A DNA stretch of 49,831 bases from Gammaproteobacteria bacterium (GTDB taxonomy: Bacteria; Pseudomonadota; Gammaproteobacteria; Pseudomonadales; Azotimanducaceae): positions 3,888 through 53,718 of the forward strand of contig VXYV01000025.1 of the NCBI GenBank assembly GCA_009845835.1, written 5' to 3'. Positions within the stretch are counted from its first letter, which is position 1; each line of letters starts with the position of its first letter. The notes beneath the pieces are model-generated. The model was not told where the DNA came from. It made no database searches and saw nothing but the letters and a program-made list of their open reading frames with translations. Below, one piece after another: positions 1-49,831 of this stretch. The position numbers and the translations under genes are program-made.

Positions 1-251
1 GTATCCGAATCGAGACCGTACTTTTCTACGACTTGTGGTGGTAATTTTGAAGTTGGTAAATCGGACTTACCTTGTTCCGTCCATTCGTGAAAGAGTTGAA
101 TGTTTTTAGCCGAGTATGTCCATTCGACTTCGGAGTCTGATTCGTCTTCGGTAGTTTCGGATTCTTCCTCTGCCCACCAAGTCAATGCTGCGTACAAAGT
201 CAAGAAAATGCCGATCAGTAGTATTATCAAGTGTTTGATTGTTCTATTCAT
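1..251 (-). CDS. Partial membrane-anchored protein, N-terminus only
   Basis: An open frame begins with ATG at 251 and runs off the left edge, giving 83 residues. Residues about 7-25 are strongly hydrophobic and follow a short basic start (MNRTIKHL), so this is a signal anchor or uncleaved signal peptide. The next stretch is very acidic (EEESETTEDESDSEVE), then ordinary soluble sequence. A good Shine-Dalgarno GAGGA lies at 260-264, eight bases before the ATG, which supports the start. The family is not recognised. The topology suggests an inner-membrane protein with a periplasmic body. The opposite strand carries a serine-rich frame here that is only a shadow. Confidence 0.6.
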   Translation of the reverse strand, partial: MNRTIKHLIILLIGIFLTLYAALTWWAEEESETTEDESDSEVEWTYSAKNIQLFHEWTEQGKSDLPTSKLPPQVVEKYGLDSD

Positions 252-412
252 TGAGTCCGTCCTCGGTTCCAACGTCTTAAATTTTTTCGGTTCTTCCAAT
301 CTGTTTATTGTTGTCCAATTTGGTCACCTGTAACCAAAGGTAAGACGCTTTTTATCGCAGCCTGTTAGAAGATCGTGGTAACAGTTCATTTGTATTGAGA
401 GTTTCAATGAAA

Positions 413-1207
413 TCAACCCGGCAAACTCTGTTTTGCCGAGCTGAAAGCTACCAATTTGGACCAATTTATTAAACCATCCTTATCGCAAAATTCGTTCATA
501 AACTCGCTACTGAATTTATTGACTACTGAACCAAATCTTTCTTGAAACACAACGTTTCGTTCCTCTGCTCGGTGAGCAAGTGGTTCAATTATTCTCTTGT
601 AAAACTCAGTATCACCTGATATGAGTTCCCAGAACGCCTGCCCACAATACTTGTAGTAGTCACCCTTATCGGGATTCTTATCCTGACCGTAACAACATCC
701 ATTCACCGCAACAATCCTGGTTGTAGAATCTCCTTGTCGGATCAACCTCTTAGCGGTAATGAAGTTCTCTTTCATCTTTTTGATTTGAGAACTATTTCCC
801 CAATTTGGTCCCGATTTGATAGAAACAATGTATCGAACATCGTCAATGGAAAACTCTAAGTCTATCCCAGTAGCTGCTGACTTAAACCCACCATGAGTAC
901 TGTTTGCTACAAAAATCGCAAGTCCCTCCAAGAAGTCTCCAAAAATAGTTTCTTCTTGAGAAATTAAATGAGCATTTAGAAGGCCACCAATAAGTTCCGT
1001 GACCACAGTGATATGTTTACATTTGAACAAGTAAGGATTCTTGCGTTTGAGCAGGGTTTTAAGTTTGAGCCTACCTAACGATTCGATTCGTTTAAGGTGA
1101 AACTTTCCGATATGATCACTTACATACGCTTGGATCTCTTCATCCGTTACGGATGCACTCTTCGTCTGTGTCAATGACGGTAATAAACTGTTCACGTAAA
1201 TTCTCAC
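413..1207 (-). CDS. PmeII-family type II restriction endonuclease
   Basis: This predicted DNA-cleaving enzyme belongs to the PmeII family of type II endonucleases, recognised by a conserved block: KRKNPYLFK (residues 55-63), EETIFGDFLEGLAIF (85-99), GIDLEF (114-119) and YIVSIKSGPNWGNSSQIKKM (126-145). D116 and K131 are likely PD-(D/E)XK catalytic residues, with E94 a possible metal ligand. VNGCCYGQD and GDYYKYCGQAFWE are further family motifs. The gene lies directly downstream of its methyltransferase and overlaps its end by 68 bases with the GTG start used here. Later in-frame GTG (1195) and TTG codons would shorten the overlap, and homologues seem to begin near residue 20, so the exact start is uncertain. 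The recognition site cannot be read from the sequence. Confidence 0.85.
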   Translation of the reverse strand: MRIYVNSLLPSLTQTKSASVTDEEIQAYVSDHIGKFHLKRIESLGRLKLKTLLKRKNPYLFKCKHITVVTELIGGLLNAHLISQEETIFGDFLEGLAIFVANSTHGGFKSAATGIDLEFSIDDVRYIVSIKSGPNWGNSSQIKKMKENFITAKRLIRQGDSTTRIVAVNGCCYGQDKNPDKGDYYKYCGQAFWELISGDTEFYKRIIEPLAHRAEERNVVFQERFGSVVNKFSSEFMNEFCDKDGLINWSKLVAFSSAKQSLPG

Positions 1208-1979
1208 AGTAAGGTTTAAATATTTCGATACCTAACGCATTGCGATTTAATCTAGAAGCGACGGACAGTGTTGTACCTGACCCAGCGAAAGGATCTAAAA
1301 CTAAATCGTTTGGATCGGTAAATAAAACGATGAACCACTCAGGCAACCAGTTTGGGAATACCGCACTATGTTGACGATTACCGCATTCGGTGGCACCGTG
1401 CAACACATTTGTCGGGTATACCATGTCCCGATCTAACCAATTCTCCACTTTTTTTCCAAACCCACTACCAACTTTCGATGTGTCGCGTATCCGATCGGTC
1501 TCGTTGAGAGTTCTCATCCGAGTTTGGTACCAATCGCCTACGGGCACCATTACAGCTTCCTGGTTCATCTTAAAGTTTCGTTGCTTATTGAATTGAAACA
1601 AGTGTTCCCATGCATCGCGAAATCGATTAGGCCACTTGCCGGGATAGCAGTTTTTCTTGTGCCAGATGAACTCTTCCGTCCACAACCAACCCTGTTTCCG
1701 CATTGCTAAAACCAATTCAAGAACACAAGTGTGACGTTCACCATTAACTGCGGGTTCCTTAATGTTTAGGATGAATGTTCCAGTCGGTTTTAGGACACGC
1801 AGCAATTCTTTCGAAATCGGTAGAAACCAGGCCACATATTCTTCGGGTTTGATTCCACCATAAGAAGAAGTACGTCTGTTCGCGTAAGGGGGCGACGTCA
1901 TTATCAAGTCAATAGAATCTGATTCAATCGACTTCAATTCTTCTCGACAATCGCCGAAAATCAAATCTACGTTTGACAT
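1140..1979 (-). CDS. DNA methyltransferase of the PmeII-type R-M system
   Basis: This AdoMet-dependent amino-methyltransferase should protect host DNA from the downstream endonuclease. The catalytic motif IV is TSPPYANRR (residues 28-36) and the AdoMet-binding motif I, DPFAGSGTT, lies near the C-terminus (229-237). This order is the beta-class arrangement (N6_N4_Mtase fold). SPPY rather than DPPY favours N4-cytosine methylation, though N6-adenine enzymes with SPPY exist. The 279 residues are normal for a solitary type II enzyme. The ATG start at 1979 has no clear ribosome binding site. The pair reads methyltransferase first, endonuclease second, with overlapping coding regions, which helps the host become methylated before the nuclease accumulates. 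Confidence 0.9.
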   Translation of the reverse strand: MSNVDLIFGDCREELKSIESDSIDLIMTSPPYANRRTSSYGGIKPEEYVAWFLPISKELLRVLKPTGTFILNIKEPAVNGERHTCVLELVLAMRKQGWLWTEEFIWHKKNCYPGKWPNRFRDAWEHLFQFNKQRNFKMNQEAVMVPVGDWYQTRMRTLNETDRIRDTSKVGSGFGKKVENWLDRDMVYPTNVLHGATECGNRQHSAVFPNWLPEWFIVLFTDPNDLVLDPFAGSGTTLSVASRLNRNALGIEIFKPYCENLREQFITVIDTDEECIRNG

Positions 1980-2036
1980 TAGGACTTAATACCAGAGACT
2001 AATCGAGATTTCATGTACTAATCATATTTGTTGAGT

Positions 2037-2450
2037 TCACTTTTGTGCGCGCAAGAACAAAAAACCATAAACCAGAAAACATGCAACAAATAAAGTACTT
2101 CCCTGAACGAGCGCAAGTTCATTCCCATCGGCAAATACAACTTGATAAATTCGCGTCGTCAGCAACGCCGTTGCCGAAAATATTGCTGCGCGATGAATGA
2201 TTGGTATTTTTACTAGCCGGAAACTAAGCAAAGTCAGTAATCCTACAACCACTAGATGTAGGACACTGCTAAACACAATAGTTGCTGTAAGATTTTCAGT
2301 GGATATCTGGAACAGTGGTGTCAGGTGAGTAAACCCAAGTGAGTAAAAAAACGGTGTAATAAGGCCACACAGGACAACGATTGCGGGGGCTTTGAGATCG
2401 TTTAATTTCACCGGTCTATCTATCTCAAAGACAATCCTGTTAACCAGCAA
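2037..2450 (-). CDS. Four-helix membrane protein, function unknown
   Basis: The 137-residue product is hydrophobic, with four probable membrane helices at about residues 20-40, 57-77, 84-100 and 115-134, and a short polar N-terminus (MLVNRIVFEIDRPVKLNDLK). No enzymatic motif is visible and the family is not recognised. It follows another small membrane protein gene on the same strand by 23 bases, so the two are probably co-transcribed. It is separated from the restriction-modification genes by 57 bases. Confidence 0.6.
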   Translation of the reverse strand: MLVNRIVFEIDRPVKLNDLKAPAIVVLCGLITPFFYSLGFTHLTPLFQISTENLTATIVFSSVLHLVVVGLLTLLSFRLVKIPIIHRAAIFSATALLTTRIYQVVFADGNELALVQGSTLFVACFLVYGFLFLRAQK

Positions 2451-2473
2451 AATACATCGATTTAAACGATCGA

Positions 2474-2926
2474 TTACGTTGTAGAACTTTGCGACTTATG
2501 TGCATTCTCAATAGACTTACGAGTGGCTCGTGTTGATTTGAACCACTGGTTAGATTCTCTCGTAAAGAGCAGAACAATACATCCTACACAAAGTATCTTT
2601 GTTAGTTTCTCATCCAAACTCATTGCTGCAAAAAACTCAAAGAAAGGTTCTCGGGCGTTGAACATTTCTCCGACAAACACCACTGTCATGAAAATCAACG
2701 CGTATCGAACCCAACCTTGTCCATAGTAAATGGCATAACTCACAGCAAGCCACACAACCATAAAAAACATTTGAGCGCCATTACTTTGGATTCCGCTAGG
2801 ACTGAAAACCCACCAAATCAAGAGAATCAGCGCGTTTGCTGCCAAAATACTCGACGCAATTGACACCAATCGCGGTCGGGATTTCATGAGATTTTTCATT
2901 GTTTCTTCGAAGGAGTCAGAATCCAT
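2474..2926 (-). CDS. Small multi-pass membrane protein, function unknown
   Basis: The 150-residue product has a polar N-terminus of about 20 residues, four likely membrane helices (about 21-43, 52-68, 73-90 and 107-122) and a basic, serine-rich C-terminal tail. It resembles the general layout of small uncharacterised membrane proteins of gammaproteobacteria, but no specific family is recognised. The gene is transcribed divergently from nuoA, sharing a 218-base intergenic region, and is first in a pair with the gene ending at 2037. Confidence 0.6.
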   Translation of the reverse strand: MDSDSFEETMKNLMKSRPRLVSIASSILAANALILLIWWVFSPSGIQSNGAQMFFMVVWLAVSYAIYYGQGWVRYALIFMTVVFVGEMFNAREPFFEFFAAMSLDEKLTKILCVGCIVLLFTRESNQWFKSTRATRKSIENAHKSQSSTT

Positions 2927-3144
2927 TGATTAACAAGTCTTGTTTATGATCTGAGTATCAAATTGTAAGAAGTACACGTTTTTGTATTGCGGAACAAAAA
3001 AATTATCCTTCGATTTCACTGTAATGCGTTAATCTACAGACAAGTTCCACTAGTTAAAATATACCGAGACAAACTCTCTGATGAAACGTCTACAATCCTC
3101 AACAACGCGCGTTTGGCAGAATCATAGACACCGTTAACACAGCA
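2927..3144. promoter_or_regulatory. Divergent intergenic region upstream of nuoA
   Basis: This 218-base stretch must hold the nuo promoter and that of the divergent membrane-protein genes. It is AT-rich around 2985-3065. TAAAAT at about 3054-3059 is a possible -10 hexamer for nuo, but no well-spaced -35 box accompanies it. No clear operator palindrome or terminator was seen. The assignment rests on position more than on sequence. Confidence 0.35.
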
Positions 3145-3558
3145 GTGAATCTTGACATCTTGCCGTTTGTTCTTTATGCGTCCGCGGTTTTTGTCATCCT
3201 GGGTATCACGTTAGTATTTTCTTGGTTTGTTGGCTCGAAATCTAGACATGGTCGCGCGCAAGACATTCCCTACGAATCCGGCATTGTACCGGTCGGAGAA
3301 GCCGAGAACATGCGTTTATCAGTGGAGTTTTTCCTGATCGCGATCTTTTTTGTGATTTTCGATTTGGAAACCATATTTATCGTCGCTTGGGCGGTCGCAT
3401 TCAATGAAGTTGGTTGGCTTGGTTATATCGCCACGGCTGTATTCATTTTCATTCTGCTGGTCGCGCTCTTTTATGAATGGCGAACGGGCGCACTAGATTG
3501 GGGCGTGAAGTCGCGGCATACGGATCCACAAGCTTATGCAAAGCAGGAGTCTTCCTGA
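3145..3558 (+). CDS. nuoA: NADH-quinone oxidoreductase subunit A
   Basis: NuoA is a small membrane-arm subunit of complex I, near the junction with the peripheral arm. The 137 residues contain three membrane helices (about 7-30, 61-82 and 89-110) and the diagnostic loop YESGIVPVGEA plus FFLIAIFFVIFDLETIFIV. It is the first of 13 consecutive nuo genes. The GTG start at 3145 gives the usual N-terminus and lacks a strong Shine-Dalgarno. The stop codon directly abuts the nuoB ATG, which implies translational coupling. Confidence 0.97.
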   Translation: MNLDILPFVLYASAVFVILGITLVFSWFVGSKSRHGRAQDIPYESGIVPVGEAENMRLSVEFFLIAIFFVIFDLETIFIVAWAVAFNEVGWLGYIATAVFIFILLVALFYEWRTGALDWGVKSRHTDPQAYAKQESS

Positions 3559-4248
3559 ATGCGTTGGCGCTTGGTAAATGCCGAAGTCGACTCTTCTATG
3601 GAAGCAGCCGACGATGTTTATCGCGAAGAAGCTGGAAAGAGTTTTCTCACGGCTCGATTAGAAGATTTAGTTGCATGGGGACGGTCGAATTCCATTTGGC
3701 CTTTCAACTTCGGTTTATCCTGCTGTTACGTCGAAATGGCGACAAGTTTCACATCTCGGCACGATATCTCACGATTTGGCGCCGAAGTGATTCGCGCGAC
3801 GCCGCGGCAAGCTGACCTGATTGTGGTATCTGGTACTGTTTTTCGAAAAATGGCACCTGTACTACAGCACCTTTATGAACAATTACTTGAACCTCGCTGG
3901 GTTGTATCAATGGGCTCCTGTGCGAATTCTGGGGGAATGTTCGACATCTATAGTGTTGTTCAAGGTGTGGATAAGTTTTTACCCGTTGACGTATATGTCC
4001 CCGGTTGTCCACCACGTCCAGAGGCGTTCATGCAGGGTTTAAATCTGCTACAAGAAGCTGTTAAGAACACACCTCGGCCACTTTCGTGGATGCTCACCGA
4101 GTCCGGTGAAATAACCAAGTACTCACCTAGTCAACGCGATCGACATAACGAGGACAGAATGCAAGTGACCACGCTTGCTGAGCCAACAACTGTCGGCACC
4201 GCGCCACTATCCAAGGACATATTAGGTAAGAAACGCGCCATTGACTAA
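3559..4248 (+). CDS. nuoB: NADH-quinone oxidoreductase subunit B
   Basis: NuoB carries the terminal 4Fe-4S cluster N2, which passes electrons to quinone. The four ligands are visible as the tandem pair C55-C56 (GLSCCYVEM), C121 (MGSCANSGG) and C150 (VPGCPPRPE). The 229-residue length and C-terminal extension are normal for gammaproteobacteria. The ATG immediately follows the nuoA stop, and the 3' end overlaps nuoCD by eight bases. Confidence 0.98.
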
Positions 4249-6016
4249 TACAGCCACAGCTAGCGTTGATGGTGGGCATGCATTTGATGTAAGTACAGCC
4301 CTGCGAAATCGCTTCGACCAGGAATACGTTTATCAAGAAACAGTCGACGGAATCCCAAACCTTTGGGTCGAACCCAAGCACTTGTGCGAAGTTCTTCGAT
4401 TTCTCAAGAACGATATCGAAAATCCCTATGAACTATTATTCGACTTGTCTGCTATTGATGAACGGTTTCGTGAGCATCGTGCTGATCAACCTGATTCAGA
4501 GTTCACCGTTTTTTACCACTTAATCTCAGTTTCTGGCGATTGTGATCTGCGATTAAAAGTTGCGTTAAGTGATCAACACTTGCATGTACCGACCGTCGAA
4601 CACATCTACCCCGTCGCGAACTGGTATGAACGCGAAGCCTACGATATGTTTGGGATTCAATTTGACGGACACCCCAACCTCCGGCGAATTTTGACTCCAC
4701 CGTTGTGGGAAGGATACCCGCTACGGAAAGAGCATCCAGCCCGTGCCACCGAGATGGACCCATTCTCGATGTCGGACAAATTTCAAGATGCACAACAGGA
4801 AGCATTGAAGTTTGTTCCTGAAGAGTGGGGAATGAAACGGTCAGCGAAACACACTGACTTCATGTTTTTGAATCTCGGCCCAAACCATCCAAGCGTACAC
4901 GGGGTTTTTCGAGTGGCTTTACAGCTTGACGGGGAAGTCATCGTTCAAGCGGTCCCCGATATTGGGTACCACCATCGTGGTCAAGAAAAGATGGCGGAGC
5001 GGCAGTCCTGGCATACGTACATTCCTTATACCGATCGCATTGACTATCTCGGGGGTGTAATGAACAACTTCCCCTACGTCCTCAACTTAGAAAAAATGAC
5101 CGGTATAGACGTTCCACCTCGCGCACAAGTTATCCGAGTCATGTTGTCGGAAATGTTTCGGATTGCTAGCCACCTATTGTTCTATGGAACTTTCGCACAA
5201 GATGTGGGGCAGATGTCTCCTGTTTTCTATATGTTTGCCGATCGTGAACGACTGTTTTCGATTATCGAAGCAATCACAGGTGGCCGTATGCATCCTAGTT
5301 GGTTCAGAATCGGTGGGGTTTGTCAAGATTTACCGGATGGCTGGTACGAGATGGTAACTGACTATTGCGATTACATGCCCGCGCGTATGGATCATTACGA
5401 CAAAATGGTCATGGAAAACAAAATCTTACAACGCCGAACCAAAGGAATAGGCGCTTATAGCACCGCGGAAGGTCTCGATTGGGGGATCACTGGTCCTTCC
5501 CTCCGCGCGACTGGACATACGTGGGACTTACGTAAACAACGCCCCTATAGTTCATACGAACAATTTGAGTTCGATATCCCAACTGCTGATAATGGCGATT
5601 GTTTTGATCGATGTCTTGTTCGTGTCGAAGAAATTAGACAGAGTTTACGAATTATTCGTCAGTGTGCCGAGAACATGCCTTCGGGTCCGTATAAAGCTGA
5701 ACATCGTGCGACGACACCACCGAGCAAAGAACGTACGATGGAACACATCGAAACGTTGATTCATCACTTTTTGAATGTGAGTTGGGGGCCTGTGGTACCG
5801 CCGTGTGAATCAGCGACTCTGGTCGAAGCAACTAAAGGATGGATGAGTTTTTATTCTATTTCCGACGGGGGCACGATGGCCTATCGTTCACGAGTTCGCA
5901 CCCCTTCATTTCCAGCATTACAACAGATACCGTTCATTAGTAACGGGTTCATGGTTGCCGATTTGATCGCCATTATAGCGAGTATTGATTTTGTCATGGC
6001 GGACGTTGATCGATGA
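4241..6016 (+). CDS. nuoCD: NADH-quinone oxidoreductase fused subunits C and D
   Basis: Residues 1 to about 180 are the NuoC (30 kDa) part, with the signature [20 protein letters not shown] and [17 protein letters not shown]. After a linker, residues about 205-591 are NuoD (49 kDa), starting at [15 protein letters not shown] and containing the quinone-site region [11 protein letters not shown] and ending DFVMADVDR. The single-gene fusion is typical of Escherichia-like gammaproteobacteria. The start used is TTG at 4241, overlapping nuoB by eight bases; no better in-frame start lies before the conserved NuoC domain. Length (591) is close to the E. coli protein. Confidence 0.97.
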
Positions 6017-6501
6017 CTGAGGAGCTATTAGTTGCAAACTTGAGCGACGAAGAAATCGCTGAGATCGAATCGGAAATTTCACATTTACCGGATCGAGAAT
6101 CAGCGGCGATTGATGCTCTCATGATTGTGCAACGACATCGAGGTTGGATCTCTGATGAGAGTCTACAGGCCATCGCGCGGCTGCTCGATATGTCTGCCGC
6201 AAAACTAGATGGAATTGCGACGTTCTATAACTTGATCTTTCGCCGCCCAGTCGGTCGTAATGTAGTAATGATTTGCGATAGTGTTTCGTGTTACATTATG
6301 AAAGCTGAATCGTTAATTGAGAAAGTACAGGAAAAGCTCGGTATTCAGATGGGTGAGACCACCGAAGATGATCGCTTTACGTTGTTACCCATCGTTTGTT
6401 TAGGAGCGTGTGATCGAGCACCAACAATGCAAATTAACGAAGAGTTGATCGGCCCGATTGAACCAGACCAATTAGACGAAATATTCGCTAGGTTCACGTA
6501 A
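6013..6501 (+). CDS. nuoE: NADH-quinone oxidoreductase subunit E
   Basis: NuoE holds the 2Fe-2S cluster N1a in the NADH-dehydrogenase module. Its ligands are C88 and C93 ([10 protein letters not shown]) and C129 and C133 ([10 protein letters not shown]), the normal thioredoxin-like arrangement. The 162-residue length is typical. The ATG overlaps the nuoCD stop in an ATGA tetranucleotide, and the stop overlaps the nuoF start as TAATG. Confidence 0.97.
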
Positions 6502-7808
6502 TGTCCCTACAAGATAAACAACCAATGGTCGGACTGGTCGATGAACAAGCCGGGCCGCTTTCGATATCTGAATATGAACGACATGGGGGTTACACCGCTG
6601 CGCTCCAGGCATTATCTCAGAAGACTCCAATAGAAGTCATCGAATTAGTCAAAGAAGCAGGTTTGCGCGGAAGAGGTGGTGCCGGTTTCCCAACTGGGTT
6701 GAAGTGGAGTTTTGCACAAGGTGAACCCGCAACACCAGGTTACAAGTACATGGTATGCAATGGCGACGAGATGGAGCCGGGTACTTTTAAAGACCGTTAT
6801 CTGATTGAATTCAATCCCCATTTGCTCATTGAGGGAATGATCCTTGGTTCATTTGCGATTCAAGCTGAGAAAGCCTACGTATTTTTACGAGGCGAGTACT
6901 TTGATGCTTATAGCGCGTTAGATGAAGCAATTAAGGAAGCCAAGGCCAAGAATTACCTCGGTAAAGGGATTTTCGGTACTGATGTAAATCTTGATTTGCG
7001 TATTCACTCATCTGGTGGTCGATATATTTGCGGAGAAGAAACAGCGTTATTGAATGCTCTCGAAGGGAAACGCGCGCAGCCGCGCTCAAAACCACCATTC
7101 CCACCAGCGAGTGGGGCGTGGGGGAGACCAACCATCGTGAATAACGTCGAAACGTTCTGCAATGTACCGGGGATTTTGCGGAATGGTGCTCAATGGTATA
7201 AAGATTTAGGCCTTACCGAAGATGCAGGGACCAAGTTATACGGAATTTCCGGTCGTGTGAATAAACCCGGTCTTTGGGAGTTGCCCATGGGAACACCTAT
7301 AAGGGAAATTGTTGATGAACATGCAGGTGGCATGCAGAATGGTTTTAAACTCCGTGGGATTCTTCCAGGTGGTGCTTCGACTGACTTCTTGGTCGAAGAA
7401 CATTTCGATCTTCCCATGGATTATGCAACCATTCAAAATGCCGGTAGTCGGATGGGAACCGGGACCATGATTTTGATGGATGATTCCATTTGTCCCGTTG
7501 ATCTTTCGCGGAATTTACAGCACTTCTTTGCTCAAGAATCGTGTGGTTTTTGTACTCCATGCAGAGAAGGTTTACCCTGGGTCGAACAACTGTTAGCGAA
7601 AATTGAAAATGGCGAAGGAGAAGAAGGGGATTTAGAACTGTTGGATCAAAATGCGCTATATATCGGCGCGCCAGGGAACACCTTTTGTTTACATGCAACA
7701 GGGGCGATCGAACCATTGCAATCGGCGTTGAAATATTTCCGGGAAGATTTTGAATATCACATCAAAAACAAGACTTGTCCGTACAAGAAAAAACAAGTGA
7801 ACCATTGA
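6501..7808 (+). CDS. nuoF: NADH-quinone oxidoreductase subunit F, NADH and FMN binding
   Basis: NuoF oxidises NADH, holds FMN and passes electrons to cluster N3. The glycine-rich flavin/NADH site GLRGRGGAGFPTGLKW is at residues 54-69. The N3 ligands are C348, C351 and C354 (ESCGFCTPCREG) and C396 (GNTFCLHATG). CNGDEMEPGTFKDR and SGGRYICGEETALLNALEG are further family blocks. The length of 435 residues is normal. It is coupled to nuoE by TAATG and followed 12 bases later by nuoG. Confidence 0.98.
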   Translation: MSLQDKQPMVGLVDEQAGPLSISEYERHGGYTAALQALSQKTPIEVIELVKEAGLRGRGGAGFPTGLKWSFAQGEPATPGYKYMVCNGDEMEPGTFKDRYLIEFNPHLLIEGMILGSFAIQAEKAYVFLRGEYFDAYSALDEAIKEAKAKNYLGKGIFGTDVNLDLRIHSSGGRYICGEETALLNALEGKRAQPRSKPPFPPASGAWGRPTIVNNVETFCNVPGILRNGAQWYKDLGLTEDAGTKLYGISGRVNKPGLWELPMGTPIREIVDEHAGGMQNGFKLRGILPGGASTDFLVEEHFDLPMDYATIQNAGSRMGTGTMILMDDSICPVDLSRNLQHFFAQESCGFCTPCREGLPWVEQLLAKIENGEGEEGDLELLDQNALYIGAPGNTFCLHATGAIEPLQSALKYFREDFEYHIKNKTCPYKKKQVNH

Positions 7809-7820
7809 GACTGAACTGAC

Positions 7821-10529
7821 ATGGCTAAATTATTTATCGATGGTGTAGCGCACGAAGTGAATGAGGGCGAGAATTTACTTCACTCAGTACTTTCTCAACA
7901 ACTCGACTTGCCGTACTTCTGTTGGCATCCCTCGCTTGGGTCCATCGGCGCGTGTCGCCAATGTGCGGTCATTAGTTATGCGAACGAAGAGGATACGAGA
8001 GGTCGTCTCATGATGGCTTGTATGACGTCCGTGACCGACGGCATGCGAATTTCACTTAAGGCACCATTAGCCGAAAACTTTCGGACGACTGTCATTGAAT
8101 GGTTAATGGAAAACCACCCACACGATTGTCCGGTCTGTGAAGAAGGTGGTGAATGCCACCTACAAGATATGACCGTTATGACCGGGCATTCTTTCCGTCG
8201 ATACCAAGGTCCGAAACGTACTTGGCAAAACCAAGATCTTGGTCCATTCATTGGACATGAAATGAATCGCTGTATTACTTGCTATCGTTGTGTACGTTTT
8301 TACGACGACTATGCTGGAGGAACGGATCTAGCGGCACTTGGTTCCCGTGATCGCATGTTCTTCGGACGTTTTGAAGATGGGACACTTGAGAGTGAGTTTG
8401 CTGGAAATTTAGTGGAAGTTTGTCCGACTGGTGTTTTTACCGATAAACCTTTTGCACAGTCATACACTCGTAAATGGGATCTGCAGACTGCGCCTTCGGT
8501 GTGTACACATTGCAGTGTCGGTTGCAATGTGTTCCCGGCAGAACGGTACGGTGAATTTAGGCGAATTACTAATCGTTATCACGTGGAAATCAATGGTTAT
8601 TTCCTGTGCGATCGCGGGCGTTTTGGGACTCACTTTGTGAATCACGTCAAGCGCATAAAACACGCTGGTATTAAAGAATCTGACAATATCTTTGAATTCG
8701 GCGATCCCGATCGAGCCATAGAACAAGCGGCTTCGCTTGTCGACGATCACACTATTGGGATCGGCTCGCCACGTGCAAGTTTTGAGAATAACTTTGCGCT
8801 CCGAGAACTGGTTGGAAAAGAGAACTTTTGTATTGGCGTGAATGATCAGGAACTCGAGATTTTGAATGCGATTATCAAAGTTCTCCAGAGTGACGAGATT
8901 CACACGCCGACGCTGCAAGAAGTTGAGCAAGCCGATGCAATTTTTATTGTTGGTGAGGATATTTCGAACACAGCAGCGAGAACTGCGTTGTCGGTCCGTC
9001 AAGCTACTCGACTAGTTTCACTGGAATTAGCGAAAAATGCGGCAATCCCCACGTGGCAAGATGCGGGTGTTCGGGATCATGCACAACACGAACGAAATCC
9101 CCTATTTATTGCGACACCAGCGGCGACCCGGTTAGACGATATTGCCAAGGACACGTTCAGCGGAAGTGTCAATGATATTCTTGATGTTGTTTATACCGTT
9201 TCCGATCATATAACTGATGAAACTACGGACGAACAGCAATTTGCACACCAAGTTGCGCAAGCACTCTGTAATGCAAAACGACCATTAGTGATAACCGGTA
9301 GCGGGTTAGCAAGTGTAGACTTGATTCATGCTGCAACTCATCTGTGTGCGAAATTAAACGATACAGGTGTAAAGATTTCGTTACTTGTGGTCCCACCAGA
9401 AGTTAACAGCATTGGAGTCGCGTTACTCGGTGGGGACGTGAGCCTGAGTTCTGCCTTGACAAGGATTACCGCTGGATCGTCTGCTATTGTGATGGAAAAT
9501 GATTTGTATCAACGCGAATCCAAAGCTACTTTAGATAAGGCATTAGAGAGCTCGAAACTTGTCGTTCTTGATCATCTAGAACATTCAACCGTCGAACATG
9601 CTACAGTTGTCTTTCCTGCAACGACCATTGTTGAACAATCGGGGACCATGGTCAATTATGAATCCCGCGCGCAACGGTCTTTCCAGGTATTCGAGGCAAA
9701 GTCTGAGATTCAGCCAGCGTGGAAATGGCTCAACGAGATTGCTACGAAACTGGCGAAACCACTAGGTTGGAATACCTATGAAGAATTACTTGATCGATGT
9801 GCTGAAAGCACCTATGCGGAATTGCTAGAAGTGGCTCCTTCGGCCGATTACCGAATCAGAGGCGCCTTACGAGTACCTCGTCAAACTCATCGATACAGTG
9901 GCCGAACCGCAATGCATGCGGATGTGAATATTCACGAACCAAAAACCAAGGTAGATCCTGATACACCACTCTCTTATTCAATGGAAGGTTTGAATCCAGG
10001 AACCCAAAATGGTGCAACGATTCCCTACACTTGGTCGCCAGGTTGGAATTCCAACCAGTCAGTGTTTAAATTTCAGCAAGAAGTTGGTGGCAAACTAGTC
10101 AGTGGTGATCCTGGTTTGCGACTCATCACACCCAATGGAATGAAGCTACCACGTGAAAGCAAGAACGCATTGAGCAATGACCGGAATGACAACACTTTAG
10201 AAGTGATACCCATACATCAGGTGTTCGGGTCGGGAGAACTGTCGAATTATTCCTGGCCGATACAAGCAAGATCACCTACACCATGTGTATTGTTTAATCA
10301 AGCCGATGCCGAAAAACTCAGATTAGCAGTCGGTTCCGGCGCAAAGGTTGCCGGGTTAACGGAAAGTCTTGAAGTAAAAGTTGATACTCGTATACCCGCA
10401 GGATTGATAGGGGTTCCGGCTAATTTGTTCCGTGAAATGGGTTCTACTTTAGGCTTCGATCAAATTGACCACGATCCAGACTTTGTGGCAAAATCAAAAA
10501 CCTCCGAAAACCTGATAGCAAAGGGTTAG
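7821..10529 (+). CDS. nuoG: NADH-quinone oxidoreductase subunit G, Fe-S subunit
   Basis: NuoG is the largest peripheral subunit and carries the electron wire. Visible ligands are: 2Fe-2S N1b C34, C45, C48, C67; 4Fe-4S N5 H99, C103, C106, C112; a 4Fe-4S set C151, C154, C157 with C201; and N7 C228, C231, C235, C263, the extra cluster kept in E. coli-type enzymes. The rest is a molybdopterin-oxidoreductase-like domain that no longer binds a cofactor in this family, and is the least conserved part here. The 902-residue length matches gammaproteobacterial NuoG. Confidence 0.97.
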   Translation: MAKLFIDGVAHEVNEGENLLHSVLSQQLDLPYFCWHPSLGSIGACRQCAVISYANEEDTRGRLMMACMTSVTDGMRISLKAPLAENFRTTVIEWLMENHPHDCPVCEEGGECHLQDMTVMTGHSFRRYQGPKRTWQNQDLGPFIGHEMNRCITCYRCVRFYDDYAGGTDLAALGSRDRMFFGRFEDGTLESEFAGNLVEVCPTGVFTDKPFAQSYTRKWDLQTAPSVCTHCSVGCNVFPAERYGEFRRITNRYHVEINGYFLCDRGRFGTHFVNHVKRIKHAGIKESDNIFEFGDPDRAIEQAASLVDDHTIGIGSPRASFENNFALRELVGKENFCIGVNDQELEILNAIIKVLQSDEIHTPTLQEVEQADAIFIVGEDISNTAARTALSVRQATRLVSLELAKNAAIPTWQDAGVRDHAQHERNPLFIATPAATRLDDIAKDTFSGSVNDILDVVYTVSDHITDETTDEQQFAHQVAQALCNAKRPLVITGSGLASVDLIHAATHLCAKLNDTGVKISLLVVPPEVNSIGVALLGGDVSLSSALTRITAGSSAIVMENDLYQRESKATLDKALESSKLVVLDHLEHSTVEHATVVFPATTIVEQSGTMVNYESRAQRSFQVFEAKSEIQPAWKWLNEIATKLAKPLGWNTYEELLDRCAESTYAELLEVAPSADYRIRGALRVPRQTHRYSGRTAMHADVNIHEPKTKVDPDTPLSYSMEGLNPGTQNGATIPYTWSPGWNSNQSVFKFQQEVGGKLVSGDPGLRLITPNGMKLPRESKNALSNDRNDNTLEVIPIHQVFGSGELSNYSWPIQARSPTPCVLFNQADAEKLRLAVGSGAKVAGLTESLEVKVDTRIPAGLIGVPANLFREMGSTLGFDQIDHDPDFVAKSKTSENLIAKG

Positions 10530-10531
10530 TC

Positions 10532-11491
10532 TTGTTCGAGAGCATTAATTGGTCATACATCCTAATTCTCCCAGTCATAATGGGAGCGTTGGGAGGAGCA
10601 CTCGTACTCGTTTGGTGGGAACGTCGCGCGCTCGGATTTTTCCAAGATCGATTGGGCCCTAACCGGGTAGGTTGGTTCGGAATTTTGCAATCCGTCGCTG
10701 ACGCGATCAAGTTGATTACCAAAGATGACTGGGTACCACCATTCGGTGATCGTGTTTTATTTGTGCTCTCTCCTATCTTTGTCGCGGGAGCGATGCTCAT
10801 GGCTTTTGTGGTATTACCGTTAGGACCAGGCCTTATCATTGCTGACTCGAATATCGCCATACTGTGGGTGCTCGCGATGTCCTCACTCGCGGTTTATGGA
10901 GTACTACTAGCAGGTCTCGCTAGTAACAACAAGTACTCTCTTTTGGGTGGTCTGCGATCTGCGGCACAGATGGTTACCTATGAAGTCTTTATCGGCCTCT
11001 CACTTCTCGGAGTAGTCATACTCACCGGCTCGTTCAGTCTGAAAGATGTTGTCGATGCGCAAAAAGACCTTTGGTTTTGCGTCCCTCAATGCGTAGGACT
11101 CGTGATATTTGTAATTGCCGGACTAGCTGAATCTCATCGCTTACCATTTGATTTACCAGAAGCTGAGCATGAGTTAACCGCCGGGTTTCATACGGAGTAT
11201 TCCGGTATGAAGTTTGCACTAATTATGGCCGCCGAATATCTTTCGTTGATCTTGATTTCAGCGTTAATCGTTATTCTGTTTTTCGGTGGTTGGCACGGGT
11301 TCGGATTCTTGCCTGGAGTCGTATGGTTTGGATTGAAATTTTTGCTCGTAATAAATTTCTTTATTTTGTTGCGTGCGGCTATTCCGCGTCCTCGCTACGA
11401 CCAATTGATGTCATTAGGATGGAAAATCTTGCTTCCCCTCTCGTTACTCAATCTCTTGATTACCGGTGCGCTAGTATTGTGGATGCAATAG
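10532..11491 (+). CDS. nuoH: NADH-quinone oxidoreductase subunit H
   Basis: NuoH forms part of the quinone-binding chamber at the arm junction. It has about eight membrane helices and the conserved sequences WWERRALGFFQDRLGPNRVG and, in the cytoplasmic loop, AESHRLPFDLPEAEHELTAG followed by FHTEYSGMKF. The 319 residues are normal. The start is TTG at 10532, two bases after the nuoG stop; no in-frame ATG precedes the first conserved helix. Confidence 0.97.
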   Translation: MFESINWSYILILPVIMGALGGALVLVWWERRALGFFQDRLGPNRVGWFGILQSVADAIKLITKDDWVPPFGDRVLFVLSPIFVAGAMLMAFVVLPLGPGLIIADSNIAILWVLAMSSLAVYGVLLAGLASNNKYSLLGGLRSAAQMVTYEVFIGLSLLGVVILTGSFSLKDVVDAQKDLWFCVPQCVGLVIFVIAGLAESHRLPFDLPEAEHELTAGFHTEYSGMKFALIMAAEYLSLILISALIVILFFGGWHGFGFLPGVVWFGLKFLLVINFFILLRAAIPRPRYDQLMSLGWKILLPLSLLNLLITGALVLWMQ

Positions 11492-11496
11492 AGGTG
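11491..11496 (+). promoter_or_regulatory. Ribosome binding site of nuoI
   Basis: GAGGTG lies four bases before the nuoI ATG at 11501, immediately after the nuoH stop. It is one of the few clear Shine-Dalgarno sequences in the operon and fixes this start. Confidence 0.6.
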
Positions 11497-11500
11497 TTTT

Positions 11501-12019
11501 ATGTTTAGTCAATTACGAACGTTGTGGACCGTCTTTATCCACCTTTTTCAACGCAATGAAACGGTCAAGTATCCAGAAGAGATGCCATACCAAGCTCCTC
11601 GGTACCGCGGTCGAATCATTTTGACTAGAGATCCCGATGGTGAAGAACGCTGTGTTGCTTGCAATCTTTGTGCAGTTGCTTGTCCGGTTGACTGCATAGC
11701 ATTGCAAAAAACTGAAAAAGAAGAAGACGGGCGTTGGTATCCCGAGTTTTTCCGAATAAATTTTTCTCGGTGCATTATGTGCGGTATGTGTGAAGAAGCT
11801 TGTCCTACCTATGCCATACAACTCACTCCTGATTTTGAACTTTGTGAGTACGACCGTAACAACATGGTCTACGAAAAGAAACATTTATTGATTGATGGGA
11901 CCGGAAAGTACCCGGACTATAGTTTTTGGCAAGTCGCGGGTAAGACTATCGAGGGGAAAGAGAAAGGCCAAGCCAAAAATGAACTACCTCCGGTTGATGT
12001 AAAGAGTCTGCTTCCGTGA
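11501..12019 (+). CDS. nuoI: NADH-quinone oxidoreductase subunit I, two 4Fe-4S clusters
   Basis: NuoI carries clusters N6a and N6b between NuoG and NuoB. Two ferredoxin motifs are visible: C51-C54-C57-C61 ([12 protein letters not shown]) and C91-C94-C97-C101 ([12 protein letters not shown]). An N-terminal amphipathic region (about 1-20) and the segment [11 protein letters not shown] are usual for the family. The 172 residues are slightly longer than the roughly 163-180 normally seen and unremarkable. A 22-base spacer separates it from nuoJ. Confidence 0.98.
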
Positions 12020-12041
12020 TTTTTACGGGTAATTACCTATA

Positions 12042-12557
12042 GTGAGCTTCTTTTTGTTCTATATCGCGGCAGCTATTGCCGTTTCTAGTTCGATTCTGGC
12101 CGTAACGCGCAAAAATGCTTCACATGCTTTGCTGTATTTGGTCTTAACTCTGCTTGCTTTAGCGACGATTTTCTTTTTGCTTGGCGCGCCCTTTGCCGCG
12201 GCGCTAGAAATAGTGATCTATGCAGGCGCAATCGTCGTACTGTTCTTGTTTGTTGTCATGATGCTGAATTTAGGGCGCGCATCAGTCGCCCGAGAAAGTC
12301 AATGGTTACGACCGGGAATGTGGGTGTTACCAGCGATCATGTCGGGGGTGCTGTTTGGGGTCTTCGGACTTTCTTTCTTAGGTACTGAAAATGCCGCGCA
12401 AATCGAAGGCGTCATGGTTCCACCAAAACAGGTGGGAGAATCACTGTTCACTACTTATTTGTTGGGAGTTGAATTAGCTGGGGTATTACTACTAGGCGCA
12501 TTAGTTGGTGCGTATCACTTAGGTCGACGCTATTTGGACGAAAGAAGAGAAGAATAG
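12042..12557 (+). CDS. nuoJ: NADH-quinone oxidoreductase subunit J
   Basis: NuoJ is a five-helix membrane subunit next to NuoK and NuoA. The family hallmark is in the third helix: [20 protein letters not shown], including the pi-bulge region involved in conformational coupling. The 171 residues are close to the usual length. The start is GTG at 12042. The TAG stop overlaps the GTG of nuoK by one base. Confidence 0.96.
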
Positions 12558-12874
12558 TGGACGCAGTCTTAAACATTCCCTTAGAGCATGTATTGTTTTT
12601 ATCGATCATTTTGTTTTTGATCGGCGCGTTTGGAATTCTCATTCGTCGAAATGTCATCTTTGTATTACTTTCGTTGGAAATCATGATGAATGCCGCGGCA
12701 CTCGCTTTTATTGCGGCTGGCGCTCGGTGGGGAGAACCCGATGGACAAGTCATGTTCATGTTCATATTAGCCTTAGCCGCAGCCGAAGTTGCTGTCGGAC
12801 TCGGACTCGTCGTGCAGTTGTCACGCCGATTTCAAACCCTTGATATCGATCGTGCTGAAGAGTTGAACGGGTAA
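12557..12874 (+). CDS. nuoK: NADH-quinone oxidoreductase subunit K
   Basis: NuoK is a three-helix subunit related to MrpC and contributes to the proton path. The conserved glutamates are present in [15 protein letters not shown] (helix 2, first Glu) and [15 protein letters not shown] (helix 3, second Glu). The length of 105 residues is usual. The GTG start overlaps the nuoJ stop, and the TAATG junction couples it to nuoL. Confidence 0.97.
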
Positions 12875-14766
12875 TGACTTCACTTTGGTTGATCCCGGCT
12901 TTACCATTAGCCGGATTTCTCATCCTAGTGTTAACCGAAGGTCGGTTACCGCGATCCGTTGTTGCTTGGATAGGTGCTGGAAGCGTAGGGATTGCTGCGG
13001 TCATAACCGGGTACGTAGCGTGGCAATTCCTTGCACACGACAATGCTACGATAGTTTCGAGTGAATGGTTGTGGTTTAGCGTCGGTTCTATGGAAATCTC
13101 TTTCCGACTTTGGATCGATGAACTATCGCTTGTTATGACAGGAGTAATTACAGGTGTTGGTTTCCTGATTCACTGGTATGCGACCGGTTACATGAGTGAA
13201 GAAGAGGGGTACAGTCGGTTCTTTGCTTATATGAATCTGTTTGTGTTCGCGATGCTCATGCTTGTGATGGGCGATAGCTTGCTACTACTCTTTCTAGGTT
13301 GGGAAGGCGTCGGTTTATGTAGTTATTTACTCATTGGTTTTTTCCATAAAGTACCTGAGTTTGGTTACGCCGCACGAAAAGCGTTTGTTGTAACACGTGT
13401 CGGTGATACGTTTTTCCTGATTGCACTATTTTTGATCTTCTGGCAAGTAGGGACACTCGACGTCCAAGAAGGGTTAGCGTTTGCACGCGCTAATTGGGAT
13501 GAGAGTACAACTGTTAACACGATTATTTGTTTGCTACTTCTTGGTGGTGCAGTAGGGAAGTCAGCGCAGATTCCGCTACAGACTTGGTTACCCGATGCAA
13601 TGGCTGGTCCGACACCGGTATCGGCGTTGATTCATGCAGCAACAATGGTAACAGCGGGCGTCTATCTTATTGCAAGAATGCAAGGCATGTTCGAACTCTC
13701 CGAGTTAGCAATGCTCTGTGTTACATTAGTGGGATTAGCCACGTTGTTTATTGCTTCCTTCACCGCTTTGGTACAGTCGGACATCAAACGAGTCCTAGCC
13801 TTTTCAACGATGAGCCAAATTGGGTACATGTTTTTTGCTTTGGGGTTAGGAGCTTGGTCCGCTGGCTTCTTTCATTTGGTGACTCACGCATTCTTCAAAG
13901 CACTGTTATTCCTTGCGAGTGGTTCAGTGATTCTCGCGATGCACCATGAGCAAGATATGTTCAAAATGGGCGGGCTGCGAAAGATACTGCCCGTTCCGTA
14001 TTATGCGATGCTCATCGGTTCTGCCGCACTAGCCGCCTTACCTCTCACTGCAGGGTTTTTCAGTAAGGACGCGATTTTGCTTGGTGCTTGGGATGAACCA
14101 AACTACGGTGGTTTATTTTGGACTGGGGCGATTGTCGCCGCCGTCTTGACGTCGCTATATACCGTACGCATGATCGCGCTCACCTTCTGGGGTGAACCGC
14201 GCGGCAAAACGTATGAAATTTCAGCCGATAGTCTGTGGAATCCCAATCGAGTTCGGACAGTCATGCCATTCTTAATCCTTGGGGTGCTGTCGATATTTGG
14301 GGGCTGGATTGGGTTTGAGTTTACCAAACAACTGTTTAATGAAACGGAAGCACCGCATGGGTTGCTGTACGTTATACAACACTTAGATTTCGTCCCAGTG
14401 TTAACCTTCTTGATTCCATTGCTAGGGATCGTGCTTGGTATTTTGTTCTTTCGATTATCTGAAGATGATCAGTTTCGCAAGGGAATTACGGACAATTCTC
14501 TAAGTGGAATCTTGAGTAAATATTGGCATAGTGGTTGGGGGTTTGATTGGGTCTATGACCGCTTTATAGTTTGGCCCTTTGTGACAATCGCACGTACGCG
14601 AACGAACAAGAATGACATTGTCGATCTCATATTTAAGACACTCAAGTTTTTTGCATCATTGTTCCATCACATCCTGTCGATGCTGCAAACCGGGCACATT
14701 CGTTGGTATGCCTTTACGATGTTCGGTGGCATATTGATTGTGCTAGTCTTGGTAATGTGGGTTTAG
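12874..14766 (+). CDS. nuoL: NADH-quinone oxidoreductase subunit L, antiporter-like
   Basis: NuoL is the distal antiporter-like proton-pumping subunit with a long lateral helix. Conserved features include the glutamate in LGWEGVGLCSYLLIGFF, the lysine of GKSAQIPLQTWLPDAMAGPT and the histidine-rich HAATMVTAGVYL helix. DIKRVLAFSTMSQIGYM marks the second antiporter half. The C-terminus carries the extra helix region that anchors the lateral arm. At 630 residues it is slightly longer than the E. coli protein. ATG overlaps the nuoK stop. Confidence 0.97.
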   Translation: MTSLWLIPALPLAGFLILVLTEGRLPRSVVAWIGAGSVGIAAVITGYVAWQFLAHDNATIVSSEWLWFSVGSMEISFRLWIDELSLVMTGVITGVGFLIHWYATGYMSEEEGYSRFFAYMNLFVFAMLMLVMGDSLLLLFLGWEGVGLCSYLLIGFFHKVPEFGYAARKAFVVTRVGDTFFLIALFLIFWQVGTLDVQEGLAFARANWDESTTVNTIICLLLLGGAVGKSAQIPLQTWLPDAMAGPTPVSALIHAATMVTAGVYLIARMQGMFELSELAMLCVTLVGLATLFIASFTALVQSDIKRVLAFSTMSQIGYMFFALGLGAWSAGFFHLVTHAFFKALLFLASGSVILAMHHEQDMFKMGGLRKILPVPYYAMLIGSAALAALPLTAGFFSKDAILLGAWDEPNYGGLFWTGAIVAAVLTSLYTVRMIALTFWGEPRGKTYEISADSLWNPNRVRTVMPFLILGVLSIFGGWIGFEFTKQLFNETEAPHGLLYVIQHLDFVPVLTFLIPLLGIVLGILFFRLSEDDQFRKGITDNSLSGILSKYWHSGWGFDWVYDRFIVWPFVTIARTRTNKNDIVDLIFKTLKFFASLFHHILSMLQTGHIRWYAFTMFGGILIVLVLVMWV

Positions 14767-14767
14767 T

Positions 14768-16228
14768 GTGAACGTTTTCCTATTGATTCTGCTGATGCTT
14801 GCAGCTGGTGGAGTTGCATGGATTTCAGAGCGAATCCACGTCAATCTTCCACGTTGGCTTTCATTACTTACCTTCATCGGAGTAACGGCTTGGGTTGGCG
14901 CGGTTTGGTTAGGTGGTCCAGATCAGTCTGGACTTTACGCTAACCAGTTCATTGAATGGATCCCGCGTTTCGGTATCAATCTTATTTTTCAAATTGATGG
15001 CTTGTCGCTGCTACTAATTGGACTTACAGCAATACTAGGAGTCGCTGCGGTAGTCTCATCATGGACCGAAACTAAACAACGAACCGGATTCTTTCAATTC
15101 AACGTTCTATGGGTAATGGCCGGTGTTGTCGGAGTCTTTTCTTCCTTTGACTTATTGCTCTTCTTCTTCTTCTGGGAAGTTATGTTGATCCCCATGTATT
15201 TTCTGATTGCTATCTGGGGACACGAGGACAAAGAATATGCTGCAATGAAGTTCTTTTTGTTCACCCAAATCAGTGGATTGTTGATGCTGGTGGCGATCAT
15301 TGCTTTAGTTTGGGTGAATTATGAAGCAACGAATACTCTAACGTTTAGTTATGAAGCATTACTGGGTCTTGAGCTAGAGGGTTCGATTGCGCGGTTGTTG
15401 ATGTTAGGCTTTTTCATCGCGTTTGTGACTAAATTACCAAGTGTGCCGGTACATACTTGGTTACCTGATGCTCATACCCAAGCGCCGACTGCAGGATCGG
15501 TGATTCTTGCTGGCATCCTGCTTAAAACCGGTGCTTATGGGATTATTCGTTTTGTGATCACTTTATTCCCTGAAGCGTCGCAGGATTTTTGGTTTTGGGG
15601 AATGTTGCTTGGTGTGATTAGCATTCTTTATGGTGGTTATTTAGCCTATAGTCAAACAGACTTTAAGCGATTAGTTGCCTATAGTTCTATCGCTCACATG
15701 GGTTTTGTCCTCGTCGGAGTTTATTCTTTCACTACTTTAGGAATGCAAGGGGCGATTGTGACCGTTATTGCGCACGGGTTTTCTACGGCTGCACTGTTTA
15801 TGATGGCTGGTGCATTACAGGAACGATTGCATTCACGTGAGATGTCTGACATGGGTGGCTTGTGGCAAAAAGCTCCGCGCATGGGTGCGGTAACCATGTT
15901 TTTTGTGGTCGCTTCGGTTGGCATGCCTGGTTTAGGGAACTTCATCGGTGAGTTTTTAGTTCTAGTTGGTGCATTTAACAAAAGTATTGTGTTGACTGTG
16001 TTGGCCACATTTGGGGTCGTGGTAGCGGCTGTCTATGGCTTATCGCTAATGCAACGTTCGTTTCAAGGCGAACTTAACCCGCGAGTTAGCGAAATGCAAG
16101 ATTTTGGTGTGCGCGAGATGAGTTTGATGGCGGTATTGATGATCGCGTTAATCTGGATCGGTGTTCATCCACAGACCGTACTTGCGCTGTCCGATGGTTT
16201 TGTGCAGATATTAGAAGTGATACCGTAA
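14768..16228 (+). CDS. nuoM: NADH-quinone oxidoreductase subunit M, antiporter-like
   Basis: NuoM is the middle antiporter-like subunit. Key motifs are FFFFWEVMLIPMYFLIAIWG with the essential glutamate, TKLPSVPVHTWLPDAHTQAP with the essential lysine, and DFKRLVAYSSIAHMGFVLVG. About 14 membrane helices are expected. The 486 residues are a little short of the E. coli protein (about 509) but complete at both ends. The GTG start is one base after the nuoL stop. Confidence 0.97.
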   Translation: MNVFLLILLMLAAGGVAWISERIHVNLPRWLSLLTFIGVTAWVGAVWLGGPDQSGLYANQFIEWIPRFGINLIFQIDGLSLLLIGLTAILGVAAVVSSWTETKQRTGFFQFNVLWVMAGVVGVFSSFDLLLFFFFWEVMLIPMYFLIAIWGHEDKEYAAMKFFLFTQISGLLMLVAIIALVWVNYEATNTLTFSYEALLGLELEGSIARLLMLGFFIAFVTKLPSVPVHTWLPDAHTQAPTAGSVILAGILLKTGAYGIIRFVITLFPEASQDFWFWGMLLGVISILYGGYLAYSQTDFKRLVAYSSIAHMGFVLVGVYSFTTLGMQGAIVTVIAHGFSTAALFMMAGALQERLHSREMSDMGGLWQKAPRMGAVTMFFVVASVGMPGLGNFIGEFLVLVGAFNKSIVLTVLATFGVVVAAVYGLSLMQRSFQGELNPRVSEMQDFGVREMSLMAVLMIALIWIGVHPQTVLALSDGFVQILEVIP

Positions 16229-17679
16229 TGGATTGGGGTATGTTTCAAGCGGGTTTACCGTATTTGATTCTGACCACAGGGCTGATTGTTCTGATGGTAG
16301 GGGTATCGATTCATCGATCGCATCAAGTTGCATGGAGTCTGACCGTATTGACGCTAATCGCGACCTTCATTAGTCATTTCTTTGTGTATGAGGCCGTAGC
16401 GACTGATATTGTCGTAATCACTGAATTGTTCAGAGTTGATTCGATCGCGTATTTCTTTAATGCCGTCTTTTTGTTGGCAACGCTCGTTCTAGTATTGTTT
16501 GCCCAAGTTTTCTTAGATCGTCGAACTAAGTTCACCGAAGAGTTTTATGTGTTGATACTTGCAGCCACACTCGGGGCAATGATGCTGCCAGCGTCGACAC
16601 ATTTTGCTTCGTTAATACTTGGACTGGAGGTGATTTCGATCTCGTTGTATGCACTGATCGCCTATCCGGATCACGCACGACCACCTTTAGAAGCAGGATT
16701 GAAGTATCTAGTGTTGTCGGGTGTCGGTACCGCGACGTTGCTCATGGGAATGGCGTTCATATACGCAGCTTCAGGTAACTTAGATTTCTCATCGATTCAT
16801 ATCACCGACGGCTCAATGGAAGGAGAGATTCTTTTCCTGATTGGGAATACACTCTTTTGGTGTGGAATCGCGTTTAAACTCTCGTTAGTGCCGTTTCATA
16901 TTTGGACTCCGGATGTTTATCACGGAGCTCCCTCTGTGGTAACCGCGTTTTTGGCGACAGTGTCGAAAGGTGCGGTCTTTGCAGTCGTATTGAGGTACGT
17001 TATTGAAGCAGACATTCTGAGTTCCGATACGATCAGTAATGCGATTATGCTTATTGCTTGCGCGTCGATGGTCATTGGTAATTTACTAGCCCTATTGCAG
17101 AATAATTTGAAACGATTGCTTGCGTATTCGTCGATTGCCCACATGGGATATTTACTTATCGTCGTATTCCTAATTTCAGTGAACACGTCGTTGGGGTATG
17201 AGAGCGCCTTGTTTTATCTCGTGAGTTATTTTGTGATGACTCTCGCCGCGTTTGGTGTGATCATTGCTTTGTCTTCAAAGAGTGAGACGGAAGTCGATAC
17301 ATTGAATGGGATTTCTGGGCTGTTATGGACTAAGCCAGCGGCTGGAGCCGTATTGATTGCTGCCGCGTTGTCTTTGGCTGGCATTCCTTTGACAGTTGGA
17401 TTTTTTGCGAAGTACTACCTCTTCACGGCGGGAATCAGTGAGGGTATGTGGCCGTTGGTCGTGTGCTTGGTTCTAGGTAGTGGACTTGGAATCTTCTATT
17501 ATGTTCGAATTATTTTTCGGACACTCGAAAAACCTCAAGAGGAACTGTCCGTTAGTGTACCTTGGTTAGGTTTATCAATCACAGTTCTGTTAGCTCTTGC
17601 GATCATTGTCTTCGGACTTTATCCGACTCCGTTGGTTGATTTGATTCGCGCGATTCTGGTGTTTCCTCCGACGCTTTGA
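16228..17679 (+). CDS. nuoN: NADH-quinone oxidoreductase subunit N, antiporter-like
   Basis: NuoN is the third antiporter-like subunit and the last of the operon. LGLEVISISLYALIAY carries the conserved glutamate, FKLSLVPFHIWTPDVYHGAP the lysine and NLKRLLAYSSIAHMGYLLIV the second half motif. The 483 residues are full length. ATG overlaps the nuoM stop (TAATG). No convincing rho-independent terminator follows; CAGGTTTAAGCCTG at about 17708 forms only a four-base-pair stem. Confidence 0.97.
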   Translation: MDWGMFQAGLPYLILTTGLIVLMVGVSIHRSHQVAWSLTVLTLIATFISHFFVYEAVATDIVVITELFRVDSIAYFFNAVFLLATLVLVLFAQVFLDRRTKFTEEFYVLILAATLGAMMLPASTHFASLILGLEVISISLYALIAYPDHARPPLEAGLKYLVLSGVGTATLLMGMAFIYAASGNLDFSSIHITDGSMEGEILFLIGNTLFWCGIAFKLSLVPFHIWTPDVYHGAPSVVTAFLATVSKGAVFAVVLRYVIEADILSSDTISNAIMLIACASMVIGNLLALLQNNLKRLLAYSSIAHMGYLLIVVFLISVNTSLGYESALFYLVSYFVMTLAAFGVIIALSSKSETEVDTLNGISGLLWTKPAAGAVLIAAALSLAGIPLTVGFFAKYYLFTAGISEGMWPLVVCLVLGSGLGIFYYVRIIFRTLEKPQEELSVSVPWLGLSITVLLALAIIVFGLYPTPLVDLIRAILVFPPTL

Positions 17680-17822
17680 TGGTTGTCAATATTGCGAAAC
17701 CGAGATCAGGTTTAAGCCTGTCTGCCTTCAGTTAGTTCACTAAGTCAATTGTTAACGGTTAGATTTTTTTTAAAGGAACGAAGCTTGGAAGCGCTTCTTA
17801 TTTGAGATTACAACGTAACACG

Positions 17823-17936
17823 ATGGAAGGCAGCACCGGCAAGTTGGGATGGTGGCTGAGTACTTATGTAGCGATTTTGTTAGTCGTTATACCGAGTAGT
17901 TGTATGTTGTTTCGTTCTAACTCCACGGAGGCATAA
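17823..17936 (+). CDS. Possible 37-residue membrane peptide after nuoN
   Basis: A short ATG frame encodes a polar N-terminus (MEGSTGKLGW), a hydrophobic segment (about residues 11-29) and a short tail. A single membrane helix is plausible. It lies 143 bases past nuoN, and its end overlaps the end of the convergent STAND gene by 20 bases. No Shine-Dalgarno is visible, and no family is recognised. It could easily be a chance frame. Confidence 0.25.
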   Translation: MEGSTGKLGWWLSTYVAILLVVIPSSCMLFRSNSTEA

Positions 17937-20900
17937 ATGAAGGACCTTTTCTTGTATGAAACAGTACATTCTTGAGCTCCCGATCCCTGTTATTTGCGTC
18001 TTTGTTGATTCGATCGACGAGGTAACCACATGCTACATTTTTCTCGTAATTGAATCCATCGTGAAAGTCAGCCAGATTTTCTGGCGATAGAGGATTAATC
18101 CAAAGTTTGATTCGAGTATCACAGAATTCTTCAATGAATCTTAAGCATCGAAACGCAACCAATCTGTCTTTTGTAGTCCAAAATTTTTTTAAGGACTTCC
18201 TACAGAGTTTATTCTGTGAGTAGGAGTCGAAACTCTTTCTGAAGACGCGAAGGAGCCATTTGTCGATAGGTGGTCGAGTAGTACATTGATCCCAAAGTTG
18301 GTCGGCTTCTGTGCTTTCATCACAATATCCCAACAAAGTGTAACCTAAAGCAAGGTGCCAAACCGATGACGCATTTAAGTATTCGTTAATTTTTTTGTAC
18401 AACCAATCAGTGTCTCCATATTTAAAAATATAACAAGTCAGGTCCAATATTTCCTTGTCGCATTTAATTTTGTCTATGTGTTTTTCGCGCAACTCAATAC
18501 AGCGTTCAGATAAGGAAAAGCGTCTGAATGGAAAAAAAGTGAATCGGTGCGAACTATACAAGCTGTGTGTCAGAGCAGTTTCGAGTTTCTCAAACATGTC
18601 TAATGAAACATTCGGGTCAACGTCAACGAGCGCTTCCATCATATTTATTACTGGCGACTCTCCCATGAAGACTCGGCCAAGACGAATAAGAGTGTGATTG
18701 TGTTTAATCCAAGAAACTAACCACTCCGTTACACATTGTTTGTCGAAATTCAATAAGTGTGTGATCGCTTCGGTCTGGTCGAATATATAGTTGTCCGAAG
18801 AGTATGATTTCTCCGTATCTAATAGGGAGAATTGTTGCTTCAAGTACTTGTTATATTCCTCAAGCACAAGCTGTTCCTTATGTCGACGATTAACTAATTC
18901 GCAGATGGCATCATGCCGTATCTTTTTTGTCAGTGCTACATCCAAGCTGAAATCACATTGCTTGAGAATAGCTATGCTCCTAACTTGTTCGTAAACTAAT
19001 TTGTAACGGAAATCTTGATACGAATTTTCACTTGGAATTTCATTTACAAATTTCGATTCCAGAAATCTATTGATCGCTTCCGTATCGCTTGAGTTGATGG
19101 CAATCACGAGACTTCGTACACGGACCTCGATGTCTTCGTGTAAAACCAGTTCTTTCGCGAGAGGCAATGTTGAAGTGTCCGAAGGATTTCGAGAGAAACG
19201 ATAGAAGTCCAACCAACACTGCAAACCTTGAGTTGACGCATTGATGATCTCTGTATTTTTGGATTGCTCAAATCTTGACGATCGGTACAAACGGTGAAAA
19301 TTGTCATAACTGTTGATTGGAAATTGAGTACACAATTGAAATCCAGTGGCTAGACGAAGTTGTGCTTGTTTTGGAGAGGTTGTGTTGTAAAGGTCAAAAA
19401 TGTGCTTAGCGACTTTGAGTCGTGAGACAACTTCTCTGTCTTCCTCTGTCGTAGGTGGACAGTTCTTGAGCCTGAGTTCCACTTCGGAGTAAACTTTTTC
19501 TCTAGACCGTTCTGTCAGAATAAACAATAGACATTCAAGATTGCGTAATATCAAGTCGAAAACGGTGTTATCAAGTTTCGATTTATTGGAGAGTCGCTGA
19601 TTCAACACCTTGATAGGACTATTCGCTAGTTCTTTCCTAAGCCACGACTTGTTTTTCAACATGTTTCTTATCACCAAATCCAACCTAGTTTTGGTACTGA
19701 AGGATTCATACGTTTGACGCTCGCTTGGTTCGCTGTTAGCAAAGGTTTTTCTGGACTTTTTAGTGTGGGAGGTTACAGCTGACAAATAACTGGATGCACG
19801 ACGTGTCACAGACGATGCGACCAAAGTTAGCAAACTTCTAGCTTTTTGAATCTCTTTGTAGCATTCATTTGTACCACGAGTCTTCCAGCGCAGCATCCAC
19901 TTAACGATATCAGCATGGTGTTTTTCTTGCATAATTGCTCTGCTAATAGACCAAGCTAGCAGAGGTTTTTGTATTGAATCGTTGGGTAAGTGGGCTAAAA
20001 TCTGAAGGGTCCTGTAGGAAAGCCAACTCCAACCAGAGTTGTCGTTGAAACATATTTCAATATTAAGTTGAGAAAACTGGTTAGATCGCTCGTGTTTATT
20101 AAATTCTGTCTGGGTCCGGGTCCACACGACCGATAACCAATCCGTGAGTCGCACCGTCAATGCTTGAAGAACATTTGGGTATGCAGCACTCGCCACGAAT
20201 GTTTTAATTAGCACTTCATCTAAAAAATGTCCTGTGTTCGCGTCCAACCAAACACTTTGGGCAAAGTCCAAAAATAAATAGGAGTCCAAACCCACTATAC
20301 GCCATAGTTCTTCAAACTCTCTCTGTGAAAAGTTTTGATGCTGTAACAAATTGTGTAAGATTGCAGATTGCCCAGGTAGTCCTATATCCGAGTCAACTAG
20401 GGAGAACGTCAAAGCTGCTATAAGAATTTGAGCACCAAAGCTATGGGATTTGAGCGGGTCTAAGAATTCACACAGTGCCTTCGAAGCAGTGTCGGCGTCG
20501 AAATTTGCGACTTCGGCTGCCAAAGTCAGTCCAATCACCATCGGAACTTTTTCTTGAACGACCTGGAATTTCCCTAGTCTATCCGAAGGTCTTAGCCACG
20601 AACCAGCACTGAGGTCGTTGATAGTAGCGACTAAATTTTCTCCTGTTACATATGTGATGTTCTTCAAAATTTCAGCTACTTCTGTACTAGATATTTTTTT
20701 ATTGAAGTCTGTTCTAATCTTTTGTCCTAATTGTGTAATTATTTCTCGAAATTCACTATCAGTAAGTCCGGCTCGTCTGTGTCGACTCTTGTAGGTTTCT
20801 TTGTGATCTTCGTATACAAGCCTAGCAGCTGTGATATCGCCACTATCTTGAAGCGCGTTGTGATGTTTGATCGATAGTTTGGCAAGTCGAGGACTTTTCA

Positions 20901-22179
20901 TTAAATCAATTACAGGTTGGGAAAACTTGCAACGAGAAATGCAAACATGTTTTAACAGAGCGTTTAATTCTTCGTCTTCAAAACCTCCCACATTTAGCTC
21001 TTCGGGTGGAGGGGTCAAGGACTGAAGCGCAAAAAGGTCTTTAGTCCACCATAATGGCCAGCAGGTGATCACGACACGATATCTGATTCCTAGTTCTGGT
21101 TCCAATAAAGGTTGTAACCAACTTGCCCAAGCTTTAAAGTGAATGTGTTGATTTAAACCATCAATAATGAACAATACACTAACTGGCTTTTGATCCGAAC
21201 TTTCCCAAAGGGTAACTTTTCGTTTCCAAAATTCTTCATTGGAATCGGATGCTCGTAAGTTTTTTGCTCCCATGCGGGCGAGTGCAGCAGCAATAGTAGT
21301 ATGGACATCTACTTCGATATTTGTGGCCGGTACATAAATCGTCAACAAATGTTGATCTATTCGGCTCAGCAATTCGTTTACCCAATTTAAGACCAGCCAA
21401 GACTTTCCCATTCCTTCATCACCCAACACAGCAAGAATCCTATCTGATTCCAAGTACCAAGATTCGATTGAATCGAGTAAGTTCTTTCTACTAATGACTA
21501 CCTCATTTGGATCGTCTAGGTTATGAATTCCTCCAAGTCGAGACTTCGAGTGTTCGACTGTTGACTGTGACTCAGTCAACCATACACGAGACATTTTGCA
21601 GGCGTTCTCATAAAACAGGCTGGAATGTTGGAGCGTTTTCTTTAGTTGATCTAGCCGACCATTAAAAGCAGATAGATTCCTAATGGTTTGTACTGCCTCT
21701 TCTGCCTTCGAATTTTCAGCAAAGTACTTTCGGCATACTATTGGTGCGTTAGCAGCAAAAACAACTAAATCACATAAGGAAGATTGTGTAGCAGAAGTGT
21801 CGAAGACACATACACCCACACCAAATCGTAGACCAACTTCATGAAGTTCGTCCCGAGCAGATGCATCCACATCCTTGGTAGAAACAAGTATCCAAGTGTC
21901 GATTTGTTTGTTTGAAGATGCAGCATCAACGAGTTTTGCTTTTAAAGTACCCACAGGAAGCGGACTCTTTACGTATCGTTTGCATTCTATGTGGACCCGA
22001 GACTTATTTATAGGATCTGATCTTACGTCAGCACCATGTTGTCTTCCAGAACTCACCAAATGGAATCTCTCAGAGGACAATTCCGAGATCATGTCGTGTG
22101 CGAATTCTTCAAAACCTAAATCGCCCGTTTCGTCCAAATCTCGTATACATTTGAGTAGATGCTTTTGTGCTGGAATCAT
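17917..22179 (-). CDS. Mrr-type nuclease fused to STAND NTPase, Avs-like defence protein
   Basis: This 1420-residue protein has three parts. Residues about 20-150 form a restriction-endonuclease-like (Mrr-type) domain with helix FEEFAHDM, GAD (D51) and ECK (E65, K67), a full catalytic set. Residues about 225-480 form a STAND-type P-loop NTPase: Walker A GDEGMGKSWL (253-262) and Walker B LFIIDGLNQ (336-344, D340). The remaining 900 residues are helical, without clear motifs, as in the sensor region of antiviral STAND (Avs) proteins. Known Avs proteins recognise a conserved phage protein, oligomerise and activate the N-terminal nuclease. This protein shares the Avs4-like layout; assignment to a named Avs type is inference. 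It is encoded alone, convergent with nuo, and starts with ATG without a clear ribosome binding site. Confidence 0.8.
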   Translation of the reverse strand: MIPAQKHLLKCIRDLDETGDLGFEEFAHDMISELSSERFHLVSSGRQHGADVRSDPINKSRVHIECKRYVKSPLPVGTLKAKLVDAASSNKQIDTWILVSTKDVDASARDELHEVGLRFGVGVCVFDTSATQSSLCDLVVFAANAPIVCRKYFAENSKAEEAVQTIRNLSAFNGRLDQLKKTLQHSSLFYENACKMSRVWLTESQSTVEHSKSRLGGIHNLDDPNEVVISRKNLLDSIESWYLESDRILAVLGDEGMGKSWLVLNWVNELLSRIDQHLLTIYVPATNIEVDVHTTIAAALARMGAKNLRASDSNEEFWKRKVTLWESSDQKPVSVLFIIDGLNQHIHFKAWASWLQPLLEPELGIRYRVVITCWPLWWTKDLFALQSLTPPPEELNVGGFEDEELNALLKHVCISRCKFSQPVIDLMKSPRLAKLSIKHHNALQDSGDITAARLVYEDHKETYKSRHRRAGLTDSEFREIITQLGQKIRTDFNKKISSTEVAEILKNITYVTGENLVATINDLSAGSWLRPSDRLGKFQVVQEKVPMVIGLTLAAEVANFDADTASKALCEFLDPLKSHSFGAQILIAALTFSLVDSDIGLPGQSAILHNLLQHQNFSQREFEELWRIVGLDSYLFLDFAQSVWLDANTGHFLDEVLIKTFVASAAYPNVLQALTVRLTDWLSVVWTRTQTEFNKHERSNQFSQLNIEICFNDNSGWSWLSYRTLQILAHLPNDSIQKPLLAWSISRAIMQEKHHADIVKWMLRWKTRGTNECYKEIQKARSLLTLVASSVTRRASSYLSAVTSHTKKSRKTFANSEPSERQTYESFSTKTRLDLVIRNMLKNKSWLRKELANSPIKVLNQRLSNKSKLDNTVFDLILRNLECLLFILTERSREKVYSEVELRLKNCPPTTEEDREVVSRLKVAKHIFDLYNTTSPKQAQLRLATGFQLCTQFPINSYDNFHRLYRSSRFEQSKNTEIINASTQGLQCWLDFYRFSRNPSDTSTLPLAKELVLHEDIEVRVRSLVIAINSSDTEAINRFLESKFVNEIPSENSYQDFRYKLVYEQVRSIAILKQCDFSLDVALTKKIRHDAICELVNRRHKEQLVLEEYNKYLKQQFSLLDTEKSYSSDNYIFDQTEAITHLLNFDKQCVTEWLVSWIKHNHTLIRLGRVFMGESPVINMMEALVDVDPNVSLDMFEKLETALTHSLYSSHRFTFFPFRRFSLSERCIELREKHIDKIKCDKEILDLTCYIFKYGDTDWLYKKINEYLNASSVWHLALGYTLLGYCDESTEADQLWDQCTTRPPIDKWLLRVFRKSFDSYSQNKLCRKSLKKFWTTKDRLVAFRCLRFIEEFCDTRIKLWINPLSPENLADFHDGFNYEKNVACGYLVDRINKDANNRDRELKNVLFHTRKGPSFMPPWS

Positions 22180-23290
22180 ATCGTAATCGTTAGTCTAAAC
22201 CTCCATTAAATTGGTACTCGGTTAATCCGCTTGAGTGTTGGCTGAGTAGTAAAGTACACTCGTGGATCTAGCTGAATAGATTGTATTGTCTTCAAGAAGC
22301 GACTGAATGTGCCTGTTTAGATTCGTGCTTCGGAAAGCGATTGATTAATCAAGATTCGTTTCTGTTCATTTTTCTCGGTTTGATCCGGTTTGAGAACAAC
22401 ATTCAAGCTCTAGTATCGGGACCACGACCCAATACTGGATCGTGTAATGCCAATGGATCGACAACATTCTTGAGAATTTCAAAGTAAAATTCGGAGATCG
22501 ACGACATAAAACAAACTCATAGAACTACTTTTCGTTACAAGTACGAGTAAATTGTGACTTTGCTTAAATTAGCTCAGATAGTGCAATCAGTATTCTCGCG
22601 AGCTACACGTGAAGCGAATCCAGAACATGATAGACAGCAACAAGTATACAAGAAATCCGAAATGCGGTATTTGGTTTAAGCGTTACCTGGCTGTCGCAGT
22701 ATCGCCCACGAAGTGTTGTTTGATTACCTACCGCAAAATTCTCAAGCGAAGGTGAGTTAGATTCTCTTGCTCTCAGCGCGCCACACGGGAACTATGCTTG
22801 CGAATGACCCGATTTAAACAAAGCACACACTACACAGATGGGCGAGAATAAGATAACAATTGAAAGCGAAGCGTTGCGATCTTGGCACAGCTTAAATCTA
22901 AATCACACGCCCATGTTGGTTTACTGTCTAAATGTATCGGTCCTTCGATTGGCCACTCTAGTTCTTTCTACGCATGGATATTAGTTGGGTATTACGTGAT
23001 CACTGAAAGACTGCACTGAGTGGGGCCGTAGAATTTGTCGTGAAACCTTCAGATTTATTGGTCTTGAGTTGCAGGGAAGCACTCAAGCACCTTGCTCACT
23101 CTACATGAAGTAGCATACCGGATTTTGAAGCGCAAGCACAAATGATACCTGTAGTTCGATTTACTTAGTATTAACACTCTCCTTCACTACAAGAAGTAGA
23201 GAAGTACCTCTTTGTATTACCTTGTCTTCCACCACTATTACATGGTTAATTGATTGTACAAAGTTCCCACAATTTGTGAGCAGACATTCA
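22180..23290. other. 1.1-kb gene-free stretch within the defence island
   Basis: No convincing gene lies here; the longest frames are under 70 codons and lack protein-like composition. The region between 22180 and about 22270 should hold the promoter of the STAND gene. One hairpin is visible at 23063-23087 (CTTGAGT pairing with ACTCAAG, inner GC/GC, loop AGGGAA), which might terminate or attenuate transcription but has no T-tract. Decayed DNA from earlier insertions is possible, but no recognisable transposase fragment was found. Confidence 0.5.
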
Positions 23291-24526
23291 TTAATCTTTT
23301 TTCCAGCTTGAATAACTGAATACATCAACTAGTGCCGCACGACAATCCCAAATGTCTTTTTCTAAACGGGTCTTAGGCTCTTTCTTGTTATATTCGTTAA
23401 ACCATGCTTGTTCGTGAATCCAACGGATAAGTCTGTCATATTTAGCGTGTAAAGAGTGCTGCGGTAACTGTGTTGCCGTACTAAACATTGTTTTAGAACG
23501 ACTATTTACTGAAACAAGACCATCTGGTCGAGCAAGGGTGAGCCAACGGCTCGCTGCAGCAGCTCCGACAGTGTAAGAAACTCCTCTTCTATGGACTCTT
23601 GAAATCCCGTAGACAGCTCTCTGTGCAACGTTTGGTAAGTCAACAAAGGGACACCCAAAAATGGGTTCAAGTTCCTGTCTTATTATCCTACGACAAACGT
23701 TAACGCTAGGTTTTCTTTCATTGTTTAATATATAAGAAGCCTGTCGCGCTTGCTTCAACCTGCCGAAGAGTCCCCATACTCCTTCGGTTTCGTTTTTTGT
23801 AGTCAATCCTCGCAAAACATAGCACTGGCGTTCGGTGAGTGTTGTCCAATCTTCAATCCTAACCACTTTATTCCCAACCAACGCAGTGTGTAACCAACTG
23901 TGTGTATCGCCGAGTACACTGAAATATTGCTCGGATCTACAGTGTTCATCATAAGTCCTCAAAGCGTCGACAAAGTTGTCCCAAGTATGAATTTCGGTTA
24001 AAGCAGGTAGCTCCTCGTGCTGCGGAATCCTTCGTGGAGATGGGGGAAACTTTGGTTTTTCCCAACTTTCCCGATATTTTTTGATGTGATGAGATGGATT
24101 TGTATCCAGTTTATTCCATATCGATTCGAACCAATACTTAGTGTCTTTTTCGGAGTCTATGACAGACTCAGAAACAAGTTCAACATTTCTTCTAAATCCC
24201 CCCAATGTCAGGTTTGGGCTGCCAACCCAACAAACATTCTTCGGCCCATAAAAGCAGTAGTACTTTGGATGGAAAATTTCGCGTGGTTCATCCGGGTAGA
24301 TTCGTAGCTCGACAGTTTCTAATGCCGCAAGTTCTTCGAGTGTGTCCGGGTAGGTGTTATTACCCGAAATTCCAACAGCCATGCGAATTTTTGCATTGCA
24401 ATTCTTCAAAACTTCTACTGCGTCGCAAGGACCAACCCAGGCTACTGCAATGTCAATTTTCGTCGCTTGGTATGCAAGTTCCTTGAATCTCTCTTCTTGT
24501 TGACGTGAATCTCCAATCAATTCCAT
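23291..24526 (-). CDS. Phospholipase D-superfamily nuclease-like protein
   Basis: The N-terminal 130 residues form one phospholipase D half-site: IDIAVAWVG (strand 1), FHPKYYCFYG with H86 and K88, and WVGSPNLTLGGFRRNVELV with N105 and E116. This HxK...GSxNxT pattern occurs in PLD-type DNases such as Nuc and the restriction enzyme BfiI, which dimerise to complete the active site. The C-terminal 280 residues are not recognised; a specificity or sensing role would be an inference. A nuclease in a defence setting is more likely than lipid hydrolysis, since there is no signal peptide. The ATG follows GGCGGA. The gene is downstream of the DUF488 pair on the same strand, 344 bases away, so it may be separate. 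Confidence 0.7.
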   Translation of the reverse strand: MELIGDSRQQEERFKELAYQATKIDIAVAWVGPCDAVEVLKNCNAKIRMAVGISGNNTYPDTLEELAALETVELRIYPDEPREIFHPKYYCFYGPKNVCWVGSPNLTLGGFRRNVELVSESVIDSEKDTKYWFESIWNKLDTNPSHHIKKYRESWEKPKFPPSPRRIPQHEELPALTEIHTWDNFVDALRTYDEHCRSEQYFSVLGDTHSWLHTALVGNKVVRIEDWTTLTERQCYVLRGLTTKNETEGVWGLFGRLKQARQASYILNNERKPSVNVCRRIIRQELEPIFGCPFVDLPNVAQRAVYGISRVHRRGVSYTVGAAAASRWLTLARPDGLVSVNSRSKTMFSTATQLPQHSLHAKYDRLIRWIHEQAWFNEYNKKEPKTRLEKDIWDCRAALVDVFSYSSWKKD

Positions 24527-24870
24527 GATTCCGCCTAAACTACCGTAAAACCTTTCTTTTTAATTGTTTGATGGCGACCGCGAATTACGATAGGCAACTA
24601 TCGCCTTCATCCATCGACGACCTCAACACTCCAGAAATTACTACTACCACGAATCCATTTAGATTATGTATGTGCTCAATTACGTCGAATTGTGCATTCA
24701 CAGTGACGAATCGCTGTGAATCTCACGTGGATTCGTTTCTTCACAGTACTCAGATCAACATCTTACTTGTAGCACTGTACTTGAATTTGTCTCTGAAGTA
24801 GTGAACGTTTGTTTCGAGCAAGTCATGGTTTATTTCATTCCCAATATTCATGATGTGTGTCAGTGTGTTT
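24527..24870. other. Gap with nested inverted repeats
   Basis: This 344-base stretch separates the phospholipase D gene from the upstream two-gene unit. It contains interleaved palindromes: ATTCACAG (24696-24703) with CTGTGAAT (24714-24721), and CGAATC (24708-24713) with GATTCG (24730-24735). These could be alternative hairpins or an operator for the downstream gene. No T-tract follows. A plus-strand frame of 77 codons crosses the area but looks non-coding. Confidence 0.4.
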
Positions 24871-25707
24871 TCATTCTTGACCAAAGCCGAAAAGGTCACG
24901 AGTTAACTCTTTCTTTGGATAAAACAATCCTAGTACGATCCATGGATTAAAGCGATCTTTCATTGTTCCCACGAATAAGTAAGTGTCTCGTGTTTCACTA
25001 CAAAGCTCGTCGAAAAACCTTTCCCGTACCCGCTGAACAGTCTCGTTTTCTGAATGTCCATCATCTATTAACTTCCAGTAAAGTGCTCCAAGTTCCCAGT
25101 CGTGAATACTGAGTTTATGTCCTTTACATCGTTCATCTTCGCACTTGAGTTTGTAATGAAATTTGTACGGCACTTTACGAGGAGGTTTTAAACTAGATTT
25201 ACGCTCTTCCCATAGCCGATGCTGTTGAAGTGCCGAGTAAAACTCTGGTTTCCAGTCCTCACTATCTGACGAAACAATGAAGTCTTCAATTTTCTGTGGT
25301 TTGAATATTCCTAGGGAAGTCTGATCCACTTTGAACTGCTCTTTAAGTTCGTCCAAAGATCTCGCCTCTTTCTTTAGTACGTATCGCTTACGCTTATCCC
25401 AGTTACCAGAATTAGGTAGTATAGGATTTCCAAGAATCTTGAGTGTATCATTGTCAGGCCGAAAACTTTCTTTGCGTATATCAGTCTGCTCATGTCGCAT
25501 AACCTCCACTTCAATCCACTGGTATTTCTTATACTGTTTTTCGTAAGGTAAATCTCGGAAGTTGATCGGATACAAACGGATGAACTCACCTTCTTCTGTT
25601 ACCCCAGCAGTACATACTAATTCATCGTACTTAGTGGAAGGAATCGGATAAGTTTTAACGGTGATTAAGACCTTTAACTTACGTTTACGCCAAGTACGAT
25701 AACTCAT
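24871..25707 (-). CDS. Unnamed protein with C-x4-C-x2-H motif, partner of DUF488 protein
   Basis: The 278-residue protein is cytoplasmic and rich in charged residues. The N-terminal part (LKVLITVKTYPIPSTKYDEL, then EEGEFIRLYPINFRDLP) looks like a beta-rich domain with a conserved family feel. A likely metal site is at C189, C194, H197 and H202 (KCEDERCKGHKLSIHDWE), followed by a helical segment and the ending FNPWIVLGLFYPKK. The family is not named here. The ATG overlaps the stop of the upstream DUF488 gene as ATGA, so the two proteins are almost certainly made together in similar amounts. The role is unknown; a nucleic-acid-binding or modification-sensing part is conceivable but unproven. 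Confidence 0.7.
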   Translation of the reverse strand: MSYRTWRKRKLKVLITVKTYPIPSTKYDELVCTAGVTEEGEFIRLYPINFRDLPYEKQYKKYQWIEVEVMRHEQTDIRKESFRPDNDTLKILGNPILPNSGNWDKRKRYVLKKEARSLDELKEQFKVDQTSLGIFKPQKIEDFIVSSDSEDWKPEFYSALQQHRLWEERKSSLKPPRKVPYKFHYKLKCEDERCKGHKLSIHDWELGALYWKLIDDGHSENETVQRVRERFFDELCSETRDTYLFVGTMKDRFNPWIVLGLFYPKKELTRDLFGFGQE

Positions 25708-26585
25708 AGGTGGTTGATCGTTAAACCGTTGACTGAGGATATCGCATCAGCCAGTGGTCGGCGGTGACAACTACGATTGTCGCTTTCAAAACACATCAAT
25801 GCCGAAGGGACATTCTCCATTACTTGAGACACAGATTGAACTAGCCGGTAATCATCTAAACTGATCCGCTTTTCATACCGTTCAAATAGTTTACGATAGG
25901 ATTGATGATTCTTCAGATTTTTTCGCTCTTTGCTTGGAACCCCCAAACTTCGTTCGTGGCAATATACGATATCAAACTTTTGGCAGAGTGATGAGAGCTG
26001 ACGTTTCGAGAAACCATATTTACGTGACAAGGCATTCGCCCTAACATCAATCAATATCTGGATGTCTTCCTTGAGAAGGTGGTTCAAGAAAGAATCAATG
26101 GATCGTCCTTCATAACCTATCGTATGAATGAGGTGATTTGCTGGCTCCGTACTGGTTTTCGACGCACTTTTCATCGAAACATTCTCGCTTTTTATGGTGT
26201 ACCAAGGATACTTTCGATAGACGTGATTAACCAAATATTTGGTGTCCCACTCTTTCACCATAGAGAACAAATCTAAAACCGCACTTTTCTGCGCGGAATT
26301 CAATGAGTCTAACTCAGCTTCGACATGTTTTCTCCCAATTTGAGACAACACAACTTTTTTGGTGTAGTTTACAATGATCTCGTTGAGTGTTAGTCGTTCT
26401 AGATCTCGGTAGAGGGTGAAAGAGAACGGCCCAAATTTGTAAGGTACAAAGTCGTAAAAACTGTTCACATCTTTCAAAATCGTCAGGTGCCGAAGCAAGA
26501 AAACCAACTTAACAAACGAAATCTTGTCAATTGGTTCCGAATAACAACTCAATAGATGAAGAACAATTTTTTCCCTCGTTAGCAA
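25704..26585 (-). CDS. DUF488 protein with N-terminal SocA/DUF4065-like domain
   Basis: Residues about 150-290 are a DUF488 domain: HTIGYEGRSIDSF (154-166), IDVRANALSRKYGFSK (179-194), the CHERSLGVPS segment and LMCFESDNRSCHRRPLA with C265, C273 and H274. The cysteine and histidine are conserved in DUF488, whose biochemical role is not established. Residues about 1-130 look like the SocA/Panacea-type (DUF4065) fold: KISFVKLVFLLRHL, then YDFVPYKFGPFSFTLYRDLERL. Such domains occur in antitoxins and proteolytic adaptors. The TTG start at 26585 is supported by GAGGT six bases upstream. It is first in a two-gene unit with the C-x4-C-x2-H protein. Fusion of the two domains is the odd feature; domain calls are by eye. 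Confidence 0.7.
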   Translation of the reverse strand: MLTREKIVLHLLSCYSEPIDKISFVKLVFLLRHLTILKDVNSFYDFVPYKFGPFSFTLYRDLERLTLNEIIVNYTKKVVLSQIGRKHVEAELDSLNSAQKSAVLDLFSMVKEWDTKYLVNHVYRKYPWYTIKSENVSMKSASKTSTEPANHLIHTIGYEGRSIDSFLNHLLKEDIQILIDVRANALSRKYGFSKRQLSSLCQKFDIVYCHERSLGVPSKERKNLKNHQSYRKLFERYEKRISLDDYRLVQSVSQVMENVPSALMCFESDNRSCHRRPLADAISSVNGLTINHL

Positions 26586-27436
26586 TCTCGTACCTCGTTA
26601 AATCTGGAATTTCTAGGTATTGAATACATGATTTGAATTACCACGAATGGCCTCTTTACATGAAACATTATAAATATATACATATGTAGTAATATTAATC
26701 ATCGCTTAACCGTGATTCAGAGAGTATTGATTTCGTTGTCTAGTGCTTTCCAGCGAACCAATATAGCAATTTCATTGGAGTACCTCGTCGAAACCAACTA
26801 TAGTTGCTTTTGAACTAGATTGATTTGCCCAATGTTTCGTCGTTGTCTGACAAACTGCTTTGGACGTAATTTTTCTGGTGTACCAGTTGGCAGAAACTTA
26901 GCCCTATTTCGTTCATCTATAGACTTAGTTAGTCCTTTCTTCTTCGGGTTAGTAGAGTTAGTACGTAAGAGCGCTGCGGTATCGATTGGGCATTCACCTT
27001 AAGTTAGGTATTCGCATTAACTCGACCCCACACTAAGGATACACCATTATAACAAATTAGTTTTGGACAATCCATATGACAGATTGCTCTATATTATTTG
27101 TAGAAACCTAGAGATGGACGGGGCAGTCGAGGATAGTAGGGACTCGTTAAATACTGTTGGCTCAATTCCAGTTTCGTGTGGGATTGCTAAAGGCGATGCA
27201 AACTGCACAATATTATAGTTGTTCCCATTTCTCATCCGACGCATGATTAACAACGAACTCTATGCATTCGTCCTCCATCTGTAGTACAAATCCAGTCCCC
27301 AGCAACATAGGGATGTTTACGAACACACTCGCGCAAAATGTGCAGACAGGTGTTTCTGCGATCGACAAGTTTGAAGACATGGTTATGCACTTCGAGGCTA
27401 ATGACTAATCCTGCAGTTTGTATAAAATCACTTGTT
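26586..27436. other. 850-bp divergent intergenic region
   Basis: The region separates the leftward DUF488 operon from the rightward methyltransferase-HNH gene and should hold both promoters. A very AT-rich patch spans about 26665-26705; its minus strand contains TATAAT (26672-26667), about 82 bases before the DUF488 start, a candidate -10 box without an obvious -35. The remaining sequence shows no convincing frame, RNA gene or repeat. The size is large for such a region and may reflect decayed DNA at an insertion junction. Confidence 0.45.
26592..26596 (-). promoter_or_regulatory. Ribosome binding site deciding the TTG start of the DUF488 gene
   Basis: On the minus strand GAGGT lies six bases before the TTG at 26585. 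No alternative ATG gives a full-length SocA-like domain, so this site fixes the start. Confidence 0.5.
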
Positions 27437-28657
27437 ATGAGTGAGGCTAATTTTACGAATCAGACGATCTGGACGGGTGACAACCTACCAATAATGCGCG
27501 GTATGAACACCGGGTGTATCGATCTGATTTATCTTGACCCACCATTCAATTCCAACACAAACTACGCTGCTCCAATAGGAAGTCAAGCTGCGGGCGCCGA
27601 GTTCAAGGATACTTGGACGTTGCAAGACGTCGACATCGCGTGGCTAGATCTGATTGAAGCAAAACATCCACGTCTTAACAAAGTCATTGACGCGGCACTG
27701 ACTTCAAGCGACAAGTCCTATCTGATTTACATGGCGGTTCGATTGCTTGAAATGAAGCGACTTTTAAAACGAACAGGATCGATTTACCTGCATTGCGATC
27801 CAACGATGAGTCACTGGTTGAAACTGCTACTAGACTGTATTTTCGGTAAAAAACAGTTTAGAAATGAGATTGTTTGGTGTTACCATGGTCCCGGCTCTCC
27901 AAAAATGAGACAATTTAATCGTAAACATGACATCATTTTTTGGTATTCCGTAGGCGAAACTTGGACTTTTAATCACGACGAAATCCGAGTACCTTACAAA
28001 GACCCAAACCAGCGTCCAAGAAAAGCTTTTGATACAGGTAACGCGTTTAACCAAAACGAAATAGAAAAGCTAAGAAAGAGAGGAAAAATTCCTGAAACTT
28101 GGTGGCAGTATCGAGTTGCGGTTAGATCAAAAAAAGAACGTGTAGGTTATCCAACTCAAAAACCTTTAGCTCTACTCCATAGGATCATACTGGCATGTAG
28201 CAACAGCGGAGGAGTCGTCTTCGATCCTTTTTGTGGTTGTGCAACAACTCTCGTGGCGGCGGACGGATTATCTCGGCGATGGGTAGGCATTGACATCTCA
28301 CCTACTGCGGTTCGTTTAGTCCGAGAACGACTTCGTGATGGAAGTACGGAAGGCGAGTATAAAGATCAATGGCGTAATGTTATTGCGAGAAACGATATAC
28401 CAGAACGTACTGACATCGGCGTTATCCTACCCTACAACCACAAAGACAACAAGCGTTCGTTATTTGCACTCCAAGAAGGAGTTTGTAATGGTTGTTCGGA
28501 GAATTATCAATTTAAAGATTTTCACATTGATCACATCATTGACAGAAAGAGTGGTGGAACTGACCACCTTAGCAACTTGCAGTTGCTTTGTGGGCACTGC
28601 AACAGCGTAAAGGGAGATCGTGGGATGGAGTACTTAATCGCCAAGTTGGCGGCATAG
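27437..28657 (+). CDS. Site-specific DNA methyltransferase with C-terminal HNH domain
   Basis: From ATG 27437 the protein has 406 residues. Residues about 1-300 are a beta-class amino-methyltransferase: IWTGDN, catalytic motif IV LDPPFNS (DPPF at 34-37, N6-adenine type), then YPTQKPLALLHRI and the AdoMet motif I DPFCGCATT (263-271). Residues about 345-405 are an HNH module: C350-x2-C353, HIDHIIDRKSGGTDHLSNLQ (DH at 365-366) and C385-x2-C388. The C-terminal zinc-bound HNH looks complete, so the protein may both mark and cut, or the HNH may read or nick DNA. The fused family is widespread in bacteria and often solitary. A longer frame starting at 27338 exists, but the added 33 residues do not look native. 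It is transcribed away from the DUF488 pair. Confidence 0.85.
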   Translation: MSEANFTNQTIWTGDNLPIMRGMNTGCIDLIYLDPPFNSNTNYAAPIGSQAAGAEFKDTWTLQDVDIAWLDLIEAKHPRLNKVIDAALTSSDKSYLIYMAVRLLEMKRLLKRTGSIYLHCDPTMSHWLKLLLDCIFGKKQFRNEIVWCYHGPGSPKMRQFNRKHDIIFWYSVGETWTFNHDEIRVPYKDPNQRPRKAFDTGNAFNQNEIEKLRKRGKIPETWWQYRVAVRSKKERVGYPTQKPLALLHRIILACSNSGGVVFDPFCGCATTLVAADGLSRRWVGIDISPTAVRLVRERLRDGSTEGEYKDQWRNVIARNDIPERTDIGVILPYNHKDNKRSLFALQEGVCNGCSENYQFKDFHIDHIIDRKSGGTDHLSNLQLLCGHCNSVKGDRGMEYLIAKLAA

Positions 28658-28707
28658 AAGAAATCAAATGTAAAGCACTCGCTTTAAGTGTGATTTCTTA
28701 AATTTTT
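28658..28707. terminator. Probable bidirectional terminator
   Basis: Between two convergent genes, AAGAAATCA (28658-28666) pairs with TGATTTCTT (28691-28699), and inside it TAAAGC (28671-28676) pairs with GCTTTA (28681-28686) around loop ACTC. A small internal loop separates the stems. Five T's follow at 28703-28707 on the plus strand. The minus-strand side runs into a CT-rich stretch. It suits both the methyltransferase gene and the 938-residue gene. Confidence 0.6.
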
Positions 28708-28711
28708 GCTA

Positions 28712-31528
28712 CTAACTGTTGTCCCCAGTTTCGTCTTGTTGTATCTCTAAGAGCATTTGTTGAAGTTCAAATTTTCCGCCCTTGAGGTACGTCTGGACAA
28801 TGTCAGCTGCGTCACGCTTACCCTCCTGACCGGAATCAAAAATGTTCTTTAACAGTATTCTCACTGACTCCTTCGGGTGTACTGGAAGCGAGAAACTGAT
28901 CATTGCCTGCCAGATTCTACAAGCCTGGATGGCCTGAGTTTTGCTAACTTTCTTTAACCACTTGAACATGTTGTAATCATTGTGTTTCAAATACGCATAT
29001 GGTGCAACAACCAAAACCATTTTTAGACATTCATCGTCAACATGGTCGATAAGCTCGGATAGCCAACAGAGATGAGAAGCAATTTCCTTCCCCACCCTCT
29101 CATTCAAATCGATGTTGTTAATCACTTTAAGCCAAAATGCCCGTATTTTTCGATCACATTGGTCATATTTTTTACCAATCTTCCAAAGGCGTATCACCGC
29201 TCTTCTTAATTCATCGCTCACGCCTCTAGCAATTAGAGCATTAACAAGTGCGTCATCGTCATCCAAAGATTCGATCCCTCGACAGTACGCAATACAAATA
29301 TTCGCAATTGCTCTTTCTTTCGCTAAGTGATGTACTTTGTCATCGTCAAGTACACGTACTATATGTCCCTTGCGTTTCAAGTGTTCGTATATGTCTTCAT
29401 TAAACCTAGAGACATAGGCATATCCTTCCATTGCACAACGCCACCAATTTAAATCCTCATTTGAAAATACTCTTTCCAAACTTTCAAGTGTCCACTCACA
29501 TGACATATAAAGTAAATTCAAAAGATAGTTTGCAAAAAGAGTCGGTACTTCGTACGAAGGTGGTTTCGTAGATGATAGCATTATGGTGTACAAAGGCTCG
29601 TAGTGTTTCCAAACTTCGGAATGGTCTTCTTTATTCGCTTTATCGGCAATACGGCATTCTCGTAAAGTTAAGGAGATCAGTGCATTTATACACTTGCCTT
29701 TAGGACTGTTGATTGCGTTAAAAACAGCGTCGTTGGATTCAAAAGACACACCAGGTTGATTTTTCAACAAATGTTCGACAATGGCTTTGGCACTTGTTAA
29801 GTATTTCGGTTCGAATGCGTGGTCATCCGATTTTACACCCGATTCGATTAAACTGGCAATTGCACCAACAACCCCATGTCGATTAGGAATCATGGGTCCA
29901 CTAAATTTTGTTTCTTTTTCTGTCCAAAATTCATCGTTAAACACTAACCGCTCACAGAAACAGAGAACTGTTCTCCAAAGGTCAATCCATGGAAGTGATT
30001 CTTTTTGTATCCATATCTCCCGGTAAGCCTCTATAATTTGATAAATATATCCTAGATGAAGGGTATCGAATGCCGAGAGCTTCTGCGAAAAGGACAGTGG
30101 CGAAGCCTTGATCGTCTCCTGAAGTGTGGCGTATAGTCCTTCAATTGGAGATTCGAAGAAATTGTTACCGTCATCTTCAAAGCGTTCTAGATAGTCAACC
30201 AGCTGACTAGTACCCATTGCTCGCAAATCTTCCACTGAGATAGGCGATGCTGGTTCGACTGTTCCCGATTCCATGTAACCTTCAAACGATGGGTGTTTTG
30301 GTTCTGCCTCAGCCATCTCCACACACTGACGATAGAGTTCATCTTCCTTCCTTCCGTGCATTTTTATTGCAGCCAACCATCCGGCCCGTTTATAAGCTAA
30401 AGTTGGTTTTCGAAAATTATCGTCTCCAGAACCAATCGACTGTATCTTAATAAGCACCGATTCCTTCTGTTCTTCGCTGAGTGAAGAATAATGGTGGTTC
30501 AAGAACATCCACAATTCATGCTTAAACTGCCAATTCCAAAAATTTGAATCAATAAGTACATCCAACAACCCTTTGAAATGCTGAAAACCGATATCCATAG
30601 CATGAATTGCGAGTCGCTTAAGTGTTATCCATTGGCACTCAAGTAGACGGGAGACATGACTGACCCCCTTCTCTGGTTCACTTCTGACCAATGAGTTTAA
30701 AGTATCCCTATACAAGTCAATCAACAAATTGATTACATCATCGCCATGGTTTTGTTCGTGCTCTTCTATGGCGGGACGCCAAATAATCGAAGAGGGGTCA
30801 TTGCCAAGAAACTCTAAAATCTTCCCAATCCGACTATCCAAGATTGGCAATATCCGATCTCCTAGTTTGGACCCAAGATTTCCGGTGATCTTCCCGAGTA
30901 CCTCTGGACATAGACTAGTCTCAATTGCCATATGAACGGCATTAACCTCGGATGGCGACGTCCCTTTCGTATTGATTTTGACCTCAAAAAGTAGTGACAC
31001 TAATTTAACAATCAATTCATCTGCACTATGGTCACAAACTTCTAATAATGCAGGTAGCCAATGGATTCCAATCGACTCACATACCAAGGAAGTGTCATAA
31101 GGATCTTTCAACCAATATTCCACAATTTCTATATCACCCTCGGAAATGAGATGAATGGGTATATTCGAAATGATTTGAGAGAATTTCCACCACGTGCGAT
31201 AATTACTGAATCCTTCTCGCTTCGCAAACTCCGTTACGGATCGTAAGATTGCTAAAAATTTCTCGCCATACAGTTCATTTTGATCGACCTTTATCTTTTT
31301 TGATGTCCTTTCTAAATAGTCTAACACTGGCCAGAACGGTACTAGGACATGGCCTTCCTTTGTTGTACGATGGGGTGTTGGATTGTCTTCTACCGCAAAG
31401 TAATTCCTTTTGTTTAGTTCATCAAACCATTCTATCCCCTCTGCCTTACTGAAGAACATAGGGGCTAAGTCTTTGTGCTTTCCAATGTGTTCCAACAGAT
31501 TGACCTTTTCAACGCTGAGTGGCTTCAT
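28712..31528 (-). CDS. Large helical protein, partner of the SIR2 protein
   Basis: The 938-residue product is soluble and almost wholly alpha-helical by eye, with leucine- and tryptophan-rich helices throughout and no signal peptide, membrane segment, Walker motif or nuclease motif. The N-terminal 70 residues (FFSKAEGIEWFDELNKRNYF, then TTKEGHVLVPFWPVLDYLER) look like a small winged-helix-type domain; the rest resembles a HEAT-like scaffold or sensor. The ATG overlaps the end of the SIR2 gene as ATGA, so both are made together. By analogy with other SIR2 defence systems this is probably the sensor or activator and SIR2 the effector. No named family is recognised. Confidence 0.7.
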   Translation of the reverse strand: MKPLSVEKVNLLEHIGKHKDLAPMFFSKAEGIEWFDELNKRNYFAVEDNPTPHRTTKEGHVLVPFWPVLDYLERTSKKIKVDQNELYGEKFLAILRSVTEFAKREGFSNYRTWWKFSQIISNIPIHLISEGDIEIVEYWLKDPYDTSLVCESIGIHWLPALLEVCDHSADELIVKLVSLLFEVKINTKGTSPSEVNAVHMAIETSLCPEVLGKITGNLGSKLGDRILPILDSRIGKILEFLGNDPSSIIWRPAIEEHEQNHGDDVINLLIDLYRDTLNSLVRSEPEKGVSHVSRLLECQWITLKRLAIHAMDIGFQHFKGLLDVLIDSNFWNWQFKHELWMFLNHHYSSLSEEQKESVLIKIQSIGSGDDNFRKPTLAYKRAGWLAAIKMHGRKEDELYRQCVEMAEAEPKHPSFEGYMESGTVEPASPISVEDLRAMGTSQLVDYLERFEDDGNNFFESPIEGLYATLQETIKASPLSFSQKLSAFDTLHLGYIYQIIEAYREIWIQKESLPWIDLWRTVLCFCERLVFNDEFWTEKETKFSGPMIPNRHGVVGAIASLIESGVKSDDHAFEPKYLTSAKAIVEHLLKNQPGVSFESNDAVFNAINSPKGKCINALISLTLRECRIADKANKEDHSEVWKHYEPLYTIMLSSTKPPSYEVPTLFANYLLNLLYMSCEWTLESLERVFSNEDLNWWRCAMEGYAYVSRFNEDIYEHLKRKGHIVRVLDDDKVHHLAKERAIANICIAYCRGIESLDDDDALVNALIARGVSDELRRAVIRLWKIGKKYDQCDRKIRAFWLKVINNIDLNERVGKEIASHLCWLSELIDHVDDECLKMVLVVAPYAYLKHNDYNMFKWLKKVSKTQAIQACRIWQAMISFSLPVHPKESVRILLKNIFDSGQEGKRDAADIVQTYLKGGKFELQQMLLEIQQDETGDNS

Positions 31529-32370
31529 GTACCTAATACCTCCGTAATTGCATTTGCACCTTGTAATATAGCGAAGTCGTTTACGATGATATTATCGGCC
31601 CATATGCTGACGATCTCATCAAGGCATTTATATGACTTGTGGTCCTTTAGAAAACCAAGCAGTTCTAGCCCAAAAGATTCCTTGTAATATGAGTACAAGT
31701 GCTCGTAGAGTGGTTTCTCTGAACTGAAAAAACCTTGTAAACAAAATAGTTTCCTTAGTTTCCTTCGAGTATTTTCTTTCGTATCAGTACCTCGTCTGAG
31801 AATGTGTTCCAATAACTCCGTTTCGTTCAGTCCATATCCTAAAAACACAACCGTCTTCTTCTTAAAGAGATGAGTCAAAAAGGCTTGGACATTCTTGTTA
31901 TCGTAGTGTTCTAGGTATTGTCTGGTTGTGACAATCATGGTTTCGGGCTTTTCGATCGAACCATGTAAGTGTATTACGTTTCCTGTATCATCTAAATCAA
32001 CTGAATGTAATTCATTAGTCGACATAACACGTATGCCTTGTTGTTCTATTATGGAACTATTTTTAGATTTCGGCATGATCGGTTTTAAACAAAGATCGTA
32101 GTTCGTTGTTACAAAAGTACAACCTATGGAGTTTAGTGTTTGGTAGATCGCGCTCTCTTTACTAGTCGACTTAAAGTATTTAACAATTTCTAGATTGTCG
32201 TCTATTATTTTTGCAATAGATAAAATCGTTCTGGGTTCAAGTTTCTTGAGTGATTGGGTTTCGTTGTAATTTAGTAATTTCTTGCATGCCAAATCATCTA
32301 GAACCCATTTTGCAAACTGGTCCCAGGTCGGTATTTTCATACTTTTAGATACACCTGCTCCGATAAACAT
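31525..32370 (-). CDS. SIR2-family protein, predicted NAD-degrading effector
   Basis: From ATG 32370 the protein has 281 residues and a SIR2 Rossmann fold: FIGAGVSKS (2-10) for NAD binding, FVTTNYD (86-92) with the conserved N90 and D92, HLHGSIE with catalytic H136, and VFLGYGLNETEL. Zinc-binding cysteines of protein deacetylases are absent, which fits the defence SIR2 group that hydrolyses NAD to stop phage growth. The ATG start removes part of the first strand. The frame stays open to 32496, and residues just before the ATG read PLPPEVKQAAELGELI, as expected for this family, yet no ATG, GTG or TTG occurs there. The gene is the first of a pair with the 938-residue protein. Confidence 0.8.
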   Translation of the reverse strand: MFIGAGVSKSMKIPTWDQFAKWVLDDLACKKLLNYNETQSLKKLEPRTILSIAKIIDDNLEIVKYFKSTSKESAIYQTLNSIGCTFVTTNYDLCLKPIMPKSKNSSIIEQQGIRVMSTNELHSVDLDDTGNVIHLHGSIEKPETMIVTTRQYLEHYDNKNVQAFLTHLFKKKTVVFLGYGLNETELLEHILRRGTDTKENTRRKLRKLFCLQGFFSSEKPLYEHLYSYYKESFGLELLGFLKDHKSYKCLDEIVSIWADNIIVNDFAILQGANAITEVLGT

Positions 32371-32851
32371 AATCAGTTCTCCAAGCTCTGCAGCTTGTTT
32401 TACTTCTGGAGGAAGAGGTATAAATTCGTTTAGTGGTTGACAACCATTACTATTGTTTGAGAGTTGTGTAATAGTGATCGGTCTTCTAATTGATTGCTAT
32501 GTTCTTATTTTAAGGTCGCCAGTCTGTTTACTTTGGTGTAAGCTGTGGGTCGTCGGTCGTTATCGGACCGATATGGATGGGAAGTTCGGCTTTAAACGAA
32601 CAGGTATACTATCTCCCGAATTGAAAGGGAGTCGTAGGCTTTTTCGATCTTGATGTGGACGAAGGATCGTGTTTTGGGTGTGTTACAACCCTTGAACTAG
32701 CTATTCGACTTGGTCCACAGCGGTCTCATACTTTCTCGCGTGGACTCTTCAGTGTTGTGCTAGTACCCCTGCACTAATCGAATGGTTTGTTTATGTAAAG
32801 TAGTGATTCTCTAAAATTGTTGTAACCAAAACGATGTAACGTTAGATACAA
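32371..32851. other. Intergenic region with in-frame upstream extension of the SIR2 gene
   Basis: On the minus strand, 32371-32496 is open in the SIR2 frame and looks coding, at least up to about 32435. In another frame ATG at 32447 encodes only MVVNH before a stop. The same spot holds a palindrome, TGGTTG-A-CAACCA (about 32433-32445). The rest, up to the apaG start, shows no gene and should contain the apaG promoter, and probably that of the SIR2 pair near 32500. Confidence 0.45.
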
Positions 32852-33232
32852 GTGAAGACCAAACAAAACATTGCAGTTGACGTAGACACCACTTTCCTGA
32901 GAGACTATTCAGATCCCGAAGAATTGAGGTTTGTTTTTGCCTACCACATCAAGATAACTAACAATAGTTCTTCGCTGTCGAAACTCTTGGAACGACATTG
33001 GAAGATTTCACATGGCGGTAGGTTTGTCGAGTCAGTCGATGGTACTGGTGTGGTGGGAGAGACCCCACTTCTCTCACCGGGTGAATCCTTTGAATATACC
33101 AGTGGCGCGGTCCTGGAAACTCCGTTTGGTACGATGGAAGGGCACTATACCTTCGAAGACATGCAAGGACGGCGTTTCGATGTGCCTATTCCGCCTTTTA
33201 TCCTCTCAACTTCAGATGAGACTCTGAATTGA
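32852..33232 (+). CDS. apaG: ApaG (CorD) domain protein
   Basis: The 126-residue protein is recognised by GVVGETPLLSPGESFEYTSG and LETPFGTMEGHYTFED, the ApaG fibronectin-III-like core. ApaG is linked to magnesium/cobalt resistance phenotypes and diadenosine tetraphosphate metabolism in enterobacteria, but its biochemical role is unclear. The usual partners ksgA and apaH are absent here; instead it precedes a TRAP transporter. The start is GTG at 32852; no strong Shine-Dalgarno is visible. Codon use is like that of the nuo genes, so this marks the right border of the defence island. Confidence 0.93.
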   Translation: MKTKQNIAVDVDTTFLRDYSDPEELRFVFAYHIKITNNSSSLSKLLERHWKISHGGRFVESVDGTGVVGETPLLSPGESFEYTSGAVLETPFGTMEGHYTFEDMQGRRFDVPIPPFILSTSDETLN

Positions 33233-33255
33233 CTTTAATTTCGCACGGTAACCCA

Positions 33256-34314
33256 ATGATGTGGAGCAAACTGATCGTGTGGTGTTCAGTCCTTCTGGTT
33301 GTCTCCTCTGGTTTTATGCAAGCGCAAGAAACGATTCAACAGGAAGAATCCGAATTCGTCGAAGGACCAAAACTCAAATGGAATATTTCCTTATGGGGTG
33401 GTCCTAGACCTGGGACCAAGATTGCTGATTCAATCTCGGAAAAACTAGATTTTTACACGAATGGTAACTGGGAATTCAAACTCCATTACGGCGAAGGTTT
33501 GTCAAAACCTCGAGAGAATTTGGACGGTATTGCCATCAAAGCCTTTGAAGCAGCGATGATCTGCAACATTTACCACCCCCAGAAAAATCCTGCTCTTATG
33601 GTCATGTCTTTACCTTTCCTTCCATTAGGAGACTGGGAAGATCGGATAGCGGTACGCGAAGTCTTATACGACACAGAACCAGTTAAAAAAGAATTCAAAC
33701 GGTGGGGCGCGATGATTTATACTTCGTCCTTTTTACCTCGATACGAAGTCATGGGTCGCGGGGAAGCTCCGTTCTCTCTGGACGATTGGAAAGGCAAAAT
33801 CGTTCGTGCTGCTGGCGGATTCGGCGATGTACTAAAGAAGTTAGGAGCGACCCCTAGTGGTATGGCAGCTCCAGAAGTGTACACAGGTATTCAAACGGGT
33901 TCCATCGATGCGGTGGCTTTTCCATTTACGTATAGTCATGTTTCCTATCGGATTCATGAGGTGTCTAGTTGGTTCACTACTAATCTATCACTAGGAACTA
34001 CCGACTGTCCCATCGTGTTTTCAATAGAAGCCTACAACAAATTACCGCAACAATATCGTGATCTGCTCGCTCGCATCAAGCCCGACGTTATCGAAGAACA
34101 ACGACTAGCTTACGTCGCGGCGGATACAGAAAATCTTCCAATGCTTCGGGATAAACTTACCGAAATTACATACTCCGAAGAAGATCTGGAAAAGTTCCGT
34201 GCACGTTTTGGTCGAGTTGTGATCGAAGAATGGATCGAAGAAAACTCCGACGATTTCGATGCGCGGGAACTTGTCGAACTAGTATTCAAAGCAGTCGGCA
34301 AAGAGTACAAATAG
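33256..34314 (+). CDS. dctP: TRAP transporter substrate-binding protein, DctP family
   Basis: DctP is the periplasmic receptor that delivers an organic acid to the membrane subunits. From ATG 33256 there is a signal peptide (MMWSKLIVWCSVLLVVSSGF, likely cut after MQA) and a mature domain containing KGKIVRAAGGFGDVLKKLGA and the family segment MAAPEVYTGIQTGSIDAVAF. A TTG at 33229 would add nine residues before the signal sequence and overlap apaG; ATG 33256 gives a cleaner signal peptide. Ligand cannot be predicted: C4-dicarboxylates, other carboxylates or sulfonates are all possible. dctQ follows after 14 bases. Confidence 0.92.
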   Translation: MMWSKLIVWCSVLLVVSSGFMQAQETIQQEESEFVEGPKLKWNISLWGGPRPGTKIADSISEKLDFYTNGNWEFKLHYGEGLSKPRENLDGIAIKAFEAAMICNIYHPQKNPALMVMSLPFLPLGDWEDRIAVREVLYDTEPVKKEFKRWGAMIYTSSFLPRYEVMGRGEAPFSLDDWKGKIVRAAGGFGDVLKKLGATPSGMAAPEVYTGIQTGSIDAVAFPFTYSHVSYRIHEVSSWFTTNLSLGTTDCPIVFSIEAYNKLPQQYRDLLARIKPDVIEEQRLAYVAADTENLPMLRDKLTEITYSEEDLEKFRARFGRVVIEEWIEENSDDFDARELVELVFKAVGKEYK

Positions 34315-34328
34315 GTTAGGTCGCCGTC

Positions 34329-34946
34329 GTGTCTACGGTGGGTACAGCTAAACAAGATCGTCTAGGAACAACTTTGCAGTTCCTAGATGCTTTTCTATCC
34401 AAAATCGAGAACGTGTCAAATATATTTGCTGGCGTTTTGATCTTTGGTTTGATGTGCTTGGGTGTTGTAGGAATCGTCCTTCAAGCTTTCAAGTTGTCGA
34501 CATTCGGATTTCATGACGTTGTCGAGTTTTCGATGGTGGGTTTCGCCGTACTCTCGATTTCTTATGTGCAACGAGTGGGTGCGCATGTACGTATGGAACT
34601 CATCCTGTCAAAATTGCGGGGCCGATTACTTTGGTTTGTGGAAGGAGTGAGTGCATTACTTGCTGGCGCGATCGTACTGATTTTGATTCCCTCTTCATAC
34701 CAACACTTTCAGCGGGCGTTCGAATACGGCGATAGTACGATGAATATCGAACTTGTAACGTGGCCTGCCAAGCTAGTGGTTCCAGTTGCCTTATTGATCC
34801 TATTACTCCGAATAGGTATTCAGTTTATTGGTTACTTGCGAATGTTCTTGAATCCAGCCGTTCCTCCCGTAGCTATCCCCATCGTGCAATCACCCCTCGA
34901 TCAAATGAATTCTGACCAACCATCAACCCAAAGTACTTTAGCTTAA
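34329..34946 (+). CDS. dctQ: TRAP transporter small permease, DctQ family
   Basis: The small membrane subunit has four helices (about 30-55, 65-80, 100-122 and 145-168) and the DctQ hallmark of helices 2-3: FHDVVEFSMVGFAVLSISYV, then RVGAHVRMELI. A 30-residue polar N-terminus and a proline-rich C-terminal tail are longer than usual. It works with DctM in sodium- or proton-driven uptake. The start is GTG at 34329. dctM begins four bases after the stop. Confidence 0.92.
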   Translation: MSTVGTAKQDRLGTTLQFLDAFLSKIENVSNIFAGVLIFGLMCLGVVGIVLQAFKLSTFGFHDVVEFSMVGFAVLSISYVQRVGAHVRMELILSKLRGRLLWFVEGVSALLAGAIVLILIPSSYQHFQRAFEYGDSTMNIELVTWPAKLVVPVALLILLLRIGIQFIGYLRMFLNPAVPPVAIPIVQSPLDQMNSDQPSTQSTLA

Positions 34947-34950
34947 GAAT

Positions 34951-36315
34951 ATGACCCCCTTGGACGACTTCACAATTGGCTTACTCGGTGTAGGTTTGTT
35001 GATTGTGTTAGTACTCAGTGGTATGCGCGTCTATGTTGCGGCCGCAATCGCTGGGTTTACGGGATTAGTACTTCTCAAAGGTTGGGGTCCTGCAGCAGCC
35101 ATTGTTGGAACTATACCACATTCAAAGACTGTGACTTATACGTTGTCGGTGCTCCCGCTCTTCATTCTTATTGGTTTTCTTGCGTTCTATTCTGGCTTAA
35201 CTAAACAATTGTTTGAGGCAGCCCGTCGTTGGTTAGGTTGGGTACCAGGTGGACTTGCGGTGTCAACAGTGTTTGCAAGTGCTGGTTTCGCAGCGGTATC
35301 CGGTGCATCCACGGCCACGGCGGCGGTTTTTTCACGTACCGCGATTCCGGACATGTTGAGACACGGATACAAGCCTAGCTTAACGGCTGGTGTGATTGCT
35401 GCTGGAGGGACACTTGCTTCTCTTATTCCACCCTCGGCGATTTTGGTGGTCTATGCAATCATTGTCGAACAATCGGTCGGCAAACTCTTACTCGCTGGTC
35501 TGCTACCCGGACTAGTATCAGTATTAGTTTATGTGATATTAATTGTGTCTATGTGTTGCGTCAAACCTGAGTTAGGACGATCTATCGCTAATGTGACGTG
35601 GAAACAACGTTTTGTTTCCTTACCGGGAGTATTACCAATCGTTCTGGTCGTACTAACTATATTTGGTGCGTTATATACGGGTTTTGCCTCCCCAACCGAA
35701 GCAGGAGCGTTGGGTGCAGCCATCGTATTTGTGATATTTGTTGGCAAATCTTTCCTCCATGGTTCATTCAAAGACTTTCGTAGTAATCTGCGCGAAACAC
35801 TCATGGAAACCGCGAAACTGACGGTCATGATTTTTACCTTGATTTGGGGAGTGTTCATTTTTGTGCGGTTCTTGGGATTTGCTACCCTCCCAGAAACCTT
35901 CACAAGTTGGATTGTGTCGTTAGATGTATCGCCGTTGCTCATCATGATTTGCATATTGTTAGCGTATGCAATTTTAGGTATGTTTATGGATGCAATCGGA
36001 ATGTTAATCCTGACTCTACCGGTCGTTTTTCCAGCTGTAATTGCATTGGGTTATGATCCAATTTGGTTTGGCATAATCGTAGTGAAAATGGCGGAAATTT
36101 GTTTGATAACTCCGCCGATTGGGTTGAATTGTTTTGTGGTTGCTGGAGTATCGCGGGAATTGAGTAGTGCAACAGGTCACTCAATGGCGATTCCGTTACA
36201 AGACGTCTATAAGGGTGTGTTACCGTTTTTTGTCGCGGACATCGCTACCGTAGCGATTTTGTTGGCATTCCCGGGGATTGTGTTGTGGTTACCCAACACG
36301 ATGTCGGTGAATTAA
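34951..36315 (+). CDS. dctM: TRAP transporter large permease, DctM family
   Basis: This is the transporting subunit. The 454 residues hold about 12 membrane helices and family motifs: LSVLPLFILIGFLAFYSGLT, GFAAVSGASTATAAVF, AAGGTLASLIPPSAILVVYA, FASPTEAGALGA and, near the end, EICLITPPIGLNCFV. It closes the three-gene transporter. No terminator with a T-tract follows. A 1.2-kb gene-free region lies downstream. Confidence 0.95.
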   Translation: MTPLDDFTIGLLGVGLLIVLVLSGMRVYVAAAIAGFTGLVLLKGWGPAAAIVGTIPHSKTVTYTLSVLPLFILIGFLAFYSGLTKQLFEAARRWLGWVPGGLAVSTVFASAGFAAVSGASTATAAVFSRTAIPDMLRHGYKPSLTAGVIAAGGTLASLIPPSAILVVYAIIVEQSVGKLLLAGLLPGLVSVLVYVILIVSMCCVKPELGRSIANVTWKQRFVSLPGVLPIVLVVLTIFGALYTGFASPTEAGALGAAIVFVIFVGKSFLHGSFKDFRSNLRETLMETAKLTVMIFTLIWGVFIFVRFLGFATLPETFTSWIVSLDVSPLLIMICILLAYAILGMFMDAIGMLILTLPVVFPAVIALGYDPIWFGIIVVKMAEICLITPPIGLNCFVVAGVSRELSSATGHSMAIPLQDVYKGVLPFFVADIATVAILLAFPGIVLWLPNTMSVN

Positions 36316-37535
36316 AGCGATTTTGTCGAAACACTACAGAATTAAGAGATATGTGGGATAGTCGAATTCTAATCAGTTCAGAAACTATTGTTCAAAAGGA
36401 TACTCTAAGAGAGTCTCATGAACCAAATGCCAACGATTAAATGTGAGTCGTTGATACAAACAATACTCTTGTGGACTTAACCTTCAGTATCAACTTTCTG
36501 GTCGCAAGCCGATTCCATAGCCGTTTTCTCTTCTTCGCAACTTGGAGCTATAGCTACACAATCCTCATATTCTTGCCAAACTTCGTCAATCGGGTGCAAT
36601 AATGCTTCTTAATTGCCTCAACACTGATGTTTATTTTCGGAACGATTGCGGTTCTTCAGGGGTATACAGCAAGCTCAAGCAAGAACCTACGCTCAACAAT
36701 TGCAAAATGCTTGATTTACCAGTGCAAATCAAGCATTTATCTGAATTTGAGAATAGTTCATTATCGTGAATTATTTAGTGTTATTGACCAGTTAACCTCT
36801 CAGAGTTCAACAGTGCTTTCGCCAATTGTCCCGAAGTAGTGTCTTCGCGTTTTTCTCGTGTCTTGGAGACTCGTTAAGAGATCGGAGATCTCGGTACGTT
36901 AATTCAGTTTGCCAACGGCTAAGTAGGAAGAGTAGTACACTCTGAATGCAGTAAAACCACATTGATGGTTGAAAATGATTCCTCGAACTCGTCGATGATG
37001 TTTTCAAGAATCTAGCACATCCACTCCGCAATTCTGTGCGGCACGACAATGTATGAGGTATCTTAAGGTATCGAATGGCTGCGTCTACGATTTTTCAACG
37101 CAAGTAAAGTTCTGAAACTTTCGTCTGCCTGGAAGGTTAGTATCCATAATGGATTCCAACAGGGAGATAGGTTTATTTATCTAAGTCTAATGAAAAACCG
37201 CGGCGGCTTACACACTAATCGCTACCTTGTTCGACGCGATTTACAGAGTTGTGACTAACTGGTTCGAAAAACAATGCCCTTGGCGAAATTTCTAACCCAA
37301 TCATAGAATATATACTCCCTTCGAACCGGATACATGATCGTTAAATCGATTTGAAAAAGTTTTCATCGTTGCGTTGCTTGAGTCGGTCACTGAACGTGAT
37401 CGTGAATGATTCGCATACCAATAGAGCCCACAGAAACCGTAATTTTGTTCCCTCTGCGAGTGTCCACTTTTGTACAATCACTAATGTGATTGCATTGTCT
37501 CGGTTTCCTTTTAATGAAGTGCTACAGCTTGTTCA
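36316..37535. other. 1.2-kb gene-free stretch after the TRAP operon
   Basis: No protein-like frame or RNA gene was found. The strongest structure is a perfect 13-bp inverted repeat at 36705-36738, listed separately. The last 200 bases should contain the promoter for the acyltransferase/acyl-CoA dehydrogenase pair; a short in-frame stretch upstream of 37536 does not look coding. It may be a decayed gene or a regulatory RNA locus, but nothing proves either. Confidence 0.45.
36705..36738. repeat. Perfect 13-bp inverted repeat, 8-nt loop
   Basis: AAATGCTTGATTT (36705-36717) pairs exactly with AAATCAAGCATTT (36726-36738) around the loop ACCAGTGC. The stem is AT-rich, without a T-tract, and sits in the middle of a gene-free region about 390 bases past dctM. 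It could be a hairpin of a non-coding RNA, an imperfect terminator or a protein-binding site. Confidence 0.6.
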
Positions 37536-38759
37536 ATGACTAGCACCGTAGCGCACTTCGCACCACGGAACATGGATGTTCAATTAAACGCTGATTTTGA
37601 CGATATTCGTCCGTATTACGACGAAGAAATCCCCGGCATGATCAAAAAACTCATTCACGATCAGAGTCTACTTCGTTCCATCGGAATGTTCACCTGGCCG
37701 CGACTCTATGACCTCTATCCGGCGGGAATAAGGTTTTTACTAAAGAATCTACTAAAGTTCCGTTATCGAAACATTTTTAATCGTGATCAACTACAAGATT
37801 TGTTGGGTAGGTACGTTGCTTATGTCATACGTACCACTACCGCTGGATTAACCATATCCGGAATCGAACATCTTCCTCAGAATGAACCCTGTTTATTCAT
37901 CTCAAATCACCGCGACATTGTTTTAGACTCGGCATTCATCGTCTACACCCTACGTGAACGAGGATTTCAACGTCCACAACTAGCCGTTGGTGACAACCTC
38001 TTACAAGACGGGTTCGCGAAGGACGTAATGCGTATGAATCGGTCATTCATGGTAGTCAGAAGTGCAGAATCTGCACGCGCACAGTACAAAGCTTTGATAA
38101 AGACATCAAGATATATTCGACATATTCTCGAGCAAGGGGAATCGGTTTGGATCGCCCAGAGTCAAGGACGATCAAAAGACGGCACCGACACAACCGATCC
38201 TGCCGTACTAAAAATGTTTATGCTTGCATACCGTACTGAGTTTCGAGATTTTGATACGTGGCTAAACCGAGTCAATCTTATTCCGGTGACCTTAACTTAC
38301 GAACTCGATCCATGCGCACCAAAGAAAGCACACGAACTCTACATCCGCGATTCAACCGGTAGTTATAAGAAAAAAGAGGGCGAGGATATTAGTAGCATTG
38401 TTGCCGGGATTCGAGGTTATAAAGGTAGGGTACATTTAGCATTTTCACCACGAGTAACTACCGACACAAACGGACAAAATGCAAGTTCGGTACTACAGTT
38501 TCCAACGGATGATCATTTAGCTGTACATATCGATGAGATAATGGATCGAGCGACCTTCCAATACCCCGTGTTTGGTGAAGCCAAACGACAGCTTGAAGGT
38601 GGCGGCGGTTGTCAGCTTGAATACGGTATGGTAAGAACAAAATTCAACGAACAAATGGAGCAGATTGAGCCACATTTAAAATCTTACTTTCTGCGCCAGT
38701 ACGCAAATCAGCTCTCTTCAAGTAATTTTTCACGCACAACAATGGATCCTAATACATGA
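37536..38759 (+). CDS. PlsC-type acyltransferase (1-acylglycerol-3-phosphate acyltransferase-like)
   Basis: The 407-residue protein contains the lysophospholipid-acyltransferase core: ISNHRDIVLDSAF with H125, D127 and D131, which is a variant of the usual NHxxxxD box, and VWIAQSQGRSKDG in place of the classical PEGTR block. Both variants are typical of a larger subfamily seen in marine bacteria. It probably transfers acyl groups to a lysophospholipid or related acceptor at the inner membrane. It overlaps the acyl-CoA dehydrogenase gene by four bases (ATGA), which ties it to acyl-CoA metabolism. ATG 37536 is the only sensible start; upstream lacks a good Shine-Dalgarno. Confidence 0.8.
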   Translation: MTSTVAHFAPRNMDVQLNADFDDIRPYYDEEIPGMIKKLIHDQSLLRSIGMFTWPRLYDLYPAGIRFLLKNLLKFRYRNIFNRDQLQDLLGRYVAYVIRTTTAGLTISGIEHLPQNEPCLFISNHRDIVLDSAFIVYTLRERGFQRPQLAVGDNLLQDGFAKDVMRMNRSFMVVRSAESARAQYKALIKTSRYIRHILEQGESVWIAQSQGRSKDGTDTTDPAVLKMFMLAYRTEFRDFDTWLNRVNLIPVTLTYELDPCAPKKAHELYIRDSTGSYKKKEGEDISSIVAGIRGYKGRVHLAFSPRVTTDTNGQNASSVLQFPTDDHLAVHIDEIMDRATFQYPVFGEAKRQLEGGGGCQLEYGMVRTKFNEQMEQIEPHLKSYFLRQYANQLSSSNFSRTTMDPNT

Positions 38760-40495
38760 GCCCCTATAAGCCACCCGTTCAAGATGGTATGTTTTTGCTT
38801 CGCGACTTTCTGCGTGCCCACGAGGATTGGTCAAGTTGGTCAAAGATTGACGGATTGGATGTTTCGCTAGCTGAAGCAGTATTAGAACAAGCGGGTCAGC
38901 TCGCCGCGGACGTCATGGATCCATTGTCTCAATCTGGGGACGAAGAAGGCGCTCGTTGGGAAAACGGGTCCGTGTTCGCTCCTTCAGGCTATCCAGAGGC
39001 TTTTTCCACATTAGTACAAGGCGGTTGGATCGGTCTTGGTGGTGACCCTAAGTTTGGTGGTCAAGGATTACCGATGACTCTTGGTGTGCTCGTCGATGAG
39101 TATTTCTTTGCAGCAAATACCACACTCTGGTTGTATGGTTCGCTCACGATCGGTGCGGCACATTGTTTAAGAGTTCATGGGGAAGATTGGATAAAAGACA
39201 CTTATCTCCCAAATATGTACTCAGGAAAATGGACTGGTGCCATGGCGCTTACGGAGTCTCATGCCGGCACTGATTTAGGCATGCTACGTACTGCGGCAGT
39301 GCCAGCACCTGACGGCACTTACCGGTTGAACGGAACAAAAATATTTATCACGAGTGGTGAACACGATCTGGCAGAGAACATTGTGCACTTAGTACTTGCG
39401 CGATTACTAGATGCACCCGAAGGAGTTAAAGGTATTTCATTGTTCATGGTACCCAAGTATTTAGTCAATGACGATGGTTCACTCGGTGAACGCAATGGAT
39501 TCTCGAGTATATCTATCGAAAAGAAAATGGGAATCCACGGTAGCGCTACCTCGACGATTGCCTACGAAGACGCTAAAGCTCATTTAATTGGCGAACCTAA
39601 TCAAGGACTGATGTGTATGTTCACTATGATGAACACGGCACGATTGTCTGTCGGGATTCAAGGTCTGGGTTTAGGCGACAAGGCTTATCAATTGGCATCT
39701 GAATACGTCAAAGAACGTTTACAAGGTCGCTCGCCGACAGGACCGGTTAACACGGATGGACCAGCCGATCCGATCATTGAGCACCCGGATATTCGACGGA
39801 CGATGCTTACCCAACGCGCCTATAACGAAGGCGGGCGGGCATTTTCAGTCTTTGTTGCTCACCAGATCGATCGTTCATGGCATTGTGAGAAACAAGAAGA
39901 CCGTGAGCAAGCTCAACGCTTTGTCGAATTACTTACCCCCATTGTGAAAGCTTTCCTGACCGACCGTGCATTTGATTCGGCCGTGTTAGCACAGAATTGT
40001 TTTGGTGGACACGGCTATATTCGCGAGACCGGTATCGAGCAAGTCGTTCGTGATGCAAGGATTGCACAGATTTACGAAGGTACGAACGGTATTCAAGCAC
40101 TCGATTTAGTGAAACGAAAGGTCGTTCCGAACGACGGATTAGTTGTTACCGAGTTCGTTGAATACATCAAACAGAGTATGGTCGCTAGTCCCTATACCCC
40201 AGACGTGCATCGGGCATGTGATCTATGGACTGAAATCACGCGCGAAATTTGTTCGAAATCGTCAAATTCGTTAGAGTTTGCTGCCGGTGCTGCGGTTGAC
40301 TATTTAGATCTGTGCGGACATATCATCTACGGTTGGTTGTGGGCTCGCATGCAAGCCACTGAATACCTTGGGAATGACAAACAAATGCTAGCTGATTTTT
40401 ACTGGGCTAAGTTAATGCCGAAGATAGATTCGTTAGCGAAATCTATTCAAAGCGGTGCCGAGACGTTAATGGAACCAGAATCGAGTTGGTTTTAA
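38756..40495 (+). CDS. Acyl-CoA dehydrogenase, long DmdC/FadE-like type
   Basis: This FAD enzyme desaturates an acyl-CoA and passes electrons to ETF. The 579 residues have the N-terminal helical domain, the beta domain with MALTESHAGTDLGMLRTAA and FITSGEHD, the FAD-contact region NTARLSVGIQGLGLGDKAY, FGGHGYIRE, and the catalytic glutamate in AQIYEGTNGIQALDL (about residue 441). The long C-terminal extension is typical of the group that includes 3-methylmercaptopropionyl-CoA dehydrogenase (DmdC), but also many ordinary medium/long-chain enzymes; substrate cannot be decided. It is translationally coupled to the acyltransferase. Confidence 0.92.
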   Translation: MSPYKPPVQDGMFLLRDFLRAHEDWSSWSKIDGLDVSLAEAVLEQAGQLAADVMDPLSQSGDEEGARWENGSVFAPSGYPEAFSTLVQGGWIGLGGDPKFGGQGLPMTLGVLVDEYFFAANTTLWLYGSLTIGAAHCLRVHGEDWIKDTYLPNMYSGKWTGAMALTESHAGTDLGMLRTAAVPAPDGTYRLNGTKIFITSGEHDLAENIVHLVLARLLDAPEGVKGISLFMVPKYLVNDDGSLGERNGFSSISIEKKMGIHGSATSTIAYEDAKAHLIGEPNQGLMCMFTMMNTARLSVGIQGLGLGDKAYQLASEYVKERLQGRSPTGPVNTDGPADPIIEHPDIRRTMLTQRAYNEGGRAFSVFVAHQIDRSWHCEKQEDREQAQRFVELLTPIVKAFLTDRAFDSAVLAQNCFGGHGYIRETGIEQVVRDARIAQIYEGTNGIQALDLVKRKVVPNDGLVVTEFVEYIKQSMVASPYTPDVHRACDLWTEITREICSKSSNSLEFAAGAAVDYLDLCGHIIYGWLWARMQATEYLGNDKQMLADFYWAKLMPKIDSLAKSIQSGAETLMEPESSWF

Positions 40496-40519
40496 GTTGA
40501 CATTTTGATAATCGAATGT

Positions 40520-40548
40520 CTCTCGGCACTTTTAACGAGTGGCGAGAG
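40520..40548. terminator. Possible shared terminator hairpin between convergent genes
   Basis: CTCTCG (40520-40525) pairs with CGAGAG (40543-40548), with a further CAC/GTG pair inside after one G-G mismatch and loop TTTTAACGA. It straddles the end of mpl and follows the acyl-CoA dehydrogenase stop by 25 bases. The T-run lies in the loop rather than after the stem, so termination efficiency is doubtful. Confidence 0.35.
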
Positions 40549-41926
40549 TTTCGACAATTCGCCGAAAGATCCCGTCAAAACTACCATTGCTCATCAGAAC
40601 GAAATGAGTCTTTTGCTGCGTTTCTCGACAGAGATAGTTGACTAGTTCATTCAGATTAGACTCGACTCTATTTTTACTCGAATTACTCTCGACAAGTTCT
40701 GTAAGGTTCCATCGCACCGAGCTAGATTGGTACCAAATCACGTAGTCAGCGGCATTACAACATTTTTTTAGTTGCGCGCGCAGTGTTCCTAACGACATGG
40801 TATGCGTACCGGGGTCGACGACAGCAATAATCCGTTCGTCGCCAACACGCCCCCTTAGTCCTTGAAGGGTTGTCTCGATTGCCGTAGGATGGTGAGCAAA
40901 GTCGCTATAAATCGTTGAGTTTTTAGTCTGTGCGATGATTTCTAAACGCCGTTTAACTCCAGAAAATCGACTAAGATGCGCAATCGACTCTTTGGGTGCA
41001 ATTCCTACTTGAGCTGCAGCAATTACTGCTGTTAACCCATTCGCAACGTTATGCGTCCCGCACAGGCTCCAGTTTACCGTACCAAGCAGTCCGTGTTGTT
41101 CTGAAAAAACAGAGAATTCAGACCCGTCGGTTTTTTCTGGTACTGCCCAATAATTTGGTTTTGGTCCTGTTCGTGGTAACGAACTTTGAAAGGTAATTCT
41201 TGGAGTCCAACAACCACCCTGTAAGACCTCTTCAATGACTGGGTTGTCCTGTGGAGTGATAATCGAACCAACGGCTGGAACTGTTCGTACCAAATGTTGA
41301 AACTGATACTTGATCGCCTCAAGGTCTGGAAAGATGTCGGCATGATCGAATTCAATGGAAGTGACAATCAATGTCGACGGACGATAGTGCATAAATTTAG
41401 CGCGCCGGTCAAAATAAGAAGTATCGTATTCGTCAGCTTCTATGACAAATGTGTTACCGGTACCAAGTGCACTAGCTTGTGGTAGGTCGATAGGAACTCC
41501 TCCAATCAAGTAACCAGGGTTTTTTTCCGCACAATGCAAGATCCATGCTATCATTGCTGTTGTAGTGGTTTTTCCATGGGTGCCAGCCACAGCGATAACG
41601 TGGCGGTCTTGCAGGACTTCATTCCCCAGCCATTCGGGTCCTGATTGATAGCGTAAACCTTTATTTAGTACGTACTCTACAGCTGGATTACCGCGCGGTA
41701 AATTAGCATTTCCGACGATGACCAGATCCGGTGGAGGTTGTAGTTGTATCGGATCAAATTCATCAAAAATTGTGATTCCAGCTTGGTCTAAGTAGTCACA
41801 CATGGGGGGATAAATCGGACCATCGAAACCGCTGATTTGGTAACCCTTCGCTTTGGCTAATATCGCCAAATTCCCCATGAGGGTACCGCCGATTCCCATG
41901 AAATATAGAGACTTTTCGCGATGCAC
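40532..41926 (-). CDS. mpl: UDP-MurNAc:L-Ala-gamma-D-Glu-meso-DAP ligase
   Basis: Mpl recycles murein tripeptide by joining it to UDP-MurNAc with ATP. The Mur-ligase features are visible: YFMGIGGTLMGNLAILAKAK at the N-terminus, ATP loop AGTHGKTTT (114-122), VIEADEYDTSYFDRRAKF and DFAHHPTAIETTL. The 464-residue length is normal. One oddity: the usual EPRSNTM block, which in Mpl helps bind the peptide, reads VDPGTHTMSLG here, so the tripeptide pocket may be altered or degraded. Mpl is characteristic of gammaproteobacteria and some relatives. It is encoded six bases after the next gene on the strand, so probably in an operon with the two membrane proteins. Confidence 0.93.
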   Translation of the reverse strand: MHREKSLYFMGIGGTLMGNLAILAKAKGYQISGFDGPIYPPMCDYLDQAGITIFDEFDPIQLQPPPDLVIVGNANLPRGNPAVEYVLNKGLRYQSGPEWLGNEVLQDRHVIAVAGTHGKTTTTAMIAWILHCAEKNPGYLIGGVPIDLPQASALGTGNTFVIEADEYDTSYFDRRAKFMHYRPSTLIVTSIEFDHADIFPDLEAIKYQFQHLVRTVPAVGSIITPQDNPVIEEVLQGGCWTPRITFQSSLPRTGPKPNYWAVPEKTDGSEFSVFSEQHGLLGTVNWSLCGTHNVANGLTAVIAAAQVGIAPKESIAHLSRFSGVKRRLEIIAQTKNSTIYSDFAHHPTAIETTLQGLRGRVGDERIIAVVDPGTHTMSLGTLRAQLKKCCNAADYVIWYQSSSVRWNLTELVESNSSKNRVESNLNELVNYLCRETQQKTHFVLMSNGSFDGIFRRIVETLATR

Positions 41927-41932
41927 AATCTA

Positions 41933-42469
41933 TCACATGTCGGTTGCTATGCTTGAGGGATCAAGAAAAGCAACTGCACTGATCACATTGGCAATAAATA
42001 CGAACAACGCAGCTAAGCCGATCCCCATCGGTAGTGAAATTTCCATTGTCTGCCGCAAAATTAGGCCTATGACACCAATCCGCCAAAAGAAAACTCCAAG
42101 CTGCATTAGATGCACAATCAGTGATTCTTGTTCAAGAGCAGGCTGCTGTAGTAGCAATACTAAGACGCAAACAATAATTTCGAAAATGAGCTTGGTACCT
42201 AATAACGCGGAAAAGGTCTTACCAAAGCGCGCGAGTTTTTTTGTGATGTGGAGCGAAAGATAAATGAATATTACTACGAGAACAAATGTCGACACAATCA
42301 TGCCAAGGAGGTATGGCGAGAATTGTCCTTCGAGTAAATTCAATCGAACAATCACAAGCAGCGCGAGTAGAACGATTCCGAGAACGAAAGTCGAGCGTCG
42401 ATCGTCGGCTTGCGCAGTCGAACCTTGGAAGAAGCATAAAAACAAGTAAGTTCTAAAGATCTGCAACAT
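41933..42469 (-). CDS. Membrane protein, paralogue of the adjacent gene
   Basis: The 178-residue product has about five membrane helices. Its helix-loop pattern KKLARFGKTFSALLGTKLIF matches SRFRKTLSSYLGASVVITVS in the gene ending at 42478, and LRQTMEISLPMGIGLAALF matches FHKSIEVKFWFGLLIALVL. The two are therefore tandem duplicates. Function is unknown. The location between mpl and its paralogue with small spacing suggests a three-gene operon. Confidence 0.6.
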   Translation of the reverse strand: MLQIFRTYLFLCFFQGSTAQADDRRSTFVLGIVLLALLVIVRLNLLEGQFSPYLLGMIVSTFVLVVIFIYLSLHITKKLARFGKTFSALLGTKLIFEIIVCVLVLLLQQPALEQESLIVHLMQLGVFFWRIGVIGLILRQTMEISLPMGIGLAALFVFIANVISAVAFLDPSSIATDM

Positions 42470-42477
42470 GGGCTAGA

Positions 42478-43023
42478 TTAATTCGGCTTAATGGATTGCT
42501 CGGTGATCAATGAGAGTAAGGATTCATAGAACAACAGGTGCAATACCAGTCCACCGACAATTTCCACGACGAAGTATAACACTAGCGCTATCAGCAACCC
42601 AAACCAGAATTTGACTTCAATTGATTTATGAAAAATGTACCCGAGTATGGCGACGTTCCAACAATAGATCAAAAATTCAATCAAATTGTTTCCACCAGTC
42701 ACGGCCGTTACAGCGATACTACTGACAGTAATCACCACGCTAGCGCCCAGATAGGACGAAAGCGTCTTACGAAACCGAGATTGCTGGTATCGGATTCGAA
42801 GCACACTCAAAATACCAATCATGATTAAAGTTTGAGTTATCACGAAACCACCGGCAAAAACGACGAGAAAGCCAGAGGTAAGCAACCAATATGTAGCCCC
42901 AATACCGAGTATGAAAAGAATTGTGTAAAGTATCAAAATAGTTTCAGTACTACCGTTCGAATTGGCTGGAGAGCTACGAAAGGTGCTCAGCAGCCAGTAG
43001 TGTCGAATGGCTGAAAGAAACAT
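42478..43023 (-). CDS. Membrane protein, first of a tandem paralogous pair
   Basis: The 181-residue product has about five membrane helices after a polar N-terminus of roughly 28 residues, and shares length, helix order and short motifs with the following gene. It is the first gene of the mpl-containing minus-strand unit and diverges from pfp across 171 bases. The family is not recognised with confidence; Yip1-like small membrane proteins are one possibility. Confidence 0.6.
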   Translation of the reverse strand: MFLSAIRHYWLLSTFRSSPANSNGSTETILILYTILFILGIGATYWLLTSGFLVVFAGGFVITQTLIMIGILSVLRIRYQQSRFRKTLSSYLGASVVITVSSIAVTAVTGGNNLIEFLIYCWNVAILGYIFHKSIEVKFWFGLLIALVLYFVVEIVGGLVLHLLFYESLLSLITEQSIKPN

Positions 43024-43194
43024 CGTTTTTTAAGAAGCAAGTGTAACAACAGAGTCAAGAAGGATCGTCAAAGACTATAAAACAAAATTCACGGTATGAG
43101 TTTTAATCCGCAAACCGCTACAGAATTTTAGAAATGCACATTTCGAACAACACCGCTGACTGATTTATAGCATCACAACGACATAATGTAAACC

Positions 43195-44454
43195 ATGGTT
43201 GCTCACAATGCTATATATGCTCAGTCCGGTGGGGTTACTGCCGTAATCAACGCGACAGCCAGCGGTGTAATACAGACAGCGCGGCAACATACAACGAAAA
43301 TCCATAACGTACTAGCCGCGAAGAATGGCGTCGTCGGTGTTTTACGTGAAGAGCTTATCGATACATCGCGCGAGTCGGATCGTGCTATTGAACAGTTGCT
43401 TCATGTTCCGGGTGGTGCGTTTGGATCCTGTCGATTCAAGTTGCAAAACACCGATCCAAAAGATCCTGTCGTCAACCGATTGTTCGAAGTATTCAAGGCC
43501 CACGATGTTCGATATTTCTTTTATAACGGTGGTGGCGACTCGCAGGACACACTTCATAAGATAACGAGACTTGGTGAACAATTCAGCTATCCGATTCAAT
43601 GTATCGGAATTCCCAAGACTGTCGACAACGACCTAGCTATTACCGATTGTTCGCCAGGTTTTGGCTCGGTCGCTAAGTACATTGCGGTCTCCACTAAGGA
43701 GGCTGCGTTAGACGTGCAATCGATGTGCGACACTTCTACTAAAGTTTTCATTTTGGAGGTTATGGGAAGGCATTCAGGTTGGATAGCAGCGGCAGGTGGT
43801 TTAGCCGGGTCCGGTCCTGAGGAACCACCTCATATCATACTGTTTCCAGAGGTGATCTTTGAAGCAAAAAAGTTTGCTGAAGCAGTGAAACAGATTGTCA
43901 ATACTTACGGTTTTTGTGTCGTTGTTGCCTCTGAAGGCATTCGATTAAGCAACGGACAATTCGTGGCCGAATCTAGTTCAAAAGATGCCTTTGGACATAC
44001 ACAATTAGGTGGTGTTGGGGCGACTCTTGCCGACTCAATACAACGCGATTTGGGCTATAAGGTACATTATGCGATCGCCGACTATTTGCAGCGCGCCGCA
44101 GGACACTTGGTATCAAAAGTGGACCAAGAACAAGCGTTTAACGTTGGAAAAAGTGCTGTAGAACTCGCCGTACAGGGGGCGCGAGATGTCATGGTTGTGA
44201 TCAAACGCTTGTCGAATAATCCCTACCGTTGGAGCATTGATACGGCCGATGTTTCTCAGATTGCCAACATCGAGAAGACATTACCGTCAGAATACATTCG
44301 CGACGACGGCTACGGAATTACCGAAGAGGCACGTGAATATCTGCTCCCGCTTGTTAGTGGGGAATCGTTCCCAGTTTACCGAGACGGTCTACCCGATTAT
44401 CAGCGGCTCAAACTTGACTTTGTCGCGCGCAAACTACCTGAATTTCAAGTGTAA
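43195..44454 (+). CDS. pfp: Pyrophosphate-type 6-phosphofructokinase
   Basis: The enzyme interconverts fructose 6-phosphate and fructose 1,6-bisphosphate using PPi. Evidence for PPi specificity is PKTVDND with K141, where ATP enzymes have glycine, and GGGDSQDT (112-119) with D115. Further blocks are AQSGGVTAVINA (phosphate donor loop) and MGRHSGWIA. The 419 residues match the group-III Pfp found in methanotrophs and other environmental bacteria. The reaction is reversible, so it can replace both phosphofructokinase and fructose bisphosphatase. The ATG start follows a region of AT-rich sequence. The gene converges on hppA. Confidence 0.92.
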   Translation: MVAHNAIYAQSGGVTAVINATASGVIQTARQHTTKIHNVLAAKNGVVGVLREELIDTSRESDRAIEQLLHVPGGAFGSCRFKLQNTDPKDPVVNRLFEVFKAHDVRYFFYNGGGDSQDTLHKITRLGEQFSYPIQCIGIPKTVDNDLAITDCSPGFGSVAKYIAVSTKEAALDVQSMCDTSTKVFILEVMGRHSGWIAAAGGLAGSGPEEPPHIILFPEVIFEAKKFAEAVKQIVNTYGFCVVVASEGIRLSNGQFVAESSSKDAFGHTQLGGVGATLADSIQRDLGYKVHYAIADYLQRAAGHLVSKVDQEQAFNVGKSAVELAVQGARDVMVVIKRLSNNPYRWSIDTADVSQIANIEKTLPSEYIRDDGYGITEEAREYLLPLVSGESFPVYRDGLPDYQRLKLDFVARKLPEFQV

Positions 44455-44462
44455 ACCAAGAT

Positions 44463-44482
44463 AGTTACCACGGTAGGTAACT
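44463..44482. terminator. Weak hairpin between pfp and hppA ends
   Basis: AGTTACC (44463-44469) pairs with GGTAACT (44476-44482) around a six-base loop. It lies at the very 3' end of hppA, nine bases past the pfp stop. No T-tract follows on either side, so it is only a possible bidirectional terminator. Confidence 0.3.
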
Positions 44483-46552
44483 GACCCATGCCTGATGTTC
44501 GGCAATCACAGGTGCGATCACTAAACTGACTATAGCCATAACGTTGATAAGGATGTTCATACTTGGACCAGACGTGTCCTTAAATGGGTCACCAACAGTA
44601 TCGCCTACGACTGTCGCAGCATGTGTATCTGAACCCTTTAGGTGACCTTCTCCTAACGCTCCTTTTTCAACGTGTTTTTTGGCATTATCCCAAGCGCCAC
44701 CGGCATTTGCCATCGTTAGCGCAAGCAGCACGCAGCCCACAAGTCCACCACCTAACAAACCACCAAGAGCTTTTGCGCCTAAGCCAAATCCTACTAAGGG
44801 TGGTAAAAATATCGCGATAGCTCCAGGAAGAAACATTCGCGTAAGCGCAGCATCTGTGGCAATCTTGATACATTTTTCATGGTCTGGACTAGCTGTACCT
44901 TCTCTTAGTCCTGAGATTTCACGAAACTGTCGACGAATTTCTTCAATCATCTTTTCGGCCGCTGAACCCACTGCGCTCATCGTAAGTGAAGCAATGAAGA
45001 AAGCTGTCAAGCCACCGATAAATAGACCGACTAACACTAAAGGATCGCCAATGTTGAGAACAAATTCCACATCGTGAACACTAATTGCTTCGATAAATGC
45101 TGCGATAATTGCTAGTGCAGCCAAGGCAGCCGCACCAATCGCAAACCCCTTACCCATGGCTGCGGTAGTATTTCCTAGTTCATCCAATGAATCGGTAATT
45201 TTTCGTACATCTTCTCCGAGTCCTCCCATTTCCGCAATTCCCCCTGCGTTGTCGGCGACCGGGCCGTAAGCATCTACTGCCATCGTCATACCAACCGTTG
45301 CTAACAAACCTACTGCTGCAATACCTACGCCATAGAGTCCCGTGATTGAGGTTGAAATAAAAATAATCGCCGCAATACTCAAAATCGGTATAACAACGGA
45401 CTGCATGCCAGTCGCTAGACCGGAAATTAAAACTGTAGCTGCTCCGGTTTTACCTTGTTCCGCTATTCTCTGTATTGGTCGTCCTGATGTGTAGTACTCG
45501 GTTGTCAACCCAATAATTATTCCACCGATCGCACCGGTTAACACACACCACCACAGATTGACACTTAATTGTGAAAATTGGGTCACTAAGAAGAATGCAC
45601 CAATGATGAACAGAATGGGAGTTACTGTCATGCCTAGTCGTAATGCCAACGCTGGGTTACGATTTGATTGCGTACGTACTAGTACAATTCCAAGGATCGA
45701 ACAAATTAGACCTAACGATGCTAGCGCTAAGGGTAAGAACATAATCACCCCCCTGACTTCGTCGGGATTCACTACACCTGCAAAGAGGTTCATTACGGCA
45801 TCGGAACTTAGCGTTGAGGCAATTGCTATGCTGGCGATCATGGAACCGCAATAGGATTCGAAAATGTCTGAACCCATACCCGCTATATCTCCAACGTTAT
45901 CGCCTACGTTATCGGCAATGACACCGGGATTTCTAGGATCATCTTCAGGGATGTTTTCTTCGGTTTTACCGACTAGATCTGCACCTACGTCAGCACTCTT
46001 TGTGTAAATTCCACCCCCGACACGAGAAAATAACGCGACGGTCGAAGCACCCATGCCAAAACCATGAATGTGATGTGCATTGACAGGATCGCTTCCAAAC
46101 AGGTAATAAACTAATCCAAGTCCTAAGAGTCCAAGTGACGCAACTGCTAATCCCATGATAGAACCGCCAAAGAAGGCTGCCGATAAAGCCGCAGCTGGTC
46201 CTTTAACTTGTGCCGCTGTTGTCGTGCGTACATTTGCTTTGGTAGCGGTATACATACCGAACCAACCCGCACCTGCTGAGGCAAAAGCCCCAAATACAAA
46301 AGCGACTGCGGTCTTCCATCCCAAGTGTTGAGAATCAAGCATCAGCAGTATGAGCAGAATGATGGCAAAGATTGCCAGCAAAATATATTCTCGTCGCATA
46401 AAGGTCATCGCACCATCATGAATTTGTTGAGCGATTTCTCTAACCTTTGCTTCGCCTTCCGGATAACGTTTTACGAGCAAATAAATGACAAACGCGGCGA
46501 TTAGTCCTACGATTCCAAGAATTGGCGGAATCAAGGTCAGGTTATGGTCCAT
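44465..46552 (-). CDS. hppA: Membrane-bound ion-translocating pyrophosphatase
   Basis: HppA hydrolyses PPi and pumps H+ or Na+ out of the cytoplasm. The 695 residues hold about 16 helices and the signature DVGADLVGK (188-196), [29 protein letters not shown] and [30 protein letters not shown] has alanine (A464) and glycine (G467) where K+-independent enzymes have lysine and threonine, so a K+-dependent enzyme is predicted; H+ versus Na+ cannot be decided. A strong Shine-Dalgarno AAAGGAGA precedes the ATG. The convergent neighbour pfp also uses PPi. Confidence 0.96.
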
Positions 46553-46556
46553 AAGT

Positions 46557-46564
46557 TCTCCTTT
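46557..46564 (-). promoter_or_regulatory. Strong ribosome binding site of hppA
   Basis: AAAGGAGA on the minus strand sits four bases before the ATG at 46552. It is the best Shine-Dalgarno in the window and suggests high translation of hppA. Confidence 0.65.
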
Positions 46565-46662
46565 GAACTCGATGAAATGGGTGAATTAGATGGAAGTAAA
46601 ACAGAATTGAAATATGATAAAGAAAGGTCAATTAACTTCTCCAGTTAATCAACGGGTACAAG

Positions 46663-47109
46663 TCAAGAATCGCCCTGAACGACAAATTCATGTGAAAAAA
46701 CCTCGCCATCTTTGGTCTTGAATTCAATCACATGTGTTGTCGTTTCACCGTTTTGAACTCCGAAAAGCATAAGGTGGTGTCCGCCCGGTTTCAAATTGAG
46801 AGATTGACTAGGTTTTATTTCCAATTGTTCTAGGAACTTCATTTGGTGTGTTCCTTGACTTTTCGTTGTAACGTGGAACTCGATTTTCTCGATTGTTGAA
46901 CTGTTTGCTTCGGTAAATACGAGAGGTTCTACTCGATTGTTTTGAATCTGAACATACCCGGCGGTTGTTGTTCTTGTACCAATGAGAGGACGGATCCAGC
47001 CGTTTTCAAATTCGACTTCAACTGGTGGCTTGGAACAACCACTCAAAAGCACTAATAGTGAGGTACCCACCATCAGCCAAAAGATTGTTTCTCTGCCAGC
47101 AATTCTCAC
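46663..47109 (-). CDS. PCuAC-family copper chaperone lipoprotein
   Basis: The 148-residue protein has a lipoprotein signal (hydrophobic residues 9-24, lipobox LSGC with C25) and a PCuAC domain. The copper motif H-x10-M-x21-H-x-M is intact as H79, M90, H112 and M114 (FHVTT, HQMKF, PGGHHLMLFG). Such proteins deliver Cu(I) to the CuA site of cytochrome c oxidase in the periplasm. No cytochrome oxidase gene is nearby in the window. It lies downstream of tRNA-Phe on the same strand. Confidence 0.88.
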   Translation of the reverse strand: MRIAGRETIFWLMVGTSLLVLLSGCSKPPVEVEFENGWIRPLIGTRTTTAGYVQIQNNRVEPLVFTEANSSTIEKIEFHVTTKSQGTHQMKFLEQLEIKPSQSLNLKPGGHHLMLFGVQNGETTTHVIEFKTKDGEVFSHEFVVQGDS

Positions 47110-47207
47110 GCTTGAAACATCTTGTGACGCGTACCCAAGGTTTGTGATAGCAAGTGAACGTGCATGACTTTAGCTTGATTTAGGTGAATGTGTCTGTTTT
47201 TGGTGAG

Positions 47208-47283
47208 TGGTGGCCAGGGGCAGAATTGAACTGCCGACACGAGGATTTTCAGTCCACTGCTCTACCGACTGAGCTACCTGGCC
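47208..47283 (-). tRNA. tRNA-Phe (anticodon GAA)
   Basis: Read on the minus strand, this 76-base sequence folds into a standard cloverleaf: acceptor GGCCAGG pairing with CCTGGCC, D-arm AGCTCAGTCGGTAGAGCA, anticodon loop CTGAAAA with GAA, T-arm with GTTCAATTC and encoded CCA end. Sequence and anticodon match bacterial tRNA-Phe. The tRNA sits between the copper lipoprotein gene and the MvaI-type restriction-modification system. Confidence 0.97.
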
Positions 47284-47604
47284 GCGAAGTATATCGGCAG
47301 ACGAAATTTTAAGGATAGGAAAATAGGCGCGATTACATCCAAACGGAGCAATGGGATGGTCGGGTAAACCATTGAAGGCGACTAGCACAATCATCAAGTA
47401 ATTGTTGATTTGCTTCGTCGACTATGCCGAATTCCAAAAGTTTACTGTTGTACCAGTCTTATGAACGAGACGAAATCAACAATGAATCGAACTGAAGCTC
47501 TGACTTGCGGACTCCTGCAACCTTAAAGTGAATCACATTTTCATGGGTTGTGCTTGCCCAAATAAATTGGTCTCACGAACTGAGAAGTAAATTGGATGAC
47601 TTGA
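47284..47604. other. Intergenic region between tRNA-Phe and the restriction gene
   Basis: The first 60 bases should contain the tRNA-Phe promoter. The rest is the 3' flank of the restriction endonuclease gene and holds no convincing frame, terminator with T-tract or repeat. No direct repeat of the tRNA 3' end, which would mark an integration site, was seen. Confidence 0.5.
47288..47293 (-). promoter_or_regulatory. Likely -10 box of tRNA-Phe
   Basis: TATACT on the minus strand lies five bases upstream of the tRNA 5' end, followed by a GC-rich discriminator (TCGCGG), as in stringently controlled stable RNA promoters. No good -35 hexamer is seen at the usual spacing, and the spacing to the mature end would be short, so the call is tentative. 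Confidence 0.3.
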
Positions 47605-48306
47605 TCAAATTTCTAGATCTATCGAAATTTCAAACAACAGTTCAAGAGATTCTTCTCGTACTCGAAACCCGGTCCCGTGATTTCTAGCTCCCTTGGTTCC
47701 TTTATCGTGCAATCGCAAGTCGATAACAATGTCGCCGTCTTGGATGCAGGTTCGTAAGATCTCCTGAGAGGGACTACCTGATAACAGTGTTGCTTGGTGA
47801 TAATTGAAGTATTCAACTCCGTCTCTTTCTTCCACGATTGCTTTTACTAACAATAGGTTGTTCAATTTGTCAGTGAATCGTTGAACAACATCCGATAAAC
47901 TCCACTCTAGTATGATGTTTTGGTCGACACTTTGGTTTATGCAAATACTCCCCTCGTCCACTGAAACTTGTAAACCACGGGGATTTGGAGTAGATGTAAC
48001 ACTTTGGTATAACCCTAGTCTACCATCTCGGTCCTCTGAGCCGTAGCGTTTTATTGCCGTCATTGGATCCATTTTCCATACAGCCCTGTTAAACGTGAAT
48101 AGAGTAGTCAGTCCAGAGTGTCCTTCTCTTCGTGTTTTCAGTTCAAACTCACCTATGTCAGGCAAGTACAAATTGTTTTCGTCAATTCCTAACAAAATCT
48201 CCAACGTGTATCCGACTCCCGTTGGTCCCTTTCGTTTTGTTCGTATGAAACCTCGAGACTTAATCTCGGATAATAGAGCTCTGATTTTGTCTCGTGTCCA
48301 CCGCAC
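47605..48306 (-). CDS. MvaI/BcnI-family type II restriction endonuclease
   Basis: The 233-residue enzyme has the MvaI/BcnI signature: GPTGVGYTLEILLGIDENN (27-45), then the catalytic LPDIGEFELKTRR with D50, E55 and K57, and NHGTGFRVREE near the C-terminus with the family histidine. Members cut CC-N-GG-type sites as monomers (MvaI at CCWGG, BcnI at CCSGG), but the site of this enzyme is unknown. The GTG start follows the methyltransferase TAA with no spacing, so the two are coupled. Confidence 0.92.
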   Translation of the reverse strand: MRWTRDKIRALLSEIKSRGFIRTKRKGPTGVGYTLEILLGIDENNLYLPDIGEFELKTRREGHSGLTTLFTFNRAVWKMDPMTAIKRYGSEDRDGRLGLYQSVTSTPNPRGLQVSVDEGSICINQSVDQNIILEWSLSDVVQRFTDKLNNLLLVKAIVEERDGVEYFNYHQATLLSGSPSQEILRTCIQDGDIVIDLRLHDKGTKGARNHGTGFRVREESLELLFEISIDLEI

Positions 48307-49545
48307 TTATGTCGTGTTCCTACAAACGACAATATACTCTGATGTCATTGTCGACGATTGAACCCCCTTCAAGTTTGACGGTGAGTTTCGAGATGGCATT
48401 ACTTTGTTACAAATATTCCTAACAAATATGGACTCGAAAGTCATTCCTTGACTTGTGAGAAAGGATGCCGTGATTTGATCCAGGGGAATTGTTTGATTCT
48501 TCACGAGGCGATTCCCAACAATAAAACAAACAATTCCATTTGGTTTTAGATACTTACATACATTGCGTAAAGCTCGGTAATATCCATCAAAAAAATCTGT
48601 AACAACTGAAGCGCGTTTAGAATCTAGTTCTTCAATTCGTTTGATGGTTTCAGATAGCACTTCGACGTTAGAAACACCATTTCCCGAGTTTTTCTTGTTC
48701 CCTAGTGACTTTTTGTAATAGTTTGGTTCAGCTTCGAATTCCGGTGTCAGATCGTTCGTCCATTCAAATCCGAAACTTGTGTACTGTTCGTATGCCACAG
48801 TCGTACCACTATCCCCGTATGGTGGGGATGTCAAGATCATGTCTACTTCTAAGTCAAATTCAAGGTTTGCATCCACATCTGCCCGGTGAAGGTGAATGGA
48901 CGTACTAGGCAACTTGTTCTGTGTAAACACCTCACACATAATTTCCGAGTGATTGAGAAAAAGGGGGATAACTTCGTTTTTTGAGTTGTTTCTCTTTGAT
49001 TCAGGCATCCGGTATCTTTTAAACTCGCCGTTGCGCGTGTACGATTGATGACGGCAAACATATGCCAAACAAGCCAAGAAAAAACTTTTGTGACGATAGT
49101 CTTTCGACTTTAAAACGTGCCGGATCCTACCGAGATCTAATACAACTTTGGGATCATACCAAGTATCAATGTTTCTGATCGAAGGTATGTCAACATCTTG
49201 ACTATTAGAAACAGCGTCTTTTATGTCTTCTAACTCGTCATAGAGTGTTACTTTGTCATAAGTAGAAGTTTTAACTTTGGAAATCAACATTGCAATGGGG
49301 TTGATGTCAAATCCTATAACATCGTGTTTGCGCAATACTCCCTGTAATAGTGTTACTCCGCTCCCACAAAAAGGGTCGAGGATTGTAGAACGAGGTTTGT
49401 TGATGTACTTCTCGAGAAGATAATCGACGAGTAAAGGATGGAGCATCGCCGGGTAGGGATGAATCTTGTGACGACCACTCAATAATTGTTTGCCTCTAAA
49501 GGAGAGCGAATCGTTTTCAGTTCTGGGAAAGTACGAAGGTTCCAC
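48307..49545 (-). CDS. N4-cytosine DNA methyltransferase of the MvaI/BcnI-type system
   Basis: The 412-residue AdoMet-dependent enzyme has motif I ILDPFCGSGVT (55-65) before catalytic motif IV TSPPYGDSGTTVAYEQYT (239-256), the order of alpha/gamma-type enzymes. TSPPYGDS with TTVAYEQ is typical of N4-cytosine methyltransferases that protect CC-N-GG sites. It precedes its endonuclease, again host protection first. The start is GTG at 49545. A 13-bp inverted repeat lies 20-52 bases upstream and may control it. No separate C-protein gene is present, so self-regulation by the methyltransferase is one option. Confidence 0.92.
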   Translation of the reverse strand: MEPSYFPRTENDSLSFRGKQLLSGRHKIHPYPAMLHPLLVDYLLEKYINKPRSTILDPFCGSGVTLLQGVLRKHDVIGFDINPIAMLISKVKTSTYDKVTLYDELEDIKDAVSNSQDVDIPSIRNIDTWYDPKVVLDLGRIRHVLKSKDYRHKSFFLACLAYVCRHQSYTRNGEFKRYRMPESKRNNSKNEVIPLFLNHSEIMCEVFTQNKLPSTSIHLHRADVDANLEFDLEVDMILTSPPYGDSGTTVAYEQYTSFGFEWTNDLTPEFEAEPNYYKKSLGNKKNSGNGVSNVEVLSETIKRIEELDSKRASVVTDFFDGYYRALRNVCKYLKPNGIVCFIVGNRLVKNQTIPLDQITASFLTSQGMTFESIFVRNICNKVMPSRNSPSNLKGVQSSTMTSEYIVVCRNTT

Positions 49546-49564
49546 TTGCTCTAGTGCATCTTGT

Positions 49565-49597
49565 TTCTATACAGTAACTATATTTTACTGTATAGAA
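49565..49597. promoter_or_regulatory. 13-bp inverted repeat upstream of the methyltransferase gene
   Basis: TTCTATACAGTAA (49565-49577) pairs perfectly with TTACTGTATAGAA (49585-49597) across the seven-base spacer CTATATT. It is 20 bases upstream of the GTG start and overlaps possible -10 sequence (TATAGT on the minus strand, 49582-49577). The position and symmetry fit an operator of the restriction-modification system; a hairpin in the 5' leader is the alternative. Confidence 0.55.
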
Positions 49598-49693
49598 GTT
49601 TAGTTTGGGTTATACATTGAGACTTTTAGAAATTTTATATTGGAGCATTCCTATGTAAAAGAATCTGCTTAATTACACATTCATGTATATAAC

Positions 49694-49831
49694 TTATCCC
49701 CTAGCCATCATTTTCCGAAGATCTTCCAATGAACAGTATGTTCCAGCTTTGTTCGCAGCGCTCGCGGCCAATGCCACACGTTGAACAGCTAAGTTTGCTG
49801 GTGTCGGAATCCCGTGTTTGCGACCTAGCGC
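49694..49831 (-). CDS. C-terminal fragment, possibly 2-dehydropantoate 2-reductase family
   Basis: The window cuts this gene; only 45 C-terminal residues before the TAA remain. The text LGRKHGIPTPANLAVQRVAL resembles the C-terminal helix of ketopantoate-reductase (PanE/ApbA)-type proteins, where GxPTP is conserved. The last part, YCSLEDLRKMMARG, is not specific. The family call is tentative. The gene is upstream of the restriction-modification system on the same strand, 148 bases from its start. Confidence 0.45.
   Translation of the reverse strand, partial: ALGRKHGIPTPANLAVQRVALAASAANKAGTYCSLEDLRKMMARG

Follow-up and report, generated by a model that had tools for sequence, protein, structure and literature searches.

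PDC-M19, a catalogued candidate defence gene pair that joins a DUF488 protein to a predicted tandem-OB partner, as a possible toxin-antitoxin-like antiphage module

Two genes occupy positions 24871 to 26585 of the window (the whole stretch of 49,831 nt that was analyzed), both on the minus strand and sharing four bases, as the earlier note had described. Gene A (25704..26585; 293 aa) opens with a TTG codon, and gene B (24871..25707; 278 aa) follows it directly, with a single ATGA (25704..25707, minus strand) supplying the TGA stop of A and the ATG start of B; both frames are those of the open reading frame list. The TTG start of A is supported by the conservation of Arg4, which is retained in 91% of 70 aligned proteins, and a GAGG resembling a ribosome-binding site lies 7 bases upstream of it (26593..26596, minus strand). 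When compared with the PADLOC profiles, A matched PDC-M19A (PDLC04505; E = 3.2e-81, residues 1-289 on profile positions 1-288 of 294) and B matched PDC-M19B (PDLC04508; E = 1.7e-87, positions 3-266 of 269), and the two genes are adjacent, as the PDC-M19 definition demands. Judged by these profile matches, the window pair is an ordinary member of PDC-M19, an uncharacterized candidate already in the catalogue; the earlier note had known of no named defence system with this composition. The prefix PDC stands for 'phage defence candidate' in the cited passage of PMC11514479; the PDC-M19 entry in PADLOC-DB carries no functional description, and we found no functional paper on it in literature listings that covered PDC-M19 itself, phage defence candidates, DUF488 in phage defence and DUF488 since 2019. 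Both families are also present in PHROGs (phrog_25907 and phrog_14939), with function unassigned there.

The C-terminal part of A is a DUF488 domain (PF04343; residues 162-281, 25743..26102, minus strand), as delimited by the Pfam match (E = 6.9e-22; 78.8 bits with a cut-off of 22.2) and by conservation across the 70 aligned proteins. Asp180, Arg182, Cys265, Glu267 and Cys273-His274-Arg275 are identical in all 70. The N-terminal domain, which is optional in the family, spans approximately residues 1-140 (26166..26585, minus strand) and is SocA-like or winged-helix-like. The earlier note had placed the DUF488 domain behind a SocA/DUF4065-like domain; the DUF488 half of this reading is certain, and the SocA half is sub-threshold, with SocA_Panacea (PF13274) scoring 17.6 bits for a cut-off of 25.7. 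PF13274 matches at E = 0.1 or better occur in 17 of the 70 family members (best 3.2e-4). At the position of the GPV signature, window A reads GPF, the second residue being P in 30/70 and C in 33/70 of the aligned proteins; with PF13274 below cut-off and the signature absent, we rejected membership of A in Panacea. As a separate observation, residues 23-134 of A match positions 432-546 of a 554-position profile for type I specificity subunits (PDLC03184; 6.7e-10), and the same domain may therefore end some HsdS proteins. The model named 'Active DUF488-N3 subclade' is matched by 63 of the 70 relatives at E = 0.1 or better; window A itself scores 17.2 bits, below the cut-off of 27.

The AlphaFold2 model of A has a mean pLDDT of 93.8. 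The two best Foldseek matches for this model as a whole (2.0e-4 and 3.5e-4) are chains of a Mycobacterium DarTG complex, which we take to be DarG's toxin-binding domain. SonM and tetrapyrrole methylases, PTP-type phosphatases and MarR winged helices matched more weakly, each above 1e-3, and these would fit a Rossmann-like DUF488 half joined to a winged-helix N-terminal half. A sequence search of the PDB with A returned two matches, both at chance level.

Protein B had no match at E = 0.1 in Pfam or NCBIfam and none in a sequence search of the PDB. Its AlphaFold2 model (mean pLDDT 91.0) matched, by Foldseek, RPA (2.5e-6), the HIN-200 domains of p204 and IFI16, Teb1 and POT1, as well as LEF-3 in a viral structure library. 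B is accordingly predicted to consist of tandem OB folds; the TM-scores of the matches below 1e-3 are low (0.21-0.34 of the query), which keeps this assignment a prediction. The residues C189, C194, H197 and H202, reported earlier as a metal-site motif, do lie at the named positions (C189-x4-C194-x2-H197-x4-H202; 25102..25143, minus strand), but they are kept in just 31, 31, 33 and 3 of 74 aligned proteins, respectively. The immediately following D203-W204-E205 is invariant (74/74), and a C-x4-C-x2-H-x4-H metal site was rejected as a feature of the B family.

The pair lies within an island between nuoN and dctP (17680..33228, no strand), delimited by comparison with relatives and by G+C content. 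These two genes are 15.5 kb apart in the window, as compared with about 1.2 kb in four relatives of the same genus that lack the island (L135, L136, L138 and L140) and 3.7 kb in L137; in six other same-genus stretches the order differs or dctP is out of reach (12 stretches compared, 11 usable), and at 1e-8 neither A nor B had a match in any of the same-genus stretches. The G+C content of the island is 0.412, versus 0.455 and 0.446 in its flanks. Neither flanking direct repeats nor a tRNA marks an integration site: two short imperfect direct repeats are both inside the island, and the sole tRNA (47208-47283) is outside it. The neighbours named for the pair were confirmed by Pfam as a PLD-like protein (23291-24526; PLDc_2, 1.6e-6, with a weak likeness to NgoFVII-type nucleases that falls below cut-off) and an N6_N4 methyltransferase-HNH protein. 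The island also holds a 1420-aa protein with Mrr_cat followed by NACHT (17917-22179; Pfam, with a weak PADLOC match at 0.023) and a Dsr1-like sirtuin split into two overlapping genes (28712-32370), a SIR2 part of 281 aa and a C-terminal part of 938 aa, which correspond to consecutive segments of a single Dsr1 profile (PDLC04166, PADLOC).

We surveyed B loci with profiles built for this analysis, obtaining 189 distinct loci: 80 named genome loci, 45 from two phylum surveys, 39 on viral contigs, 22 early genome, plasmid and phage loci, and 3 additional loci on plasmids. The 80 named genome loci are the best 80 of at least 572 confirmed and thus biased towards close relatives. Repeats were dropped (L003, equal to L002; L013, equal to L012; L191-L196), some viral loci look like near-duplicates (L161/L163 and L162/L164/L165), and two loci in which no B reading frame matched (L242 and L243) stand outside the 189. 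Five loci are truncated where their contig stops (L044, L085, L102, L183 and L189), leaving 184 assessable. A DUF488 gene adjoins B in 180 of these 184, the best 80 of at least 572 included, and in the four exceptions (L020, L055, L091 and L217) B has a different neighbour or no neighbour at all; such pairing is far in excess of chance. The reverse search gave the same picture: among 296 Bacteroidota genomes, A had 21 matches at 1e-30, 19 full-length and 2 partial, and all 19 full-length ones adjoin B or a B remnant. Distance matrices of A and B over 63 loci are correlated (r = 0.88; 0/999 permutations as high), which shows co-inheritance of the two proteins, not contact between them.

Genomes with a B match numbered 10 of 398 in the window's phylum, 20 of 296 in the phylum of L066 and 47 of 400 in that of L091, where 34 matches are at E < 1e-18 and 13 are weaker. 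Nine of these 13 (G515, G531, G603, G611, G690, G725, G739, G808 and G813) match in two pieces near 1e-10 and may represent a distant B-like family. B also occurs in 22 plasmid records, Sulfolobales included, in 7 Gordonia phage records and on 39 viral contigs; a search of viral contigs for the archaeal B gave no confirmed relative. The module is mobile and spread over bacteria, archaeal and bacterial plasmids, and phages, and the prospect that the pair would prove rare, unlinked or housekeeping elsewhere, which would have spoken against a dedicated defence system, was not borne out.

The survey uncovered two gene layouts. All 119 loci whose A carries the N-terminal domain (121 by a deeper profile) are co-directional with B, and in the 123 loci found by the deeper profile, repeats of a locus included, the domain is full length in every one. 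In 38 of the 180 loci the DUF488 gene is instead convergent with B, and none of these carries the N-terminal domain by either profile; both counts include the best 80 of at least 572. Of the 38 convergent pairs, 33 overlap at their 3' ends, the shared length being exactly 44 bases in 11 cases and exactly 47 in 6, and since stop codons set these ends the overlap is unaffected by the choice of start. Of two outliers, one (L190, +361) reflects a disrupted B and the other (L212, -249) the reading frame picked. Among viral loci, 24 of 39 are convergent. The remaining loci are co-directional and without the N-terminal domain, two of them (L078 and L083) being cut by a contig end.

The partner of B varies as well. 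According to Pfam, the DUF488 protein bears HTH_3 in a Streptomyces plasmid, and ParB_N with HTH_ParB in a Saccharolobus plasmid. ASCH replaces DUF488 in two loci, L055 (25.6 bits with a cut-off of 21.2, the ASCH reading frame running into that of B) and L091 (a ParB_N and ASCH protein, ASCH at 31.0 bits and above cut-off), and perhaps in a third, L217, where the neighbour of B has ASCH at 17.3 bits, below cut-off. No DUF488 match was found in the genomes of these three loci, all of which are drafts or of unstated completeness. The Sulfolobus plasmid pSOG2 (L020) has B with neither DUF488 nor ASCH, and its whole record is without a DUF488 match; the gene after B there (8858-9364) resembles a PD-(D/E)XK nuclease by eye, with no significant Pfam match.

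Defence genes accompany the pair at several sites. A second copy of the module, on another contig of the genome from which the window comes (L147, 4851-10427) and with its B split over two frames, is flanked by SoFic and HEC-05 matches, with an NsnB-like gene near. At the closest relative among the matches listed (L025; 71% B identity), PDC-S68 adjoins, in two reading frames, and in L065, L069 and L072 the pair is flanked by hsdR and hsdS, all on one strand. Homologues of HsdR, HsdS and HsdM together occur within 5 kb in 7 of the 80 named loci (the best 80 of at least 572) and in 1 of the 39 viral loci. Among 113 near neighbours (of 136 eligible; 49,464 residues) we counted ResIII 10 times, SWI2_SNF2 7 times, and Methylase_S and HSDR_N 5 times each, whereas 113 far genes (of 221; 38,009 residues), located at least 5.5 kb away, had no restriction family with two or more members among the first 25 families listed. 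In the Gordonia phage Eviarto, the first base of B is also the final base of the immunity repressor gene, and the DUF488 gene is convergent with B and separated from the integrase by two genes; the repressor-to-integrase region of phages often holds genes expressed in the lysogen. Plasmid copies in Pseudomonas, Massilia, Burkholderia and Arthrobacter lie amid metal-resistance, insertion-sequence or plasmid genes. The defence role proposed in the earlier note thus gains from restriction and defence neighbours at several sites and from the comparison of near with far genes, but not from the several plasmid copies without such company. Because the pair is widespread, tightly linked and found in the company of defence genes, a dedicated defence role is likely on these genomic grounds.

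Disruption of the module was one-sided: B is disrupted and A intact in 11 distinct loci (L002, L012, L048, L050, L064, L150, L190, L214, L230, L238 and L242), and A is disrupted and B intact in none of the 191 loci scored, the best 80 of at least 572 included. A was scored as intact by the DUF488 model at 75% coverage. In five of these loci (L050, L064, L214, L230 and L238) a single in-frame stop interrupts B, at five different places. The count takes L238 and L239, equal in coordinates and scores, as one disruption, excludes L243, in which B runs off the contig, and includes two edge cases, L012 (two frames) and L150 (insertion of IS66 and recombinase genes); the eleven include the other copy of the module carried by the genome of the window. 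Some of the frameshifts in B may be assembly errors, stop substitutions less so. No locus with A lost and B kept was seen among those found through B, and in one Bacteroidota genome (G978), where nothing matched B, DUF488 is matched in part and with two stops. The ratio of 11 to 0 suggests that B is the costly arm of the module, although phage selection against B could produce the same one-sided loss.

Our best explanation, a tentative one to which we give somewhat less than an even chance, is that the PDC-M19 pair is a toxin-antitoxin-like antiphage module in which A restrains a costly, nucleic-acid-binding B. We infer that such a module would guard cells and prophages from phages and other mobile DNA: the tandem-OB protein B would bind nucleic acid and be harmful or costly once released, A would neutralize it, and infection would disturb the hold of A and free B. 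The N-terminal part of A (SocA-like, Xre-type HTH, ParB-HTH or none) might bind B or DNA and have a regulatory role, and DUF488, the constant partner, would be a Cys/Arg/Asp enzyme of the rhodanese/phosphatase type that undoes the action of B, perhaps by stripping a modification from a nucleotide or nucleic acid. This explanation is favoured by the PDC-M19A and PDC-M19B matches, the linkage and matrix correlation, the tandem-OB and DarTG structural matches and the one-sided loss, and also by the exchangeable HTH_3 and ParB modules, the island and type I restriction context, the near/far comparison and the repressor overlap in Eviarto. Counting against it, the convergent layout of the 38 loci is one that toxin-antitoxin pairs do not usually show, few loci (the 7 of the best 80 of at least 572) are near type I restriction homologues, and plasmid copies sit amid metal-resistance and insertion-sequence genes.

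The wiring might also be reversed, with B as the nucleic-acid sensor, the DUF488 domain of A as the effector enzyme attacking phage DNA or RNA ends, and the N-terminal module as an adaptor. B does resemble OB proteins that bind single- and double-stranded DNA, HIN-200 DNA sensors among them, and DUF488 has its invariant Cys/Arg/Asp set as well as the similarity of most relatives, window A lying below the cut-off, to the active N3 subclade. A survey from 2023 on the rhodanese-phosphatase superfamily reportedly predicts DNA-end processing for this DUF488 clade. Nonetheless, we consider reversed wiring rather unlikely, as it predicts that A would be lost as frequently as B, and substitution by ASCH suits a regulator or eraser better than a catalytic effector.

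That the pair serves solely as an addiction module of plasmids and phages, with no role in defence, agrees with the 22 plasmid records and 39 viral contigs, with toxin-antitoxin-like wiring and with the several plasmid copies that have no defence neighbours; the defence genes near the window pair, near the second copy and near the closest relative among the matches listed, together with the restriction operons that contain the pair, make it improbable. An accessory role in DNA repair or recombination, outside any conflict, would suit OB folds as tools for single-strand DNA work and the RecT or exonuclease genes within 8 kb of the pair in one phage and one plasmid, but the patchy presence in three phyla (10/398, 20/296 and 47/400 genomes) and the repeated loss of B leave it very little likelihood.

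PDC-M19 might represent a new toxin-antitoxin-like class of immunity, a proposal that we regard as doubtful at present. It would combine a tandem-OB effector with an exchangeable, DarG-like keeper enzyme that both binds the effector and reverses its product; the keeper could be ASCH, or else DUF488, either alone or combined with a SocA-like, Xre-type HTH or ParB-CTPase module. The layouts are two: an operon with translational coupling, and a convergent pair whose transcripts, given the 3' overlap, could be antisense to one another. The passages of related literature that were consulted do not mention the tandem-OB prediction, the existence of two layouts, the variants with ASCH or ParB beside B, or the one-sided loss; part of these findings may be described in the 2023 rhodanese-phosphatase survey. 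DUF488 is an orphan domain, for which a nearly constant partner, itself predicted to have a nucleic-acid-binding fold, offers a context open to testing. Provided that B is a restrained effector, replacement of DUF488 by ASCH would indicate which chemistry the keeper reverses. The module occurs in three sampled phyla, in phages and on plasmids of both archaea and bacteria, and yet we found no function for it in the literature.

Among known systems, DarTG resembles the pair in structure: the best match of the A model is a chain of the Mycobacterium DarTG complex, and both systems would join an enzyme domain and a partner-binding domain in one antitoxin. DarTG is defined by an ADP-ribosyltransferase toxin and a macrodomain antitoxin; A has no macrodomain match and B no ADP-ribosyltransferase match (Pfam, E = 0.1), B being modelled as OB folds. 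Panacea/SocA (PF13274) shares with window A a weak profile match and a G-P pair, but A stays below its cut-off, and the GPV signature described for Panacea in the cited part of PMC8832971 reads GPF. The DUF488 domain of A also matches the DUF488-like subunits of another PADLOC candidate, PDC-M45 (M45B, 1.1e-11; M45C, 7.3e-14), far more weakly than A matches M19A (3.2e-81). In the cited part of PMC12704722, which concerns archaeal ParB-CTPase fusions with DUF488-HTH, an archaeal DUF488-HTH fusion is reported to bind CTP; the Saccharolobus plasmid has a ParB_N-HTH_ParB-DUF488 gene directly before its B gene, whereas window A has the SocA-like part in the place of ParB. With PDC-M19 (PADLOC-DB 2.0, two genes), the window pair shares both adjacent genes nearly end to end, and nothing excludes its membership.
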